A stretch of DNA of 64,000 bases. It comes from Vicia villosa (taxonomy: Eukaryota > Streptophyta > Magnoliopsida > Fabales > Fabaceae). The notes beneath the pieces were generated by a model. It had not been told where the DNA came from. It searched no databases and worked only from the letters and a program-made list of their open reading frames with translations. A program made the position numbers and the translations under genes. Positions 1-64,000 of the stretch are shown piece after piece; position 1 is the first letter of the stretch; each line of letters starts with the position of its first letter. The DNA lies in the NCBI RefSeq assembly GCF_029867415.1, contig NC_081183.1:53828336-53892335 (forward strand), read 5' to 3'.

Positions 1-513
1 CTAATGATGTCCATTCCAATCGACCAAGAGTTCACCAAGAAAACTTTGAACATGATGGGATTCTTCTACAACCAAGCCACAAGAAGCTACGGAGCTGTTC
101 TAAGGGGAAACAATGCTGATCTCAACAGAGAAGATGAGGATGATATGAACATTGATGAAGGTGAAGAGAATGAAGGTGAAGATGAAGATGAAGATGTGGG
201 TGCTGGAAATGAAGCCTCAAATGTGGCAAATTTGCTTGAGGCTATGCGTCTTCAACAAATTGAAAATCAAAATTTGATGAATGAGCGTCTTACTACTTTG
301 AACACCCGTGTCACTGAGCAAGGTGAACAATTTACGACTTACTCCACCATTCAAGAGCAAAGGTACAACACGCTTTATGGCATGATTGACGCTAAAAGAA
401 ACCAGCTCTCCTCATTCACAAATGCCTTCATGCAACACTACCCATTTCCTCAAGTTCATGCCACTCAACCTCCACCTCCGGATCAAGAGAGAAATGAAGA
501 TGATGATGCCTAG
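1..513 (+). CDS. Extra (env-like position) ORF of a SIRE/Maximus-type Ty1/copia element, 5' partial
   Basis: The frame is open at the left edge, with Met codons at 4 and 7, and ends at a TAG at 511-513. About 170 residues are visible. A short N-terminal stretch (PIDQEFTKKTLNMMGFFYN) is followed by a very acidic run at about residues 40-68, then a helical, Gln/Glu-rich segment and a Pro-rich acidic tail. No catalytic motif is visible. It lies about 440 bp upstream of a polypurine tract and LTR, where SIRE-type copia elements carry an extra, envelope-like ORF after pol. I infer that it is such an ORF, or the C-terminus of a 'putative plant transposon protein' family member. The N-terminal part is outside the window. 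It has no similarity to integrase or RT that I can see. Confidence 0.5.
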   Translation, partial: LMMSIPIDQEFTKKTLNMMGFFYNQATRSYGAVLRGNNADLNREDEDDMNIDEGEENEGEDEDEDVGAGNEASNVANLLEAMRLQQIENQNLMNERLTTLNTRVTEQGEQFTTYSTIQEQRYNTLYGMIDAKRNQLSSFTNAFMQHYPFPQVHATQPPPPDQERNEDDDA

Positions 514-956
514 TGTCCTCTTTTCATGCATAAACCATTTGCATCTTTTATGAACAATTTAAGTGTTTTTGTGTTCCTTATTTTAATGTTATCTCTATAC
601 AGTCTTCTTCTGTACTATGTGTTTGTGTAAGAATATTACTTTGAGCTATGTGCTCATTGCATGTTTAGTTATTTATGTTATTGTTGCCTTCTTTATTCTG
701 ACATTAAGTATCGTTTTATGTGAATGATTGCTTTGTAATTATGATTGCAAAAGGGTTTGGTGATGATCAACCTTGAATGATATTATCCCACCATGTATGT
801 ATAATATTGCTTGTCTCTTTTTGATGTTGTCAAAGGGGGATAATGCATTGGATTAGCGAATTAGTACACTACGGCAAACATATGCACCAAGACAGGGGGA
901 GCAACCATTCTGTTTTACGTAGTGCCTCGACAAAAATTCACAAGTTTTGCCGTCAT
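514..956 (+). other. Noncoding 3' region of the copia element
   Basis: This T-rich sequence lies between the extra ORF and the polypurine tract. I see no gene. A purine-rich run near 833-842 and another at 894-902 could be secondary polypurine tracts. Confidence 0.5.
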
Positions 957-971
957 CAAAAGGGGGGAGTA
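957..971 (+). promoter_or_regulatory. Polypurine tract of the copia element
   Basis: The sequence caaaaggggggagta directly precedes an LTR that begins TGTGAGGGC. This is the expected place and composition for the plus-strand primer of an LTR retrotransposon. Confidence 0.75.
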
Positions 972-1094
972 TGTGAGGGCAAACGTGTGGTTTTCATGAT
1001 GTCAAAACATTGTGAACTTGACACAATTAAAGTGGAATTAAAGAAATCAAATGGATGCAACAAAGAAAAGCATTTTTGGCTACAAGACCTCAAT

Positions 1095-1431
1095 AGGTCG
1101 ACTCACAAGTACAATAGGTCGACCTACTGCTATCATTTGTGAAAGATTTCATGTCAAGGCAGAATGTGTCGATGCATTGCCTCCTCAGGTCGACGCATGA
1201 TATTTTGAGGGAACCTCGGGTATGCGCACGCCGACCCTTCAGGTCGACGCATCCTATCTTGGTGACTTAAGGATTCAGTGTACGAACAGAATGCGTCGAC
1301 ACATTGATGGCTCAGGTTGACGCATGTCATTTTGAGGAAACCTCGGGTATGCGCAGACGCAAGTGTCATGCTTGGTCCAAAAACATGTGTAGAACTTCAA
1401 CAGGTCGACCTACGCAGGGGAGCAGGTCGAC
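1095..1431 (+). repeat. Seven AGGTCGAC-type motifs in the LTR U3
   Basis: AGGTCGAC starts at 1095, 1116, 1187, 1241, 1402 and 1424, with one variant (AGGTTGAC) at 1314. Several are followed by GCAT or CTAC. They sit upstream of the TATA-like run and could be enhancer subrepeats. Confidence 0.7.
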
Positions 1432-1489
1432 CTATTGCTACTTTTACTGGTTTTTTGCTGTGTTTAATTGGCTAATGCAAGGGGTGTGG

Positions 1490-1497
1490 TATATATA
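1490..1497 (+). promoter_or_regulatory. Candidate TATA box of the copia LTR
   Basis: TATATATA lies downstream of the motif cluster and about 20-30 bp upstream of a pyrimidine/adenine-rich stretch that could hold the transcript start. It is placed by position and sequence only. Confidence 0.5.
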
Positions 1498-2441
1498 TCA
1501 AATTGATCATTCTCAAGCAAATTAACAAGAAACGTGAAAGATATACTCAAGCTTCTTCTCATCTTCAACCTTTCGCTTATTGATCGAAAATCACACATAA
1601 TCATCTTTTTCGATCGAAGTAAGGAACACGCGTTGATAAGGTTCGACGGTAGACATTGGTCTTGTTCGAGTGAAGATTGTTGAGGGTGTTTCTTGTATAA
1701 AACCTTAGGGTTTTTCCTTCTACATCAAAGGTTTGATTCGAAGGTTTTTGACGATCGCTTCACTTTGGTAATCAATTCAGCCGAGCATAAGGAATTGAGG
1801 GATTGAAGATCCGCTCATCAAATTTGCTACAACCGGAGGATTGAAAAGGAAGGATCGGGGTCTTGATCGGTGAAGATCATTGACATTGACTTGATTCAAC
1901 TTGAATCAAGGGGAGGAAAGAATTGTATTCAATTTTACTGCATGTGTGTAGTTGGTGATTGGTAAATTCTATCCTTGTTAAACGTTAAACATTTTTAGGG
2001 CAGACGTACTCCTGCGAGGACGATAGAGGAACCGCCTTAACAAATCTTGTGTTCTTTATCATTCTTACTTTTATCTTTTTAATATTCGTTTTGTTAAGTT
2101 TTCATTGTTGAGCAAAAATTGAGGTTTGGTGAATATCAATCACCAAGTGTTCGATAAAATTACTCAATCAAATTTTTGGTCAAATTTTGGTATAAACGTT
2201 CATTGTGAGTAATATTCTATTAAGTGTGTATTTGACTTAATTGATAAATTCGTTAAAACGTAATTCATAATTCGCCATTTTTCATCCTTTCGGTTTAGTG
2301 CACATATTCGGTCCCCGATAACTCGATGGTTCGGAGACGATTAAGTGATTCAGGGAAGTCACGTTTCAAAAGCTAAAATTTTCTTAAGTCGGAAAAAGGT
2401 GGTCTATTCACCCCCCTCTAGACCATCCCTATCGTCTAACA

Positions 2442-2995
2442 CTAGTAAGTGTAGGTTTAGTTTCACATTTAAAGCATCCAAAATTGATTATGGATATGTA
2501 TAGTTATTTGACATATTTGTTTGTTCTCGAGTAGAGTTTATTATGTTTTCTAAAATCAATTCTATTTGAAGATATAATTTGTAGTTTTTGAGTATATCGT
2601 AATTTTTATACTGAAATTTAATGTTCAACACACTTGTGTAGAAATTTAGCCAAACATAAATTATTTTATTTTCAACTCACTTTTAACAAAATCAATTTTA
2701 CATAATCAATTCACTCAAAATCAATTTTCTTTATTGCAGAACCAAACATATGTTAAGTAGTATGTGTTCAAAGTAAACTTTCATTCATTATTTTTTAATC
2801 TACTACTTGTCTCATCAACTAAGTTTAGAGCCTTCTATAAGCAGGAGAGTAAGTGGATCAGAAAAATGAATAAGATTGATAATTTAAATCAAATCAAATA
2901 AAAAATCGATTTTTTTAGTTTCAGAAACCAAATCAAATAGATAAAAGCTAAGGTGATTTTGTTTTTAAAAATTGTCCAATTGAGGACTACACTTA
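2442..2995. other. AT-rich intergenic sequence
   Basis: No gene is visible. A stretch at about 2482-2545 is repeated in diverged form at about 7118-7210, so this may be old shared repeat sequence. Confidence 0.5.
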
Positions 2996-3445
2996 GGGCC
3001 CGTTTGTTTTGGCTTTTTTAAAAATGATTTTTATAGTGTTACCAAATTTTGTGAAAAAAAATTTTACAAAGAAATTTTTTATAAAAGCTTCAAATAAAAA
3101 TTTTGTCTGAATAGTTATTCTTAAAATGTGATTTTAGGTATTTCATTTATTTATGAAAAAAAATTTGGATATCAAAATTTCAAAAAATCACTTAATTTTG
3201 AATTATTTCAAATAGATTTTCATAAAAATCATTTTTGAAATACAACTTTTTGAAAAAATTATGATTTTGACTAAGTTTTGGTCTTCAATTATGTACGTTT
3301 ATGTTATAGGATGTCAAATTAAGTGTTTCATTTTAGAAAAAAAAATATAAAAAACTTGTAATATTTTAAAAAACGGTTTTAGAAAATCTATTTTTAAAAA
3401 TACTAAGAAAAAATCCATTTTTTTAAAGCTGAAACAAACTGACCC
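2996..3445. mobile_element. Tourist-like (PIF/Harbinger) MITE
   Basis: The left end reads GGGCCCGTTTGTTTTGGCTT. The reverse complement of the right end reads GGGTCAGTTTGTTTCAGCTT, so the two form imperfect terminal inverted repeats. Both sides are flanked by TTA (2993-2995 and 3446-3448), the 3-bp target duplication of PIF/Harbinger elements. The 450-bp interior is AT-rich with no ORF, as expected for a MITE. Confidence 0.75.
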
Positions 3446-3633
3446 TTACTCTCACATAATTTTTTATTCAGTCCATTTTTAAATTAAACAGAATCGAACC
3501 AAATCAATCAATTCAATTCGTTTTTATTTTTGAAAAATATTAAAAATCAAATCAAACTAAACTGATGAAAATATATAATTTTTTAATAAAAAATTAGTTT
3601 AACCAAATGATTACACCTCTATCTAAAAATCAC

Positions 3634-3671
3634 ATAATTCAAATAAAGCAATTATTTTATACTACTCAGCA
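3634..3671. repeat. 38-bp tandem duplication, second copy split by a hAT MITE
   Basis: The unit at 3634-3671 recurs immediately as 3672-3682 plus 4262-4288 (11 + 27 = 38 bp). A hAT MITE and its target duplication lie inside the second copy. The tandem duplication therefore pre-dates the insertion. Confidence 0.85.
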
Positions 3672-3682
3672 ATAATTCAAAT

Positions 3683-3852
3683 TAGGGATGGCAAACAGAC
3701 CCAAACCCGCGGGGCCCACCCGCACCCGAACCCGAGTCAACGGGTGAAAACTCGAGTTGATTGGGTTTGGGTTCGGGTTCGGGTGCCACCCGATATTTCG
3801 GGTGCGGGTTTGGGTAGTGTGAAACCCGCGCCCGAAACCCGAAATCACACCC

Positions 3853-3920
<68 letters not shown>

Positions 3921-3948
3921 ATATAATATATATATATATATATTATAT

Positions 3949-4035
<87 letters not shown>

Positions 4036-4253
4036 ATGGAAAGTTGTAAGAAAATTGTAGGAAAAATATATTTTATATATTTTGTTGCGGGTTTGGGTTT
4101 GGGTGAAAAAATCCGAACCCAACGGGTGTGGGCGTGAGTGTTATTTTGTCACCCGAATAGCTTATGGGTTTGAGTTCGGGTTCGGGTGGTAATTTCGGGT
4201 GCGGGTTTGGGTAGTATAAAACCCGCACCCGCGGGCACCCGTTGCCATCCCTA
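3683..4253. mobile_element. hAT-type MITE with perfect 8-bp target duplication
   Basis: The termini are TAGGGATGGCAA and TTGCCATCCCTA. The flanking octamer attcaaat is identical at 3675-3682 and 4254-4261, the duplication size of hAT transposases. Subterminal regions are packed with acccgcaccc/gggtttgggt motifs in opposite orientations, likely transposase-binding subrepeats. The interior is a long (AT)n tract and has no coding capacity. Confidence 0.88.
3855..4033. repeat. (AT)n microsatellite inside the hAT MITE
   Basis: About 180 bp of almost pure AT dinucleotides, broken by tatattatataatata variants near 3915-3950. It fills the centre of the MITE. Confidence 0.95.
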
Positions 4254-4401
4254 ATTCAAATAAAGCAATTATTTTATACTACTCAGCAGTAGCTTTCCAA
4301 GTAAGATTACCCCACACAAAAAGCAGAAAGCAATCTTACAATTATCTGCTCAATAGTAATTTCGTTGTATATGCTTTTTATTTTGATTTTGAAAAAGTTG
4401 A

Positions 4402-5337
4402 GATTTTTTTACCATCCTGCCACACTATTGAAATGAAAATACCAATACGTCATGAAATGAAAAAAAAACACCAAAATGCCACACATTTCTTTTATGTCCG
4501 GCTAGGGGTTGGGAGGACTGATGAAGAAGTTTTTTACCCTGTTGGGGTCCGGCCAGGGGTTGGGAGGACGCTAACTGGGCCTTTTTTTTCCTTTTTTTTT
4601 TGTTTTAATTGATTTAAATGATTTATTTATTATAATAATTGTTTTTTTATTATATTAATGATTAAAATATAATTAAAAAATTAAAAAAACAATATAATCA
4701 ATAAAAAAATAATTATTTGCCAATATTTATTTTATTCAAGACATAAACGGGTACAAGGAAAAAAAACCTTTTTTTTTTTTGCTTTCGTTGGACCATATGA
4801 CCCCCTGTGAGACACATGGTGGGTTTCTTTGGTCTCGTACTCTTGCGTAACGGTTGATCATCATTTGGTGGAAGTCATCATCTCGTACTCTTCTCCAAAA
4901 TTGTGGTAAATTAAGTATTTCCTCATCGGTGATTTCAACGAGTAGTTGATTTGACGCCACAAAGGTTTGTGACATTTGTGCTTGAAACGGATCGAATATA
5001 ATAAGTTTGACGCCACAAAGATTTGACGCCGCAAAGGTTTGGCCCAATTAAAATAAGTTTTTTTTATTATATTTTAATCATTAATATAATAAAAAACAAT
5101 TATTATAATAAATAAATCATTTAAATCAATTAAAACAAAAAAAAAAGAAAAAAAAAAGGCCCAGTTAGCGTCCTCCCAACCCCTGGCCGGACCCCAACAG
5201 GATAAAAAACTTCTTCATCAGTCCTCCCAACCCCTGGCCGGACATGAAAGAAATGTGTGGCATTTTGGTGTTTTTTTTTCATTTCATGGCATATTGGTAT
5301 TTTCATTTCAATAGTGTGGCAGGATGGTAAAAAAATC
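4402..5337. mobile_element. Mutator-like element with long terminal inverted repeats
   Basis: Both ends begin GATTTTTTTACC, and the inverted repeats extend inward about 270 bp (4402 to about 4675, and about 5062 to 5337). Each carries a duplicated ggggttgggagga module. The flanking nonamer aaaagttga is identical at 4393-4401 and 5338-5346, the diagnostic 9-bp Mutator-type target duplication. No MURA transposase is present, so the element is non-autonomous. The unique interior of about 390 bp contains an open frame on the minus strand. Confidence 0.88.
4736..5047 (-). other. Open frame inside the Mutator-like element, possible captured sequence
   Basis: The 103-codon minus-strand frame contains a non-repetitive middle (EEILNLPQFWRRVRDDDFHQ) between repetitive ends, where a 'tttgacgccacaaaggtttg' unit occurs about three times. 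I do not recognise a family. It could be a captured host or element fragment, as in Pack-MULEs, or a chance frame. No promoter or start context supports expression. Confidence 0.3.
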
Positions 5338-5346
5338 AAAAGTTGA

Positions 5347-5682
5347 TACTCGAAACAAAATGGCACAAAATCATATGCAAACGTAGTACTGTACTCTTTT
5401 TGACCCTAGTGGGAAATTACGTTTGCTCGTGTTGTCATGATTGTCACTAGAGTAATACACCTACTACGTTACAGTATCACTTTACTTTAAAGATAATATG
5501 GGGAAAATAAAAAAGTAGAGTGGAATGTCAATCTATTTGTAATTTTGGTAGAAAAGCAGTATTGGATTCCTTTTGTTGGGATGCTGGCCGGCTTACTAAA
5601 CAATGCCCAACTATTTGGGTAGAAAAGTAGAGCATTGAATTCCTTTCGTTAGGATATTCGCATCATAGACAATCCAAATGAG
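5347..5682. repeat. Short intergenic stretch with a diverged ~45-bp direct repeat
   Basis: The sequence at about 5546-5587 (ggtagaaaagcagtattgga...) recurs in diverged form at about 5616-5660. The copies are separated by about 30 bp. No gene is visible. Confidence 0.5.
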
Positions 5683-6955
<1,273 letters not shown>

Positions 6956-6963
6956 CAAACGAG

Positions 6964-9084
6964 TATTTGGGTTTGATCTACTGGCTTACAAATAGTACTC
7001 CTACATATTTTTAAAAATAAACTAATTTGTTGAGATTGAATGATCTACATTCTTTTCATTCAATTAATTAATGTTTTCTTATTAATTAAAATTAAAAGTA
7101 ATTAATATCAAAATTGATTATAGATATGTAGGATTGATTTGACATATTTATTAATTTTTTTTATTAAGTTTTGACATATTTATTTGCTCTCGAGTACAGT
7201 TGATTATACTCTCTACATATTTATTAAACTTCATTAAATATACATATACAAATATTTAATGACATTCAAAAAGTCATAAATACATATGCCATTTATCTTG
7301 AACAACTAATAAAAAATTTATGAAAAATTTATAAAATAAAGTTTAGTTATTTTGAACAACTAATGAAATTATACAACTAATAAAAAAACTTATAAAAGTA
7401 ATACATCACATTATGAAAACAATATATGAAAAATTTATAAAATAAAATTTAGTTATTTCAAAGAACTAATGAAAATAAGTTCAAAATGCGTTAGAAACAA
7501 TATCATCATCATATATATATTGTTTTTATAAGTTTTTCTACTTACAGTATTTTAAACTACTCTACTAAACAAAAAATATCAATTTGACATTTAATTTTTA
7601 TAGAGTATTTCAACATGTTAATTTTTAAACTAAATATTAGAAAACCTACTTAAAGTATTTTTTAATGACGGAAAGTCTACCATACCAAATAAAAGAATAA
7701 AGGCAAAATGAAAAAAAGAAAAAAAATTAATTTATCATGATTATATTTTAAACTAATTATTTGTAATTCCTTTTATCTTTAACATGTTTAAAATATCGTA
7801 CATGTCTTTAATATTTATACAAATAAAAGCATATACTTTTATCTTATTTCTCAATTTAAAATTTATAAATAAATTAATAATAATTGATTTTTTGTTTTTT
7901 TTTGTTTGTTTCAAAAATAATAACTAAAGTTTTTGTGTCCAAAAAGTGTTATAGTCGTAAGTATATATATTATTTATTTTTTATTAGAATAGGATAAGAA
8001 GTTGAAACCAAAAGGATAATAATAATTTTAAAATAAAAATAATTCTGAAATGATGTGAAATATAAGGGTGTGACATTTAATTTTAATGTGTGGTATTTAT
8101 TTCAGTTGTTCGATATTTTATTATTGATAAAAAATTGATTGATATTATTTAAAACAAATTATAACAATAATAATGAAAAATAAAATAATGTTCCATAGTC
8201 TTCTTCTAAGTGAGTCGGTGAAGCGACAGAATCTCATCTAAATAAATTCAAAAGTAGAATTATTATAAGAAATTAAAATGATAAAATAAAATAATAGTAA
8301 TTCAAAAATCATTAGTAGAAATCTAAAAAATTAAATAAAATAATAATTTCAAATAAAGTAGTTAAATATAAATTTAAATTATACACAATATAAATAAATT
8401 AGAAATCAATACAAATATATTAATATTTTAAAAATTTAAATTTATCAATATCAACTACTATACAAATAAATATCTATAAAAATTATTTAAACTTAATTTA
8501 ATTTAATTGATGTAAATATTAGAGTTAAAAACATCTAAATACTTACATGAAGTGCCATTAACAAATGAATAATCTTTTACCTTGCTACGAAATAAAATTA
8601 ATAATCAATACACATATATAGAAGATAAAAACTTTCATGAAGAAGAGTAACACAAAAGTAAATTGTGAAACTAAAATGATTTAAAGTAAAACATATTAAT
8701 GATAAATGAATTATTAATATTGATTTATAGTTAAAAAGTATAAAAACATATGCCTCTTCTACATTCTAAATTTTAAAAAATATAATAAACATTATAATTT
8801 TATAATTTGAAAACTTAATAAAAAATGTATTTGGATATTCTTATCTATTATAATCTATATCTCTTATTTTAAAAGTCCTCTTACTTACTACATTTCATAT
8901 ATCAGTCATTGGGGTTCAGTAAAACGTAAGGCCCAACACTAAAATAATGCAAAATACAAAAATGATACTAAAGATAGTCCCAAGTCATTTGGCATGACTC
9001 CTCTTGAAAATCTAGCAAATACTATTATATTATTCATCCTACCATTATCCGTGTGTCACACTCCTTTTTTACATTTAGCTCCTC
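6964..9084. other. AT-rich intergenic DNA 5' of the receptor gene
   Basis: No ORF of coding character and no element boundaries were found. About 7118-7210 resembles about 2482-2545, with an internal duplication around the gacatattta motif. Confidence 0.5.
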
Positions 9085-9090
9085 TATAAA
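9085..9090 (+). promoter_or_regulatory. Possible TATA box upstream of the receptor gene
   Basis: TATAAA sits in ctcctcTATAAAactc, about 545 bp upstream of the chosen start codon. If used, it implies a long 5' UTR or a leader intron. Other AT-rich candidates exist, so this is tentative. Confidence 0.3.
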
Positions 9091-9632
9091 ACTCTAAATT
9101 TTTAGTATTGAGATTCAAAGAGAGACTTTTTCTCGGCTTGAGTTGAGTGACTTTGAAGAAATGGTAACTTTGTGACTTTGTCTCTATATCCCTCTAAATC
9201 AATAACTCTCTCTCAACAAATAATTCATTTTTTGATTTGCATTTGACACCAGAGCCGTATCTTGCAATATTCTATGCTAAAAAAGTTGACACAGAGATTT
9301 AACAATCCAAGGATAGGGAGAATATATACAAATTTGATCCATGCCCCACTTGGCACAGAATAAAAGTGCTTCTCCAAAATGAAAAAAAAAAGATTATTTG
9401 GCTTTATTTCTTAATGGCAAACACCATTCAAATAAATAAACTCACTAGGGTCCCCTCTTGCTCTCAAACGTAACCCGGGTGATAATATTCTTAACTAAAG
9501 AGAAGAATCATTAATAGTATCTTGTTTCACATGCATAGTAACCATTCATCTTCTATATTCACAAAACAGAATATATTTTATATTATAGTGACAAACACCA
9601 TTGCTTCATTTCCTTGCTCTCTCCAAATTTCA

Positions 9633-11456
9633 ATGGAGATATTCAAATTCTTTTACTTCATTAATCTTCTCATTCTTCTCTCTATTTTCATCTTACCATC
9701 ATCATCATTATCACCATTGCCAATTGATTCTTATTCAAAAGCACTCTTGAGTATAAAATCCGAGCTCATAGATGACAACAACAGCTTGGATGATTGGGTG
9801 GTGCCGTCCGAAAAGAACTTAACTCAAAATGGAAGTTCCTATGCATGTTCTTGGTCTGGTATCAAATGTAACAATCACTCCCTTATAACTTCCATAGACC
9901 TTTCCATGAAAAAACTAGGAGGTACTCTATCAGGTAATGGATTCAGTGTCTTCACAAATGTTACTAATTTCAACCTAAGCTATAATTTCTTCTCTGGAAA
10001 TCTTCCATCACAGATTTTCAACCTCACAAGCTTGGAAACCTTGGACATAAGCAAAAACAATTTTTCAGGTCAATTCCCAAAAGGAGTTTCAAAGCTAAAA
10101 AATTTGATTCTACTTGATGCACTTAGCAACGCCTTTTCAGGTCAATTACCCGCAGAATTTTCACAACTGGAATATCTTAGGATTCTTAACCTTGCTGGAA
10201 GTTACTTTATCGGAACAATTCCATCTGAATATGGCTCTTTCAAAAGCCTTGAGTTTCTTCATCTAGCTGGAAATTCTCTATCCGGAAATATACCTTCTAA
10301 GCTTGGTAATCTTCAAACACTGATTCACATGGAAATTGGCTACAATTTTTATCAGGGTTTCATTCCGGCGCAAATCGGTAATTTGAGCAAGCTCAAGTAT
10401 CTTGACATAGCAGGTGCTAATCTATCTGGTTTTATTCCAAAGGAACTTTCCAACCTAACTAGTTTGCAATCACTTTTTCTGTTCAAAAACCAACTCACAG
10501 GATCAATACCAAGTGAGCTCGGCAAAATTAAACCGCTCAAAGATTTAGATCTCTCTGATAACTTCCTTTCGGGGTCCATTCCTGAAAGTTTTTCCGAGTT
10601 GAAGAACCTCAGACTTCTTAGTCTCATGTACAATGACATGAATGGAACTGTTCCAGAAGGGATTGCAGAATTAGCATTCTTGGAAACTCTTGTTATTTGG
10701 AAGAATAATTTCTCTGGATCACTCCCAAAGAGTTTAGGAAAAAACTCCAAACTCAAGTGGGTGGATGTCTCCACAAATAATTTCAATGGCAACATACCAC
10801 AAGACATTTGTCTCGGTGGAGTACTGGTTAAGTTAATTCTGTTTTCAAACAAATTCACCGGAAGTCTTTTCTCGATCTCGAATTGTTCTTCCCTTGTTCG
10901 ACTTCGCGTAGAAGATAATTCATTTTCGGGTCAGATCCCTTTAAAATTCAACCATCATCTGGATGTCACATATGTTGATTTGTCATTGAACCATTTCGTT
11001 GGAGGGATTCCCTCAGATATTTCTCAAGCTACTCAATTGGAGTTGGAGTATTTCAATGTCTCTTATAATAATTTGACAGGTCAAATACCTGAAGAGCTTG
11101 CCAATTTCCCTAGTCTCAAAACTATAGATTTGTCTAACAATAAGTTCAATGGCATCATACCTGCAAAGTTTGGCAGTTCATCAAGTTTACAACTTCTCAA
11201 CGTGTCTTTCAACAATATCTCAGGTTCGATACCAAAAGGAAAGCCATTCAAACTAATGGATAGCAGTGCTTTTGTTGGAAATCACGAGCTATGTGGTGCA
11301 CCGTTAAGATCGTGTTATGAGTCTCTGGGAATATTAGGCAGCTTACGGACTTGGAAGCTTACACAAATTGTGTTACTTTTTGTAGGATTGTTAATAATTC
11401 TTCTCGTGTTGGCTTTCGGAATACTTCACTTCAGAAAGGGATTCAAGAGTTTATGA
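9633..11456 (+). CDS. Kinase-less LRR receptor-like protein, PXY/TDR (MOL1-like) clade, truncated
   Basis: The start at 9633 is preferred over the in-frame ATG at 9522 because it gives MEIFKFFYFINLLILLSIF, a clear signal peptide (about residues 1-28), and a 607-residue product. Next come an LRR N-cap with a CSWSGIKC motif and about 18-20 plant-type LRRs (xxLxxLxLxxNxLSGxIP). A C-terminal cap (NHELCGAPLRSC), one transmembrane helix at about 579-600 and only seven cytosolic residues (RKGFKSL) follow. Layout and repeat wording match LRR-XI receptor kinases of the PXY/TDR group, closest from memory to MOL1-like legume proteins, which bind CLE-type peptides and continue into a kinase. Here TGA (11454-11456) falls where those proteins have the juxtamembrane Trp. 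The next codons still read KMVSS before diverging, and no kinase follows. Several LRRs before the last three also seem missing around residues 465-475, where ttggag is duplicated (QLELEYF). It may be a secreted or membrane decoy receptor, or a pseudogene. Confidence 0.8.
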   Translation: MEIFKFFYFINLLILLSIFILPSSSLSPLPIDSYSKALLSIKSELIDDNNSLDDWVVPSEKNLTQNGSSYACSWSGIKCNNHSLITSIDLSMKKLGGTLSGNGFSVFTNVTNFNLSYNFFSGNLPSQIFNLTSLETLDISKNNFSGQFPKGVSKLKNLILLDALSNAFSGQLPAEFSQLEYLRILNLAGSYFIGTIPSEYGSFKSLEFLHLAGNSLSGNIPSKLGNLQTLIHMEIGYNFYQGFIPAQIGNLSKLKYLDIAGANLSGFIPKELSNLTSLQSLFLFKNQLTGSIPSELGKIKPLKDLDLSDNFLSGSIPESFSELKNLRLLSLMYNDMNGTVPEGIAELAFLETLVIWKNNFSGSLPKSLGKNSKLKWVDVSTNNFNGNIPQDICLGGVLVKLILFSNKFTGSLFSISNCSSLVRLRVEDNSFSGQIPLKFNHHLDVTYVDLSLNHFVGGIPSDISQATQLELEYFNVSYNNLTGQIPEELANFPSLKTIDLSNNKFNGIIPAKFGSSSSLQLLNVSFNNISGSIPKGKPFKLMDSSAFVGNHELCGAPLRSCYESLGILGSLRTWKLTQIVLLFVGLLIILLVLAFGILHFRKGFKSL

Positions 11457-12320
11457 AAAATGGTTTCGTCATGTTTTGAAAAGTTTTAGTGTTGTTGCCA
11501 TTGAACATGCACAATTTCCATCACCATCACATTGTAGTTACAAAACCAAATATTCCAACTACAATTAAGCAGGAAACAACAGGTATGCGTGTTCGTATGC
11601 GTAAGAAACAAACAAGTCATATTTAGCCTTTTTACCCTAAAAATTAGTAACATTTATATTGGAAAAAGTTCAAGTCAAGTGTTGTTTTTATAGCCTAAAT
11701 AAGGTTTACTATAAAGTAAAGACAATCATAATCTTACAAATTAGCTTGCAGATATGTATAGTTAACAATTGATTTGCAAAGTTAACAAGTTTGCAGATGT
11801 GTGATTAGATAACTCTGTATCTTGTATAATACATATTTCATTGTTTCAATGTGTGATATATTCATGTCGAAGTCTCCATCAATCTACTTAGTAAATTACT
11901 TGAAATTAAGGGTGTGTATAGTTAACCAAAATGATAAGAACCAATCTGCTTTATTAACTTTAGTCTTAAAACCAAAATATATTTTATAAAAACGAATCAG
12001 GGAATAGAAAATTGTTTCAATCCCAGGTTAAAACTGGATCAATTTGATTTTGATAAAAAAAACCAGTTTACAAATAAATTGATTATACAAACCATTTTTT
12101 TTAAACTCTTTTTAATATGAATTGATTGTGAATAAAACTAGCCAAACACCCTTGCAATGGCCAAATACCCTCCCATTGGCCAAATACTCTTTTTATAATG
12201 TTAAATATTCGTAAAATATAGAAAAGAATTTTTTTTAATTTAATATCTATTAAATTTCACAATAAGTAAAAGAAGATGTGGATTTATGTATTTCCAGATA
12301 TAATAACGGTAATAAATAGT
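11457..12320. other. 3' flank of the receptor gene, no gene seen
   Basis: AT-rich sequence. I looked for kinase subdomains (glycine loop, VAIK, HRD, DFG) in all three forward frames just downstream and found none convincing. Confidence 0.5.
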
Positions 12321-12943
12321 TGTTCTTTATATTTTGATGATGACTACACTTTAAGGTGAAGTCTTCATCTGATGTGATGAGTAAGTTGATGTGCTTATAG
12401 AGATCAAGATATTAAAGTCAATCTCTGAAGGACAACATCTAATGTCAAGCGACGTTCGGTGAAATCCTTGATGATCTTAGTCAAGCAATATCTCTCATGA
12501 TGGTATCTATCAAGAAGCCTTATCAAATCTCATTAGATAGAAGAAGTCAAGTTCCAAATGAAGTGTTGAATCATTGATGTATCAAACAAGGGATCTTGAA
12601 TTTTCAGAGTTGTGAAAGAGAGAAAGTGTGAAAGCTCGTTGTGTCGAGTAATATCTATTTGTGAATGTATAGTATTAGATTTTGAATTACTAAGGCAAAT
12701 CACACACACACTTTTGAATGATCGAAAAGTCTCTATGACTTTGTTAAGACTATTGAAAAACCATTTTACTCTTAACTAATTGATTAAGAACTTGTTATAA
12801 TCAATAAAAGACATTTGGCTCAACATTTTTCTGAAGCACATGACAGCAGAACCTGTCATGACAGTTGGTCAAGATGTTACAACATCTGTTAAGAATTATG
12901 TTTTAGAAAAATTAATGTCAATCATAAAACCATGGATCTAACA
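12321..12943 (-). mobile_element. LTR of a minus-strand Ty1/copia-type element
   Basis: Read on the minus strand it begins TGTTAGATCCATGG at 12943 and ends ATAAAGAACA at 12321, about 623 bp with TG...CA ends. Directly outside its start lies ttgcaaaagggggagat (minus strand, 12944-12960), a good polypurine tract, so this is a 3' LTR. Internal sequence beyond about 12980 has been replaced by another repeat. Confidence 0.65.
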
Positions 12944-12960
12944 ATCTCCCCCTTTTGCAA
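12944..12960 (-). promoter_or_regulatory. Polypurine tract of the minus-strand copia element
   Basis: The minus strand reads ttgcaaaagggggagat immediately before TGTTAGATCC. This supports the orientation of the neighbouring LTR. Confidence 0.6.
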
Positions 12961-12980
12961 ATTTTCGCTAAAACTGAAGG

Positions 12981-13683
12981 TGTGAAAAATACTAAAAAGG
13001 GGGGTTTGAATAGAGTTTTTAACAAACAAAACTTTGATAAAAAAACAACTCCTCTCTTTAAACAACAAAATCTTTATTCTTGATAATACTATAAAGTGCA
13101 AGAAGGAAAGAACAATGTATGTTTATACTAGTTCACTTAAGAAATTCGCAATCTATCAATTTTCTGGTATTGAATGCCCAATTCACTTGGCTCTAAATTA
13201 GGGTTTTAGTCAAAGTCAACGGTGAGTTGAAGTTTTGAACAAAACATGATCTCATTATTCAGGATATGATATGAGATGCCATTATGTCCATCATGTGCTA
13301 TTCAAAAAGTCCCATTGATTGCAAATTGACTGAAGTCAAAGAATTGATTCAACTGGTTAATATCCATCTGGTACACAAACTCAACAACTGAGTTTTTGAG
13401 GAATTTAGTCAACCATGAGAATATTATGTATGTTTCCATCATTATAAGAGAATTTATCAATATTTGTCACAAGAAATCAAGAAATTAAGAATACTAGGGT
13501 GTTGAAGAAATTTATGTCCCTAAAAATCATGTTCATATGCTCATCTTTCAAGATTTATATCTCCCTCATTTTTTGTTCAAATGGTGCATACAAGGCATAT
13601 AATTAAAGATCTTTCTGCATACTACAAATTTGTAGAAGAAATCTTTTTAATTTGAGCTTTGGATCAAAAGTTATGAGTGGGAG
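12981..13683. mobile_element. Retroelement fragment C, left part (target of element A)
   Basis: The block starts TGTGAAAAATACTAAAAAGG plus a G-run, the wording of many legume LTR starts. It carries no ORF and is interrupted after 13683 by element A. The sequence resumes at 41836, after the duplicated target gggag. Family and far boundary are not resolved. Confidence 0.45.
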
Positions 13684-14131
13684 TGTAACACTCCATATTT
13701 TCATAATTTAATTTTAAATTTATTTAATTGAATTATGGAGAATTATTTGGAATTATTGAGAGCTATGGAGAAATTAAGCTAATGGGCTTAAGTCGTGATT
13801 AGTAAAGAGGGGGGGGGGGGGAGTGTATTGGTAGGCCCTATTACTAATTAAAATAGTTTTATTTTATTTTCCACAAAATAGAGGAATTGTGGGAAAGAGG
13901 AATAGAACTAAGGAGAAGAGAAAAGTTTGAACGTGAAAAGAGAAGAGAAGCAGAGAAGTGCGACAGAGGAAGAGCGAAGAATCAACCTTCAGGTAAGGGG
14001 GGACTCTTCCATTTATCTTCTATTATGTCAATTGATTTATGCTTAGGTTGTAGAAATGTTAGGTTTTGGGAGAATTGATTGATAATGTTGTATTGATCAT
14101 GTACAGTGTTAATTGGATGGTTGAAATGTAT

Positions 14132-14139
14132 TATAAATG
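14132..14139 (+). promoter_or_regulatory. Possible TATA box in the LTR of A
   Basis: TATAAATG lies upstream of the CpG cluster in the first third of the LTR. It is positional evidence only. Confidence 0.3.
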
Positions 14140-14267
14140 TGTTATAATATGTGTTGTTTTACTATACGTGAAATCTGGTTGAAATGGAATTGGTTTGGTA
14201 ATGATTCGGTGAAAGAAGGACAAAATTGTAGGCTGTTTTCTGCGATTGGGATTCCTGGAAATCGTCA

Positions 14268-14495
14268 GTTGGCGCCGCGTCCAGGAGTTGGCGCCGCGAA
14301 CTGCTTGGCAGAAAGCCAGGAAGTTCTGATGTATTCAGTACGCGCCGCGAGCACATGTTTGCGCCGTGAAGGCGTACTTCTTTCTCGTTTCGCGCCACAA
14401 ACACATGTTTGCACCGCGAAGTACTTGGCAGAAGGTTAAGGAATTTTTACTCGCTCAGTTCGCGCCGCAAATCAATGTTGGCGCCGGGTGCTGTT
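14268..14495 (+). repeat. GCGCCGCGAA-type CpG repeat cluster in the LTR of A
   Basis: About seven copies of gcgccgcgaa-like motifs alternate with gcacatgttt and cttggcagaa phrases. Several copies show CG to TG or CA changes relative to the 3' LTR (e.g. cgccacaaac against cgccgcgaac), the pattern of 5-methylcytosine deamination. Confidence 0.7.
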
Positions 14496-15631
14496 AGTGA
14501 CAAGCCATTTTGAAAAGTTTAAAGATGTGTAACTTTTAAACCGTAAACCGGATTTTGGTGCCGTTTCGAGCATGGTGAAGCTAAGCAAATAATTTACATA
14601 ATAAAATGGTGTTTTAAGTCGTGACTCGAAATTATTTTAAAACACTCGATTTTATTTGGTTGTGGTGGTTTATGCTTACAGGTACACTAATGAATGTTTT
14701 ACCTGTTATGATGTTGTGATTGTACTGGTGGTTGATATACATATATTGTCGATGTAAAATATGTGTTTTGTTATGGTTGAGGATAGTATAAACTATATGT
14801 GGCTATCGATTATTGTGTTGGTTGATGATTATGATATCTGGTTGATTAATGTTGATGATGAGCATGTTATGGTTGATACATGCATTTCATAATCATTATG
14901 TTGCTGGTCCTTGACAATGGTGGATCAGTGGTAGCTAATTCCCATTGTGTGGAATTAGTGAGTGGGTGTTGCCGTATCCTTGACGATGGTGGATCGGTGA
15001 GATGGGTTATCCCAGATTTTGGTACCACATGCATGTAGTTGCATTGCATTAGGCTAATTGTGTTATTATAACATGAATGGAAGATTGTCCAATGTTATAA
15101 TATGTGTTGATTGTGTGTTTGTTGTACTGATTGTGTGGTTGTGAACCTGATCGTAACTGTAATTGGGTGAATGGCATGTGATTGATATTTTATTATCTAT
15201 ATCCTATAACATTGGTTAAATGTGAATGAGACTCACCCTTACTGTTGTTATTTTTCAGATTGAGGAGTAGCTTTTGTACTTGGTGAGGGTTAGCTCGTCA
15301 AGTAATTCGTTAGAGTCGGTTGGGTCTGTGTCATGCTCTGGTCGTGTAACACTGGGGACGTTGTTTAGAGTTACTTGTTAAACTCTTTTTATTTGGGTGG
15401 ATTGCTTATATTGGCGTTTTAAGTCTATGACTTGGTTGTTTTTATTATTCAGATGTTAAATATAATTCCGATGTGTTAACATGATGATCTGAATAAGTTT
15501 GGTTTCACGTTCTCTTTTATGGCATGACATGAGTATTGTTTAATTATATGGAAGTTGTAATGCCCCTTTTCATGTTTACTCATTATTATTGTTTAATATT
15601 TATGCGGGGTATTAGAAGGGTGTTGGAATAG

Positions 15632-15643
15632 TGGTATCAGAGC
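15632..15643 (+). promoter_or_regulatory. Primer-binding site of A (initiator tRNA-Met type)
   Basis: TGGTATCAGAGC begins four bases after the LTR. It is the standard plant retrotransposon site complementary to the 3' end of initiator tRNA-Met. Confidence 0.92.
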
Positions 15644-15763
15644 ATAGTTGGTCGTTTGAGTCAGAGTCTTAGTATCGATTAATCCCTCGTATGCGATTAG
15701 TGTAAGGTTGACACTATCGGTACTTCTTGTTCTAATAAATATTGTTTTATATTTAGCAGAACA

Positions 15764-18700
15764 ATGCCCGGAAGAGGAGGAAGAAACGAAGACGCGATTG
15801 CTGTGGCTCTGGGTATGATTGCTGGTGTGTTGGGAGGAAATGCCAATGGGGCTGGAATTGGTGCGGACAGGCAGCTGAACAGTTTTCAGAGGAACAACCC
15901 TCTGTTTTTCAAAGGCACTCATGATCCCGAAGGCGCTCAGAGGTGGCTGAAGGAAATTGAAAGGATCTTCCGGGTGATTGATTGCGATGAAAATCTGAAG
16001 GTGAGATATGGTACTCACATGCTGTCTGAAGAAGCTGATGATTGGTGGATGGCTAGTAGGGATGAACTACAAGCTACTGGTGTTGCAATTACTTGGGCTG
16101 TGTTCAAGAGAGGATTCTTGCGGAGGTACTTTCCTGAGGATGTTAGAGGCAGGAAAGAGGTCAAATTTTTGGAGCTGACACAAGGTAACATGACTGTGCC
16201 GGAGTATGCATCCAAGTTTGTTGAGCTGGCGAAGTATTATGTCCACTACAACAATGATGAGGCTAGCGAGTTCTCGAAGTTCGTTAAGTTTGAGAATGGT
16301 CTTCGTGATGAGATTAAACAGGGTATCAGATATCAAAGGATTCGCAGGTTTGTTGATTTGGTTGACTGTAGCCGAATCTTTGAAGAGGACAATATTAAGC
16401 TGAAGTCGTCACACTCTCGCGAGTTAGTCGACAAGAAAGGGAAGAAGCATATGGATCGTGGCAAGCCGCATGGTAAAGGAAACCAGAGAGCTGGAGGTTG
16501 GAAGAAGCCTAGTGGGGGAGACTCAAGTGCCCCTATTAAGTGCTTCAAGTGTGGAGAACCTGGACATCGCATTCACGAGTGCAAAAGTGAAGAAAAGAAG
16601 TGCTATAAATGTGGAAAGGCAGGTCACATTGCTATTGAGTGCAAAGGAAACACTGTAACTTGTTTCAACTGCGGAGAAGAGGGCCATATTAGTCCTAAAT
16701 GTCCTAAGCCGAGGAAGAATCAAGCTGGTGGTAAGTTGTTCGCCTTATCTGGTTCCGAGACTACTCCAGAGGATCGGTTAATTAAAGGTACATGTTTTAT
16801 TCATGGCACTCCTTTAATTGCGATTATAGACACTGGCGCGACACATTCGTTTATTTCGTTGGATTGTGCTAAACGACTGAACTTGGAAATATCTGATATT
16901 AATGAAAGTATGATCATTGACACTCCTGCGTCGGGTTCAGTGACTACTTTGTTTGCTTGTTTGAATTGTCCACTTGATATCTTTGGTAGAGAATTCGGAA
17001 TGGATTTAGTGTTCCTTCCGTTGGAACAACTTGATGTTATTCTGGGAATGAACTGGTTGCAATTCAATCGGGTTCATATCAATTGTTTCTCGAAGACGGT
17101 TATTTTTCCGGAAGATGTGAGTGGGGAATGTTTGGCGATGACTACTAGGCAGGTAAATGAAGCAGTTAAGGACGGGGTTGCGGTGTTTATGTTGATTGCA
17201 TCTATGGCAGTGAAGGAGAAAGTGATGAGTGGTGAATTACCGGTAGTATGCGACTTTCCCGAAGTCTTTCCAGAATATGTTAGAGAGTTGCCACCTGAGA
17301 GGGGAGTGGAATTTGCTATTGAGTTAATTCTAGGAACTAGTCCTGTGTCGATGGCACCTTATCGTATGTCAGCATCGGAATTGATTGAATTGAAGAGTCA
17401 ATTGGAAGAGTTACTTGAGAAGGAATTTATTCGTCCTAGTGTTTCACCGTGGGGTGCACCGGTGTTATTAGTAAAGAAGAAAGAAGGCTCGATGAGGCTG
17501 TGTGTGGATTATAGACAGCTGAATAAAGTTACTATCAAAAATCGGTATCCGTTGCCGAGGATTGATGATCTAATGGATCAACTGGTTGGGGCGTGCGTGT
17601 TCAGTAAGATTTACTTGAGGTAGGGATATCATCAGATTCGGGTGAAGATAGACGATATTCAGAAGACTGCATTTAGAACGAGGTATGGTCATTATGAATA
17701 TACTGTGATGCCATTTGGAGTTACTAATTCACCTGGTGTTTTTATGGAATATATGAATAGGATCTTTCATCCTTATCTCGACCAGTTCGTAGTGGTGTTC
17801 ATAGATGATATTTTAATATATTCTAAGAATGAAGAAGAGCATGCAAATCATCTTAGAGTGGTATTAGAATTGCTGAAAGAGAAGAAACTGTATGCTAAAC
17901 TGTCGAAGTGTGATTTCTGGTTAAGCGAAGTAAGTTTCCTTGGACATGTGATTTCAAAAAATGGTATCGCCGTGGATCCAACAAAGGTGGAAGCTGTGTC
18001 TCAGTGGGAAGCTCCAAAGTCAGTTTCTGAAATCCGTAGTTTTCTTGGTCTGGCAGGTTATTATAGAAAGTTCATTTAAGGCTTTTCAAAGCTTGCATTG
18101 CCATTAACTAAGTTGACTAGGAAGGGTCAAGCGTTCATCTGGGATTCGAAATGTGAAGAAGGATTCCAAGAGTTAAAGAAGAGGTTGACTAGTGCGCCGA
18201 TCTTGATTTTTCCGAATCCGGCAGAATCTTTTGTTGTGTATTGTGATGCTTCATTGATGGGATTAGGAGGTGTACTAATGCAGAATCAACAGGTAGTTGC
18301 TTATGCGTCAAGACAACTCAAAGTGCATGAGAAGAATTATCCGACTCACGACTTAGAGTTGGCAGCAGTTGTATTTGTGTTGAAACTGTGGAGGCATTAT
18401 CTGTATGGTTCAAGGTTTGAAGTATTTAGTGATCACAAGAGTCTGAAGTATCTCTTTGATCAAAAAGAGCTAAATATGAGACAAATAAGATGGTTGGAAT
18501 TTCTCAAGGATTATGATTTTGGACTGAATTACCATCTGGGTAAAGCAAACGTTGTTGCCGATGCTTTGAGTAGGAAGTCCTTGCATATGTGTATGTTAAT
18601 GGTGAAGGAGTTGGACTTAATTGAACAATTCAGAGATTTGAGTTTAGTATGCGACGACACTCCTAACAGTGTTAAATTGGGTATGCTAAAGCTGACTAGT

Positions 18701-19122
18701 GGTATTCTTGAGGAAATTCGAGAGGGTCAGAAGACTGATGTAGAGCTGGTGGATAAGTTGACTCTGATTAACCAAGGTAAAGGAGGTGAATTCAGAATCG
18801 ACGCGAATGGTATAATGAGGTTTGGCAATCGTGTTTGTGTCTCTGATGTTGTCGAATTGAGAAGAAGTATTCTTGAGGAAGGACATCGTAGTGGATTGAG
18901 TATTCATCCTAGTGCTACCAAGATGTATCATGACTTAAAGAAGCTGTATTGGTGGCCTGGAATGAAAAAGGAGATAACTGAATTTGTTTATGCTTGTTTG
19001 ACTTGCCAGAAGTCGAAGATTGAACATTAGAAGCCGTATGGAGATATGCAACCGTTATTTATTCCTGAATGGAAGTGGGATAGTATATCTATGGATTTTG
19101 TTTCTGGTTTGCCGAGGACGGT
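15764..19122 (+). pseudogene. gag-pol of element A, 5' part (gag, protease, RT, RNase H, start of integrase)
   Basis: A single frame begins [10 protein letters not shown] at 15764. Capsid-type gag is followed by three CCHC zinc knuckles (about residues 260-310), aspartic protease DTGATHSF (about 356), RT with [10 protein letters not shown] (about 579) and FIDD (17798-17809), RNase H (YCDAS, ADALSRK) and an integrase zinc finger. In-frame stops are TAG 17621-17623, TAA 18077-18079 and TAG 19028-19030, each one base from an expected sense codon. The frame then runs to 19122, where element B is inserted, and resumes in phase at 38805. The protein would have encoded the replication enzymes of a Tekay-type chromovirus. 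It cannot be made intact from this locus. Confidence 0.92.
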
Positions 19123-20819
19123 TGTTATACCCCAAAATTTGCCCGCATCTTTTTTCAAGAAAACTCCAATCTGGAAATTAAGAGTCTCATATAATCATGG
19201 ATTTTTATTTCAACAAATATCCTGACATATGAAATACTTAGTTTTTAGAATTTTTCTTATACAGTAATTTGGCTTGCAGTTGAATTTATTCTTACGCAAA
19301 CGCCAAATACTGTTTATTACTTCACACATGCTATTTATTTATTTACAGATAAATAGTACTGACACAATTGGTACAGAGTTAAATCTTTTGCAGGCGCAGA
19401 ATCAGTAAACTCATACTGTACTGGTAACAGTAAATATTAGTTATTTATTATGTCTGTGTTTTTTAACAAGTCATGTAAATAAACTTTCATTTTTCACATA
19501 AAACAAAAACAAAAACAACCAAAAAGAAAATTAACTTTGACTGTTGATTTTTCACTCTAACTGCTACGTCAATACCTGAACAGTCAGTTGACAGCCAAAC
19601 TGCTGGCAGTACAATTCTCAGTGTTTTGTACCATCAATCAAATCAATCTTTCACAATTCAAAATTCCAAGATTTTTGTTCTAGAAGTCTTCTGAATATCA
19701 CGCGATTAGCAGAGACTCAACACTGCACAAAAATCAGGTACACTTAACTGTCTCCTACACAAACAGTCCCTGACTAGGGTTTTCTTGTTTTTACAGGAGA
19801 AACAAGTTTTGAGAGCTCAAATGGATTTCATACACATCCATATATCTCAAAGTACCATCATACAAATTTTCAAACTTCAATTCACTCAGACGCACCGTCA
19901 GCAGCTCAAACAGTCAACAGACGACCCGTTTGACCCAAAAAGTCAACAGACAGTCAAAAATGAATTTTTGTCAAAGTCCATATTTTGTCAAAGGATTCAT
20001 CATTTGATCATTGGATGATCATAATTCATCAAGGAAAGATCAAAAATCAACAAAACCCTAAGATTCAAAATTAGGGTTTTTGCCTGAAAAGTCAACTCAA
20101 CTTTGACTGATCATAACTCTCTCATCCTTCATCCAAAAAATTCAAACCAAAGCTCATTTTGAAGGAAATTCAATTATCTTTCAAATGCCATTGATCCCAT
20201 GGTCATTGGATTCACCATTTGAAAAATATGATCAAAGACATTACAGGTCATTTTCAAAGTCAACAAAAAGACACCTTTTTCAAAAGGACACACAAGGAGC
20301 ATCAAAAATCATTTTGACATGATACCAAAGGCATTGGTTAGAGGACTCTTTGAGGTTTCCAAAAAGTGCAAGATCTCCTTCATATGACAAAAATTGTGGG
20401 ATTTACACCTTGTTGAAGTTGGCTAAATTTTGGAAAATGCATAAAACCAACATTGCTCAAAAATGCATTTTTTCCAAATGGGGCCAAGTTTTCATGGTTA
20501 AAACATGTATGCCATGTTATTATGGGCCTCCCACGACCAAGACTAAGCCCACACCATTTTTATTTCATTTTTTGCATAATTTTATCTTATTTTAAGATTA
20601 AATTAAAAAGAAAAATGAAAGGATAATGGATGGCTTAAATCTTAAGCATGACTCACCCAAGGAATCTTCATTTTTCTGCAGAGAATTGAAGAGCAAGGCA
20701 AGAGCATTGAAGACAAGAAGACTTGGTCAATAATTCAAAGCTTTTTAATATAAAAAATTCAAGAATTCCACAAAGGCAACTAGATGCTTCTTAGCTTCAA
20801 TTCTAAGCACTTCAATGCT

Positions 20820-20827
20820 TATAAATA
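20820..20827 (+). promoter_or_regulatory. TATA box of the B 5' LTR
   Basis: TATAAATA in aatgctTATAAATAggctagc is a strong plant TATA box. The same site is kept in the 3' LTR at 36518-36525. Confidence 0.7.
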
Positions 20828-21371
20828 GGCTAGCATACTTTAGTAACAGAGGGAGAACGAATTCAGTAGCATTCATAAGCACATAGCACTCTTGTAACAA
20901 CTTGTAATTTTCAAAGAAACTTGAAATTCGAATTTTAAGTTTCAGTCAATTTCAATACAAAATAAACATTCAAACATCATCTCTGAGCTTCACTGAAACA
21001 ATTCCAATCATTTCCAAGTCTTAAACCTCATTGAATCGAGCTATATAGGCCACGGTTTGTTCAAACTAAAACCAACTTATATCTCATAACACACGCATAT
21101 TTAACAAGATGTAGATGCATAATTGTGTTTGGTTTGAAGCTCTGGTCGTTTCTGGAGCTTCAATTGGATTTTAATGGCTGTTTGTAGCATATACCATTTT
21201 AGGGTTTTCTTAGCTCAAAATTAGGGTTCTTCATTAGGGCCAAAATTAAAGCAAATAAAGGGCATGGTTACATTCAGTGGAACAAGACGAGTTGAATGGT
21301 ACCATCGCGCCTAATTTCTATGCCTGTTTACCCCTATTCGTTATTTTGCAGAATTAGGGTTCATCAATTAT

Positions 21372-21393
21372 AGCGCTTTTGCATAAAAGCGCT
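21372..21393. other. Perfect 9-bp-stem inverted repeat in the B LTR
   Basis: AGCGCTTTT and AAAAGCGCT flank a GCAT loop. The copy in the 3' LTR (37070-37091) is identical. It lies about 550 bp after the TATA box, so it is probably within the transcribed part. Confidence 0.75.
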
Positions 21394-22988
21394 GTTGAAA
21401 GTGGCGTCTGGAGGTTGAAGATGATGCGTGTCCTCCTCCTATTGGCTGGCACGCGCGCGCAGTTTTTTTAAATTTCCCACTAATCAAGTGTTTTGCAGGT
21501 ACACTAAGTCCCATGCGCCTCAAAATCTGAACCATCTGATCCACTATCCATCCAATCCAACGCGCCAGATCATGCAGCTGCATCATGTTCCTTCATCCAA
21601 TTTCCACATCTGATCAGTATCCTTTTATTTTTTATTTCTATTTTAATTTCTTGTTAAATTAATTAAAAATAGTTTTAAAAATCCAAAAAATACACAAAAA
21701 ATATTTTTAGACTTCTAAAATAATATATTATTTTCTGAAATAAAAATATTTTATTTTTCTTCAAAATTTCAATATTTTGCATAATTAATTAGTATATATT
21801 TATATATTGGTTTTTTAATTATTCTAACCAATCAAAAAATCATAAAAAAATTGTTCTTCATGTTAAATATTGTTTATATATTATAAACTAATTTTCTACA
21901 TATTTTGAATAATTTTCTCTTTAAGTTTTAATTATTTGTGTAACTATTTGCATAATTATGTTTTAATTAGCTTAATCAATTTCAAATCAATTTCAAAAAT
22001 TCAAAAAAAAATTAGTTTTGTTTTAAAATTAATTAACAAATATTTTGTACATATTTTAAACTTAATTTCTAGGTTTAAATCTATTTTCATCTTTTTTTTT
22101 CTTCATTTTAATTTAATTAATCATGCATTAATTATAATTAAAATCAATCATAAAAAATCCAAAAACATGCCTTTTATTTTTCTTGCAATTTAAATTCCTA
22201 GATAAATGTATAGGATGTCAAATTCATGTAAATAGGCTAGTTTACATTTCCTGCACAATCGATGTAATAGCGTAGATTTACTTTCCGCACTTTACATTTC
22301 CGCATTTTAATTTCCATCAAATATAAACTGCGTGTATGTCAAAGATAAAATTGAACCGTTAGATCACTAACTTCAAAGATAAAATATCTGAATACAAACA
22401 CAATCACACTTGCACCTTTTAAGGTAATCCCTTTCTCATTCTTTTCAAAATCAAAGTGAAAATTCTACTGTTTCGAGTACAAAATCGAACCTTTTGTTTG
22501 TATCCGGTGAAAGGATAGATTTTTAAAGGAAATAAGGATAAAGACCTTACAACTCAGGGTAGACCTCCTAGTTTGCTTGCTCAAATCAAAACAAACAAAA
22601 TTCTCATACACTATTGTTTTTCAAAACAAAACTTTCAAAAAAGACAATACTTTGTATACATCCAAACACGGATTATTACAAAGTTAACGTTTTTTTCAAA
22701 ACATCTTTCGAAAGATAAACAAGCATTTTGTATACATCCACACACGGATCATTACAAAATTCAATTTACAAAAGTATTTGAAACCACATATGAGCATTCT
22801 AAAGCAATTGAAAAGTGATCGAAAAACAAGTGAGCTAAGCAAACTTAAGAGCCCATGGATAACCATGGATACAAAGGGTGCTAACACCTTCCCTTTGTAT
22901 AACCTACCCCCTTACCCAGAATTTCTTAAAGGTCTTTTTTCTGTTTCTTTTATAAACCTTTCCTTAATTGGATAAAATAAAAGGTCGG

Positions 22989-22999
22989 TGGCGACTCTG
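22989..22999 (+). promoter_or_regulatory. Primer-site-like 11-mer inside U5 of B
   Basis: TGGCGACTCTG is identical to the first 11 bases of the true primer site at 23106 but lies about 110 bp upstream, inside the LTR. It recurs in the 3' LTR (38687-38697). Fragment C has the same phrase on the minus strand near 41955. Confidence 0.6.
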
Positions 23000-23011
23000 T
23001 GAATTTTCAAA

Positions 23012-23025
23012 AATGCGAAAGCATT
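23012..23025 (+). other. AATGC-GAAA-GCATT hairpin in U5 of B
   Basis: A perfect 5-bp stem is closed by a GNRA tetraloop, between the primer-site-like 11-mer and the end of the LTR. Confidence 0.55.
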
Positions 23026-23105
23026 AAGCGATAAAAAAGAGTCAGTTCACGTATCTCTCCCGAACAGAGGTATGGCCCGAATTAAAAAACGGAGGTCCAC
23101 AGAAC

Positions 23106-23123
23106 TGGCGACTCTGCTGGGGA
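23106..23123 (+). promoter_or_regulatory. Primer-binding site of B (tRNA-Arg type)
   Basis: TGGCGACTCTGCTGGGGA begins four bases after the LTR. Ogre elements are known to use a tRNA-Arg primer, and this site fits that class. Confidence 0.85.
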
Positions 23124-23781
23124 GATACTTTCAAAAAAACAAAATGTTTTCAAAAGGGGTTACCTTAAGAGAATAGATCACTTCGATGTTTTCAATTGTT
23201 TGACTTGATTGCTCTATTTTTCAAAGGTTTGTTGGGGTATTTTGCTTGTGTGAAAGATTCTAACCCTAATCTCGAGATACCTTAAGTATATGACAATAGA
23301 CCAAGGAAACTGTACGGCATGTACCGATACGGTTGATCTGGTAGTCATCATTAGTGCGATACTTTGGTTTATACTGATGTCCCTTGAAAACGATCAAGGA
23401 GTATATTAGGCTTCCGAAATGTCATTAAACACTAATTTGTCTTAGAACCTTTTTAGTTGAACTTGACTTGTGGCCTATTAAGTGGCTAGCTTTGAAATTG
23501 ATCGAAGTTAGTTATCCTCGAGGAATATTTTGATCGGCCGCTCGAGCCCCGTATTGAGATGTTACTTCCAAGGATCATAGAACCCGAATACTATTCTAGG
23601 ACAGGTTTTAACCAACTCAACTTCAGTGGGGAGGGTATCACCTATCAGCTCCATGCAAGCCTTTAAACCTAAGGCTATTGTTTGATTTGTTTTTGTGTGC
23701 CACATGTTTGCATCATAAGCATATCATTTTTTGCACCAAACACTTCAAGGATCAAAGAGTTTACCTTTGTTTTTGCAGGTA
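23124..23781 (+). other. 5' leader of element B
   Basis: About 660 bp with no long ORF. It ends in a pyrimidine-rich acceptor-like tract (ctttgtttttgcag|gt) four bases before the ORF1 start codon, so a spliced leader is possible. Confidence 0.5.
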
Positions 23782-25125
23782 ATGGCTCCCGCCACCAAAG
23801 ATTACATCCGAATCAACATCTCAACGATACCATCTGAACTAAAAGACTTAGTGTCAGAATTCCCCAGGAATGTTCAATTCACTGAAAGGCATGGTCACCT
23901 ACTCCATTTGGTTACCTCAAAATTTGAAGAAGACATGATACGGGTCCTGTTCCAGTTCTTTGACCCCGAACATCATTGCTTTACCTTTCCTGATTACCAG
24001 TTGGTACCCACTTTGGAAAAATTCTCTGAACTAATGGGATTGCCTGTTCGAAATCAATTACCTTTCACTGGTTTAGAAAGGATTCCAAAACCTGAGGTCA
24101 TTGCTGCTGCTTTACATCTGCGAAAATCAGAAATCGAGTCCAATTGGGAAACAAAGAGTGGAGTTAAGGGTTTGCTTACCAAGTTCTTATTGGAAAAGGC
24201 TCGACTACTGCTAGAAAACAAAAGTTATCCAGCTTTTGAGGAGGTTATGGCCCTTTTGATCTATGGGTTGGTTTTATTCCCAAATCCCGACCAGTTCATA
24301 AGTGTACACATCATCAACCTTTTCCTAATCCGTAACCCGGTACCAACATTGCTGGGAGACATTCTACATTCTCTACACACTCGTACCATGAAGAAACGAG
24401 GAACTCTCATGTGCTGTATACCACTACTGGCTAGGTGGTTTACATTTCATCTTCCCCGATCAGTATTGAGAAATGAACAAAGAATGCAATGGTCTCGCAA
24501 GATTATGTCTTTGTCTCATTCAGATATCCGGTGGAACAACTTCTTTCAAAAAGACATTACTATCATTGATCATTGTGGAGAATACCCTAATGTACCACTC
24601 CTTGGCATCAAAGGAGGCATCACTTACAATCCCTCTTTAGCTCTACGCCAATTCGGATATGCAAGGAGCAACGGTCCCCATGACATGATTATCCGTGGCA
24701 TTGTGTTTGATTACGAGAATGATTCTCATAGACACCGACGGAGGTTCATACATGCATGGGGCAGTGTCTATAGAATAGAAAGCAAAACTCTGGGGCAATG
24801 GAATTCTATTCCTATGGAACCCTACCTCAGATGGGTCCGCACTCATGCTCAGAAACTCCTTATGCCATATCCTGCTGTTCTACCTGTGACTATTGAACCA
24901 GAGGTCGAAGGATATGAACCTCAAGTTATTCTACACCCGGACATGCCAACTGACCTAGAAGAGTTGCAAAAATCTTGGGTTCAACTCAAAGAGGAAAGAG
25001 ACACCTTCAAATCATACTGTCAAGACTATGAGAGAAGGATGTTGGAGCTCACCGGACAGCTTCAAGAAGAACAGCAGATCAACACATTCCTGGGGGCAAA
25101 GAGAAAGCGTCCAAGGGAGACCTGA
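23782..25125 (+). CDS. ORF1 of the Ogre element (extra protein upstream of gag)
   Basis: The 447-residue frame is intact. The start at 23782 (MAPATKDYIRINIS) is preferred because the in-frame upstream ATG at 23731 lies before an acceptor-like tract. The body is a globular helical domain with no zinc finger or catalytic motif I recognise. The C-terminus (about 390-447) is charged and heptad-like (LEELQKSWVQLKEERDTFKS), a probable coiled coil, and ends in a basic KRKRPRET that could act as a nuclear signal. Ogre and some other Tat elements are known to carry such an ORF upstream of gag; its function is unknown. It shows no stop or frameshift, in keeping with the youth of B. Confidence 0.85.
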   Translation: MAPATKDYIRINISTIPSELKDLVSEFPRNVQFTERHGHLLHLVTSKFEEDMIRVLFQFFDPEHHCFTFPDYQLVPTLEKFSELMGLPVRNQLPFTGLERIPKPEVIAAALHLRKSEIESNWETKSGVKGLLTKFLLEKARLLLENKSYPAFEEVMALLIYGLVLFPNPDQFISVHIINLFLIRNPVPTLLGDILHSLHTRTMKKRGTLMCCIPLLARWFTFHLPRSVLRNEQRMQWSRKIMSLSHSDIRWNNFFQKDITIIDHCGEYPNVPLLGIKGGITYNPSLALRQFGYARSNGPHDMIIRGIVFDYENDSHRHRRRFIHAWGSVYRIESKTLGQWNSIPMEPYLRWVRTHAQKLLMPYPAVLPVTIEPEVEGYEPQVILHPDMPTDLEELQKSWVQLKEERDTFKSYCQDYERRMLELTGQLQEEQQINTFLGAKRKRPRET

Positions 25126-25151
25126 AGAATCATTTATTTTATTTCTGTCTT

Positions 25152-25407
25152 GTAAGCCCAAATGAGGCAAAGAAAAAAGAATAAATTGATTAACTAACGT
25201 TTGTTTCTTCTTTAACAAATCTAAACTCCAAGATCCTTGAAACATTGCACACACATTTCACTTCATGCATTGCATATACATTTCATACATTGCATTCATA
25301 TACATTGCACATACATTTCATACATTGCATACACATGGCATCCAGTCATACACATTGCATAACAGGTTCACATGACGGATTTCTCATCTTCTCGCTGTTT
25401 ATTTCAG
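25152..25407 (+). other. Candidate intron between ORF1 and gag
   Basis: A GTAAGC donor at 25152 and an acceptor tgtttatttcag ending at 25407 would place the next exon ten bases before the gag ATG. The interval is rich in cattgcat/catttcatac repeats (25245-25360). Splicing here is inferred from sites only. Confidence 0.35.
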
Positions 25408-25416
25408 TCAGAAGAG

Positions 25417-27072
25417 ATGGAATATGAAATGAGCATCAAGAATCTCGAAGCACAGAATGCCCAAGTTCAAGTGGCAATTCTGGAACTGGCAAAGGGGCAA
25501 CAAGAACTGAAAGCCCTGATAATCAAGAAGAAAAAGAAGCCCAAAGGATCTGTAGGCTTGAGTCACCTGAAAAGGAAAATCAAAATCCCAGTCAAAAAGT
25601 TCAAAAAGCCACCGATCCCTGAAACAGTCGGTGATGATGAACAAGAAGACAATCAAAGCAACCAGGGTTCTGCTAAACCCTCTCTCTCTTCAAATGAAGA
25701 AAATGATCATTCTGGGGACGAACCGGATGATGACAAATACCAACAGCTGGAAGACCGTATGAAAGCTATGGAGATACAAAAAATACCTGGCTTAGATTTC
25801 AATGATCTGGGGCTCATCTCGGATGTTGTTATCCCTCCAAAATTCAAAGTTCCTGTCTTTGCAAAATATGATGGAGTTTCTTGCCCGAAACTACATCTGA
25901 GATCCTATGTGAGGAAGATACAACCTCATACAACAGATAACAAATTGTGGATTCACTTCTTCCAAGAAAGTCTGTCGGGTACACAACTCGAGTGGTACTA
26001 TCAGCTGGAAAATACCAAGGTTCATACTTGGGAAGAATTAGCTGCTGCTTTTTACAAACAATACCAATACAATGCTGATCTTGCGCCAACCCGTACTCAA
26101 CTAAGGGGCATGTCTATGGGACCAAAAGAAAGTTTCAAAGGATATGCACAAAAGTGGAGAGATATGGCTGGAAGGGTTCAACCACCCTTATCTGATCGCG
26201 AACTAGTCGACATGTTCATGGGCACTTTAACTGGCCCTTTCTATAGCCATTTGCTGGGAAGCTCATCATCAGGTTTCACTGACCTGATACTGACCGGAGA
26301 ACGTGTCGAAAGTGGCATTCAAAATGGAAAAATTCAAATAGGTTCCTCCTCTGGTACTACAAAAAGGCCCATCAGCGGGAGAAATGAGGTAAATGCAACA
26401 CAAATTCAGAAAAGTCGCAAAAGTGAGCAGCATCAATCAGTAGGGGCAGTTCTGATCTCCACATCTGCACCTCAAAAAGATCAACAGCCAAAATATACGC
26501 ATCGACCAGATGCACCAAGAAGAAATTTCACCAAAATCAACATGCCAATCTCTCAGGCATTGCAGCACTTGCTAAAAGCAGATCTGATCACATTAAAAGG
26601 TCCTCCAAAGAATGCCAACACTTCCTCTCCGAATTATCGCCCTGATGCGACATGTGCCTATCACTCAAACTTTCCAGGACATGACGCAGATTACTGCTGG
26701 GCCCTGAAAAATAAAATACAAGATATGATAGATGCTGGGGAAATAGAGTTCGATCCTCCAGAAACTCCAAATGTCATCACAGCACCTATGCCAAAGCATG
26801 ACAAAACTGTCAACGCTATCCTGGACACTGTTTACATCTATGATGTGAACGAATTATCAACTCCACTCTGCGAAGTCAAAGGAAAGCTAATCCGAGCTGG
26901 TTACTTTCCAGGGTGTGACCCCGACTGCTTTTATTGCTCATGCCTGCCCAATGGTTGTGAAAATCTGAGGATGGGAATTCAAAAGTGGATGGATCGCCGT
27001 ATCATTATGTTTGAGAGGCTCCCTTCTATGGACGTGCTGTGCGAAGTCTTTGCAAACGGGATGAGAATATAG
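25417..27072 (+). CDS. gag of element B, ends in an in-frame TAG before protease
   Basis: The start at 25417 (MEYEMSIKNLEAQNAQ) follows a strong acceptor-like tract; an in-frame ATG at 25372 would extend it by 15 residues. Residues 1-40 look coiled-coil, followed by a basic stretch (KKKKKPKGS...KKFKKPP) and an acidic linker. A retrotransposon capsid domain (PKLHLRSYVRKI ... ELVDMFMGTL) covers about residues 150-300. A Cys/His-containing segment (CAYHSNFPGHDADYCWALK) near 410-430 resembles the zinc-knuckle replacement of Tat elements. TAG at 27070-27072 is in frame with the protease region, and one base change would make it sense. Either a mutation or a leaky stop separates gag from protease. 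Confidence 0.85.
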   Translation: MEYEMSIKNLEAQNAQVQVAILELAKGQQELKALIIKKKKKPKGSVGLSHLKRKIKIPVKKFKKPPIPETVGDDEQEDNQSNQGSAKPSLSSNEENDHSGDEPDDDKYQQLEDRMKAMEIQKIPGLDFNDLGLISDVVIPPKFKVPVFAKYDGVSCPKLHLRSYVRKIQPHTTDNKLWIHFFQESLSGTQLEWYYQLENTKVHTWEELAAAFYKQYQYNADLAPTRTQLRGMSMGPKESFKGYAQKWRDMAGRVQPPLSDRELVDMFMGTLTGPFYSHLLGSSSSGFTDLILTGERVESGIQNGKIQIGSSSGTTKRPISGRNEVNATQIQKSRKSEQHQSVGAVLISTSAPQKDQQPKYTHRPDAPRRNFTKINMPISQALQHLLKADLITLKGPPKNANTSSPNYRPDATCAYHSNFPGHDADYCWALKNKIQDMIDAGEIEFDPPETPNVITAPMPKHDKTVNAILDTVYIYDVNELSTPLCEVKGKLIRAGYFPGCDPDCFYCSCLPNGCENLRMGIQKWMDRRIIMFERLPSMDVLCEVFANGMRI

Positions 27073-29189
27073 GATGCCTCAGTGATCTCCAGCTTACCAT
27101 TCAAAATCTCTGCCAAGGCTCCATTCAAAATTTCTGCTACACTCAAAGTGGCATCAGTAGTCATTGCTAGTCCAACTCCATTTCCATACTCCTCAGACAA
27201 AGCTGTCCCATGGGGATACAACGCTAATGTTTACGTTCATGGAGTTAAGCAGGGTACCTCGACTGAAGAGACCGCAAAGTTAACTACTCCGACTGTGGGT
27301 AATATTGTGGGTACCAGCAAGATCACGAGAAGTGGAAGAATCTTTTCACCAGAAATTTCTCCAAATGTTGCTGCTGGTCCAGTCCGAGTCCCAGTTCCTA
27401 ATCAAGATAACAGCGCTCGAGGCAAAGAGCCACAAGTTGAACAAGTTCAAACCCCGGTGGAGATCACTGCTGAGGATCCATCAAAGCAAGAAATGGAGGA
27501 AATATTGAAAATCATCTGCAAGAGTGATTACAATATTGTTGAGCAACTGGGGCACACCGCTTCAAAAATCTCAATGCTATCTCTGCTAAAATATTCAGAA
27601 GCTCATGCCAAAGCTCTGATGAAGTTCCTGAAAGCTGCGCATGTGCCTCAAGAGATCTCAGTCGACCAATTTGAGAATTGTGTTGCCAATCTAACCGTGA
27701 GCAATGGTCTCGGTTTCTCTGATGTGGATCTAACCCCTGCTGGAAAAAATCACAACAAAGCCCTACATATCTCCATTGAATGTAATGGCACCACTCTATC
27801 TCATGTGCTAGTAGATAACGGTTCTTCTTTGAACGTGTTACCAAAAACAGTACTAGAAAAGCTTGACTTCGAAGGAATTGTGTTACAACCAAGTGATGTT
27901 GTGGTAAGAGCCTTTGACGGGTCAACAAGAACGGTATACGGAAAAGTGAATCTCCCAATCAGAGTGGGTTCTCAAATCTTCGATTCTATCTTTTACGTAA
28001 TGGAAATTCACCCAGCCTACTCCTGTTTACTTGGACGGCCTTGGATACATGGGGCAAACGCTGTAACTTCTACCCTGCATCAGAAGTTAAAATATCCAGT
28101 AAAAGGAAAGATTGTCACAGTCTATGGCGAAGAGGAATATGTGGTTAGTCACCTAAGCAATTCCAAATATGTTGAGTTGGAGGACGAATTCATCGAAACT
28201 CCATGCCAATCATTTGAGATGGTCTCTCCAGATGTCTCTACCACCAAGCATATTCCTGCTACTCCAACTACAACTATGGCTTCTCTCAAAGATTCCAAAG
28301 CCATGATTGAACAGGGTGATTGCACAGTATGGGGACAGCTTCCCGATATACCCTACAAGTCTGACAAGCTAGGTCTGGGCTATGATAGTAAAAATCAAAA
28401 GAATGATCAAGGTCCTCGTTCTGAAGGATTGATGTCACACTTTGTCAGCCAAGAAGTAAACGCTATTGAAGATGAAGGAGTGTTCTTGAACCATATCATT
28501 CAACCATATCCAGATGAGATTCCACCCATTTCCATGGGAATGTGGGATGCTGTGGGAGAACCAAACGGCGGGTATAACTATCAGTATGCCGCACCTCAGA
28601 ATTCTTATATTGCTATGGAAGACCTTACCCCGACTGGATGGGGTGATCAAATTGGAAATGACGAAAGTTTCTCAAGTCCCGTCACTAAGCAATATCAAAA
28701 TACACCCAAAGAAGTATGGGACACGCTAGGAGAACCCAGCGGCAAATATGACTATGTGGTGAAATACTCCGCTCCTCCGAGCTCACAAATTGCTATGGAG
28801 GACATTGTCCCAACTGGATGGGATGAACAGTACGATGACAATTTCGCTTTCGAAGAAGCCAGGGAAATACCAAATAACGAGGGTTGCTTTCTGTCAGCAT
28901 ACACTCCTCATCAGGATGCACAAGTCTCTATTCAAAACATCATCCCGACTGCATGGGACGGCCTTATCGAGCATCTCGCTCAGCCAACAGAGATATCTCA
29001 GCCTGAGCTCTCGTATCCAGCAGAGTATATCCCTTATCCCGAAGGATCACCGGCTCATTTTCCCACTAATGAAATCAATGCTGTGGAATATGAAAAAGAC
29101 AACTACAACTGGAACAGCTGGATACTCCCTGCTCACAACAGTGGATTGAACAACTGGAAAGCTGAGGATGTGATCTCCTTTGTCCATGA
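27073..29189 (+). CDS. Protease region of element B with a tandem-repeat extension
   Basis: This continues the gag frame after the TAG. An aspartic-protease motif (LVDNGSSLNVLPKTVLEKL, near 27811-27870) and flap-like and ILGRPW-type segments (CLLGRPWIHGA, about 28025) are visible. After the protease the frame carries three related modules at about 28500-28980. Two are long (MWDAVGEPNGGYNY...IAMEDLTPTGW and VWDTLGEPSGKYDY...IAMEDIVPTGW) and one is short (VSIQNIIPTAWDGL). Its last codons overlap the donor of the intron at 29190. Tat/Ogre proteases commonly have DNG in place of DTG, as here. Confidence 0.82.
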
Positions 29190-29448
29190 GTAAATGCCAT
29201 TTCCTGTTTTCTTTGTGTATATTGTGCAAAGATAAAAATGGTTCCTGAACAATCGAACCATGAGCTTGAAAAGCCGTGTGCCTTAGCACACTGGTCCTTC
29301 TATAAGGGCTTATCATATCATGATCATGCGCATTCAATAAAATCATGGGACGCTTGCATATTTAAATTTTGTGATCCTTTTTCTTTCTTTCTTCGCTTTC
29401 TAATAGCTATGTTTTTTCTTCACACACACTCACATAACTAACCTGCAG
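29190..29448 (+). other. Intron between protease and RT of element B
   Basis: The donor is GTAAATG at 29190, and the acceptor cataactaacctgcag ends at 29448. Removing the 259 bp joins ...VH to EFTYTLDPVNND in an open frame that leads into RT. A TACTAAC-like branch site (cataactaac) lies just upstream of the acceptor. An intron at this place is an established Ogre hallmark. Confidence 0.75.
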
Positions 29449-32400
29449 ATTCACATACACTCTGGATCCAGTCAACAACGATTCTGCTATTGCCCGTCAT
29501 GACTTTGAAAGTCCGATCTACCAAACTGAGGACGAAAGTGAGGAAGATTGTGAAGTGCCAAGAGAACTTGCAAGGCTACTAGAACAAGAAGACAAGGCCA
29601 TACAGCCTCACGAGGAGCCAATTGAGGTCATCAACTTGGGCAGCAACGGAGAAAAGAAAGAAGTCAAAATAGGGGCTGATTTAGAACACAGCATCAAGTA
29701 AAGACTAATTCAAATGCTGCGAGACTACGTCGAGATATTCGCCTGGTCCTATGAGGATATGCCAGGCCTTGACACAGACATTGTAGTTCATCGCATGCCA
29801 ATCAAAGAAGGTAGCATTCCAGTCAAACAGAAACTACGAAGGAGTAGGCCTGATATGTCAAAAAAGATCAAAGACGAGGTTGAAAAACAGTTCAATGCCG
29901 GATTCCTAAAAGTTGTAAGTTATCCTCCTTGGATAGCTAACATCGTCCCTGTACCTAAAAAAGACGGGAAAGTCAGAATGTGCGTGGACTACAGAGATCT
30001 GAACCGGGCAAGTCCCAAAGATGATTTCCCTTTACCACACATCGATGTACTGGTTGACAATACCGCACAATGCAAGGTATTCTCCTTTATGGACGGATTC
30101 TCAGGGTACAATCAAATCAAGATGGCACCCGAAGACATGGAAAAAACAACCTTCACAACACCCTGGGGAACCTTTTGTTACAAAGTAATGCCCTTTGGTC
30201 TGAAAAACGCAGGAGCAACCTATCAACGTGCAATGGTAGCACTATTTCATGATATGATTCATCAAGAAATAGAGGTGTATGTCGATGACATGATTGCAAA
30301 ATCCAACACCGAGGAAGAACATCAGGGTCATTTACACAAGTTGTTTGACAGACTCAAGAAATACAAGTTGCGACTGAACCCAAATAAGTGTACCTTTGGA
30401 GTAAGATCCGGCAAACTCTTAGGTTTCATCGTCAGCAGCAAAGGTATTGAGGTTGATCCCGCCAAGGTTAAAGCCATTCAAGAAATGCCTATACCTCGTA
30501 CCGAGAAACAAGTCAGAGGATTCTTGGGACGTCTAAATTACATCGCTCAATTTATTGCCCACATGACTACTACTTGTGTGCCGATCTTCAAACTGTTGAA
30601 GAAAGATCAAGTGGAAAGGTGGAATGACAAATGCCAGTTAGCCTTTGACAAAATCAAAGAATATCTCCAAAAACCTCCAATCTTGTTGCCACCTGTGGAA
30701 GGCAGACCTCTGATAATGTACCTAACTGTGTTAGAAGACTCAATGGGGTGTGTACTAGGACAACATGACGAATCCGGCCGAAAGGAGCACGCAATCTACT
30801 ATCTTAGCAAAAAGTTTACCGATTGTGAAACAAGATACTCACTACTCGAAAAAACTTGTTGTGCCTTAGCTTGGGCAGCTCGCCGACTAAGACAGTACAT
30901 GCTAAATCACACCACTTTCCTAATCTCCAAGATGGATCCCATCAAATACGTGTTCGAAAAACCTGCTCTCTCTGGAAGGATAGCGAGATGGCAAATGATC
31001 TTAACAGAATATGACATTCAATACACTTCACAAAAAGCAATCAAAGGAAGTGTGGTAGCTGATCATCTGGCTCATCAAGCAGTGGATGATTATCAAGCAT
31101 TGAACTTTGACTTCCCAGACGAAGACATTATGCTAGTCAATGACTACAAACAACCAGGACCAGAAGAAGGACCCGAGCCAGGATCCCGGTGGACTATGGT
31201 TTTTGACGGAGCTTCTAATGCACTTGGCAATGGCATCGGAGCTGTGATCATTTCTCCCGCAGGAAGTTACACACCGTTCACTGCCAGATTATGCTTCAAT
31301 TGCACTAACAATATAGCCGAATACGAAGCATGTATTCTGGGTCTTAAAGCTGCAATCGATCTAAGAATCAAAGTCCTGGAAGTCTACGGAGACTCGGCCT
31401 TGGTAATCTACCAAGTCAAAGGGGAATGGGACACGAAGCACCCGAATCTAATTCCTTACAAAGAATATGTGCTGAGTTTGATTCTTTACTTCGAAGAAAT
31501 CACTTTCGAACGCATCCCACGCGAGGAAAATCAACTAGCTGATGCTTTAGCTACCATGTCATCCATGTTCAAAGTCAGGTGGGACAACGAGGCGCCTATG
31601 ATCACCATTTACAGGCAAGATGAACCATCCTATTGCAATGAGATCAATACCGAAGGAACCGAGGAAAAACCATGGTTCCATGAAGTAAAGAGATATCTCG
31701 AAGCTCAGGAGTACCCTGAAGGGGCATCCATTAACGACAGAAAGTTTCTAAGGAGATTTGCTGCCAAATTCTTTCTAAGCAATGGAACCCTATACAAACG
31801 CAACCATGACTCGACTTTACTTCGCTGTGTAAACAAGGAGGAAGCAGAACAGATCATGGAAGAAATACACAATGGTGCCTTCGGTACTCATTCCAGTGGA
31901 CATACAATGGCTAAAAAGATCCTGAGAGCAGGTTATTACTGGTCTACCATGGAAACAGACTGCCATCATCACTCCCGAACATGTCACAAATGCCAGATAT
32001 ACGCTGACAAAGTACATGTACCTCCAGTTCCATTAAGCGTCCTGACGGCTCCTTGGCCTTTTGCAATGTGGGGTATTGATATGATTGGAGAAATCAAACC
32101 TACTGCCTCCAACGGACATCGCTTTATCCTGGTCGTTATTGACTACTTCACAAAGTGGGTAGAAGCAGCTTCATTTGCTTCTGTTACCAAGAATGTGGTG
32201 GCCCGGTTCATCAAATACAATCTCATTTGTCGGTACGGCATCCCTGAACGGATTATCACGGACAATGGCACAAATCTAAACAACAGAATGATTACTGAAC
32301 TTTGCACACAGTTCAAGATCAAGCATCATAATTCCTCTCCATATCGACCAAAGATGAACGGCGCGGTGGAAGCTGCCAACAAGAACATCAAGAAAATCAT

Positions 32401-32920
32401 ACAAAAAATGACAGTAACCTACAAAGACTGGCATGAGATGTTGCCTTTTGCTCTTCATGGTTATCGCACATCTGCGCGTACTTCAACAGGGGCAACTCCA
32501 TTCTCCTTAGTCTATGGCATGGAGGCAGTTCTTCCAATTGAAATTCAGATTCCTTCCCTAAGGATTATGAAAGAAGCCAATCTAGACGAAGACGATTGGA
32601 TTCAAACACGGTTGGACCAGATAAACTTGATTGATGAGAAAAGGCTCGCAGCTATTTGTCATGGTCAGCTATACCAAAAGCGTATGATCAAAGCCTTCAA
32701 CAAAAAAGTCAAAAGTCAAGCATACCAAACTGGTGGCTTGGTTGTCAAACGCATCATCTTACCACAAGGTGATCCCAGAGGCAAATGGACTCCCACCTAC
32801 GAGGGACCATTCATAATCAAGAAAATATTCTCCGGCGGCGCCATGTTGCTTACCACCATGGATGGCGAGGATTTCCCACACCCTGTGAATGCTGACATAG
32901 TCAAAAAATACTTCTCTTAA
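29449..32920 (+). CDS. RT - RNase H - second RNase H - integrase of element B
   Basis: Counting from 29449, an acidic linker (about 80 residues) ends at TAA 29699-29701 (one change from GAA), and the long open frame resumes at 29714. RT shows MCVDYRDLN, FMDGFSGYNQ and YVDDM (about 30277). A gypsy-type RNase H is followed by an archaeal-type RNase H (MVFDGASNALGNGIGA, NNIAEYEACILGL, GDSALVIYQ), a pairing typical of the Tat lineage. Integrase has an HHCC finger (HSSGHTMAK ... CHKCQ) and a DDE core (WGIDMIGEI, ITDNGTN, NGAVEAANK). From 29714 the frame encodes 1068 residues without a break. The catalytic residues I looked for are all present, so enzymatic potential looks retained apart from the TAA. 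Confidence 0.92.
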
Positions 32921-32939
32921 AAAGAAAAAAAACAGCTCG

Positions 32940-33087
32940 CTAAGTTGAAAACCTGAAAGGGCAACTTAGGCAAAAAAAAAAAAATGAGCGTCTCGGTGGA
33001 TTGAAAACCCGAAAGGGTGGTCCAGGCAAAAGTTAGAGACTAAACAAATAGTATCCCGGTAGGCTGAAAACCTGAAAGGGCGACCTA
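32940..33087 (+). repeat. Three tandem structured hairpins in the 3' UTR of B
   Basis: Hairpins lie at 32940-32969, 32997-33024 and 33060-33087 (period 56 then 63). Each has an outer stem of 7-8 bp whose sequence differs between copies but still pairs: CTAAGTTG/CAACTTAG, TGGATTG/TGGTCCA with three G-U pairs, and TAGGCTG/CGACCTA with one mismatch. All share the 14-nt interior AAAACCYGAAAGGG, which itself forms CCY-GAAA-GGG with a GNRA loop. Each is followed by aggcaaaa. Confidence 0.75.
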
Positions 33088-33110
33088 GGCAAAAGTTAGG
33101 GAATGAAGCA

Positions 33111-34211
33111 TACAACAGTGTTCCGTTCAGCTGCCTACTCACCATCAAGATTCAACACCTCAAAGACACCGATCAGTCCAATCACTTTCTTCCAACAAGA
33201 GAGGGATGAGATGCTCGAAGACAAATTGGCAATAGCAGAATTGAAACTTGACTGGATCATTTTCACATAGCTATTTATCTTCATAAATATTTTCCAAAAC
33301 TTTCTGACAGTTTCCTACTTCTAGGATTGTTGTCTCCCTGTGCTAACCAGCCTATCATGGCTCTTTTTCAAAAATCAATGCAGCTGAGGCTCAAAAATCA
33401 CCATTTTCACTTTTTCTGTTTAAATACGTAAGCGTCCCAATGATAATTTTGAATGAACATGTGCATTTGAATATGATTGATGTTTACCAGGAAAAACAGG
33501 AATAGCATTCAGGAAATGTCCTAATTATCTGGACATCATCCCATCAGAAGAAAATCCCCAATAGAAACGCCTTTCTCAGCAAATTCCTCAAAAAGATTTT
33601 CTCTTCAAAAGAATTCTTATCCCCCAGCAGGGTTTGTTCCAGATTACTATCTTCAGAAGGTGTGATCCCCGCACCCGGACTTGGTCAGATAGTGCATCGG
33701 AGGATTATGCATCTTCCTCATTCCCATATTAAAGGGCATCAGAACTTCCAGCTACCTTTCATTCTCAAGAGATATTCAAAGATCCTTCAACAGAATACCA
33801 GGGTTCTCAAAGAATTTCCCCAGCCAAGGGTACTCAAACAAGACAAAAGATCATCAACGATCACAATATAGTCATATCCAGATGACTGGCGGAAATTTAT
33901 TTTCCCAAATAAAAGCTTGACATCACATTCATACATCACACATTCATATTCACATTCATACATCATGCATCATGTGCATATTCATACGCATATTCATACA
34001 CAACATCACATGCATATTTCTCCGGGAATATCTCACATTTACATGCATCATAAACATTGCATATCACTAACTTGATTTTTCAGGTAGACGGATATCTTCA
34101 ACAAAGATGTTCTCAATCACATGCAGTGTTCACCTGAATTCCATGAACGGTTCTCTCAGATATAATCAAGCCGAAGATTCATTCTGATCACTTACCAACT
34201 CAAAAACAGAC
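33111..34211 (+). other. 3' UTR of element B
   Basis: No ORF of note. 33930-34060 is rich in cattcatac/catgcat repeats and ends at an acceptor-like tract (acttgatttttcag|gt at about 34083), echoing the tracts before ORF1, gag and RT. Confidence 0.5.
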
Positions 34212-34560
34212 ATCACAGATCTAAAGTTGATACCTCAGACGGTTCCAGAACGATCTAGCATCACAGATCTAAAGCGATACCTCAGACGGTTCCAGAACGA
34301 TCTAGCATCAAAGATCTAAAGCGATACCTCAGACGGTTCCAAAACGATCTAACATTGCAGATCTAAAGCGATACCTCAGACGGTTCCAGAACGATTTAAC
34401 ATTGCAGATCTAAAGCGATACCTCAGACGGTTCCACAATGATCAACTTCCAAAATCTAAATCGGAAAAAACTTTGGACAAGTTCCGTAACGATTATCTTC
34501 CAAGACTTAAAACGGTAACCTTGGACGGTTCCGAAACAGTCAACACAAAGACTTTCAAAT
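34212..34560 (+). repeat. 47-bp tandem repeat array in the 3' UTR of B
   Basis: The agatctaaag...acctcagacggttcc unit starts at 34217, 34265, 34312, 34359 and 34406, spacings of 48, 47, 47 and 47 bp. Two to three degenerate copies follow, to about 34560. Ogre 3' UTRs are known to be hypervariable and to seed satellite repeats. Confidence 0.88.
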
Positions 34561-34805
34561 CCTTCATCAAGATATAATCAATGGATTCATTCTGATGAAC
34601 AAACCCTCAACCCATTTACCAGGTGGCATCTGAAAGCCCATCTCAGGTAATGTTCCAATCTGCCAACAACATTTCGCAGACGACATTCAAATGCAACTTC
34701 CAACATCTCTTCTGATCAAGGTAAGTGCAAATTTTCAGGGCATCTAAATATTCAATCATCTTCTACCTTCAGATTTCAGACAATCTCTTCAGGTTTAAGA
34801 AGATT

Positions 34806-34818
34806 GAATAGGGGCAAC
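34806..34818 (+). promoter_or_regulatory. Polypurine tract of element B
   Basis: gaataggggcaac directly precedes the 3' LTR start TGTTATACC. Confidence 0.75.
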
Positions 34819-37800
34819 TGTTATACCCCAAAATTTGCCCGCATCTTTTTTCAAGAAAACTCCAATCTGGAAATTAAGAGTCTCATATAATCATGGATTT
34901 TTATTTCAACAAATATCCTGACATATGAAATACTTAGTTTTTAGAATTTTTCTTATACAGTAATTTGGCTTGCAGTTGAATTTATTCTTACGCAAACGCC
35001 AAATACTGTTTATTACTTCACACATGCTATTTATTTATTTACAGATACATAGTACTGACACAATTGGTACAGAGTTAAATCTTTTGCAGGCGCAGAATCA
35101 GTAAACTCATACTGTACTGGTAACAGTAAATATTAGTTATTTATTATGTCTGTGTTTTTTAACAAGTCATGTAAATAAACTTTCATTTTTCACATAAAAC
35201 AAAGACAAAAACAATCAAAAAGAAAATTAACTTTGACTGTTGATTTTTCACTCTAACTGCTACGTCAATACCTGAACAGTCAGTTGACAGCCAAACTGCT
35301 GGCAGTACAATTCTCAGTGTTTTGTACCATCAATCAAATCAATCTTTCACAATTCAAAATTCCAAGATTTTTGTTCTAGAAGTCTTCTGAATATCACGCG
35401 ATTAGCAGAGACTCAACACTGCACAAAAATCAGGTACGCTTAACTGTCTCCTACACAAACAGTCCCTGACTAGGGTTTTCTTGTTTTTACAGGAGAAACA
35501 AGTTTTGAGAGCTCAAATGGATTTCATACACATCCATATATCTCAAAGTACCATCATACAAATTTTCAAACTTCAATTCACTCAGACGCACCGTCAGCAG
35601 CTCAAACAGTCAACAGACGACCCGTTTGACCCAAAAAGTCAACAGACAGTCAAAAATGAATTTTTTTGTCAAAGTCCATATTTTGTCAAAGGATTCATCA
35701 TTTGATCATTGGATGATCATAATTCATCAAGGAAAGATCAAAAATCAACAAAACCCTAAGATTCAAAATTAGGGTTTTTGCCTGAAAAGTCAACTCAACT
35801 TTGACTGATCATAACTCTCTCATCCTTCATCCAAAAAATTCAAACCAAAGCTCATTTTGAAGGAAATTCAATTATCTTTCAAATGCCATTGATCCCATGG
35901 TCATTGGATTCACCATTTGAAAAATATGATCAAAGACATTACAGGTCATTTTCAAAGTCAACAAAAAGACACTTTTTTCAAAAGGACACACAAGGAGCAT
36001 CAAAAATCATTTTGACATGATACCAAAGGCATTGGTTAGAGGACTCTTTGAGGTTTCCAAAAAGTGCAAGATCTCCTTCATATGACAAAAATTGAGGGAT
36101 TTACACCTTGTTGAAGTTGGCTAAATTTTGGAAAATGCATAAAACCAACATTGCTCAAAAATGCATTTTTTCCAAATGGGGCCAGGTTTTCATGGTTCAA
36201 ACATGTATGCCATGTTATTATGGGCCTCCCACGACCAAGACTAAGCCCACACCATTTTTATTTCATTTTTTGCATAATTTTATCTTATTTTAAGATTAAA
36301 TTAAAAAGAAAAATGAAAGGATAATGGATGGCTTAAATCTTAAGCATGACTCACCCAAGGAATCTTCATTTTTCTGCAGAGAATTGAAGAGCAAGGCAAG
36401 AGCATTGAAGACAAGAAGACTTGGTCAATAATTCAAAGCTTTTTAATATAAAAAATTCAAGAATTCCACAAAGGCAACTAGATGCTTCATAGCTTCAATT
36501 TTAAGCACTTCAATGCTTATAAATAGGCTAGCATACTTTAGTAACAGAGGGAGAACGAATTCAGTAGCATTCATAAGCACATAGCACTCTTGTAACAACT
36601 TGTAATTTTCAAAGAAACTTGAAATTCGAATTTTAAGTTTCAGTCAATTTCAATACAAAATAAACATTCAAACATCATCTCTGAGCTTCACTGAAACAAT
36701 TCCAATCATTTCCAAGTCTTAAACCTCATTGAATCGAGCTATATAGGCCACGGTTTGTTCAAACTAAAACCAACTTATATCTCATAACACACGCATATTT
36801 AACAAGATGTAGATGCATAATTGTGTTTGGTTTGAAGCTCTGGTCGTTTCTGGAGCTTCAATTGGATTTTAATGGCTGTTTGTAGCATATACCATTTTAG
36901 GGTTTTCTTAGCTCAAAATTAGGGTTCTTCATTAGGGCCAAAATTAAAGCAAATAAAGGGCATGGTTACATTCAGTGGAACAAGACGAGTTGAATGGTAC
37001 CATCGCGCCTAATTTCTATGCCTGTTTACCCCTATTCGTTATTTTGCAGAATTAGGGTTCATCAATTATAGCGCTTTTGCATAAAAGCGCTGTTGAAAGT
37101 GGCGTCTGGAGGTTGAAGATGATGCGTGTCCTCCTCCTATTGGCTGGCACGCGCGCGCAGTTTTTTTAAATTTCCCACTAATCAAGTGTTTTGCAGGTAC
37201 ACTAAGTCCCATGCGCCTCAAAATCTGAACCATCTGATCCACTATCCATCCAATCCAACGCGCCAGATCATGCAGCTGCATCATATTCCTTCATCCAATT
37301 TCCACATCTGATCAGTATCCTTTTATTTTTTATTTCTATTTTAATTTCTTGTTAAATTAATTAAAAATAGTTTTAAAAATCCAAAAAATACACAAAAAAT
37401 ATTTTTAGACTTCTAAAATAATATATTATTTTCTGAAATAAAAATATTTTATTTTTCTTCAAAATTTCAATATTTTGCATAATTAATTAGTATATATTTA
37501 TATATTGGCTTTTTAATTATTCTAACCAATCAAAAAATCATAAAAAAATTGTTCTTCATGTTAAATATTGTTTATATATTATAAACTAATTTTCTACATA
37601 TTTTGAATAATTTTCTCTTTAAGTTTTAATTATTTGTGTAATTATTTGCATAATTATGTTTTAATTAGCTTAATCAATTTCAAATCAATTTCAAAAATTC
37701 AAAAAAAATTAGTTTTGTTTTAAAATTAATTAACAAATATTTTGTACATATTTTAAACTTAATTTCTAGGTTTAAATCTATTTTCATCTTTTTTTTTTCT

Positions 37801-38799
37801 TCATTTTAATTTAATTAATCATGCATTAATTATAATTAAAATCAATCATAAAAAATCCAAAAACATGCCTTTTATTTTTCTTGCAATTTAAATTCCTAGA
37901 TAAATGTATAGGATGTCAAATTCATGTAAATAGGCTAGTTTACATTTCCTGCACAATCGATGTAATAGCGTAGATTTACTTTCCGCACTTTACATTTCCG
38001 CATTTTAATTTCCAGCAAATATAAACTGCGTGTATGTCAAAGATAAAATTGAACTGTTAGATCACTAACTTCAAAGATAAAATATCTGAATACAAACACA
38101 ATCACACTTGCACCTTTTAAGGTAATCCCTTTCTCATTCTTTTCAAAATCAAAGTCAAAATTCTACTGTTTCGAGTACAAAATCGAACCTTTTGTTTGTA
38201 TCCGGTGAAAGGATAGATTTTTAAAGGAAATAAGGATAAAGACCTTACAACTCAGGGTAGACCTCCTAGTTTGCTTGCTCAAATCAAAACAAACAAAATT
38301 CTCATACACTGTTGTTTTTCAAAACAAAACTTTCAAAAAAGACAATACTTTGTATACATCCAAACACGGATTATTACAAAGTTAACGTTTTTTTCAAAAC
38401 ATCTTTCGAAAGATAAACAAGCATTTTGTATACATCCACACACGGATCATTACAAAATTCAATTTACAAAAGTATTTGAAACCACATATGAGCATTCTAA
38501 AGCAATTGAAAAGTGATAGAAAAACAAGTGAGCTAAGCAAACTTAAGAGCCCATGGATAACCATGGATACAAAGGGTGCTAACACCTTCCCTTTGTATAA
38601 CCTACCCCCTTACCCAGAATTTCTTAAAGGTCTTTTTTCTGTTTCTTTTATAAACCTTTCCTTAATTGGATAAAATAAAAGGTCGGTGGCGACTCTGTGA
38701 ATTTTCAAAAATGCGAAAGCATTAAGCGATAAAAAAGAGTCAGTTCACGTATCTCTCCCGAACAAAGGTATGGCCCGAATTAAAAAACGGAGGTCCACA
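34819..38799 (+). mobile_element. 3' LTR of element B
   Basis: The 3981-bp LTR is nearly identical to the 5' copy, differing at about 20 scattered positions and homopolymer lengths by eye. It ends GGTCCACA at 38799, followed by the acggt target duplication. The TATA box is at 36518-36525. Confidence 0.95.
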
Positions 38800-39813
38800 A
38801 CGGTGAAGAATTGTGAATCTATTTGGGTTATTGTGAACAGGTTGACGAAGTCTGCTCACTTTATACCAATGAGAATGGATTATCCGATGGAGAGATTAGC
38901 TCAATTGTATATTGAGAAGATAGTAAGTCTGCATGGTATTCCTTCAAGTATCGTATCATATAGAGATCCAAGGTTTACATCTCGATTCTGGGAAGGTTTG
39001 CAGAAGGCTTTGGGTACTAAATTGAGGTTGAGTTCTGCTTATCATCCGCAAACTGATGGTCAGACTGAGAGAACAATTCAGTCATTGGAAGATTTGTTAC
39101 GTTCCTGTGTATTGGAAAAAGGTGGTGCATGGGATAGCTATTTGCCGTTGATCGAATTTACCTACAACAATAGTTTTCATTCGAGCATTGGTATGGATCC
39201 ATTTGAAGCTTTGTATGGTAGGAGATGTAGAACACCTTTGTGTTGGTATGAATCGGGTGAGAGTACTGTGATTGGACCAGAAATTGTACAAGAGACCACA
39301 GAGAAGATTAGATTGATTCAGGAGAAGATGAAGGCTTCTCAGAGCCGCCAGAAAAGCTACCATGATAAAATACGAAGGACACTTGAATTTCAAGAGGGAG
39401 ATCATGTGTTCTTGAGAGTGACTCCTACGACTGGTGTTGGTAGAGCACTGAAATCGAGGAAGTTGACTCCGTGTTTCATTGGTCCGTATCAGATTACAGA
39501 GAGGATTGGGGAGGTGGCTTACCGTATTGCGTTGCCACCAACGCTTGCGAATTTGCACGATGTATTCCACGTATCACAGTTGAGGAAATACATCGCGGAT
39601 CCATCTCATGTGATCCAGGTAGATGATGTGCAGGTAAAGGATAACCTGACAGTGGAAGCTTTACCTATGAGAATTGAAGATCGAAAGCTGAAAAAATTGC
39701 GTGGCAGAGAGATAGCACTGGTCAGAGTAGCTTGGGGAGGACCAGCAGGTGGGAATGTGACTTGGGAACTGGAAAGTCAGATGATGGATTCCTACCCAGA
39801 GTTATTTGCCTAA
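38800..39813 (+). pseudogene. gag-pol of element A, 3' part (integrase core and chromodomain-type C-terminus)
   Basis: After the duplicated acggt (38800-38804) the A reading frame resumes in phase and stays open to TAA at 39811-39813. It holds the integrase core (SIWVIVNRLTKSAHF; the late part of the DDE triad near HPQTDGQTERT) and the GPY/F-like segment (FIGPYQITERIG). The chromodomain-like end (VAWGGPAGGNVTWELE...YPELF) is typical of Tekay-type chromoviruses. An ATG at 38770 opens this frame inside the B LTR, so the apparent 347-residue ORF is a chimera of B and A. Confidence 0.9.
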
Positions 39814-39842
39814 GGTATGTTTTCGAGGACGAAAACTCTTTT

Positions 39843-39855
39843 AGTGGGGGAGAGT
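39843..39855 (+). promoter_or_regulatory. Polypurine tract of element A
   Basis: agtgggggagagt lies directly before the 3' LTR start TGTAACACTCC. Confidence 0.8.
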
Positions 39856-41830
39856 TGTAACACTCCATATTTTCATAATTTAATTTTAAATTTATTTAAT
39901 TGAATTATGGAGAATTATTTGGAATTATTGAGAGCTATGGAGAAATTAAGCAAATGGGCTTAAGTCGTGATTAGTAAAGAGGGGGGGTGTATTGGTAGAC
40001 CCTATTACTAATTAAAATAGTTTTATTTTATTTTCCACAAAATAGAGGAATTGTGGGAAAGAGGAATAGAACTAAGGAGAAGAGAAAAGCTTGAACGTGA
40101 AAAGAGAAGAGAAGCAGAGAAGTGAGACAGAGGAAGAGCGAAGAATCAACCTTCAGGTAAGGGGGAACTCTTCCATTTATCTTCTATTATGGGGTTATAG
40201 GTAGTAGGATAGAATTGATCATGTTGTTTATGTCAATTGAGTTATGCTTAGGTTGTAAAAATGTTAGGTTTTGGGAGAATTGATTGATAATGTTGTATTG
40301 ATCATGTACGATGTTAATTGGATAGTTGAAATGTATTATAAATGTGTTATAATGTGTGTTGTTTTACTGTACGTGAAATCTGGTTGAAATGGAATTGGTT
40401 TGGTAATGATTCGGTGAAAAAAGAACAAAATCGTAGGCTGTTTTCTGTGATTCGGATTCCTGGAAATCGCCAGTTTGCGCCGTGTCCAAGAGTTGGCGCC
40501 GCAAACTGCTTGGCAGAAAGCCAGGAAGTTCTGATGTATTCAGTACGCGCTGCGAGCACATGTTTGCGCCGCGAAGGCATACTTCTTTCTCGTTTCGCGC
40601 CGCGAACACATGTTTGTGCCGCGAAGTACTTGGCAGAAGGTTAAGGAATTTTTACTCGCTCAGTTCGCGCCGCGAACCAATGTTGGCGCCGCGTGCTGTT
40701 AGTTACAAGCCATTTCGAAAAGTTTAAAGATGTGTAAATTTTAAACCGTAAACCGGATTTTGGTGCCGTTTCGAGCATGGTGAAGCTAAGCAAATAATTT
40801 ACATAATAAAATGGTGTTTTGAGTCGTGACTCGAAATTATTTTAAAACACTCGATTTTATTTGGTTGTGGTGGTTTATGCTTACAGGTACACTAATGAAT
40901 GTTTTACCTGTTTTGATGTTGTGGATGTACTGGTGGTTGATATACATATATTGTTGATGTACTATATGTGTTTTGTTATGGTTGAGGATAGTATAAACTA
41001 TATGTGGCTATCGATTGTTGTGTTCGTTGATGATTATGATATCTGGTTGATTAATGTTGATGATGAGCATGTTATGGTTGATACATGCATTTCATAATCA
41101 TTATGTTGCTGGTCCTTGACGATGGTGGATCAGTGGTAGCTAATTCCCATTGTGTGGAATGAGTGAGTGGGTGTTGCCGTATCCTTGACGATTGTGGATC
41201 GGTGAGACGGGTTATCCCAGATTTTGGTACCACATGCATGTAGTTGCACTGCATTAGGCTAATTGTGTTATTATAACATGAATGGAAGATTGTCCAATGT
41301 TATAATATGTGTTGATTGTGTGTTTGTTGTACTGATTGTATGGTTGTGAACCTGATCGTAACTGTAATTGGGTGAATGACATGTGATTGATATTTTATTA
41401 TCTATATCCTATAACATTGGTTAAATGTGAATGAGACTCACCCTTACTGTTGTTATTTTTCAGATTGAGGAGTAACTTTTGTACTTGGTGAGGGTTAGCT
41501 CGTCAAGTAATTCGTTAGAGTTGGTTGGGTCCGTGTCATGCTCTGGTCGTGTAACATTGGGGAAGTTGTTTAGAGTTACTTGTTAAACTCTTTTTATTTG
41601 GGTGGATTACTTATATTGGCGTTTTAAGTCTATTACTTGGTTGTTTTTATTATTCAGATGTTTAATATAATTCCGCTGTGTTAACATGATGATCTGAATA
41701 AGTTTGGTTTGACGTTCTGTTTTATGGCATGACATGAGTATTGTTTAATATATGGAAGTTGTAATGCCCTTTTTCATGTTTACTCTGATTATTGTTTAAT
41801 ATTTATGCGGGGTATTAGAAGGGTGTTGCA
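39856..41830 (+). mobile_element. 3' LTR of element A
   Basis: The 1975-bp LTR keeps about 45 bp (about 40192-40236) that the 5' copy has lost between short ttatg repeats. It also keeps more intact CG sites in its repeat cluster (about 40478-40700). It ends GTGTTGCA and is followed by gggag. Confidence 0.92.
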
Positions 41831-42272
41831 GGGAGAAGTTCATGGTTCAAAGTTGGTAAAAATTCATCACTTAGAGAAATTTTGAGAAGTTTTAAATCAG
41901 TCTGTAGCGGTGAAATTGGGTGAGACTAAAGCCACGGAAAAGACTTAGCTCATTTGCTTTAAATAGAGTCGCCACCGCGCTTTATTGTTTCCAAAAGGAA
42001 TGGGAGAAAGAGCGAATAAAACTCACAGAAGTTTTTAAAATCAAAACTAATAAACTTATCAGAGATTTAGGTAAGGAGGTTTGTTATACAAGACAAAGGT
42101 TTTAAGCACCCCTCATATCCATTGTACTCCATGGGAATCTCTTTAAAAATGTTATTGTTTTTGTGTACATCAATCTTTAAAAACATATGTGAACTTGTTT
42201 AAAATAGAATGTGGGGATGGGAAAAGAAGTTTTTGAAAGTGAGCTCGATAAGACATCGCATATTAGACCTAC
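41831..42272 (-). mobile_element. Retroelement fragment C, right part, with Ogre-LTR-like wording on the minus strand
   Basis: This continues the sequence interrupted at 13683. On the minus strand it contains a ggatatgaggggtgct...cttgtataac...cggtggcgactct succession. This parallels the end of the B LTR (ggatacaaagggtgct...tttgtataac...cggtggcgactct at about 22868-22999), so it is probably a diverged Tat/Ogre LTR. It ends where element D begins. Confidence 0.5.
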
Positions 42273-45200
42273 TGTAACACCCCGATTTTTAACAGCGAGG
42301 GTGTGTTTTTAAAAGGGACTATTTCCATAAATAAATCAATTAATGGTTTTCCTTATACAAAATAACATTCCCATTTTTTATTTATAAAATAAGATAATTA
42401 AACCCTATGATGAGTTTTGTAATTAGATATGTTCTAAGAACTCGATCTAGGTTTGTAAGGGAAATTAGATAATATAGATTAGAACATAAGAAAAACATAC
42501 TATACATACATACAACATAGTGTCATGAGTGATAAAATGCTAATAGTAGTTAGCAATACAAACCATAAAACGACAAAATAAGAGTCCCCGGAAGACACCC
42601 ACGCAAGAGAGCTGCCCTAGGTAAAGCCCGAACCATGCATATAGTAACCGTCATCAAGTGCTGAAAATACTACTCTCGTCTACTCCCTAACTACCATGAT
42701 CGAAATCTAATGACAGCCGCAATACTCTCCAGCTCTAGCTTCGCACAAACCCCTACAACCGCTCAACAGGGTATGATCAGAGCCATCCTTTCCACTATCG
42801 TAATCGTGCTCTGAGGGATCATAATCATCATCATCCTATGCTCCACCTACGCCATCCCCTGCTCCACCTACGTCGTCCCCTACTCCACCTACGTCCGACT
42901 CCAAAGATGGCACACGTGTCGGGTTGATATGAGGAAGCTCGCCTATTGGATAAATGTCATGTGTGTACGTCTAGGGTAACCCTAGCGACATCTATAAGTC
43001 TAAGGAGGGCATAGAGGTGTCATGAAAGAATGGCCCCCCTCCTATGACTGAGGCATATGAGGGTCCAGGTGGGGCTGAAGGAGGAGTCAATAATCCGAAA
43101 CGGTCAATCACATCAGAGAGAAAACTAGATATGATCAAGGAAGCTGGAATCTAGAAGCTCACGGTCCTACATGAGTAAGTGGTCTTCGGATCCTATCCTA
43201 TGATAGTAGTGGTCTCCAACACGTTCCCGGTAAATGTGTCATCCTAGGGCCAGGTCGAACCCCTAGGACGTGTCAGTCCATGCATCAGGGAAGGTGAAGT
43301 CTGCCACCCTCGACGGCGGTGTCTCCTCGTATACTAGGTGCATCATAATCTATTGGCGTATAGCCCACACAATCCACTGAAAGGATCATCAATCCAAAAA
43401 TAACAAATATACAAGAGCGGAGCAATAAGCATAAATAGAGGATACATTATACGTATGCACCTCGTGACTCCTCTCTGGTAGCCACATAACCATGAAATGT
43501 ATGAGCATACAATTCCCCATTTCAACATATGGGTACATTATCATAAGTAATCACTTATCTCATGTATCAAAATTTTGCACAACACATTTATATAGCATTT
43601 ACTTACCTTCACAATTAGCCAACTTCAAAGTAAACACGGAAGAAGATACAGAGCAGGTATATATGAAATATATATTTTTATTTTTGAGAGAAGTATATAG
43701 AAATAGAGAGATGCCCTTACTGTTAAGAGAGTTGTAGAATTGATGTTTTGTTTGAAATTGGTTGACGGGTCGTGCACCTTTATCCAAAACGAACTAAATT
43801 AGAACGACTAATATAGAATGAACTCGTACGTGGTAAACTTCGTGATCATTCGGTTTAATATTTTATTCCATTATTTATTTAAAATAAGTCTTGATTCAAG
43901 TAAAAAAAATTATCTACTTCGAAACATAAATAAAAGAAAAGATAAATCAAATTCTATCTGAAATGAATTGATATTCATGTATTTAAAATAAAATACAACC
44001 CTACAACATAATAAAAAAATTATCTTTTAAGATATACTCCAACATATATTTATAAAATTATCAATTTCTCATGTCAGGTAAATTTTAGAATTTAAACTTT
44101 GTTTATAAAATTAAAATGTCATAATTTAGATTCAAATAAAATGATTCTTAAAAACTCATTTATAAAAATGATTCAGAAAACTTTTCAATACCGGTAACTA
44201 ACACGAAGCCTAGTTTACTTATGTAGTTTTAAATGTAGTCATAATAAAATTTGAATCAAAACATAAATATAAAAAAAAAATTAGTTATAGTTATATTGAA
44301 TATCACTTCTCCTAATAAACGCCACATTTAAAAAAAAAAAACACAACATTTAAATGCAAAAATATTTTTACATAGTATGTGTTTACACTTACATGTGTTT
44401 ACACTTACATGTGATTATGCAAAAGTGCTAAGTAGATCTATATCCTCTTAGAAATTTATTTTGTTATATTAAAATGATTAACAATAGTATAAAATATTTT
44501 CATAACCCTTATTAACTATTAATTTCTCTTTGACTTTTTTTTTTTGAAAAACCTCATTAGCCAAAATCATACTGGTTGGATAAATAAATATATAACAATA
44601 TAGTCATTATATTCCAAAACTTTAGTCACTATCTTCAAATAACAATTACAAATTGATTATAATTTTATTATTTAACTATACTTTATTTATATTCACAATA
44701 TTCTTACAAAGTACATTTTAATTTATTTAAAGACCATTTACTCAAAACAAGTAATTTGCAAAAAGTAAAAAATGATTCAATTGCTTTGAGAACACTATTT
44801 GCGTAATTTATAAACATGGTAGTTCTTAGAGAAGAAATTTGTTTACCTTAGCAAAAAAGTAATGTTAGAGACTTAGAAGTAGTGTAGATACTTGTTGTGC
44901 AGTGTGCATGTATTGTATGAGGTAAGTCTTGTAGTATTTAAATACTACTTTGTGAAAGGTAACATCAGTAGGATTACGTTACACGTTTCATTACTATTTG
45001 TAAGAGTTATTATAAGATAAGCCTTGTCGACGTCATCTAATAATTACTCATAAGTTCCTAACCTGCAGGATATCTTATCGTATATCCTTCCAATGATGAC
45101 TCTATATTCTTTTTTTCCCACATTAGTGTAGTTTCCGCTGTTATGTGATACAGATAAAAATGCCCAAAATGATTTTTACTGATAATAAAACATTTTTTCC

Positions 45201-45683
45201 GGTTATTCTATACTGCATCATAAAAAAAATCGATCGAGAAAAATTAAATTTATTATTGACTTTTTATTATTTTTAATAATTTATGTTTTCATTGCTAAAA
45301 TTTTGTTATGAACCGAGATCATTTCAAAATTTTAAACAGGTAAAACTATAGTTTTTTTTGGAGAGACCGAAATTTATTTCCAAAGAGAAACTATTTTTAT
45401 TTTATAATTCTTTCATAAATAATTTGTTATTTTATCACTAAAATTTTCTTATCAAACATGGGTTGTTTTAAAAATTAAGGCGGCTAATTTTTCCGAACAT
45501 TAAAGAGACTGAAATGAAGATTTTTAGGAAACTTATATCTTGAACTACTAATGAAATAAAATTCTAAGATTTTATTAGTATAAATACTATTTAACTAAAT
45601 TTTTGATCAAAATTATATTATAGAGGTGCGAATATACTATAATTTTAAAATATTTATTTATTTATAAAATTACGGGTCTTACA
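42273..45683 (-). mobile_element. 3' LTR of element D
   Basis: The minus strand begins TGTAAGACCCG at 45683 and ends ...GGGGTGTTACA at 42273, about 3.4 kb with TG...CA ends. A polypurine tract precedes it. The length is large for this lineage, so unrecognised inserts are possible. The interior holds 21-bp repeats at about 42835-42897. Confidence 0.75.
42835..42897. repeat. Three 21-bp repeats in the D LTR
   Basis: The phrase ctccacctacg(c/t)c(a/g)tcccctg recurs three times in tandem with small changes. Confidence 0.7.
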
Positions 45684-45701
45684 ATACTCCCCCTAAAAGA
45701 G
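45684..45701 (-). promoter_or_regulatory. Polypurine tract of element D
   Basis: The minus strand reads ctcttttagggggagtat immediately before the LTR start TGTAAG. Confidence 0.75.
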
Positions 45702-45715
45702 TTTCGTGCTTGAAA

Positions 45716-46133
45716 CTACGCGTCTGTAAACAATTCTGGGTATTTCTCTCAGATTGCACTTTCCAGTTCCTAAGTTGCATCACCAGTGGCTTCGTTCCAA
45801 ATTATTTTTACTAACGGAATTTCCTCAATCCTTAGCAGTTTCATCTTTCTATCCTCGATCCTAACGGGTACCACTTCAAATGATAAGTTGTCCTTAAGCT
45901 GAATGGTGTCTAGTTTGATTACGTGAGAAGGGTCTGGAATGTACTCCCGTAATTGTGAGACATGGAACACATCATGTATTCCAAATAGAAATGGTGGTAA
46001 TGCAATTCGGTAAGCCACAGGTCCAATTCTTGAAGTTATTTGGCGGGGTCCAATAAACTTAGGAGTTAACTTCCGCGCCTTGATTGCTCTCCCTACCCCC
46101 GTGGTGGGTGTGACACGGAGGAACACATGGTAT
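45716..46133 (-). pseudogene. pol C-terminus of element D (GPY/F and chromodomain-type end)
   Basis: Reading from 46133 to 45716 on the minus strand, the frame contains HVFLRVTPTTGVG, a GPY/F-like segment (FIGPRQITSRIG) and the DVFHVSQLREYIPDPSHV block seen in the A homologue. The end ELESA...YPELF follows two in-frame stops (one at a Trp codon near 45776). Upstream coding sequence continues at 61766 across element E. Its close similarity to element A places D in the same Tekay-like lineage. Confidence 0.88.
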
Positions 46134-46759
46134 TGTTAGCTGAAGATTTCGTTTAGAAAGAATATCCTTTGAAGAGTTAGAATTCGAAGGAAGATGGTTA
46201 CTGATAACCATTTCTGAGTTTAAAAATGGCTGTTGATGGCCATGTTTCGAGAATGATTGTTTAAGTTGAAAAGAAGATAGTTAGAAATGGAGCTAGTTCG
46301 AAGAGAATCATCTTTGAGACTTAAACATTTTTTGCAAAATACGTAAAGTACTGAAGCTTAACGTGTTTTCGTGGCATTCTCGGTTCTGATCACGTTGCCA
46401 CGCGTCGAAAGAGGATTCAGGCAGGAGGATTTGAATTTCGAAGTAGTCTGTGTAACCGCACAAGGACAGATGGCATCCCAGGGATTCTTGTGGGTAACGT
46501 GGCTTCAGATTAGTGTAGGACCGTTAGGGTCGAAATTAGTATAAATAAGGGTCTTAATGTTAGGATTCCGTGTGTTCATTTTGTACAAATCACTCACAAA
46601 CCACTCAAGTATCAAGTGTTTAGAGAACGAGTTCGCTGAGAAATATACGTATGAAACCAACACCAGTTTAATACATTTGTATCTTTCTTTATTTGAAGTA
46701 TCTTTTCATTATTACTGCTTTCGTTTACTTTTTGTTATTTACTGTTCTGCAATTCTTTC
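46134..46759 (+). mobile_element. Truncated 5' LTR of element E
   Basis: About 620 bp match the first two thirds of the 3' LTR with about 17 differences by eye (near 2.7%). It carries a TATA box at 46540. Homology fades at TTCTTTCC (46753-46760), where the inverted arm starts. No primer-binding site follows. Confidence 0.85.
46540..46547 (+). promoter_or_regulatory. TATA box in the truncated 5' LTR of E
   Basis: TATAAATA, conserved at 61210-61217 in the 3' LTR. Transcription from here would run straight into the palindrome. Confidence 0.65.
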
Positions 46760-48471
46760 CGGAAACAATTAGGGATTTATGACCTAATCTAGTTATCTAA
46801 AACAGGTCTAGAATATAACCAAACCATGTTAGTAGCGTCAGTTTATTTCTGGGATGCTTCTCACAATACTTTCCATCTTCCATGCGGAATGGTTACCCCT
46901 ACCCTCTTCGACGTAGCTGCTATAACAGGGCTTCGACCAACTGGGGAAACCTTCGACCCCAATTTCATGGATACTGACACCATCAATTTTAATGAAGCAA
47001 CAGTCACTTACACTGCTTTCATTCAACAATACCACAACGAAACGACCACAGAAGTCTCAGACGAAGAACATATTGCGTTTTTAGCACTCTGGCTTTCGAG
47101 ATGCGTCTTTTGTTCTAGGTCCATTCAAGTGGCAAAGAGATACCTTTGTATGGCTAACCAGCTAAATGCTGGTAAAAAGTTAAACCTAAGCCAGTTAATT
47201 CTAGGATTTCTCTACGAGAATCTCGGTGAAGCAACAGACCTTGTTAAGAACTACAAAACAGGATCTCTTCTTTTTGCTGGTCCTTTCTGGTTGTTGCAAC
47301 TATGGCTTAATGCCACTTTTGAGGCTCATCTCCCATACAAAAGTGTCGTGGATGAAGAAAATGCAGATATAAAGAATCAAACAGTAGAAGGAACCAGATT
47401 GGCTTACCTAACCCCGAAAGAAGAAACTGACAAACTTCGTGAAACCTTCTTGGCGTACATAATGATGTTCGCTAAACGTTATGAATTCAGTCCCTCGATG
47501 GCTCCATTCGTACAACGGAAGGTGGGTCCCGATTGGTTTACTCGAGAATTTCCAGCAGTTTCTTCCGACCAACAAGCTGAATCCATGGCTATCTAGGAAG
47601 ATTTCCTCACCCCAAAGTTGTTATATCACCGACTTCGATCTCCAAAGAGTCACTGCTATCTTCTTTGTTATCAACCAAATCTGGTTTCGAGACAATTTGA
47701 GTTGGCATCACCACTTTGTCTCCCGTCTCTTTCGAACCTGCTTTTTACTCTACCATAGATTTTCATCAATGGTGGACAGATTATTATTCCATGCAAATCT
47801 TCGACGCTGAAAGCCTTACTCGGGAACTAACTGAAGCTTTTGCTGATGCGCAGGAGAATTTCCATAAAGGTACTTCGACTCATATTAAAGAAATCCAAGC
47901 ATTTCAGAAATTCTTTGAAACTATCTACAAGCCTGATGATCTTAGTCGGACCGTTCGTGAGGCTGCGGTCACTTTACGTGAAAAGTTTTCTGCTAAACTG
48001 GATAAGTTGAAATTGCCCACGTCTGTTCGACCTGAACTACGTTATAAAGTGGCTTTCAAACTTCATCCTCCAAAATTTCCTCCACTACCTAGTGTTGATT
48101 TTGGTGTGGCTTTAAGCCCTCCTTTTCCAGACTGATTCGTGTGTGGGAATCTCATAAAAATCCTTCAAGAAGAATCTAAAAAATACGCTAAACGAGTGGT
48201 CCCGACTAAGCATACCTTGGATAATTTCAAAGGACATCTTCATATAGGTCTTGAGCACGTTCGCGTCTTGACTCCAATACCCGAAGGTTGGGGTTTAGAC
48301 AATCTTTCGACTAACTTTTCTTTCTTTACTGAAATACTGATTTACATTTTGTTCATAGCCGTTACTCGAAAGAGACAAATCAAGGAAGCTCCTGTACAGA
48401 AGGGTTCGGGAGCGTCGAGGAATACCAAGGCGAGTGGGAGTGATTCTGTCACCACTGGCAAGAAACCCACG

Positions 48472-48545
48472 GTACATACATACCTTGTATTTTAACTTGT
48501 GAAATTTTATGAATATTACTCACTGGGTTTTAATATGTATTTCAG
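48472..48545 (+). other. Intron 1 of the left-arm PMD gene
   Basis: The 74-bp interval runs from GTACAT to tatttcAG. Removal joins KKPT to SSKPP in frame. Confidence 0.6.
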
Positions 48546-48812
48546 AGCTCGAAACCTCCAGCGTCTTCGAAGCGAAAAGTTCCTCAAACAACTGCTTCAG
48601 ATGACGAAGATAAATCTCCTCCGCGTACTAGACAAGGAATAAAGAAAAGACAGAAAGATGCCACCCCTTCAGCCAAAGGAAAGGGATCTGGAACTTCGAA
48701 GCTCACTTCATCGAGTGACAAGATATCTTCTGATGAATCACCCTTGAAGGCTGCTAGTACTATCCCCATTGTGGAGAGTCATAACTCAAGCCCATACAAC
48801 ATTCCAACCAAG

Positions 48813-48891
48813 GTATTTGGATTTCACAGTCTAATCATTTTTCAAACTCTAATTCCAATGACTAAGTTCACATCTTACCTTGTAAATGTAG
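48813..48891 (+). other. Intron 2 of the left-arm PMD gene
   Basis: The 79-bp interval runs from GTATTTGG to aaatgtAG. Removal joins NIPTK to DDAST in frame. Confidence 0.6.
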
Positions 48892-48961
48892 GATGATGCT
48901 AGCACAACTACTTCTGACCTCAAAACCTCAAGTTTAAACATTGATCTTGACAATCTTCGAG

Positions 48962-49039
48962 GTAAATGTCTGCCTTTTCGAATGACAGACGAATTTCTTG
49001 CAACTTTCCATTTTTATCAATTCTAACTAATCCACACAG
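48962..49039 (+). other. Intron 3 of the left-arm PMD gene
   Basis: The 78-bp interval runs from GTAAATG to ccacacAG. Removal joins DNLRG to VPRHK in frame. The acceptor region is also present in the right arm (about 59215-59230, minus strand). Confidence 0.6.
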
Positions 49040-50117
49040 GTGTTCCTCGACACAAATCTCCTGTGCTTTCTCCAGTTCTCGAAGACACTCAACCTCTTGC
49101 AACTATCATTCCAACTATGCTTGCTGAAGAAAGTCATTCAAATGATGAGTCTCCACCTATTCATCAAGATGAAAATATGGAGGAGAACCCTCAATGTTTG
49201 AATAGTGATAATGCAGCCGGACAACCAACTGGCAGCGAAGATACTATATATGAGCAAGATGCTATAGAGGAAACTTCAACACAACCTACACCTGGTCTTC
49301 ATGAACCTTTGACCTTCGGAACTATAGTCACTCCTGTGACTACTTCGAAGCAGGCCTCCGCAATTCTTACTCCTGCAGAACTGGAGCAACTCAAGAAAAC
49401 TGATCCCGTAAGCTTCCTCAAGACCATGATGAGTGTTGATAACGCTTCGCCCATTGGACTTGGAACTTCTTCTAATGTCCTGGCGGGTACAGGTGACAAG
49501 GATGATATTCATAATCTCCTTCTTCAAATAAGGTAAAAGTTCTTCGAAACCAACCTCGTCGAAGCTCTAAGCAGGGATTCCACCAAATGTTATAGCTTAA
49601 ACAATCTTTTGAAGAAAGTAGACTTACTTCTAGTCTCAGAGGAAGTCTTAGAAGTGATTGTTCTACTGGGTTCTCTGATTGATCAACTCCAATCTAATCT
49701 TCTTCGAAAACGGAATATTGACGAGCAACTCACAACAAAGGTAACTTCTCATAGTTCTTCTTGGAAAGCTGCGAATGATGCAACAAAAAGGCTGACGCTC
49801 TTAAGCTTGAACGTTCGAAGAAACAGCAGGAATATGAAGATTGTGAAATGAATATCAAATCCTGGAAGCAAGAAATTGAACTCCTCGAAGAGAAGATAAA
49901 GAATGCCCAATCTCGTCTAGTAGAAATCCAACAAATCAATAAGAAAGAATTGACTGAAGTGGCGCAGTTAGGGATCCGACACTTCGAGACGGCACAGAAG
50001 CTAGCGCCAGAGATCGAAGACTTGAAAAGACAACAGGCATTAATCGAACATCATATGTCCTTATGGGAAACTCAATATTCGAAGATGAAAGATAATCTTC
50101 CCAAGGATTTTAATTAG

Positions 50118-50587
50118 CCGCTTTGGCCCTTGTACTATTTTTTTGTGTGTTTCGTACTTAGTTCTTTCATTTCCTTACTCTGTAATCAAACTTTCCTCAG
50201 GAATACATAAGTAACTTTTGTCTTTCTATCTTCCATATATATGATTTTGCAGTTGTCATAAGTAACGTTTTAGCAATTCCTAACAATTGCCAAATTAATT
50301 TTATCATCATAATGATTTTAATAATGCACCCACGTGATATGATTACCCTTCGCAGCCTCTTAAGCCTAGACTTGACGTTTCCACTTCCCTTAGCCATAAC
50401 CATCATTAAATGATGACATCACCTTTTTCAAAACATCTACTTGAGACGTGCGTGTATCAGTTTTCAATCATGATTACACTTCAACTTCCAAGGCGGGAAA
50501 CGGCGGAGGCCATAACTTCTCTTGGGGATACCAAACGCAGTCCAATCAACACTAAAAAATGAACCGTTCTTTTTGGCCAACGTATTC
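50118..50587 (+). other. Spacer between the PMD gene and the second antisense gene, left arm
   Basis: No ORF is visible. It is likely the terminator region of the first gene plus promoter of the second. It matches 57681-58131 of the right arm in inverse orientation. Confidence 0.5.
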
Positions 50588-50595
50588 TATATAAA
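50588..50595 (+). promoter_or_regulatory. TATA box of the second antisense gene, left arm
   Basis: TATATAAA in attcTATATAAAgcg lies 123 bp before the ATG at 50718. The identical site is kept in the right arm at 57673-57680. Confidence 0.65.
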
Positions 50596-50717
50596 GCGTT
50601 AGCATTCTACTCCTTTCTTCAAACTTTCCGCAAACTCTTACTAAACTTTGCTCTCTTCTCCTTGCATCCTTTCAAACACAGAGTTTTGACAAAAATTTCT
50701 TGCATTCTCTCTCTCAA

Positions 50718-51449
50718 ATGGCGCAACCCTTGACCTACAATACCATCAGAGCCTGTATCAAAAAGGAGTTCAAACTTTCTGAGGAAGAGTTTGAAGAAAG
50801 TCACATCAGCCTCAGCGCACTCTTTGCTAATCAACAACTCCAGTTCTATCACGAAATCCTGGAGGGGTCTGTTTATCCCAACATGTTAGCAGATTTCTGG
50901 ATGTTTGCGTCCCTGCGCATAGATCCAGAAGGGAGAACCACCATCGTGTCTGAGGTTCGAAGGGCTCACATTACCATCACTCCTTCGACCATCTCATACC
51001 TGCTAAGATGTAACAATTCTGGAGAATCGTTTGATGACAATACCATCAACATGACCACCTACCGTATGTTGAGGACCCTCATGGAAAATGATCCCTTTAG
51101 TGCTAAAGTCATTAAGATTTGGCACCAGCTTTTAGTGGGCAACTTCCGCCCGCGAAACCATAACCTAGACAACATCATGATGGAGGATCTGGAGTTTATA
51201 CTCTGTTCCCTCCGGGGAAAAAAGATCAACTTTCCATTGCTAATCTTCAAAGGGCTTGTCGAAGCTGTTTCCATGGTTGCTTCTCGTCAAGGTGTGGTGA
51301 CGTGCCTTCCTCATGGAAGATTCTTGTCCTATATGTTCCTCAAAAAGGGCATAGTGAGAAGAATGCGAAGGTCGGGATCCCTATACATGTTCGAAGCAGA
51401 AAGCCTACCCCTGCTATCTTTGGAGGGTATAGAACAAAGGATCAACTAG
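50718..51449 (+). CDS. Second antisense gene of E, 'putative plant transposon protein'-like, intact in the left arm
   Basis: The 243-residue frame is intact, with start MAQPLTYNTIR at 50718 about 120 bp after a good TATA box. The middle (EVRRAHITITPSTISYLLRCN; IWHQLLVGNFRPRNHNLDNI; LRGKKINFPLLIFKGLVEAV) follows the pattern of the 'putative plant transposon protein' domain common in legume repeats. No catalytic motif or zinc finger is visible, and function is unknown. In the native orientation of E (right arm) this gene is antisense to pol and lies tail-to-tail with it. The right-arm copy has a stop codon, so this inverted copy is the better preserved one. Confidence 0.7.
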   Translation: MAQPLTYNTIRACIKKEFKLSEEEFEESHISLSALFANQQLQFYHEILEGSVYPNMLADFWMFASLRIDPEGRTTIVSEVRRAHITITPSTISYLLRCNNSGESFDDNTINMTTYRMLRTLMENDPFSAKVIKIWHQLLVGNFRPRNHNLDNIMMEDLEFILCSLRGKKINFPLLIFKGLVEAVSMVASRQGVVTCLPHGRFLSYMFLKKGIVRRMRRSGSLYMFEAESLPLLSLEGIEQRIN

Positions 51450-51742
51450 AGGGTGCTTTGTTTGAAGCTTTACTGGAGGCGTTATAGGCTTTAGTTTTTA
51501 TTATCCAAAATCTTTTGAATGCCTCTTTTTGATAGCCTCTAGTATGCTTCTGTTTCTGTAGCCCTTTGTTAGTGGAAACATAATTTTTCCAAAAACTGAA
51601 ATGTACTTCTTCCAATCTTAATGAAATGTATTTTGATATTGCTTTGTCTGTGTTTACTTTATTTACCACATATCTTGTTTGAACACAAAGCCATTTTGGT
51701 GTTTGTTTTACCATTTTGGCCCACGTAGCATACTTCGAATAT
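51450..51742. other. Tail-to-tail spacer between the antisense gene and pol, left arm
   Basis: About 290 bp between the stop of the plus-strand antisense gene and the stop of the minus-strand pol. The corresponding right-arm interval, with the end of pol, is mostly deleted (56763-56818). Confidence 0.5.
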
Positions 51743-54369
51743 CTACGTTTTCGCAATCTTTACTTCGTGCATGCTTGGTTTGTATCTTTTCAGATACTTC
51801 CCATTTACTCTTAAGATCCTACGATCTTCTGCCAACTCTTCTATCTCGTAAGCGTTATTCAAGAATACTTTTCAAATTCGAAAGGGTTCTTCCCAATGTG
51901 GGGACCATTTACCTAGTGCTTGATTCTTTCGATCTATAGGTAAAATAACTTTCCAAACTAAGTCATTGTTAATAAATGTTTTACCTTTCACCTTTTTATT
52001 GTATGCTCTGGACACCCTTTCTTTTTGTTTTGTTTATCATTTCCAGCGCTTGAAGTCTGTCTTCGTCTAAATCTACCAATTCGTTCATCATCAATTCCCA
52101 ATATATGTTTGGAGGAATTTCTGCTTGTCTTTGAATTCGGACTGATTGCAAATATATCTCAACTGGAAGCACTACATCGTGTCCGAATGTTAATTGGAAA
52201 GGTGTAGTGTTTGTAGCTTCTTTTGGCGACGTTCGATAGGGCCAGAGTGCTTGGTCCAAAGTTTTATGCCAACTCTTGGGTTTTTTCCCTACGTGTTTCT
52301 TTATGAGACCAATTATTATCTTATTTGCTGCTTCAACTTGTCCATTTGCCTGAGCGTAGTAAGCTGTAGAGGTAAACAATTTGAACCCCATTTCTTTGGC
52401 GAAATCTTGCATCTTTTGCTCAGTAAACACTGATCCTTGATCTGTGGTTATACTCTCTGGGATTCCGAATCTATATATAATGTGCCTTTGAATAAACTCA
52501 ATCACAGCCTCCTGATCCACATTTGCAAGTGGTATTGCTTCGACCCATTTTGTGAAATAGTCTATTCCCACTAGGATATATCTTTGACCTTTAGAAGACT
52601 TGGGGTGAATTTCCCCAATTAAGTCTAGTGCCCAACCCTTGAAAGGCCATGGTTTTATTATTGAACTTAATTCATTTGCTGGAGCATGTTGAATACCTGC
52701 ATGTTCTTGACATTCTTGACATCCTTTTGCAAATTCTATGCAATCTTTTAACATGGAAGGCCAATACATTCCGTATCGAAACAAAAGCCATTTCATTTTG
52801 TGCCCCGCTTGGTGTGCACCACATGCCCCACTATGTACATTTGAGAGAGCCAAATATGCTTCCGCTTCACCCAAACATTTCAGCAAGACTCCTTCAGGAG
52901 TTTTCTTAAACAATTCATTTCCCATCCAGAAGTATGATAAGGCTCGGTACTTTACCTTTCTATCAGTGTCTGTCGAAGGCTCTTTTAAATAGTTCACAAT
53001 TGGGCTCCTCCAATCTGTGTCTGCTAAAGAGTCTATATTTAACACTTCGAACTCCTCTTTGTTAGAGAAACCTAATTGTGAGTTCTCCAGATCACTCGGG
53101 GAAAGCTTGGTGGCCATTGCTTTGCCTCTCACTTCGATCAGTTCCTCTAGTTTTTCTTTTGATACCCTGTATCCTGAGGCTGACTGTGCCAAATCATTTG
53201 CTTCTTGGTTATTCAATCTTGAAACGTGACTTAAATCCACGTACTCGAATTTTTTAAGCAGCCTGTTTGCTATGAAGAAATACATGATCAAATTCTCTTT
53301 GATACATTTGTATTCCTTCGTCAATTGCTTAATCACTAGTTCGGAGTCTCCTTTAATTTCGACTCTGGTTGCCCCCAATTCTAACAAAGCTTCAAGTCCA
53401 GCGATCAGTGCTTCGTATTCAGCTTCGTTGTTGGAGCATAAGGGACCTCCAATCTTGTACTTGAGCTTTGTTGGAATTCCATCAGGAGAAATTATCAGTA
53501 TTCCAACGCCGGTTCCTTCTTTATGAGTCGAACCATTGAAGTATAACTTCCAAGGCTTCAAGTCTACATATTGTTGAGGGTGCTCAACCACTGCATCGTC
53601 AACCATGAAATCTGACACGATCTGACCTTTCATTGCTTTAAGAGGTTGAAATATCAAAGAGTACTCCGTAAGGGCTAAAGCCCATTTGCCAATTCGACTA
53701 TGCAATATTGGTTTTGATAACATATGTTTAATAACATCACAATGAGACGAAACATAATATCAACTGGCTTTATATAATACTTGAGTTTGATACAAGAGAA
53801 ATATAAACAAAGGCAGAGTTTTTCTATGGCGCTATACCTAGTCTCTGCATCATTGAGTACTCTACTTAAATAATAAATAGATCTTTCGACACCATTGTCA
53901 TCTTCTTGTGCTAACATGCTGCCTATTGTATTATCTGAAGCTGAAATATACAGGCGCATATGCTTCTTCCCATCTGGGGGAGACAATAATGGTGGATGCA
54001 TCAAGTATTGCTTGATTTTTTCAAAAGTTTCTTGATGTTCAGCACGCCATTCGAACTTTCCTTGCTTGAGTCGAAGTAAGGGGGAAAAGGCTTGCGTGCG
54101 TCCACTCAAGTTTGAGATAAATCTTCTCAAGAAGTTTATCTTTCCTAGTAATGACTGTAACTCTTTCTTCGTGGATGGAGGCTTTGTTTCCATAATAGCC
54201 TTTGTTTTGTTTTGATTAATTTCTATTCCCTTTTAGTGGACTACGAAGCCCAGGAAATCTCCAGCCTGCACAAAGAAAGCACATTTAAGGGGGTTCATCT
54301 TTAAGCCATGTTTTCTCATTCTTTCGAATGATTAAATCAGATGGTCAAGATGACTGTTATCTGAAACAG
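51743..54369 (-). pseudogene. Left-arm pol fragment of E (RT 3' part, two RNases H, integrase)
   Basis: On the minus strand from 54369 it starts within RT (HLDHLSQSFER equivalent), without the catalytic palm. A gypsy RNase H follows, then an archaeal-type RNase H in which the first catalytic Asp is Asn (LYFNGSTHKE; the right arm keeps DGS). Integrase has an HHCC finger and DDE core ([26 protein letters not shown]). A C-terminal segment to TAG 51743-51745 is absent from the right arm. Breaks are TAA at 54233-54235, a frameshift near 53700-53760 and one near 52000. The two RNase H domains mark the Tat lineage. Confidence 0.88.
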
Positions 54370-54382
54370 ATTTTCGTGATGA
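54370..54382. other. 13-nt spacer at the centre of the E palindrome
   Basis: attttcgtgatga separates CTGAAACAG (54361-54369) from CTGTTTCAG (54383-54391). It contains gatga, and the break lies near where the RT YxDD box would be expected, just upstream of the HLDHL block. Confidence 0.85.
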
Positions 54383-56762
54383 CTGTTTCAGATTACAATC
54401 ATCTTGACCATCTGAGCCAATCATTCGAAAGAACGAGAAAACATGGCTTAAAGATGAACCCCCTTAAATGTGCTTTCTTTGTGCAGGATGGAGATTTCCT
54501 GGGCTTCGTAGTCCACTAAAAGGGAATAGAAATTAATCAAAACAAAACAAAGGCTATTATGGAAACAAAGCCTCCATCCACGAAGAAAGAGTTACAGTCA
54601 TTACTAGGAAAGATAAACTTCTTGAGAAGATTTATCTCGAACTTGAGTGGACGCACGCAAGCTTTTTCCCCCTTACTTCGACTAAAGCAAGGAAAGTTCG
54701 AATGGCGTGCTGAATATCAAGAAGCTTTTGAAAAAATCAAGCAATACTTGATGCATCCACCAATATTGTCTCCCCCACATGGGAAGAAGCACATGCTCCT
54801 GTATATTTTGGCTTCAGATAATACAATAGGTAGCATGTTAGCCCAGGAGGACAACAATGGCATCGAAAGGGCCATTTATTACTTAAGTAGAGTACTCAAT
54901 GATGCAGAGACTAGGTATAGCGCAATAGAAAAACTCTGCCTTTGTTTATATTTCTCTTGTATCAAACTCAAGTATTATATAAAGCCAGTTGATGTTTATG
55001 TTTCATCTCATTGTGATGTTATTAAAAATATGCTATCAAAACCAATATTGCATAGTCGAATTGGCAAATGGGCTTTAGCCCTTACGGAGTACTCTTTGAT
55101 ATTTCAACCTCTTAAAACAATGAAAGGTCAGATCGTGTCAGATTTCATTGTTGACCATGCAGTGGTTGAGAACCCTCAACAATATGTAGACTTGAAGCCT
55201 TGGAAGTTATACTTTGATGGTTCGACTCATAAAGAAGGAACCGGCGTTAGAATACTGATAATTTCTCCTGATGGAATTCCAACAAAGCTCAAGTACAAGA
55301 TTGAAGGTCCCTTATGCTCCAACAACGAAGCTGAATACGAAGCACTGATCGCTAGACTTGAAGCTTTGTTAGAATTGGGGGCAACCAGAGTTGAAATTAA
55401 AGGAGACTCTGAACTAGTGATTAAGCAATTGACGAAGGAATACAAATGTATCAAAGAGAATTTGATCATGTATTTCGTCATAGCAAACAGGCTGCTTAAA
55501 AAATTCGAGTACGTGGATTTAAGTCACGTTTCAAGATTGAATAATCAAGAAGCAAATGATTTGGCACAGTTAGCCTCAGGATACAGGGTATCAAAAGAAA
55601 AACTAGAGGAACTGAGCGAAGTGAGAGGCAAAGCAATGGCCACCAAGCTTTCCCCGAGTGATCTAGAGAACTCACAATTAGGTTTCTCTAACAAAGAGGA
55701 GTTCAAAGTGTTAAATATAGACTCTTTAGCAGACACAGATTGGAGGAGCCCAATTGTGAACTATTTAAAAGAGCCTTCGACAGACACTGATAGAAAGGTA
55801 AAGTACCGAGCCTTATCATACTTCTGGATGGGAAATGAATTGTTTAAGAAAACTCCTGAAGGAGTCTTGCTGAAATGGTTGGGTGAAGCGGAAGCATATT
55901 TGGCTCTCTCAAATGTACATAGTGGGGCATGTGGTGCACACCAAGCGGGGCACAAAATGAAATGGCTTTTGTTTCGATACGGAATGTATTGGCCTTCCAT
56001 GTTAAAAGATTGCATAGAATTTGCAAAAGGATGTCAAGAATGTCAAGAACATGCAGGTATTCAACATGCTCCAGCAAATGAATTAAGTTCAATAATAAAA
56101 CCATGGCCTTTCAGAGGTTGGGCACTAGACTTAATTGGGGAAATTCACCCCAAGTCTTCTAAAGGTCAAATATATATCCTAGTGGGAATAGACTATTTCA
56201 CAAAATGGGTCGAAGCAATACCACTTGCAAATGTGGATCAGGAGGCTGTGATTGAGTTTATTCAAAGGCACATTATATATAGATTCGGAATCCCAGAGAG
56301 TATAACCACAGATCAAGGATCAGTGTTTACTGGGCGAAAGATGCAAGATTTCGCCAAAGAAATGGGGTTCAAGTTGTTTACCTCTACACCTTACTACGCT
56401 CAGGCGAATGGACAAGTTGAAGCAGCAAATAAGATAGTAATTGGTCTCATAAAGAAACACGTAGGGAAAAAACCCAAGAGTTGGCATAAAACTTTGGACC
56501 AAGCACTCTGGGCCTGTCGAACGTTCCAAAAGAAGCTACAAACACTACACCTTTCCATTTGACGTTCGGACACGATGCAGTGCTCCCAGTTGAGATATAC
56601 TTGCAGTCAGTTCGGATTCAAAGACAGGCAGAAATTCCTCCAAATACATATTGGGAATTGATGATGAACGAATTAGTAGATTTGGACGAAGACAGACTTC
56701 GAGCGTTGGAGATGATAAAGAGGGAAAAAGAAAGGGTGTCCAGAGCATACAAAAAATTGTAG
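54383..56762 (+). pseudogene. Right-arm pol fragment of E (RT 3' part, two RNases H, integrase)
   Basis: The frame starts in RT (VSDYNHLDHLSQ), is cut by TAA 54517-54519 (shared with the left arm), and continues from 54559. Gypsy RNase H, archaeal-type RNase H ([10 protein letters not shown], catalytic Asp kept) and integrase ([12 protein letters not shown]...[29 protein letters not shown]) follow. A one-base loss near 56520 shifts the frame, and the rest is read from 56559 to 56762. The C-terminal segment is deleted. This is the copy in the native orientation of the element. Confidence 0.88.
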
Positions 56763-56818
56763 ACAATAAAACTAAAAAACTATAACATCTCCATCAAAAG
56801 CCTCAGACAACACACCCT

Positions 56819-57550
56819 CTAGTTAATCCGTTGTTCTAAACCCTCCAGGGATAGCAAGGGCAAGCTTTCTGCTTCGAACATGTCTAGATACCCTGACCTG
56901 CGCATTCTTCTCACTATGCCCTTTTTGAGAAACATGTAGGACAAGAATCTTCTATAAGGAAGGCACGTCACCACACCTTGACGAGAAGCAGCCATGGAAA
57001 CAACTTCGACAAGCCCTTTGAAGATCAGCAATGGAAAGTTGATCTTCTTTCCCCGGAGGACACAGAGTATAAACTCCAGATCCTCCATCATGATGCTGTC
57101 TAGGTCATGGCTTCGTGGGTGGAAGTTGCCCACTAAAAGCTGATGCCAAATCCTAATGACTTTAGCACTAAAGTGATCATTTTCCATGAGGGTCCTCAAC
57201 ATATGGTAGGTGGTCATGTTGATGGTGTTGTCATCAAACGATTCTCCAGAGTTGTTACATCACAGCAGGTCAGAGATGGTTGAGGGAGTGACAATAATGT
57301 GAGCCCTTCGAACCTCAGACACGATGGTGGTTCTCCCTTCTGGATCTATGCGCAGGGACGCAAACATCCAGAAATCTGCTAACATGTTGGGATAAACAGA
57401 CCCCTCCAGGATTTCGTGATAGAACTGGAGTTGTTGGTTAGCAAAGAGTGCGCTGATGCTGATGTGACTCTCTTCAAACTCTTCCTCAGAAAGTTTGAAC
57501 TCCTTTTTGATACAAGCTCTGATGGTATTGTAGGTCAAGGGTTGCGCCAT
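56819..57550 (-). pseudogene. Second antisense gene of E, right arm, with one nonsense codon
   Basis: This is the counterpart of 50718-51449, starting MAQPLTYNTIR at 57550. A TGA near 57258 stands where the left arm has an Arg codon (LLRCN). The rest is open to 56819. Apart from that stop it has a full-length 243-codon structure and is antisense to the adjacent pol. Confidence 0.7.
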
Positions 57551-57672
57551 TTGAGAGAGAGAATGCAAGAGATTTTTGTCAAAATTCTGTGTTTGAAAGG
57601 ATGCAAGGAGAAGAGAGCAAATTTTGATAAGAGTTTGGGGAAAGTATGAAGAAAGGAGTAGAATGCTAACGC

Positions 57673-57680
57673 TTTATATA
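57673..57680 (-). promoter_or_regulatory. TATA box of the second antisense gene, right arm
   Basis: TATATAAA on the minus strand, 123 bp before the ATG at 57550. It is conserved with 50588-50595. Confidence 0.65.
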
Positions 57681-58131
57681 GAATACGTTGGCCAAAAAGA
57701 ACAGTTCATTTTTTTGTTGATTGGACTGCGTTTGGTATCCCCAAGAGAAGTTATGGCCTCCACCGTTTCCCGCCTTGGAAGTTGAAGTGTAATCATGATT
57801 GAAAACTGATACACGCACGTCTCAAGTAGACATTTTGAAAAAGGTGATGTCATCATTTAATCATGGTTACGGCTAAGGGAAGTGGAAACGTCAAGTCTTG
57901 GCTCAAGAGGCTGCGAAGGGTAATCATGTCACGTGGGTGCATTATTAAAATCATTATGGTAATAAAATAATTTTGGCAATTGTTAGGAATTGCTAAAATG
58001 TTACTTATGACAACTGAAAAATTAGATGTGTGGAAGATTGAAAGATAAAATTGCATATATATTCTGGAGGAAGTTCGATTACAAAATAAACTAAGTACGG
58101 AATACAAAGGGCAGTACAAGGTGCAAAGTAA
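57681..58131 (-). other. Spacer between the two antisense genes, right arm
   Basis: No ORF of coding character. It mirrors 50118-50587. Confidence 0.5.
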
Positions 58132-60358
58132 CTAATTAAAGTCCCTAGGAAGATTATCTTTTATCTTCGAATACTGAGTCTCCCATAAGGACATATGACG
58201 TTCGATTATTTCCTGTTGTCTTTTTAGTTCTTCGATCTCTGGCACTAGCTTCTGTGCCGTCTCGAAGTGTTGAATCCCTAACTGCGCCACTTCAGTCAAT
58301 TCTTCCTGATGAGTTTGTTGGATTGCTGCCTGACGAGACTGGGCATTCTTTATCTTCTCTTCGAGGAGTTCAATTTCTTGATTCCAAGATTTGATATTCG
58401 TTTCACAATCTTCATATTCCTTCTGGTCCTTCGAACGTTCGAGCTTAAGGGCGTCAGCCTTTATTGTTGCATCATTTGCAGCTTTCCAAGAAGAACTATG
58501 AGAAGTCATCTTTGTTGTGAGTTTCTCGTCAATATTCCGTTTTTGAAGAAGATTAGATTGGAGTTGATCAATCAGAGAACCCAGTAAAACAATCACTTCT
58601 GAGACTTCCTCTGAGACCAGGAGTAAGTCTACTTTCTTCAAAAGATTGTTTAAGCTATAACATTTGGTGGAATCCCTGCTTAGAGCTTCGACGAGGTTGG
58701 TTTCAAAGAACTTTTCCCTTATTTGACGAAGGATATTAGGAATATCATCCTTGTCACCAGTATCCGCCAAGACATTAGAAGAAGTTCCAAGCCCAATGGG
58801 CGAAACATTATCGACGTTCATCATGGTCTTGAGGAAGCTTACGGGATCAGTTTTCTTGAGTTGCTCCAGTTCTGAAGGAGTAAGCATTGCGAGGACCTGG
58901 TTCAAAGTAGTCACAGGAGTGACTCTAGTTCCGAAGGTCGAAGCTTCATGAGAACCAGGTGTAGGCTGTTTGGAAGTTTCCTCTGTAGCATCTTGCTCAG
59001 ATATAATATCTTCGCTGCTAGTTGGTTGTCCGGCTGCATTATCACTATCCGAATATTGAGGATCCTCCCCCATATTTTCATCTTGATGAATAGGTGGAGA
59101 CTCATCATTTGAATGGCTTTCTTCAACAGGCACAGTTGGAATGATGGTTGTAAGGGGTTAAGTGTCTTCGAGAACTAGAGAGAGCACAGGAGATTTGTGT
59201 CGAGGAACACCTGTGTTGAACAGTTAGAATTGATAAAAATGGAAAGTTGCAAGAAAGAGCCAATCTAGTTCCTTCTACTGTTCGATTTTTTATGGCTGGA
59301 TCCTCTTCATTTATAATACCTCAAAATGGGAGGTGAGCTTCGAAAGTAGCGTTGAGCCATAATTGCAACAACCAGAAGGGACCAGCAAAAAGCAGAGATC
59401 CTGTTTTATAGCTCTTAACAAGGTCGGTTGCTTCACCGAGGTTCTCGTAGAGAAATCCTAGAATTAACTGGCTTATGTTTAACTTTTTCCCAGCATGTAG
59501 CTGATTAGCCATACAAAGATATCTCTTTGCTACTTTTATGGACCTAGAACAAAAAACGCATCTCGAAAGCCATAGTGCTAGAAATGCAATATGTTCTTCA
59601 TCTGAGACTTCTGCATTCGCTGCGTCATGATATTGTTGAATGAAACCAGTGTAAGTGTTTGTTGCATCATTGAAGTTGATGGTTTCAGTGTCCATGAAAT
59701 GGGGATCGAAGGTTTCTCCAGTTGGTCGAAGCCCTGTGATAGCAGCTACGTCAAAGAGGGTAGGGGTGACCATTCCACATGGAAGGTGGAAAGTATTGTG
59801 AGAAGCATCCCAGAAATAAACTGACGCTACTAACATGGTTTGGTTATATTCTAAATCGGTTTTGGATAACTGGATTAGGTCATAAATCCCAAGTTGTTGC
59901 CAGAAAGAAGCCTTTTGTTTTTCCACCTTCGCTAACCAAGCGTAGTACAAGTCAGGATCTTTTGCTAAAGGGATTGACCTAAAGACTTTCACGAAATTGG
60001 TTACATAGTTTAACCTAATTTTCTCTAAGGCCATGGAGGTTTCAGTCGAGGTTTCTTCTGCGTGGTCAGGGTCAGCTAAGATTGGATGGCCCTGTTCATC
60101 TATCTTATTCTTGCTAACTAAAGGTCTGGTTTTATAATAAGCAGGGAAAAATTTACTCAAAGAGGGGTTAGTTCCTCCTGGTAAAGGACCCATGAAGGCA
60201 TGAGTTTTTCCAAAAAGATCAAAAGGAATGATTACCTGAGAAGCGTAGATAGCGCGCGCCTCTTCAGTGTATGGGTCTGGAATGTGTTCTTGATTCCCTA
60301 TTTGTGTAGGTTTCTGGAATTTTTGAACAGGTTGAAGAGCATTTGAAGAAGACGCCAT
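58132..60358 (-). pseudogene. Right-arm antisense plant-mobile-domain gene of E, internally deleted
   Basis: The start MASSSNALQPVQ lies at 60358 on the minus strand, and an in-frame ATG at 60394 is 12 codons upstream. The first part (60358-59321) is an intact plant-mobile-domain N-terminus, including LALWLSRCVFCSRS and FAGPFWLLQLWLNATF. About 1.6 kb, covering the rest of the domain and introns 1 to part of 3, is lost at about 59257. The C-terminal exon (59133-58132) keeps an acidic Ser/Thr-rich region and a long coiled coil ending LPRDFN. TAA at 59158-59160 is specific to this arm. In natural E-type elements this would be a multi-exon gene antisense to the retroelement and located between pol and the 3' LTR. 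Such antisense ORFs are known in Tat-lineage elements. Confidence 0.75.
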
Positions 60359-60789
60359 GAGTAAGTTTGATTTGAGAAAATGGGTTGAATGCAACCAAAG
60401 AGGATTTTTCCTTTCTGTGGAGAAAGTAGGAGATAGAAGTGAAAGCTATGAGAGGGTAGAAGTTCAGGTATTTAAAGGTTTAATGGAAACCCTTTCAAAT
60501 CTTTTGGGTAAAAGTCAAAAGACACGCGGAAGGCGCTGATTTAATCCAACGGCGGTCGAATAGTTATCAGCCTTACTCCTAGTATATAGGAGTAATGATC
60601 ATGAAGTAATGCTAGAACGTGGGAATGTAAGTTCTAAGAAGACATCTTTGAAAGTGACAAGACGTTTTGAAAGTGGAGTCATAAATGATTATGACGTTAG
60701 TCAGTTGTCTTGGAACTCTAAGAAGTGAGTACAACGAAATCTCATCATGACAAGAAACGCCTATTTCTCTTGTTTTCGAAACAGGCATT
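60359..60789 (-). other. Promoter-side region of the antisense PMD gene
   Basis: No ORF of note. A weak TATA-like stretch (tttaaatacc on the minus strand, about 60468-60478) lies about 110 bp upstream of the ATG. This region is single copy within E, as the left arm lacks it. Confidence 0.35.
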
Positions 60790-60803
60790 TATTGGGGGCA
60801 ATT
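60790..60803 (+). promoter_or_regulatory. Polypurine tract of element E
   Basis: tattgggggcaatt directly precedes the 3' LTR start TGTTAGC. It fixes the plus orientation of E. Confidence 0.7.
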
Positions 60804-61760
60804 TGTTAGCTGAAGATTTCGTTTAGAAAGAATATCCTTTGAAGAGTTAGAATTCGAAGGAAGATGGTTACTGATGACCATTTCTGAGTTTAAGAATGGC
60901 TGTTGATGGCCATGTTTCGAGAAAGATTGTTTAAGTTGAAATGAAGATAGTTAGAAATGGAGCTAGTTCGAAGAGAATCATCTTTGAGACTTAAACGTTT
61001 TTTGCGAAATACGTAAAGTACTGAAGCTTAACGTGTTTTCGTGGCATTCTCGGTTCTGATCATGTTGCCACGCGTCGAAAGAGGATTCAGGCGGGAGGAT
61101 TTGAATTTCGAAGTAGTCTGTGTAACCGCACAAGGACAGATGACATCCCAGGGATTCTTGTGGGTAACGTGGCTTCAGATTAGTGTAGGACCGTTAGAGT
61201 CGAAATTCGTATAAATATGGGTCTTAATGTTAGGATTCCGTGTGTTCATTTTGTATAAATCACTCACAAACCACTCAAGTATCAAGTGTTTAGAGAACGA
61301 GTTCGCTGAGAAATGTACGTATGACACCAACACCAGTTTAATACATTTGTATCTTTCTTTATTCAAGTATCTTTTCATTATTACTGCTTTCGTTTACTTT
61401 CTGTTATTTACATTCCCGCACTTCTTTTATTTCATCTAACTTTTATCTCGAAGCATTTTACATTCCTACATTTAACATTCTTGCACGTTACATTTATGCA
61501 GTTTATACGCTTTTATTTATATTTCTTTGTCGAAAGTCATACTTACGTGTATAACAAGTGTTGTTTTTAAGTAAACATTCACACGATCATATCACAAACA
61601 AGTTTTCTCGAAGCCAGAACAAACAAGCATGAATCAAATCATATCGAAAGACAATTGTTTGACTATGTCCTAGGATCAATCTAGTCGATCTTGCGAGTAA
61701 CCAAAGTATATTTTATAGTTTGGAGGACTAGCGGTTGTTTATCGGAAATCACCGTAAACA
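60804..61760 (+). mobile_element. 3' LTR of element E
   Basis: The 957-bp complete LTR has TG...CA ends and a TATA box at 61210-61217, and is followed by the ggtat target duplication. A cattttacattcctacattt-type low-complexity stretch lies in its last third. Confidence 0.88.
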
Positions 61761-64000
61761 GGTATCCTTCTTCAAAATCCAATGGCCTACGTCTTTTATC
61801 AGCGTAGCTTTTCTGACGATCTTGTGAAGCCTTCATCTTTTCCCTAATGCTTTTAACCTTTTCAGTAGTTTGATGAACCATTTTTGGGCCTACAATCATA
61901 CTCTCACCATCTTGATACCAACATAATTGCGTCTGACATTTTCGTCTATATAGTGCCTCAAATGGGGCCATTCCTATACTAGTATGAAAACTGTTGTTGT
62001 AGGTGAATTCAATCAAAGGTAGTATATCATCCCAACTCCCTCTATCATCCAACACACATGCCCGAAGTAGATCTTCCAATGACTGATTCGTTCGTTTAAC
62101 TTGTCCATCTGTTTGTGGATGATATGCCAAACTTAATCTTAGCTTTGTTCCAAGTGCCTCATGTAATGCACCCCAAAAATTTGATGTGAAATTTGGGTCT
62201 TGATCTGACACGATGCTAAAAGGTACACCATGTAGTCTAACAATTTCAGAAATGTAAATTTCCGTTAACTTGGCTACATTATAGGTTGTTCTCACCGGTA
62301 AGAAATGAGAAGACTTGGTCAGACGATCGACAATCACCCAAATTGAGTCATGCATCCTTCAAGTTTTTGGTAATCCGGTGATAAAATCCATTGGAATGCT
62401 ATCCCACTTCCACTCGAGAACATCTAAGGTTTGCAACATTCCTGTTGGCCTTTGGTGTTCTATCTTTGCTTTTTGGCAAGTCAAGCAGGATGCTACGTAA
62501 TCTACCACCGCTTTCTTCATCCCTGGCCACCAATAGTTTTGTCTCAAATATTTATACATTTTTGTTGCTCTAGGGTGAATGCTTATTTTGCTCTTGTGGG
62601 CTTCCTCTAAAATCAATTTCCCTATCTCTGCAACATCGGGTACACAAATTCTTCCGTTGCACCTTAAGGTGTTATCGGGTCCTACTTTAAAGCCGGGTAC
62701 CTTTCCTTGTACCATAAATTCTCTTTTCCCTTCCAAGAGTGAATTTTTTTGACAGTTCCGAATGTCTTCCAAAATTCCATTAGAGATCTTGATAATTCCA
62801 TATTGAAGAGTTCCCTGGCCCAATTTCATGTCTAGGTGTATGTCCCTGAATGTTTCCCATAGTTCTTGTTGTTTGGCCATCAGTGATGCTGTTTCAAGGA
62901 CACCTTTTCTACTTAATGCATATGCCACCACGTTCGCTTTTCCTGGATGATATTGTAATGTGAAATCGTAATCTTTCAAGATTTCCGTCCATCTCCTTTG
63001 TCTCATGCTCAACTCCTTTTGATCAAACAAATACTTTAAACTCTTATAGTCTCTGAACACCGTGAACGTACATCCGTAGAGATAATGGCGCCAAATTTTT
63101 AGCGCAAAAACTACATCTGCAAGTTCCAAATCATGAGTGGGATAATTCCTTTCGCGAGTGTTTAGTTGTCTCGAAGCATATGGAAGAATCAAAACACATC
63201 CTAGTTCTTGATGAGATGCATCGCAATAAAATTCGTATGGCTCTTCAGGTTATGGCAGAATCAAAACAGGCGATGCTATAAGTTTCTTCTTCAACAACTG
63301 AAAATTAGCTTCACATTTCTCATTCTAAGCAAAAGGTTGATCCTTTCTTGTTAGTTGAGTCAATGGAGCTACTATCTTTTCAAATCCTTCAATGAATCGT
63401 CGATAGTATCCAGCTAATCCTACGAAACTTCTTATGTCAGTGACTGTCTGAGGCTGATTCCATGCGAGCACGGTCTCAATCTTTGCTGGATCGACAGCAA
63501 TGCCTTCATTTGATATGACATGTCCCAAGAAATTTACCCTCTCTAGCCAAAATTCTCATTTGGATGGATTAACATACAACTTATTTTCTCGTAGAATTTG
63601 TAGCACTTGACGTAGATGTTCTTCGTGTTCCATTTTACTTCGAGAGTAAATAAGGATATCGTCAATGAATAGAACAACGAATTTTTCCAGAAATGGATGG
63701 AAAATTAGGTTCATGTAATCCATGAAAATAGCTGGTGCATTAGTCACTCCAAAAGGCATGACTAGGTACTCATAATGTCCATAACGAGTCCTGAATGCAG
63801 TCTTGGGTATATCTTCCTCTCTTACCCGAATTTGATGATAGCCAGACTTCAAATCAATCTTAGAAAAAATAGATGCTCCTTTAAGTTGGTCCATCAAGTC
63901 ATCAATACGAGGTAAGGAATATTGATTCTTCATGGTTGCCTTGTTAAGTTGCCCGTAGTCCACACATAGTCGGGAACGCCCGTCCTTTTTCTTTACCGAA
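61761..64000 (-). pseudogene. pol of element D (RT, RNase H, integrase), partial at the window edge
   Basis: The minus strand from 64000 reads [21 protein letters not shown] with [12 protein letters not shown] and FIDDILIY, the tether LGHVIS...[11 protein letters not shown], RNase H ([20 protein letters not shown]; the usual ADALSR is AYALSR), an integrase zinc finger and core ([11 protein letters not shown]) and RRPLDFEEG. It then breaks at the ggtat duplication of E (61761-61765). In-frame stops occur at about 63553, 63325, 63250 and 62356. The apparent C-terminus of the 62355-61681 frame is translated LTR of E, not D. The lineage is Tekay-like, as for element A. Confidence 0.9.

Follow-up and report, generated by a model that had tools for sequence, protein, structure and literature searches.

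A palindromic LTR retrotransposon insertion in Vicia villosa with arms from two subfamilies

The stretch analyzed here, a 64-kb window of Vicia villosa DNA (contig NC_081183.1), contains a large inverted repeat, which was detected by self-BLAST of the window and whose arm limits were set by global alignment. The left arm (46753 to 54369) is the reverse complement of the right arm (54383 to 59910), with a 13-nt spacer between them, at exactly the coordinates proposed in an initial annotation made from the sequence alone. The palindrome sits in a single unit of 15,627 bp (46134 to 61760) that ends in LTR sequence at both sides, in the same orientation, and a 5-bp target site duplication (TSD), GGTAT, flanks the whole unit (46129 to 46133 on the left and 61761 to 61765 on the right). 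Excision of the unit with one TSD kept joins the flanks and leaves the pol frame of the host element open across the former insertion point. LTR orientation, duplication, and rejoined frame are thus all as previously described. The interrupted host is a gypsy pol (45770 to 46135 plus 61681 to 63249). The letters of the reopened frame read as the integrase C-terminal region of a gypsy element, and RNase H and integrase zinc-binding domains (Pfam) were found further up the host pol.

The left LTR (46134 to 46752, plus strand) comprises positions 1 to 619 of a 957-bp LTR, keeps a TATA-like TATAAAT at 46540, and ends in a microhomology with the adjoining arm. The left arm (minus strand) is the inverted 3' half of an element of subfamily B, and the right arm (plus strand) is the 3' half of an element of subfamily A, with its genes in forward order; the two subfamilies are defined below. 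The center (54370 to 54382) consists of ATTTT and then CGTGATGA. A right-only tail (59911 to 60803, plus strand) holds the start of an antisense ORF with a plant mobile domain and a purine-rich stretch that, by eye, adjoins the LTR. The right LTR (60804 to 61760, plus strand) is complete, with 957 bp running from TG to CA. The unit has two proper LTR ends. The arms are unequal in length because two stretches of the left arm are missing from the right arm, one of 484 bp (at about 56750) and one of 1588 bp (at about 59257). The 484-bp loss looks private to the right arm, since the joining sequence was found once in the genome and 390 to 480 bp of the region are retained by 18 of the 18 spanning copies among 20 family members fetched from the assembly; it is ruled out as a mark of the right-arm subfamily. 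At the 1588-bp site, more than 1 kb is carried by all 12 spanning copies of these 20. The left arm is without about 100 bp, at approximately 47701 to 47705, that the fetched spanning copies have.

The right arm encodes the RNase H of reverse transcriptase (RT), a second RNase H (RVT_3), integrase, and a weak RT remnant that corresponds to the last quarter of the profile (RVT_1 positions 151-204/205) and scores below Pfam's cut-off. The left arm encodes the antisense ORF with the plant mobile domain, other antisense ORFs, integrase, RNase H, and the end of RT. Tat/Retand elements carry a second RNase H (RVT_3) downstream of that of RT. Antisense ORFs between pol and the 3' LTR are described for the same elements in the excerpt of PMC11963269. 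Both traits are present in the unit, where antisense ORFs lie between pol and the 3' LTR in both arms, one with the plant mobile domain PF10536. This content is consistent with a Ty3/gypsy element of the Tat/Retand type in which a long antisense-coding region lies between pol and the 3' LTR. The TRP28 domain, found in an antisense ORF of 97% of Retand clusters, had no match in the four antisense ORFs scanned.

The content missing from the unit was assessed against an ordinary family copy of about 15.7 kb (from pieces of copies L030 and L014), in which a further 5.2 kb, absent from the unit, lies between the 5' LTR and the position of the center. This region includes gag (PF03732, on one of its two longest ORFs). 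The ordinary 5' part (L030 after the LTR plus the first 497 nt of L014) gave no blastn match in the window at an E value of 1e-3, and its two longest ORFs gave no tblastn match in the unit. Protease is presumably lost because its region is lost; no protease model matched. Of the losses first proposed (Gag, protease, and the RT palm), that of gag is therefore borne out by the tblastn result, that of RT holds save for the last quarter of the profile, and that of protease is probable.

Elsewhere in the window, a direct pair of about 4 kb (19123 to 23101 and 34819 to 38799, 99.4% alike, with 11.7 kb between them) resembles the very long LTRs of a young LTR element. It is enclosed by a second direct pair (13684 to 15625 and 39856 to 41828, 94.2% alike), possibly an older LTR pair in the nest. 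Two short self-complementary tracts (3854 to 4037 and 6262 to 6377) match each other in both orientations at approximately 95 to 97%, and an inverted pair of 280 bp (4402 to 4680 and 5059 to 5337) is 96.8% alike, with its members about 0.4 kb apart.

Next, the junctions of the palindromic unit were examined. At the left junction, the LTR sequence CACTTCTTT joins the arm sequence GGCTTCTTT at a 7-nt microhomology, (C/A)TTCTTT, of which six bases remain. The join falls at LTR position 619, internal to the LTR and not at its terminus, which rules out autointegration. At the center, the spacer length of 13 nt stands, but the first five nucleotides are not foreign to the element: A-type and other ordinary copies have ATTTT where the left arm would continue. 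The 8 nt of CGTGATGA are filler between ATTTT and the right arm and match none of 19 aligned copies. The inner end of the left arm reads AAAAT, as in A-type and other copies; B copies L025 to L027 have AAAGT. The sequence GATGACTGT at 54378 to 54386 repeats 54349 to 54357, 29 nt away; in the arms, a 9-mer seldom recurs within 60 nt (12 of 13,087). No convincing primer-template pairing at the center was seen by eye, and simple snap-back pairing there was rejected on this ground. On our reading of the alignment, the inner breakpoint of each arm lies no more than about 8 nt from one shared homologous position, immediately past the YxDD codons; by our own arithmetic, breaks that arose independently in two elements of about 15.7 kb would coincide in this way roughly once in 1000.

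The symmetry of the center bears on whether a B element simply inserted, inverted, into an A element and two large deletions followed. Nesting does occur in the window; however, self-BLAST showed neither an LTR nor a tail of B in inverted orientation at the left junction, and the symmetric center would have to be a coincidence, which makes this sequence of events very improbable. With up to three mismatches allowed, the 2.03-Gb assembly yielded one occurrence of the center junction and one of the LTR-arm junction. The search for other copies with the junction at 54370 thus returned this locus only, and the idea that the palindrome spread as a family is ruled out.

To compare the ages of the parts, mismatches were counted between the arms and between the LTRs. 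The arms differ at 371 of 5524 aligned sites up to 59910. This divergence is not uniform but patchy, ranging from 0.8 to 14.8% over full 250-bp windows. Next to the center, 30 of 500 sites differ (6.0%); in a block shared by both arms (54883 to 56573), 38 of 1690 differ; and in the outer arms, 303 of 3334 differ (9.1%), with the outermost 0.63 kb being 88% alike by self-BLAST. The LTRs differ at 22 of 618 sites within the 619 bp that the left LTR retains (3.6%), and 5 of the 22 differences fall within the last ten sites before the junction. The outer arms are more divergent than the LTRs (Fisher p 9e-7). The similar divergence of arms and LTRs suggested as a check in the initial annotation was therefore not found, since the values of the outer arms and of the stretch next to the center both exceed that of the LTRs. 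Arm divergence far below that of the LTRs, which would have implied a later local duplication, was not seen either; the deviation is in the opposite direction. The left LTR is nearest the right LTR, followed by that of copy L014 (4.1%), and the right LTR is slightly nearer L014 (3.4%) than the left LTR. A tree of LTRs joins the left and right LTRs weakly (71/72), and the LTR evidence on the origin of the unit is weak either way.

Arms that were still identical when the unit inserted would have diverged without regard to codons. Outside the shared block (1006 codons), 128 of 248 differences are synonymous versus 74.3 expected, a value reached in 0 of 5000 simulations, and 125 of the 248 fall at third codon positions. 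Shifted-frame controls showed no excess (56 versus 74.9 expected and 59 versus 71.5 expected). No significant synonymous excess was found for the ORF at 58132 to 59157 alone (30 of 88, p 0.17), for 54883 to 56380 (10 of 28 versus 7.4 expected, p 0.18), or for 56381 to 56562 alone, a piece outside the pooled set (2 of 8, p 0.67). The arm differences bear the mark of purifying selection, and most of them therefore arose in functional ancestors before the arms were joined.

To place each arm within its family, 40 of 1207 candidate matches were scored, giving family copies at at least 39 other places in the assembly. Twenty of the 39 places, chosen by similarity at the center, were fetched as 10 kb each from the center towards the 3' LTR, and three further copies were chosen by similarity to the left arm. 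Copies covered by at least 75% numbered 18, 19, 18, 16, 15, and 12 for six arm segments and 11 for the LTR. Among the fetched copies, the right arm was nearest L013, L014, or L015 in every segment. The left arm was nearest L026 in segments S1, S4a, S4b, and S5, nearest L016/L017 in S3, and nearest L013 in S2. A single clade of left and right arms was rejected in S1 (p 0.001), S3 (p 0.001), S4a (p 3e-5), S4b (p 2e-6), and S5 (p 8e-8), so that a common origin of the arms is rejected in five of six segments; in S2, the arms are sisters in the tree (99/97). The right arm comes from subfamily A and the left arm from subfamily B, and the unit thus has two parents.

Genome searches with the outer 0.63 kb of each arm, in which 40 of about 2700 candidates were scored per arm, gave 39 other copies for the left arm (94 to 98% alike) and 39 for the right arm (89 to 96% alike). 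Neither arm was among the other arm's scored matches, and the five places common to both sets were all closer to the left arm. The three copies chosen by similarity to the left arm are 95 to 98% alike to its outer parts versus 87 to 92% to those of the right arm. No counterpart of the left arm's 0.63 kb above 98% was present among the scored copies; therefore, this sequence is not a second use of another locus. That observation bears on whether the assembly wrongly joined two elements. The family is highly repetitive and the unit is known here from the assembly; against such a misjoin stand the one TSD and the similar LTRs, and we find it hardly credible.

A site-by-site comparison of A and B covered the inner 2.4 kb. 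The consistent A/B contrast starts at 54394 (the 12th base of the right arm), ends after 54882, and is back by 56585. In outer 150-bp windows at 57383, 57533, 57833, and 58433, the left arm is no nearer L026 than A-type copies, and L013, which is A-like elsewhere, leaves the A group in S4b. The subfamilies are therefore mosaics themselves.

The interruption of the A/B contrast corresponds to the block common to both arms, about 1.7 kb with approximate edges, the arms being sisters in its 54883 to 56380 part. The block is a mosaic common to both arms, B-like from about 54983 to 55583 and A-like after. At four sites of the inner 2.4 kb, three of them inside the block, both arms have a base found in no other copy. 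At 54517, both arms carry a base that makes a stop and that none of the 19 other copies readable at this site has; the site is not part of the block but falls in a short stretch that lacks A/B differences and has them on either side. Divergence in 54883 to 56380 (28 of 1498) is below that of the LTRs (p 0.027), or not significantly so (p 0.19) when the junction-proximal cluster of LTR differences is left out (17 of 608), and could mean later exchange. The block points to additional exchange between the arms, either when the unit formed or somewhat later, which may have occurred in the same particle or as later arm-to-arm conversion.

The initial annotation had held that the nascent strand folded back and copied itself. 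Self-copying as the sole origin is ruled out by arm divergence in excess of LTR divergence, by the synonymous excess, and by the trees that place the arms in different subfamilies. For the common block, self-copying is possible, and perhaps also for the short stretch around 54517. A modified version, in which snap-back gave arms identical at birth and B sequence was later written into the left arm by ectopic gene conversion, would account for the fold-back geometry, the common block, and the four sites with a base in both arms only. Such conversion would, however, have had to make the left arm B-like over most of the 500 bp at the center and most of about 3.3 kb of aligned outer arm, and the left arm also holds the 484 bp and 1588 bp that the right arm is without. 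The selection signature is likewise at odds with it, and with the synonymous excess and the trees already largely refuting it, we regard this version as improbable.

We propose instead, with a probability of roughly 0.6, that the unit is a palindromic heterodimer formed by reverse transcription of two different co-packaged RNAs and inserted by one ordinary integration. RNAs of two members, A and B, of one Tat-type Ty3/gypsy family would have been co-packaged and copied in one particle. The minus strand made on RNA A would have extended from the 3' LTR across integrase and RNase H as far as a point shortly downstream of the YxDD codons of RT. There its 3' end would have switched, with reversed polarity, to the corresponding position on the minus-strand cDNA copied from RNA B. 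B would then have been copied outward as far as the antisense ORF, and a second switch, at the 6- to 7-nt microhomology, would have led onto LTR sequence, most simply plus-strand strong-stop DNA because this carries U3 with the exact terminal TG. The product, with its two proper LTR ends, would have been inserted once by integrase, and further exchange between the arms would have yielded the 1.7-kb common block. That the switches took place in the particle, and which strands served as templates, we infer. Of the mechanism first suggested, the single TSD-flanked unit, the fold-back polarity near YxDD, and the switch into the LTR are all retained; self-copying is not.

The one TSD, the reopened frame, the symmetric center breakpoints, the microhomology at the LTR junction, and the arms from different subfamilies, with an A/B contrast that sets in at the 12th base of the right arm, all favor the two-RNA origin, as do a synonymous excess outside the block with none significant inside it and the nearness of the left LTR to the right LTR, which the tree joins weakly. 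Against it, the common block needs extra switches or later gene conversion, the center offers no convincing primer pairing and an unexplained 8-nt filler, and the AAAAT at the inner end of the left arm disagrees with the B copies. The nearness of the right LTR to L014, the LTR sister grouping that is not firm, the block divergence below that of the LTRs, and the mosaicism of the subfamilies also count against it. The main rival is a post-integration route in which an ordinary A insertion later had its 5' part replaced by an inverted B copy. In this scenario, microhomology-mediated, replication-based repair would have used an ectopic B template, and the arms would afterwards have undergone gene conversion with each other. 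Microhomology and filler are equally typical of replication-based repair, so that the junctions fit this route equally well, and the common block resembles the outcome of conversion between the arms and is perhaps a little younger than the LTRs. Such repair does not predict that both inner breakpoints fall at the same homologous position, however, and it requires two ectopic joins with both LTR ends and the TSD left intact. We consider it a possible but distinctly unlikely origin.

If the two-RNA origin is true, a product made on two templates with a reversal of polarity can integrate with both of its LTR ends intact. Under either origin, descent from one folded-back parent is no safe assumption for palindromic elements. 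The two parents can be told apart, so that the copy preserves the positions of the switches, which provides a way to separate switching at the particle stage from later rearrangement. The unit is, in addition, a natural candidate for producing long hairpin RNA directed against its family: the left LTR retains positions 1 to 619, including the TATA-like box, and a transcript could thus fold into a long hairpin. Mu killer, which silences MuDR, is a model for hairpin-seeded silencing. Polarity-reversing cDNA switches might even be a regular side route of plant LTR elements, giving integration-competent head-to-head heterodimers with an LTR promoter, and a several-kilobase hairpin transcribed from them could seed silencing of both parental subfamilies; this generalization is speculative, and we think it doubtful.

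Inverted arrangements arise in the snap-back and autointegration products of retroviruses and Ty1, where snap-back gives identical arms and autointegration joins an LTR terminus to the inside of the element. In contrast to snap-back products, the arms here are from two parents, and in contrast to autointegration products, the join lies within the LTR. L1 is a non-LTR element, and its 5' inversions are not palindromes of two parents. Their inversion is tied to reverse transcription in the excerpt of PMC2912911. Among the matches listed in the open-access literature, by titles and the starts of abstracts, none was a precedent for a palindromic LTR insertion, and the excerpts of PMC3187697 and PMC11302176 contain no palindromic LTR element. 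For Arabidopsis Onsen, pairwise two-parent recombinants are ascribed to reverse transcription of co-packaged RNAs in the excerpt of PMC5668417; they are two-parent mosaics, as here, and no polarity reversal is described in that excerpt, the words "inverted" and "inversion" being absent from the paper's text. Closer still are the template-switching complexes of grasses, TSD-flanked heterodimers with three LTRs and two complete cores, which Sabot and Schulman (2007, PMC1950507) attributed to the co-packaging of RNAs and a template jump during reverse transcription. Like those complexes, the present unit has two related parents, one TSD, and similar outer LTRs in a single insertion; unlike them, it is head-to-head, has no internal LTR by self-BLAST, and consists of two 3' halves. 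With its polarity reversed and no internal LTR, it is not a member of that class as defined; by analogy, it nevertheless appears to follow the logic of the class and to work like one of its members.
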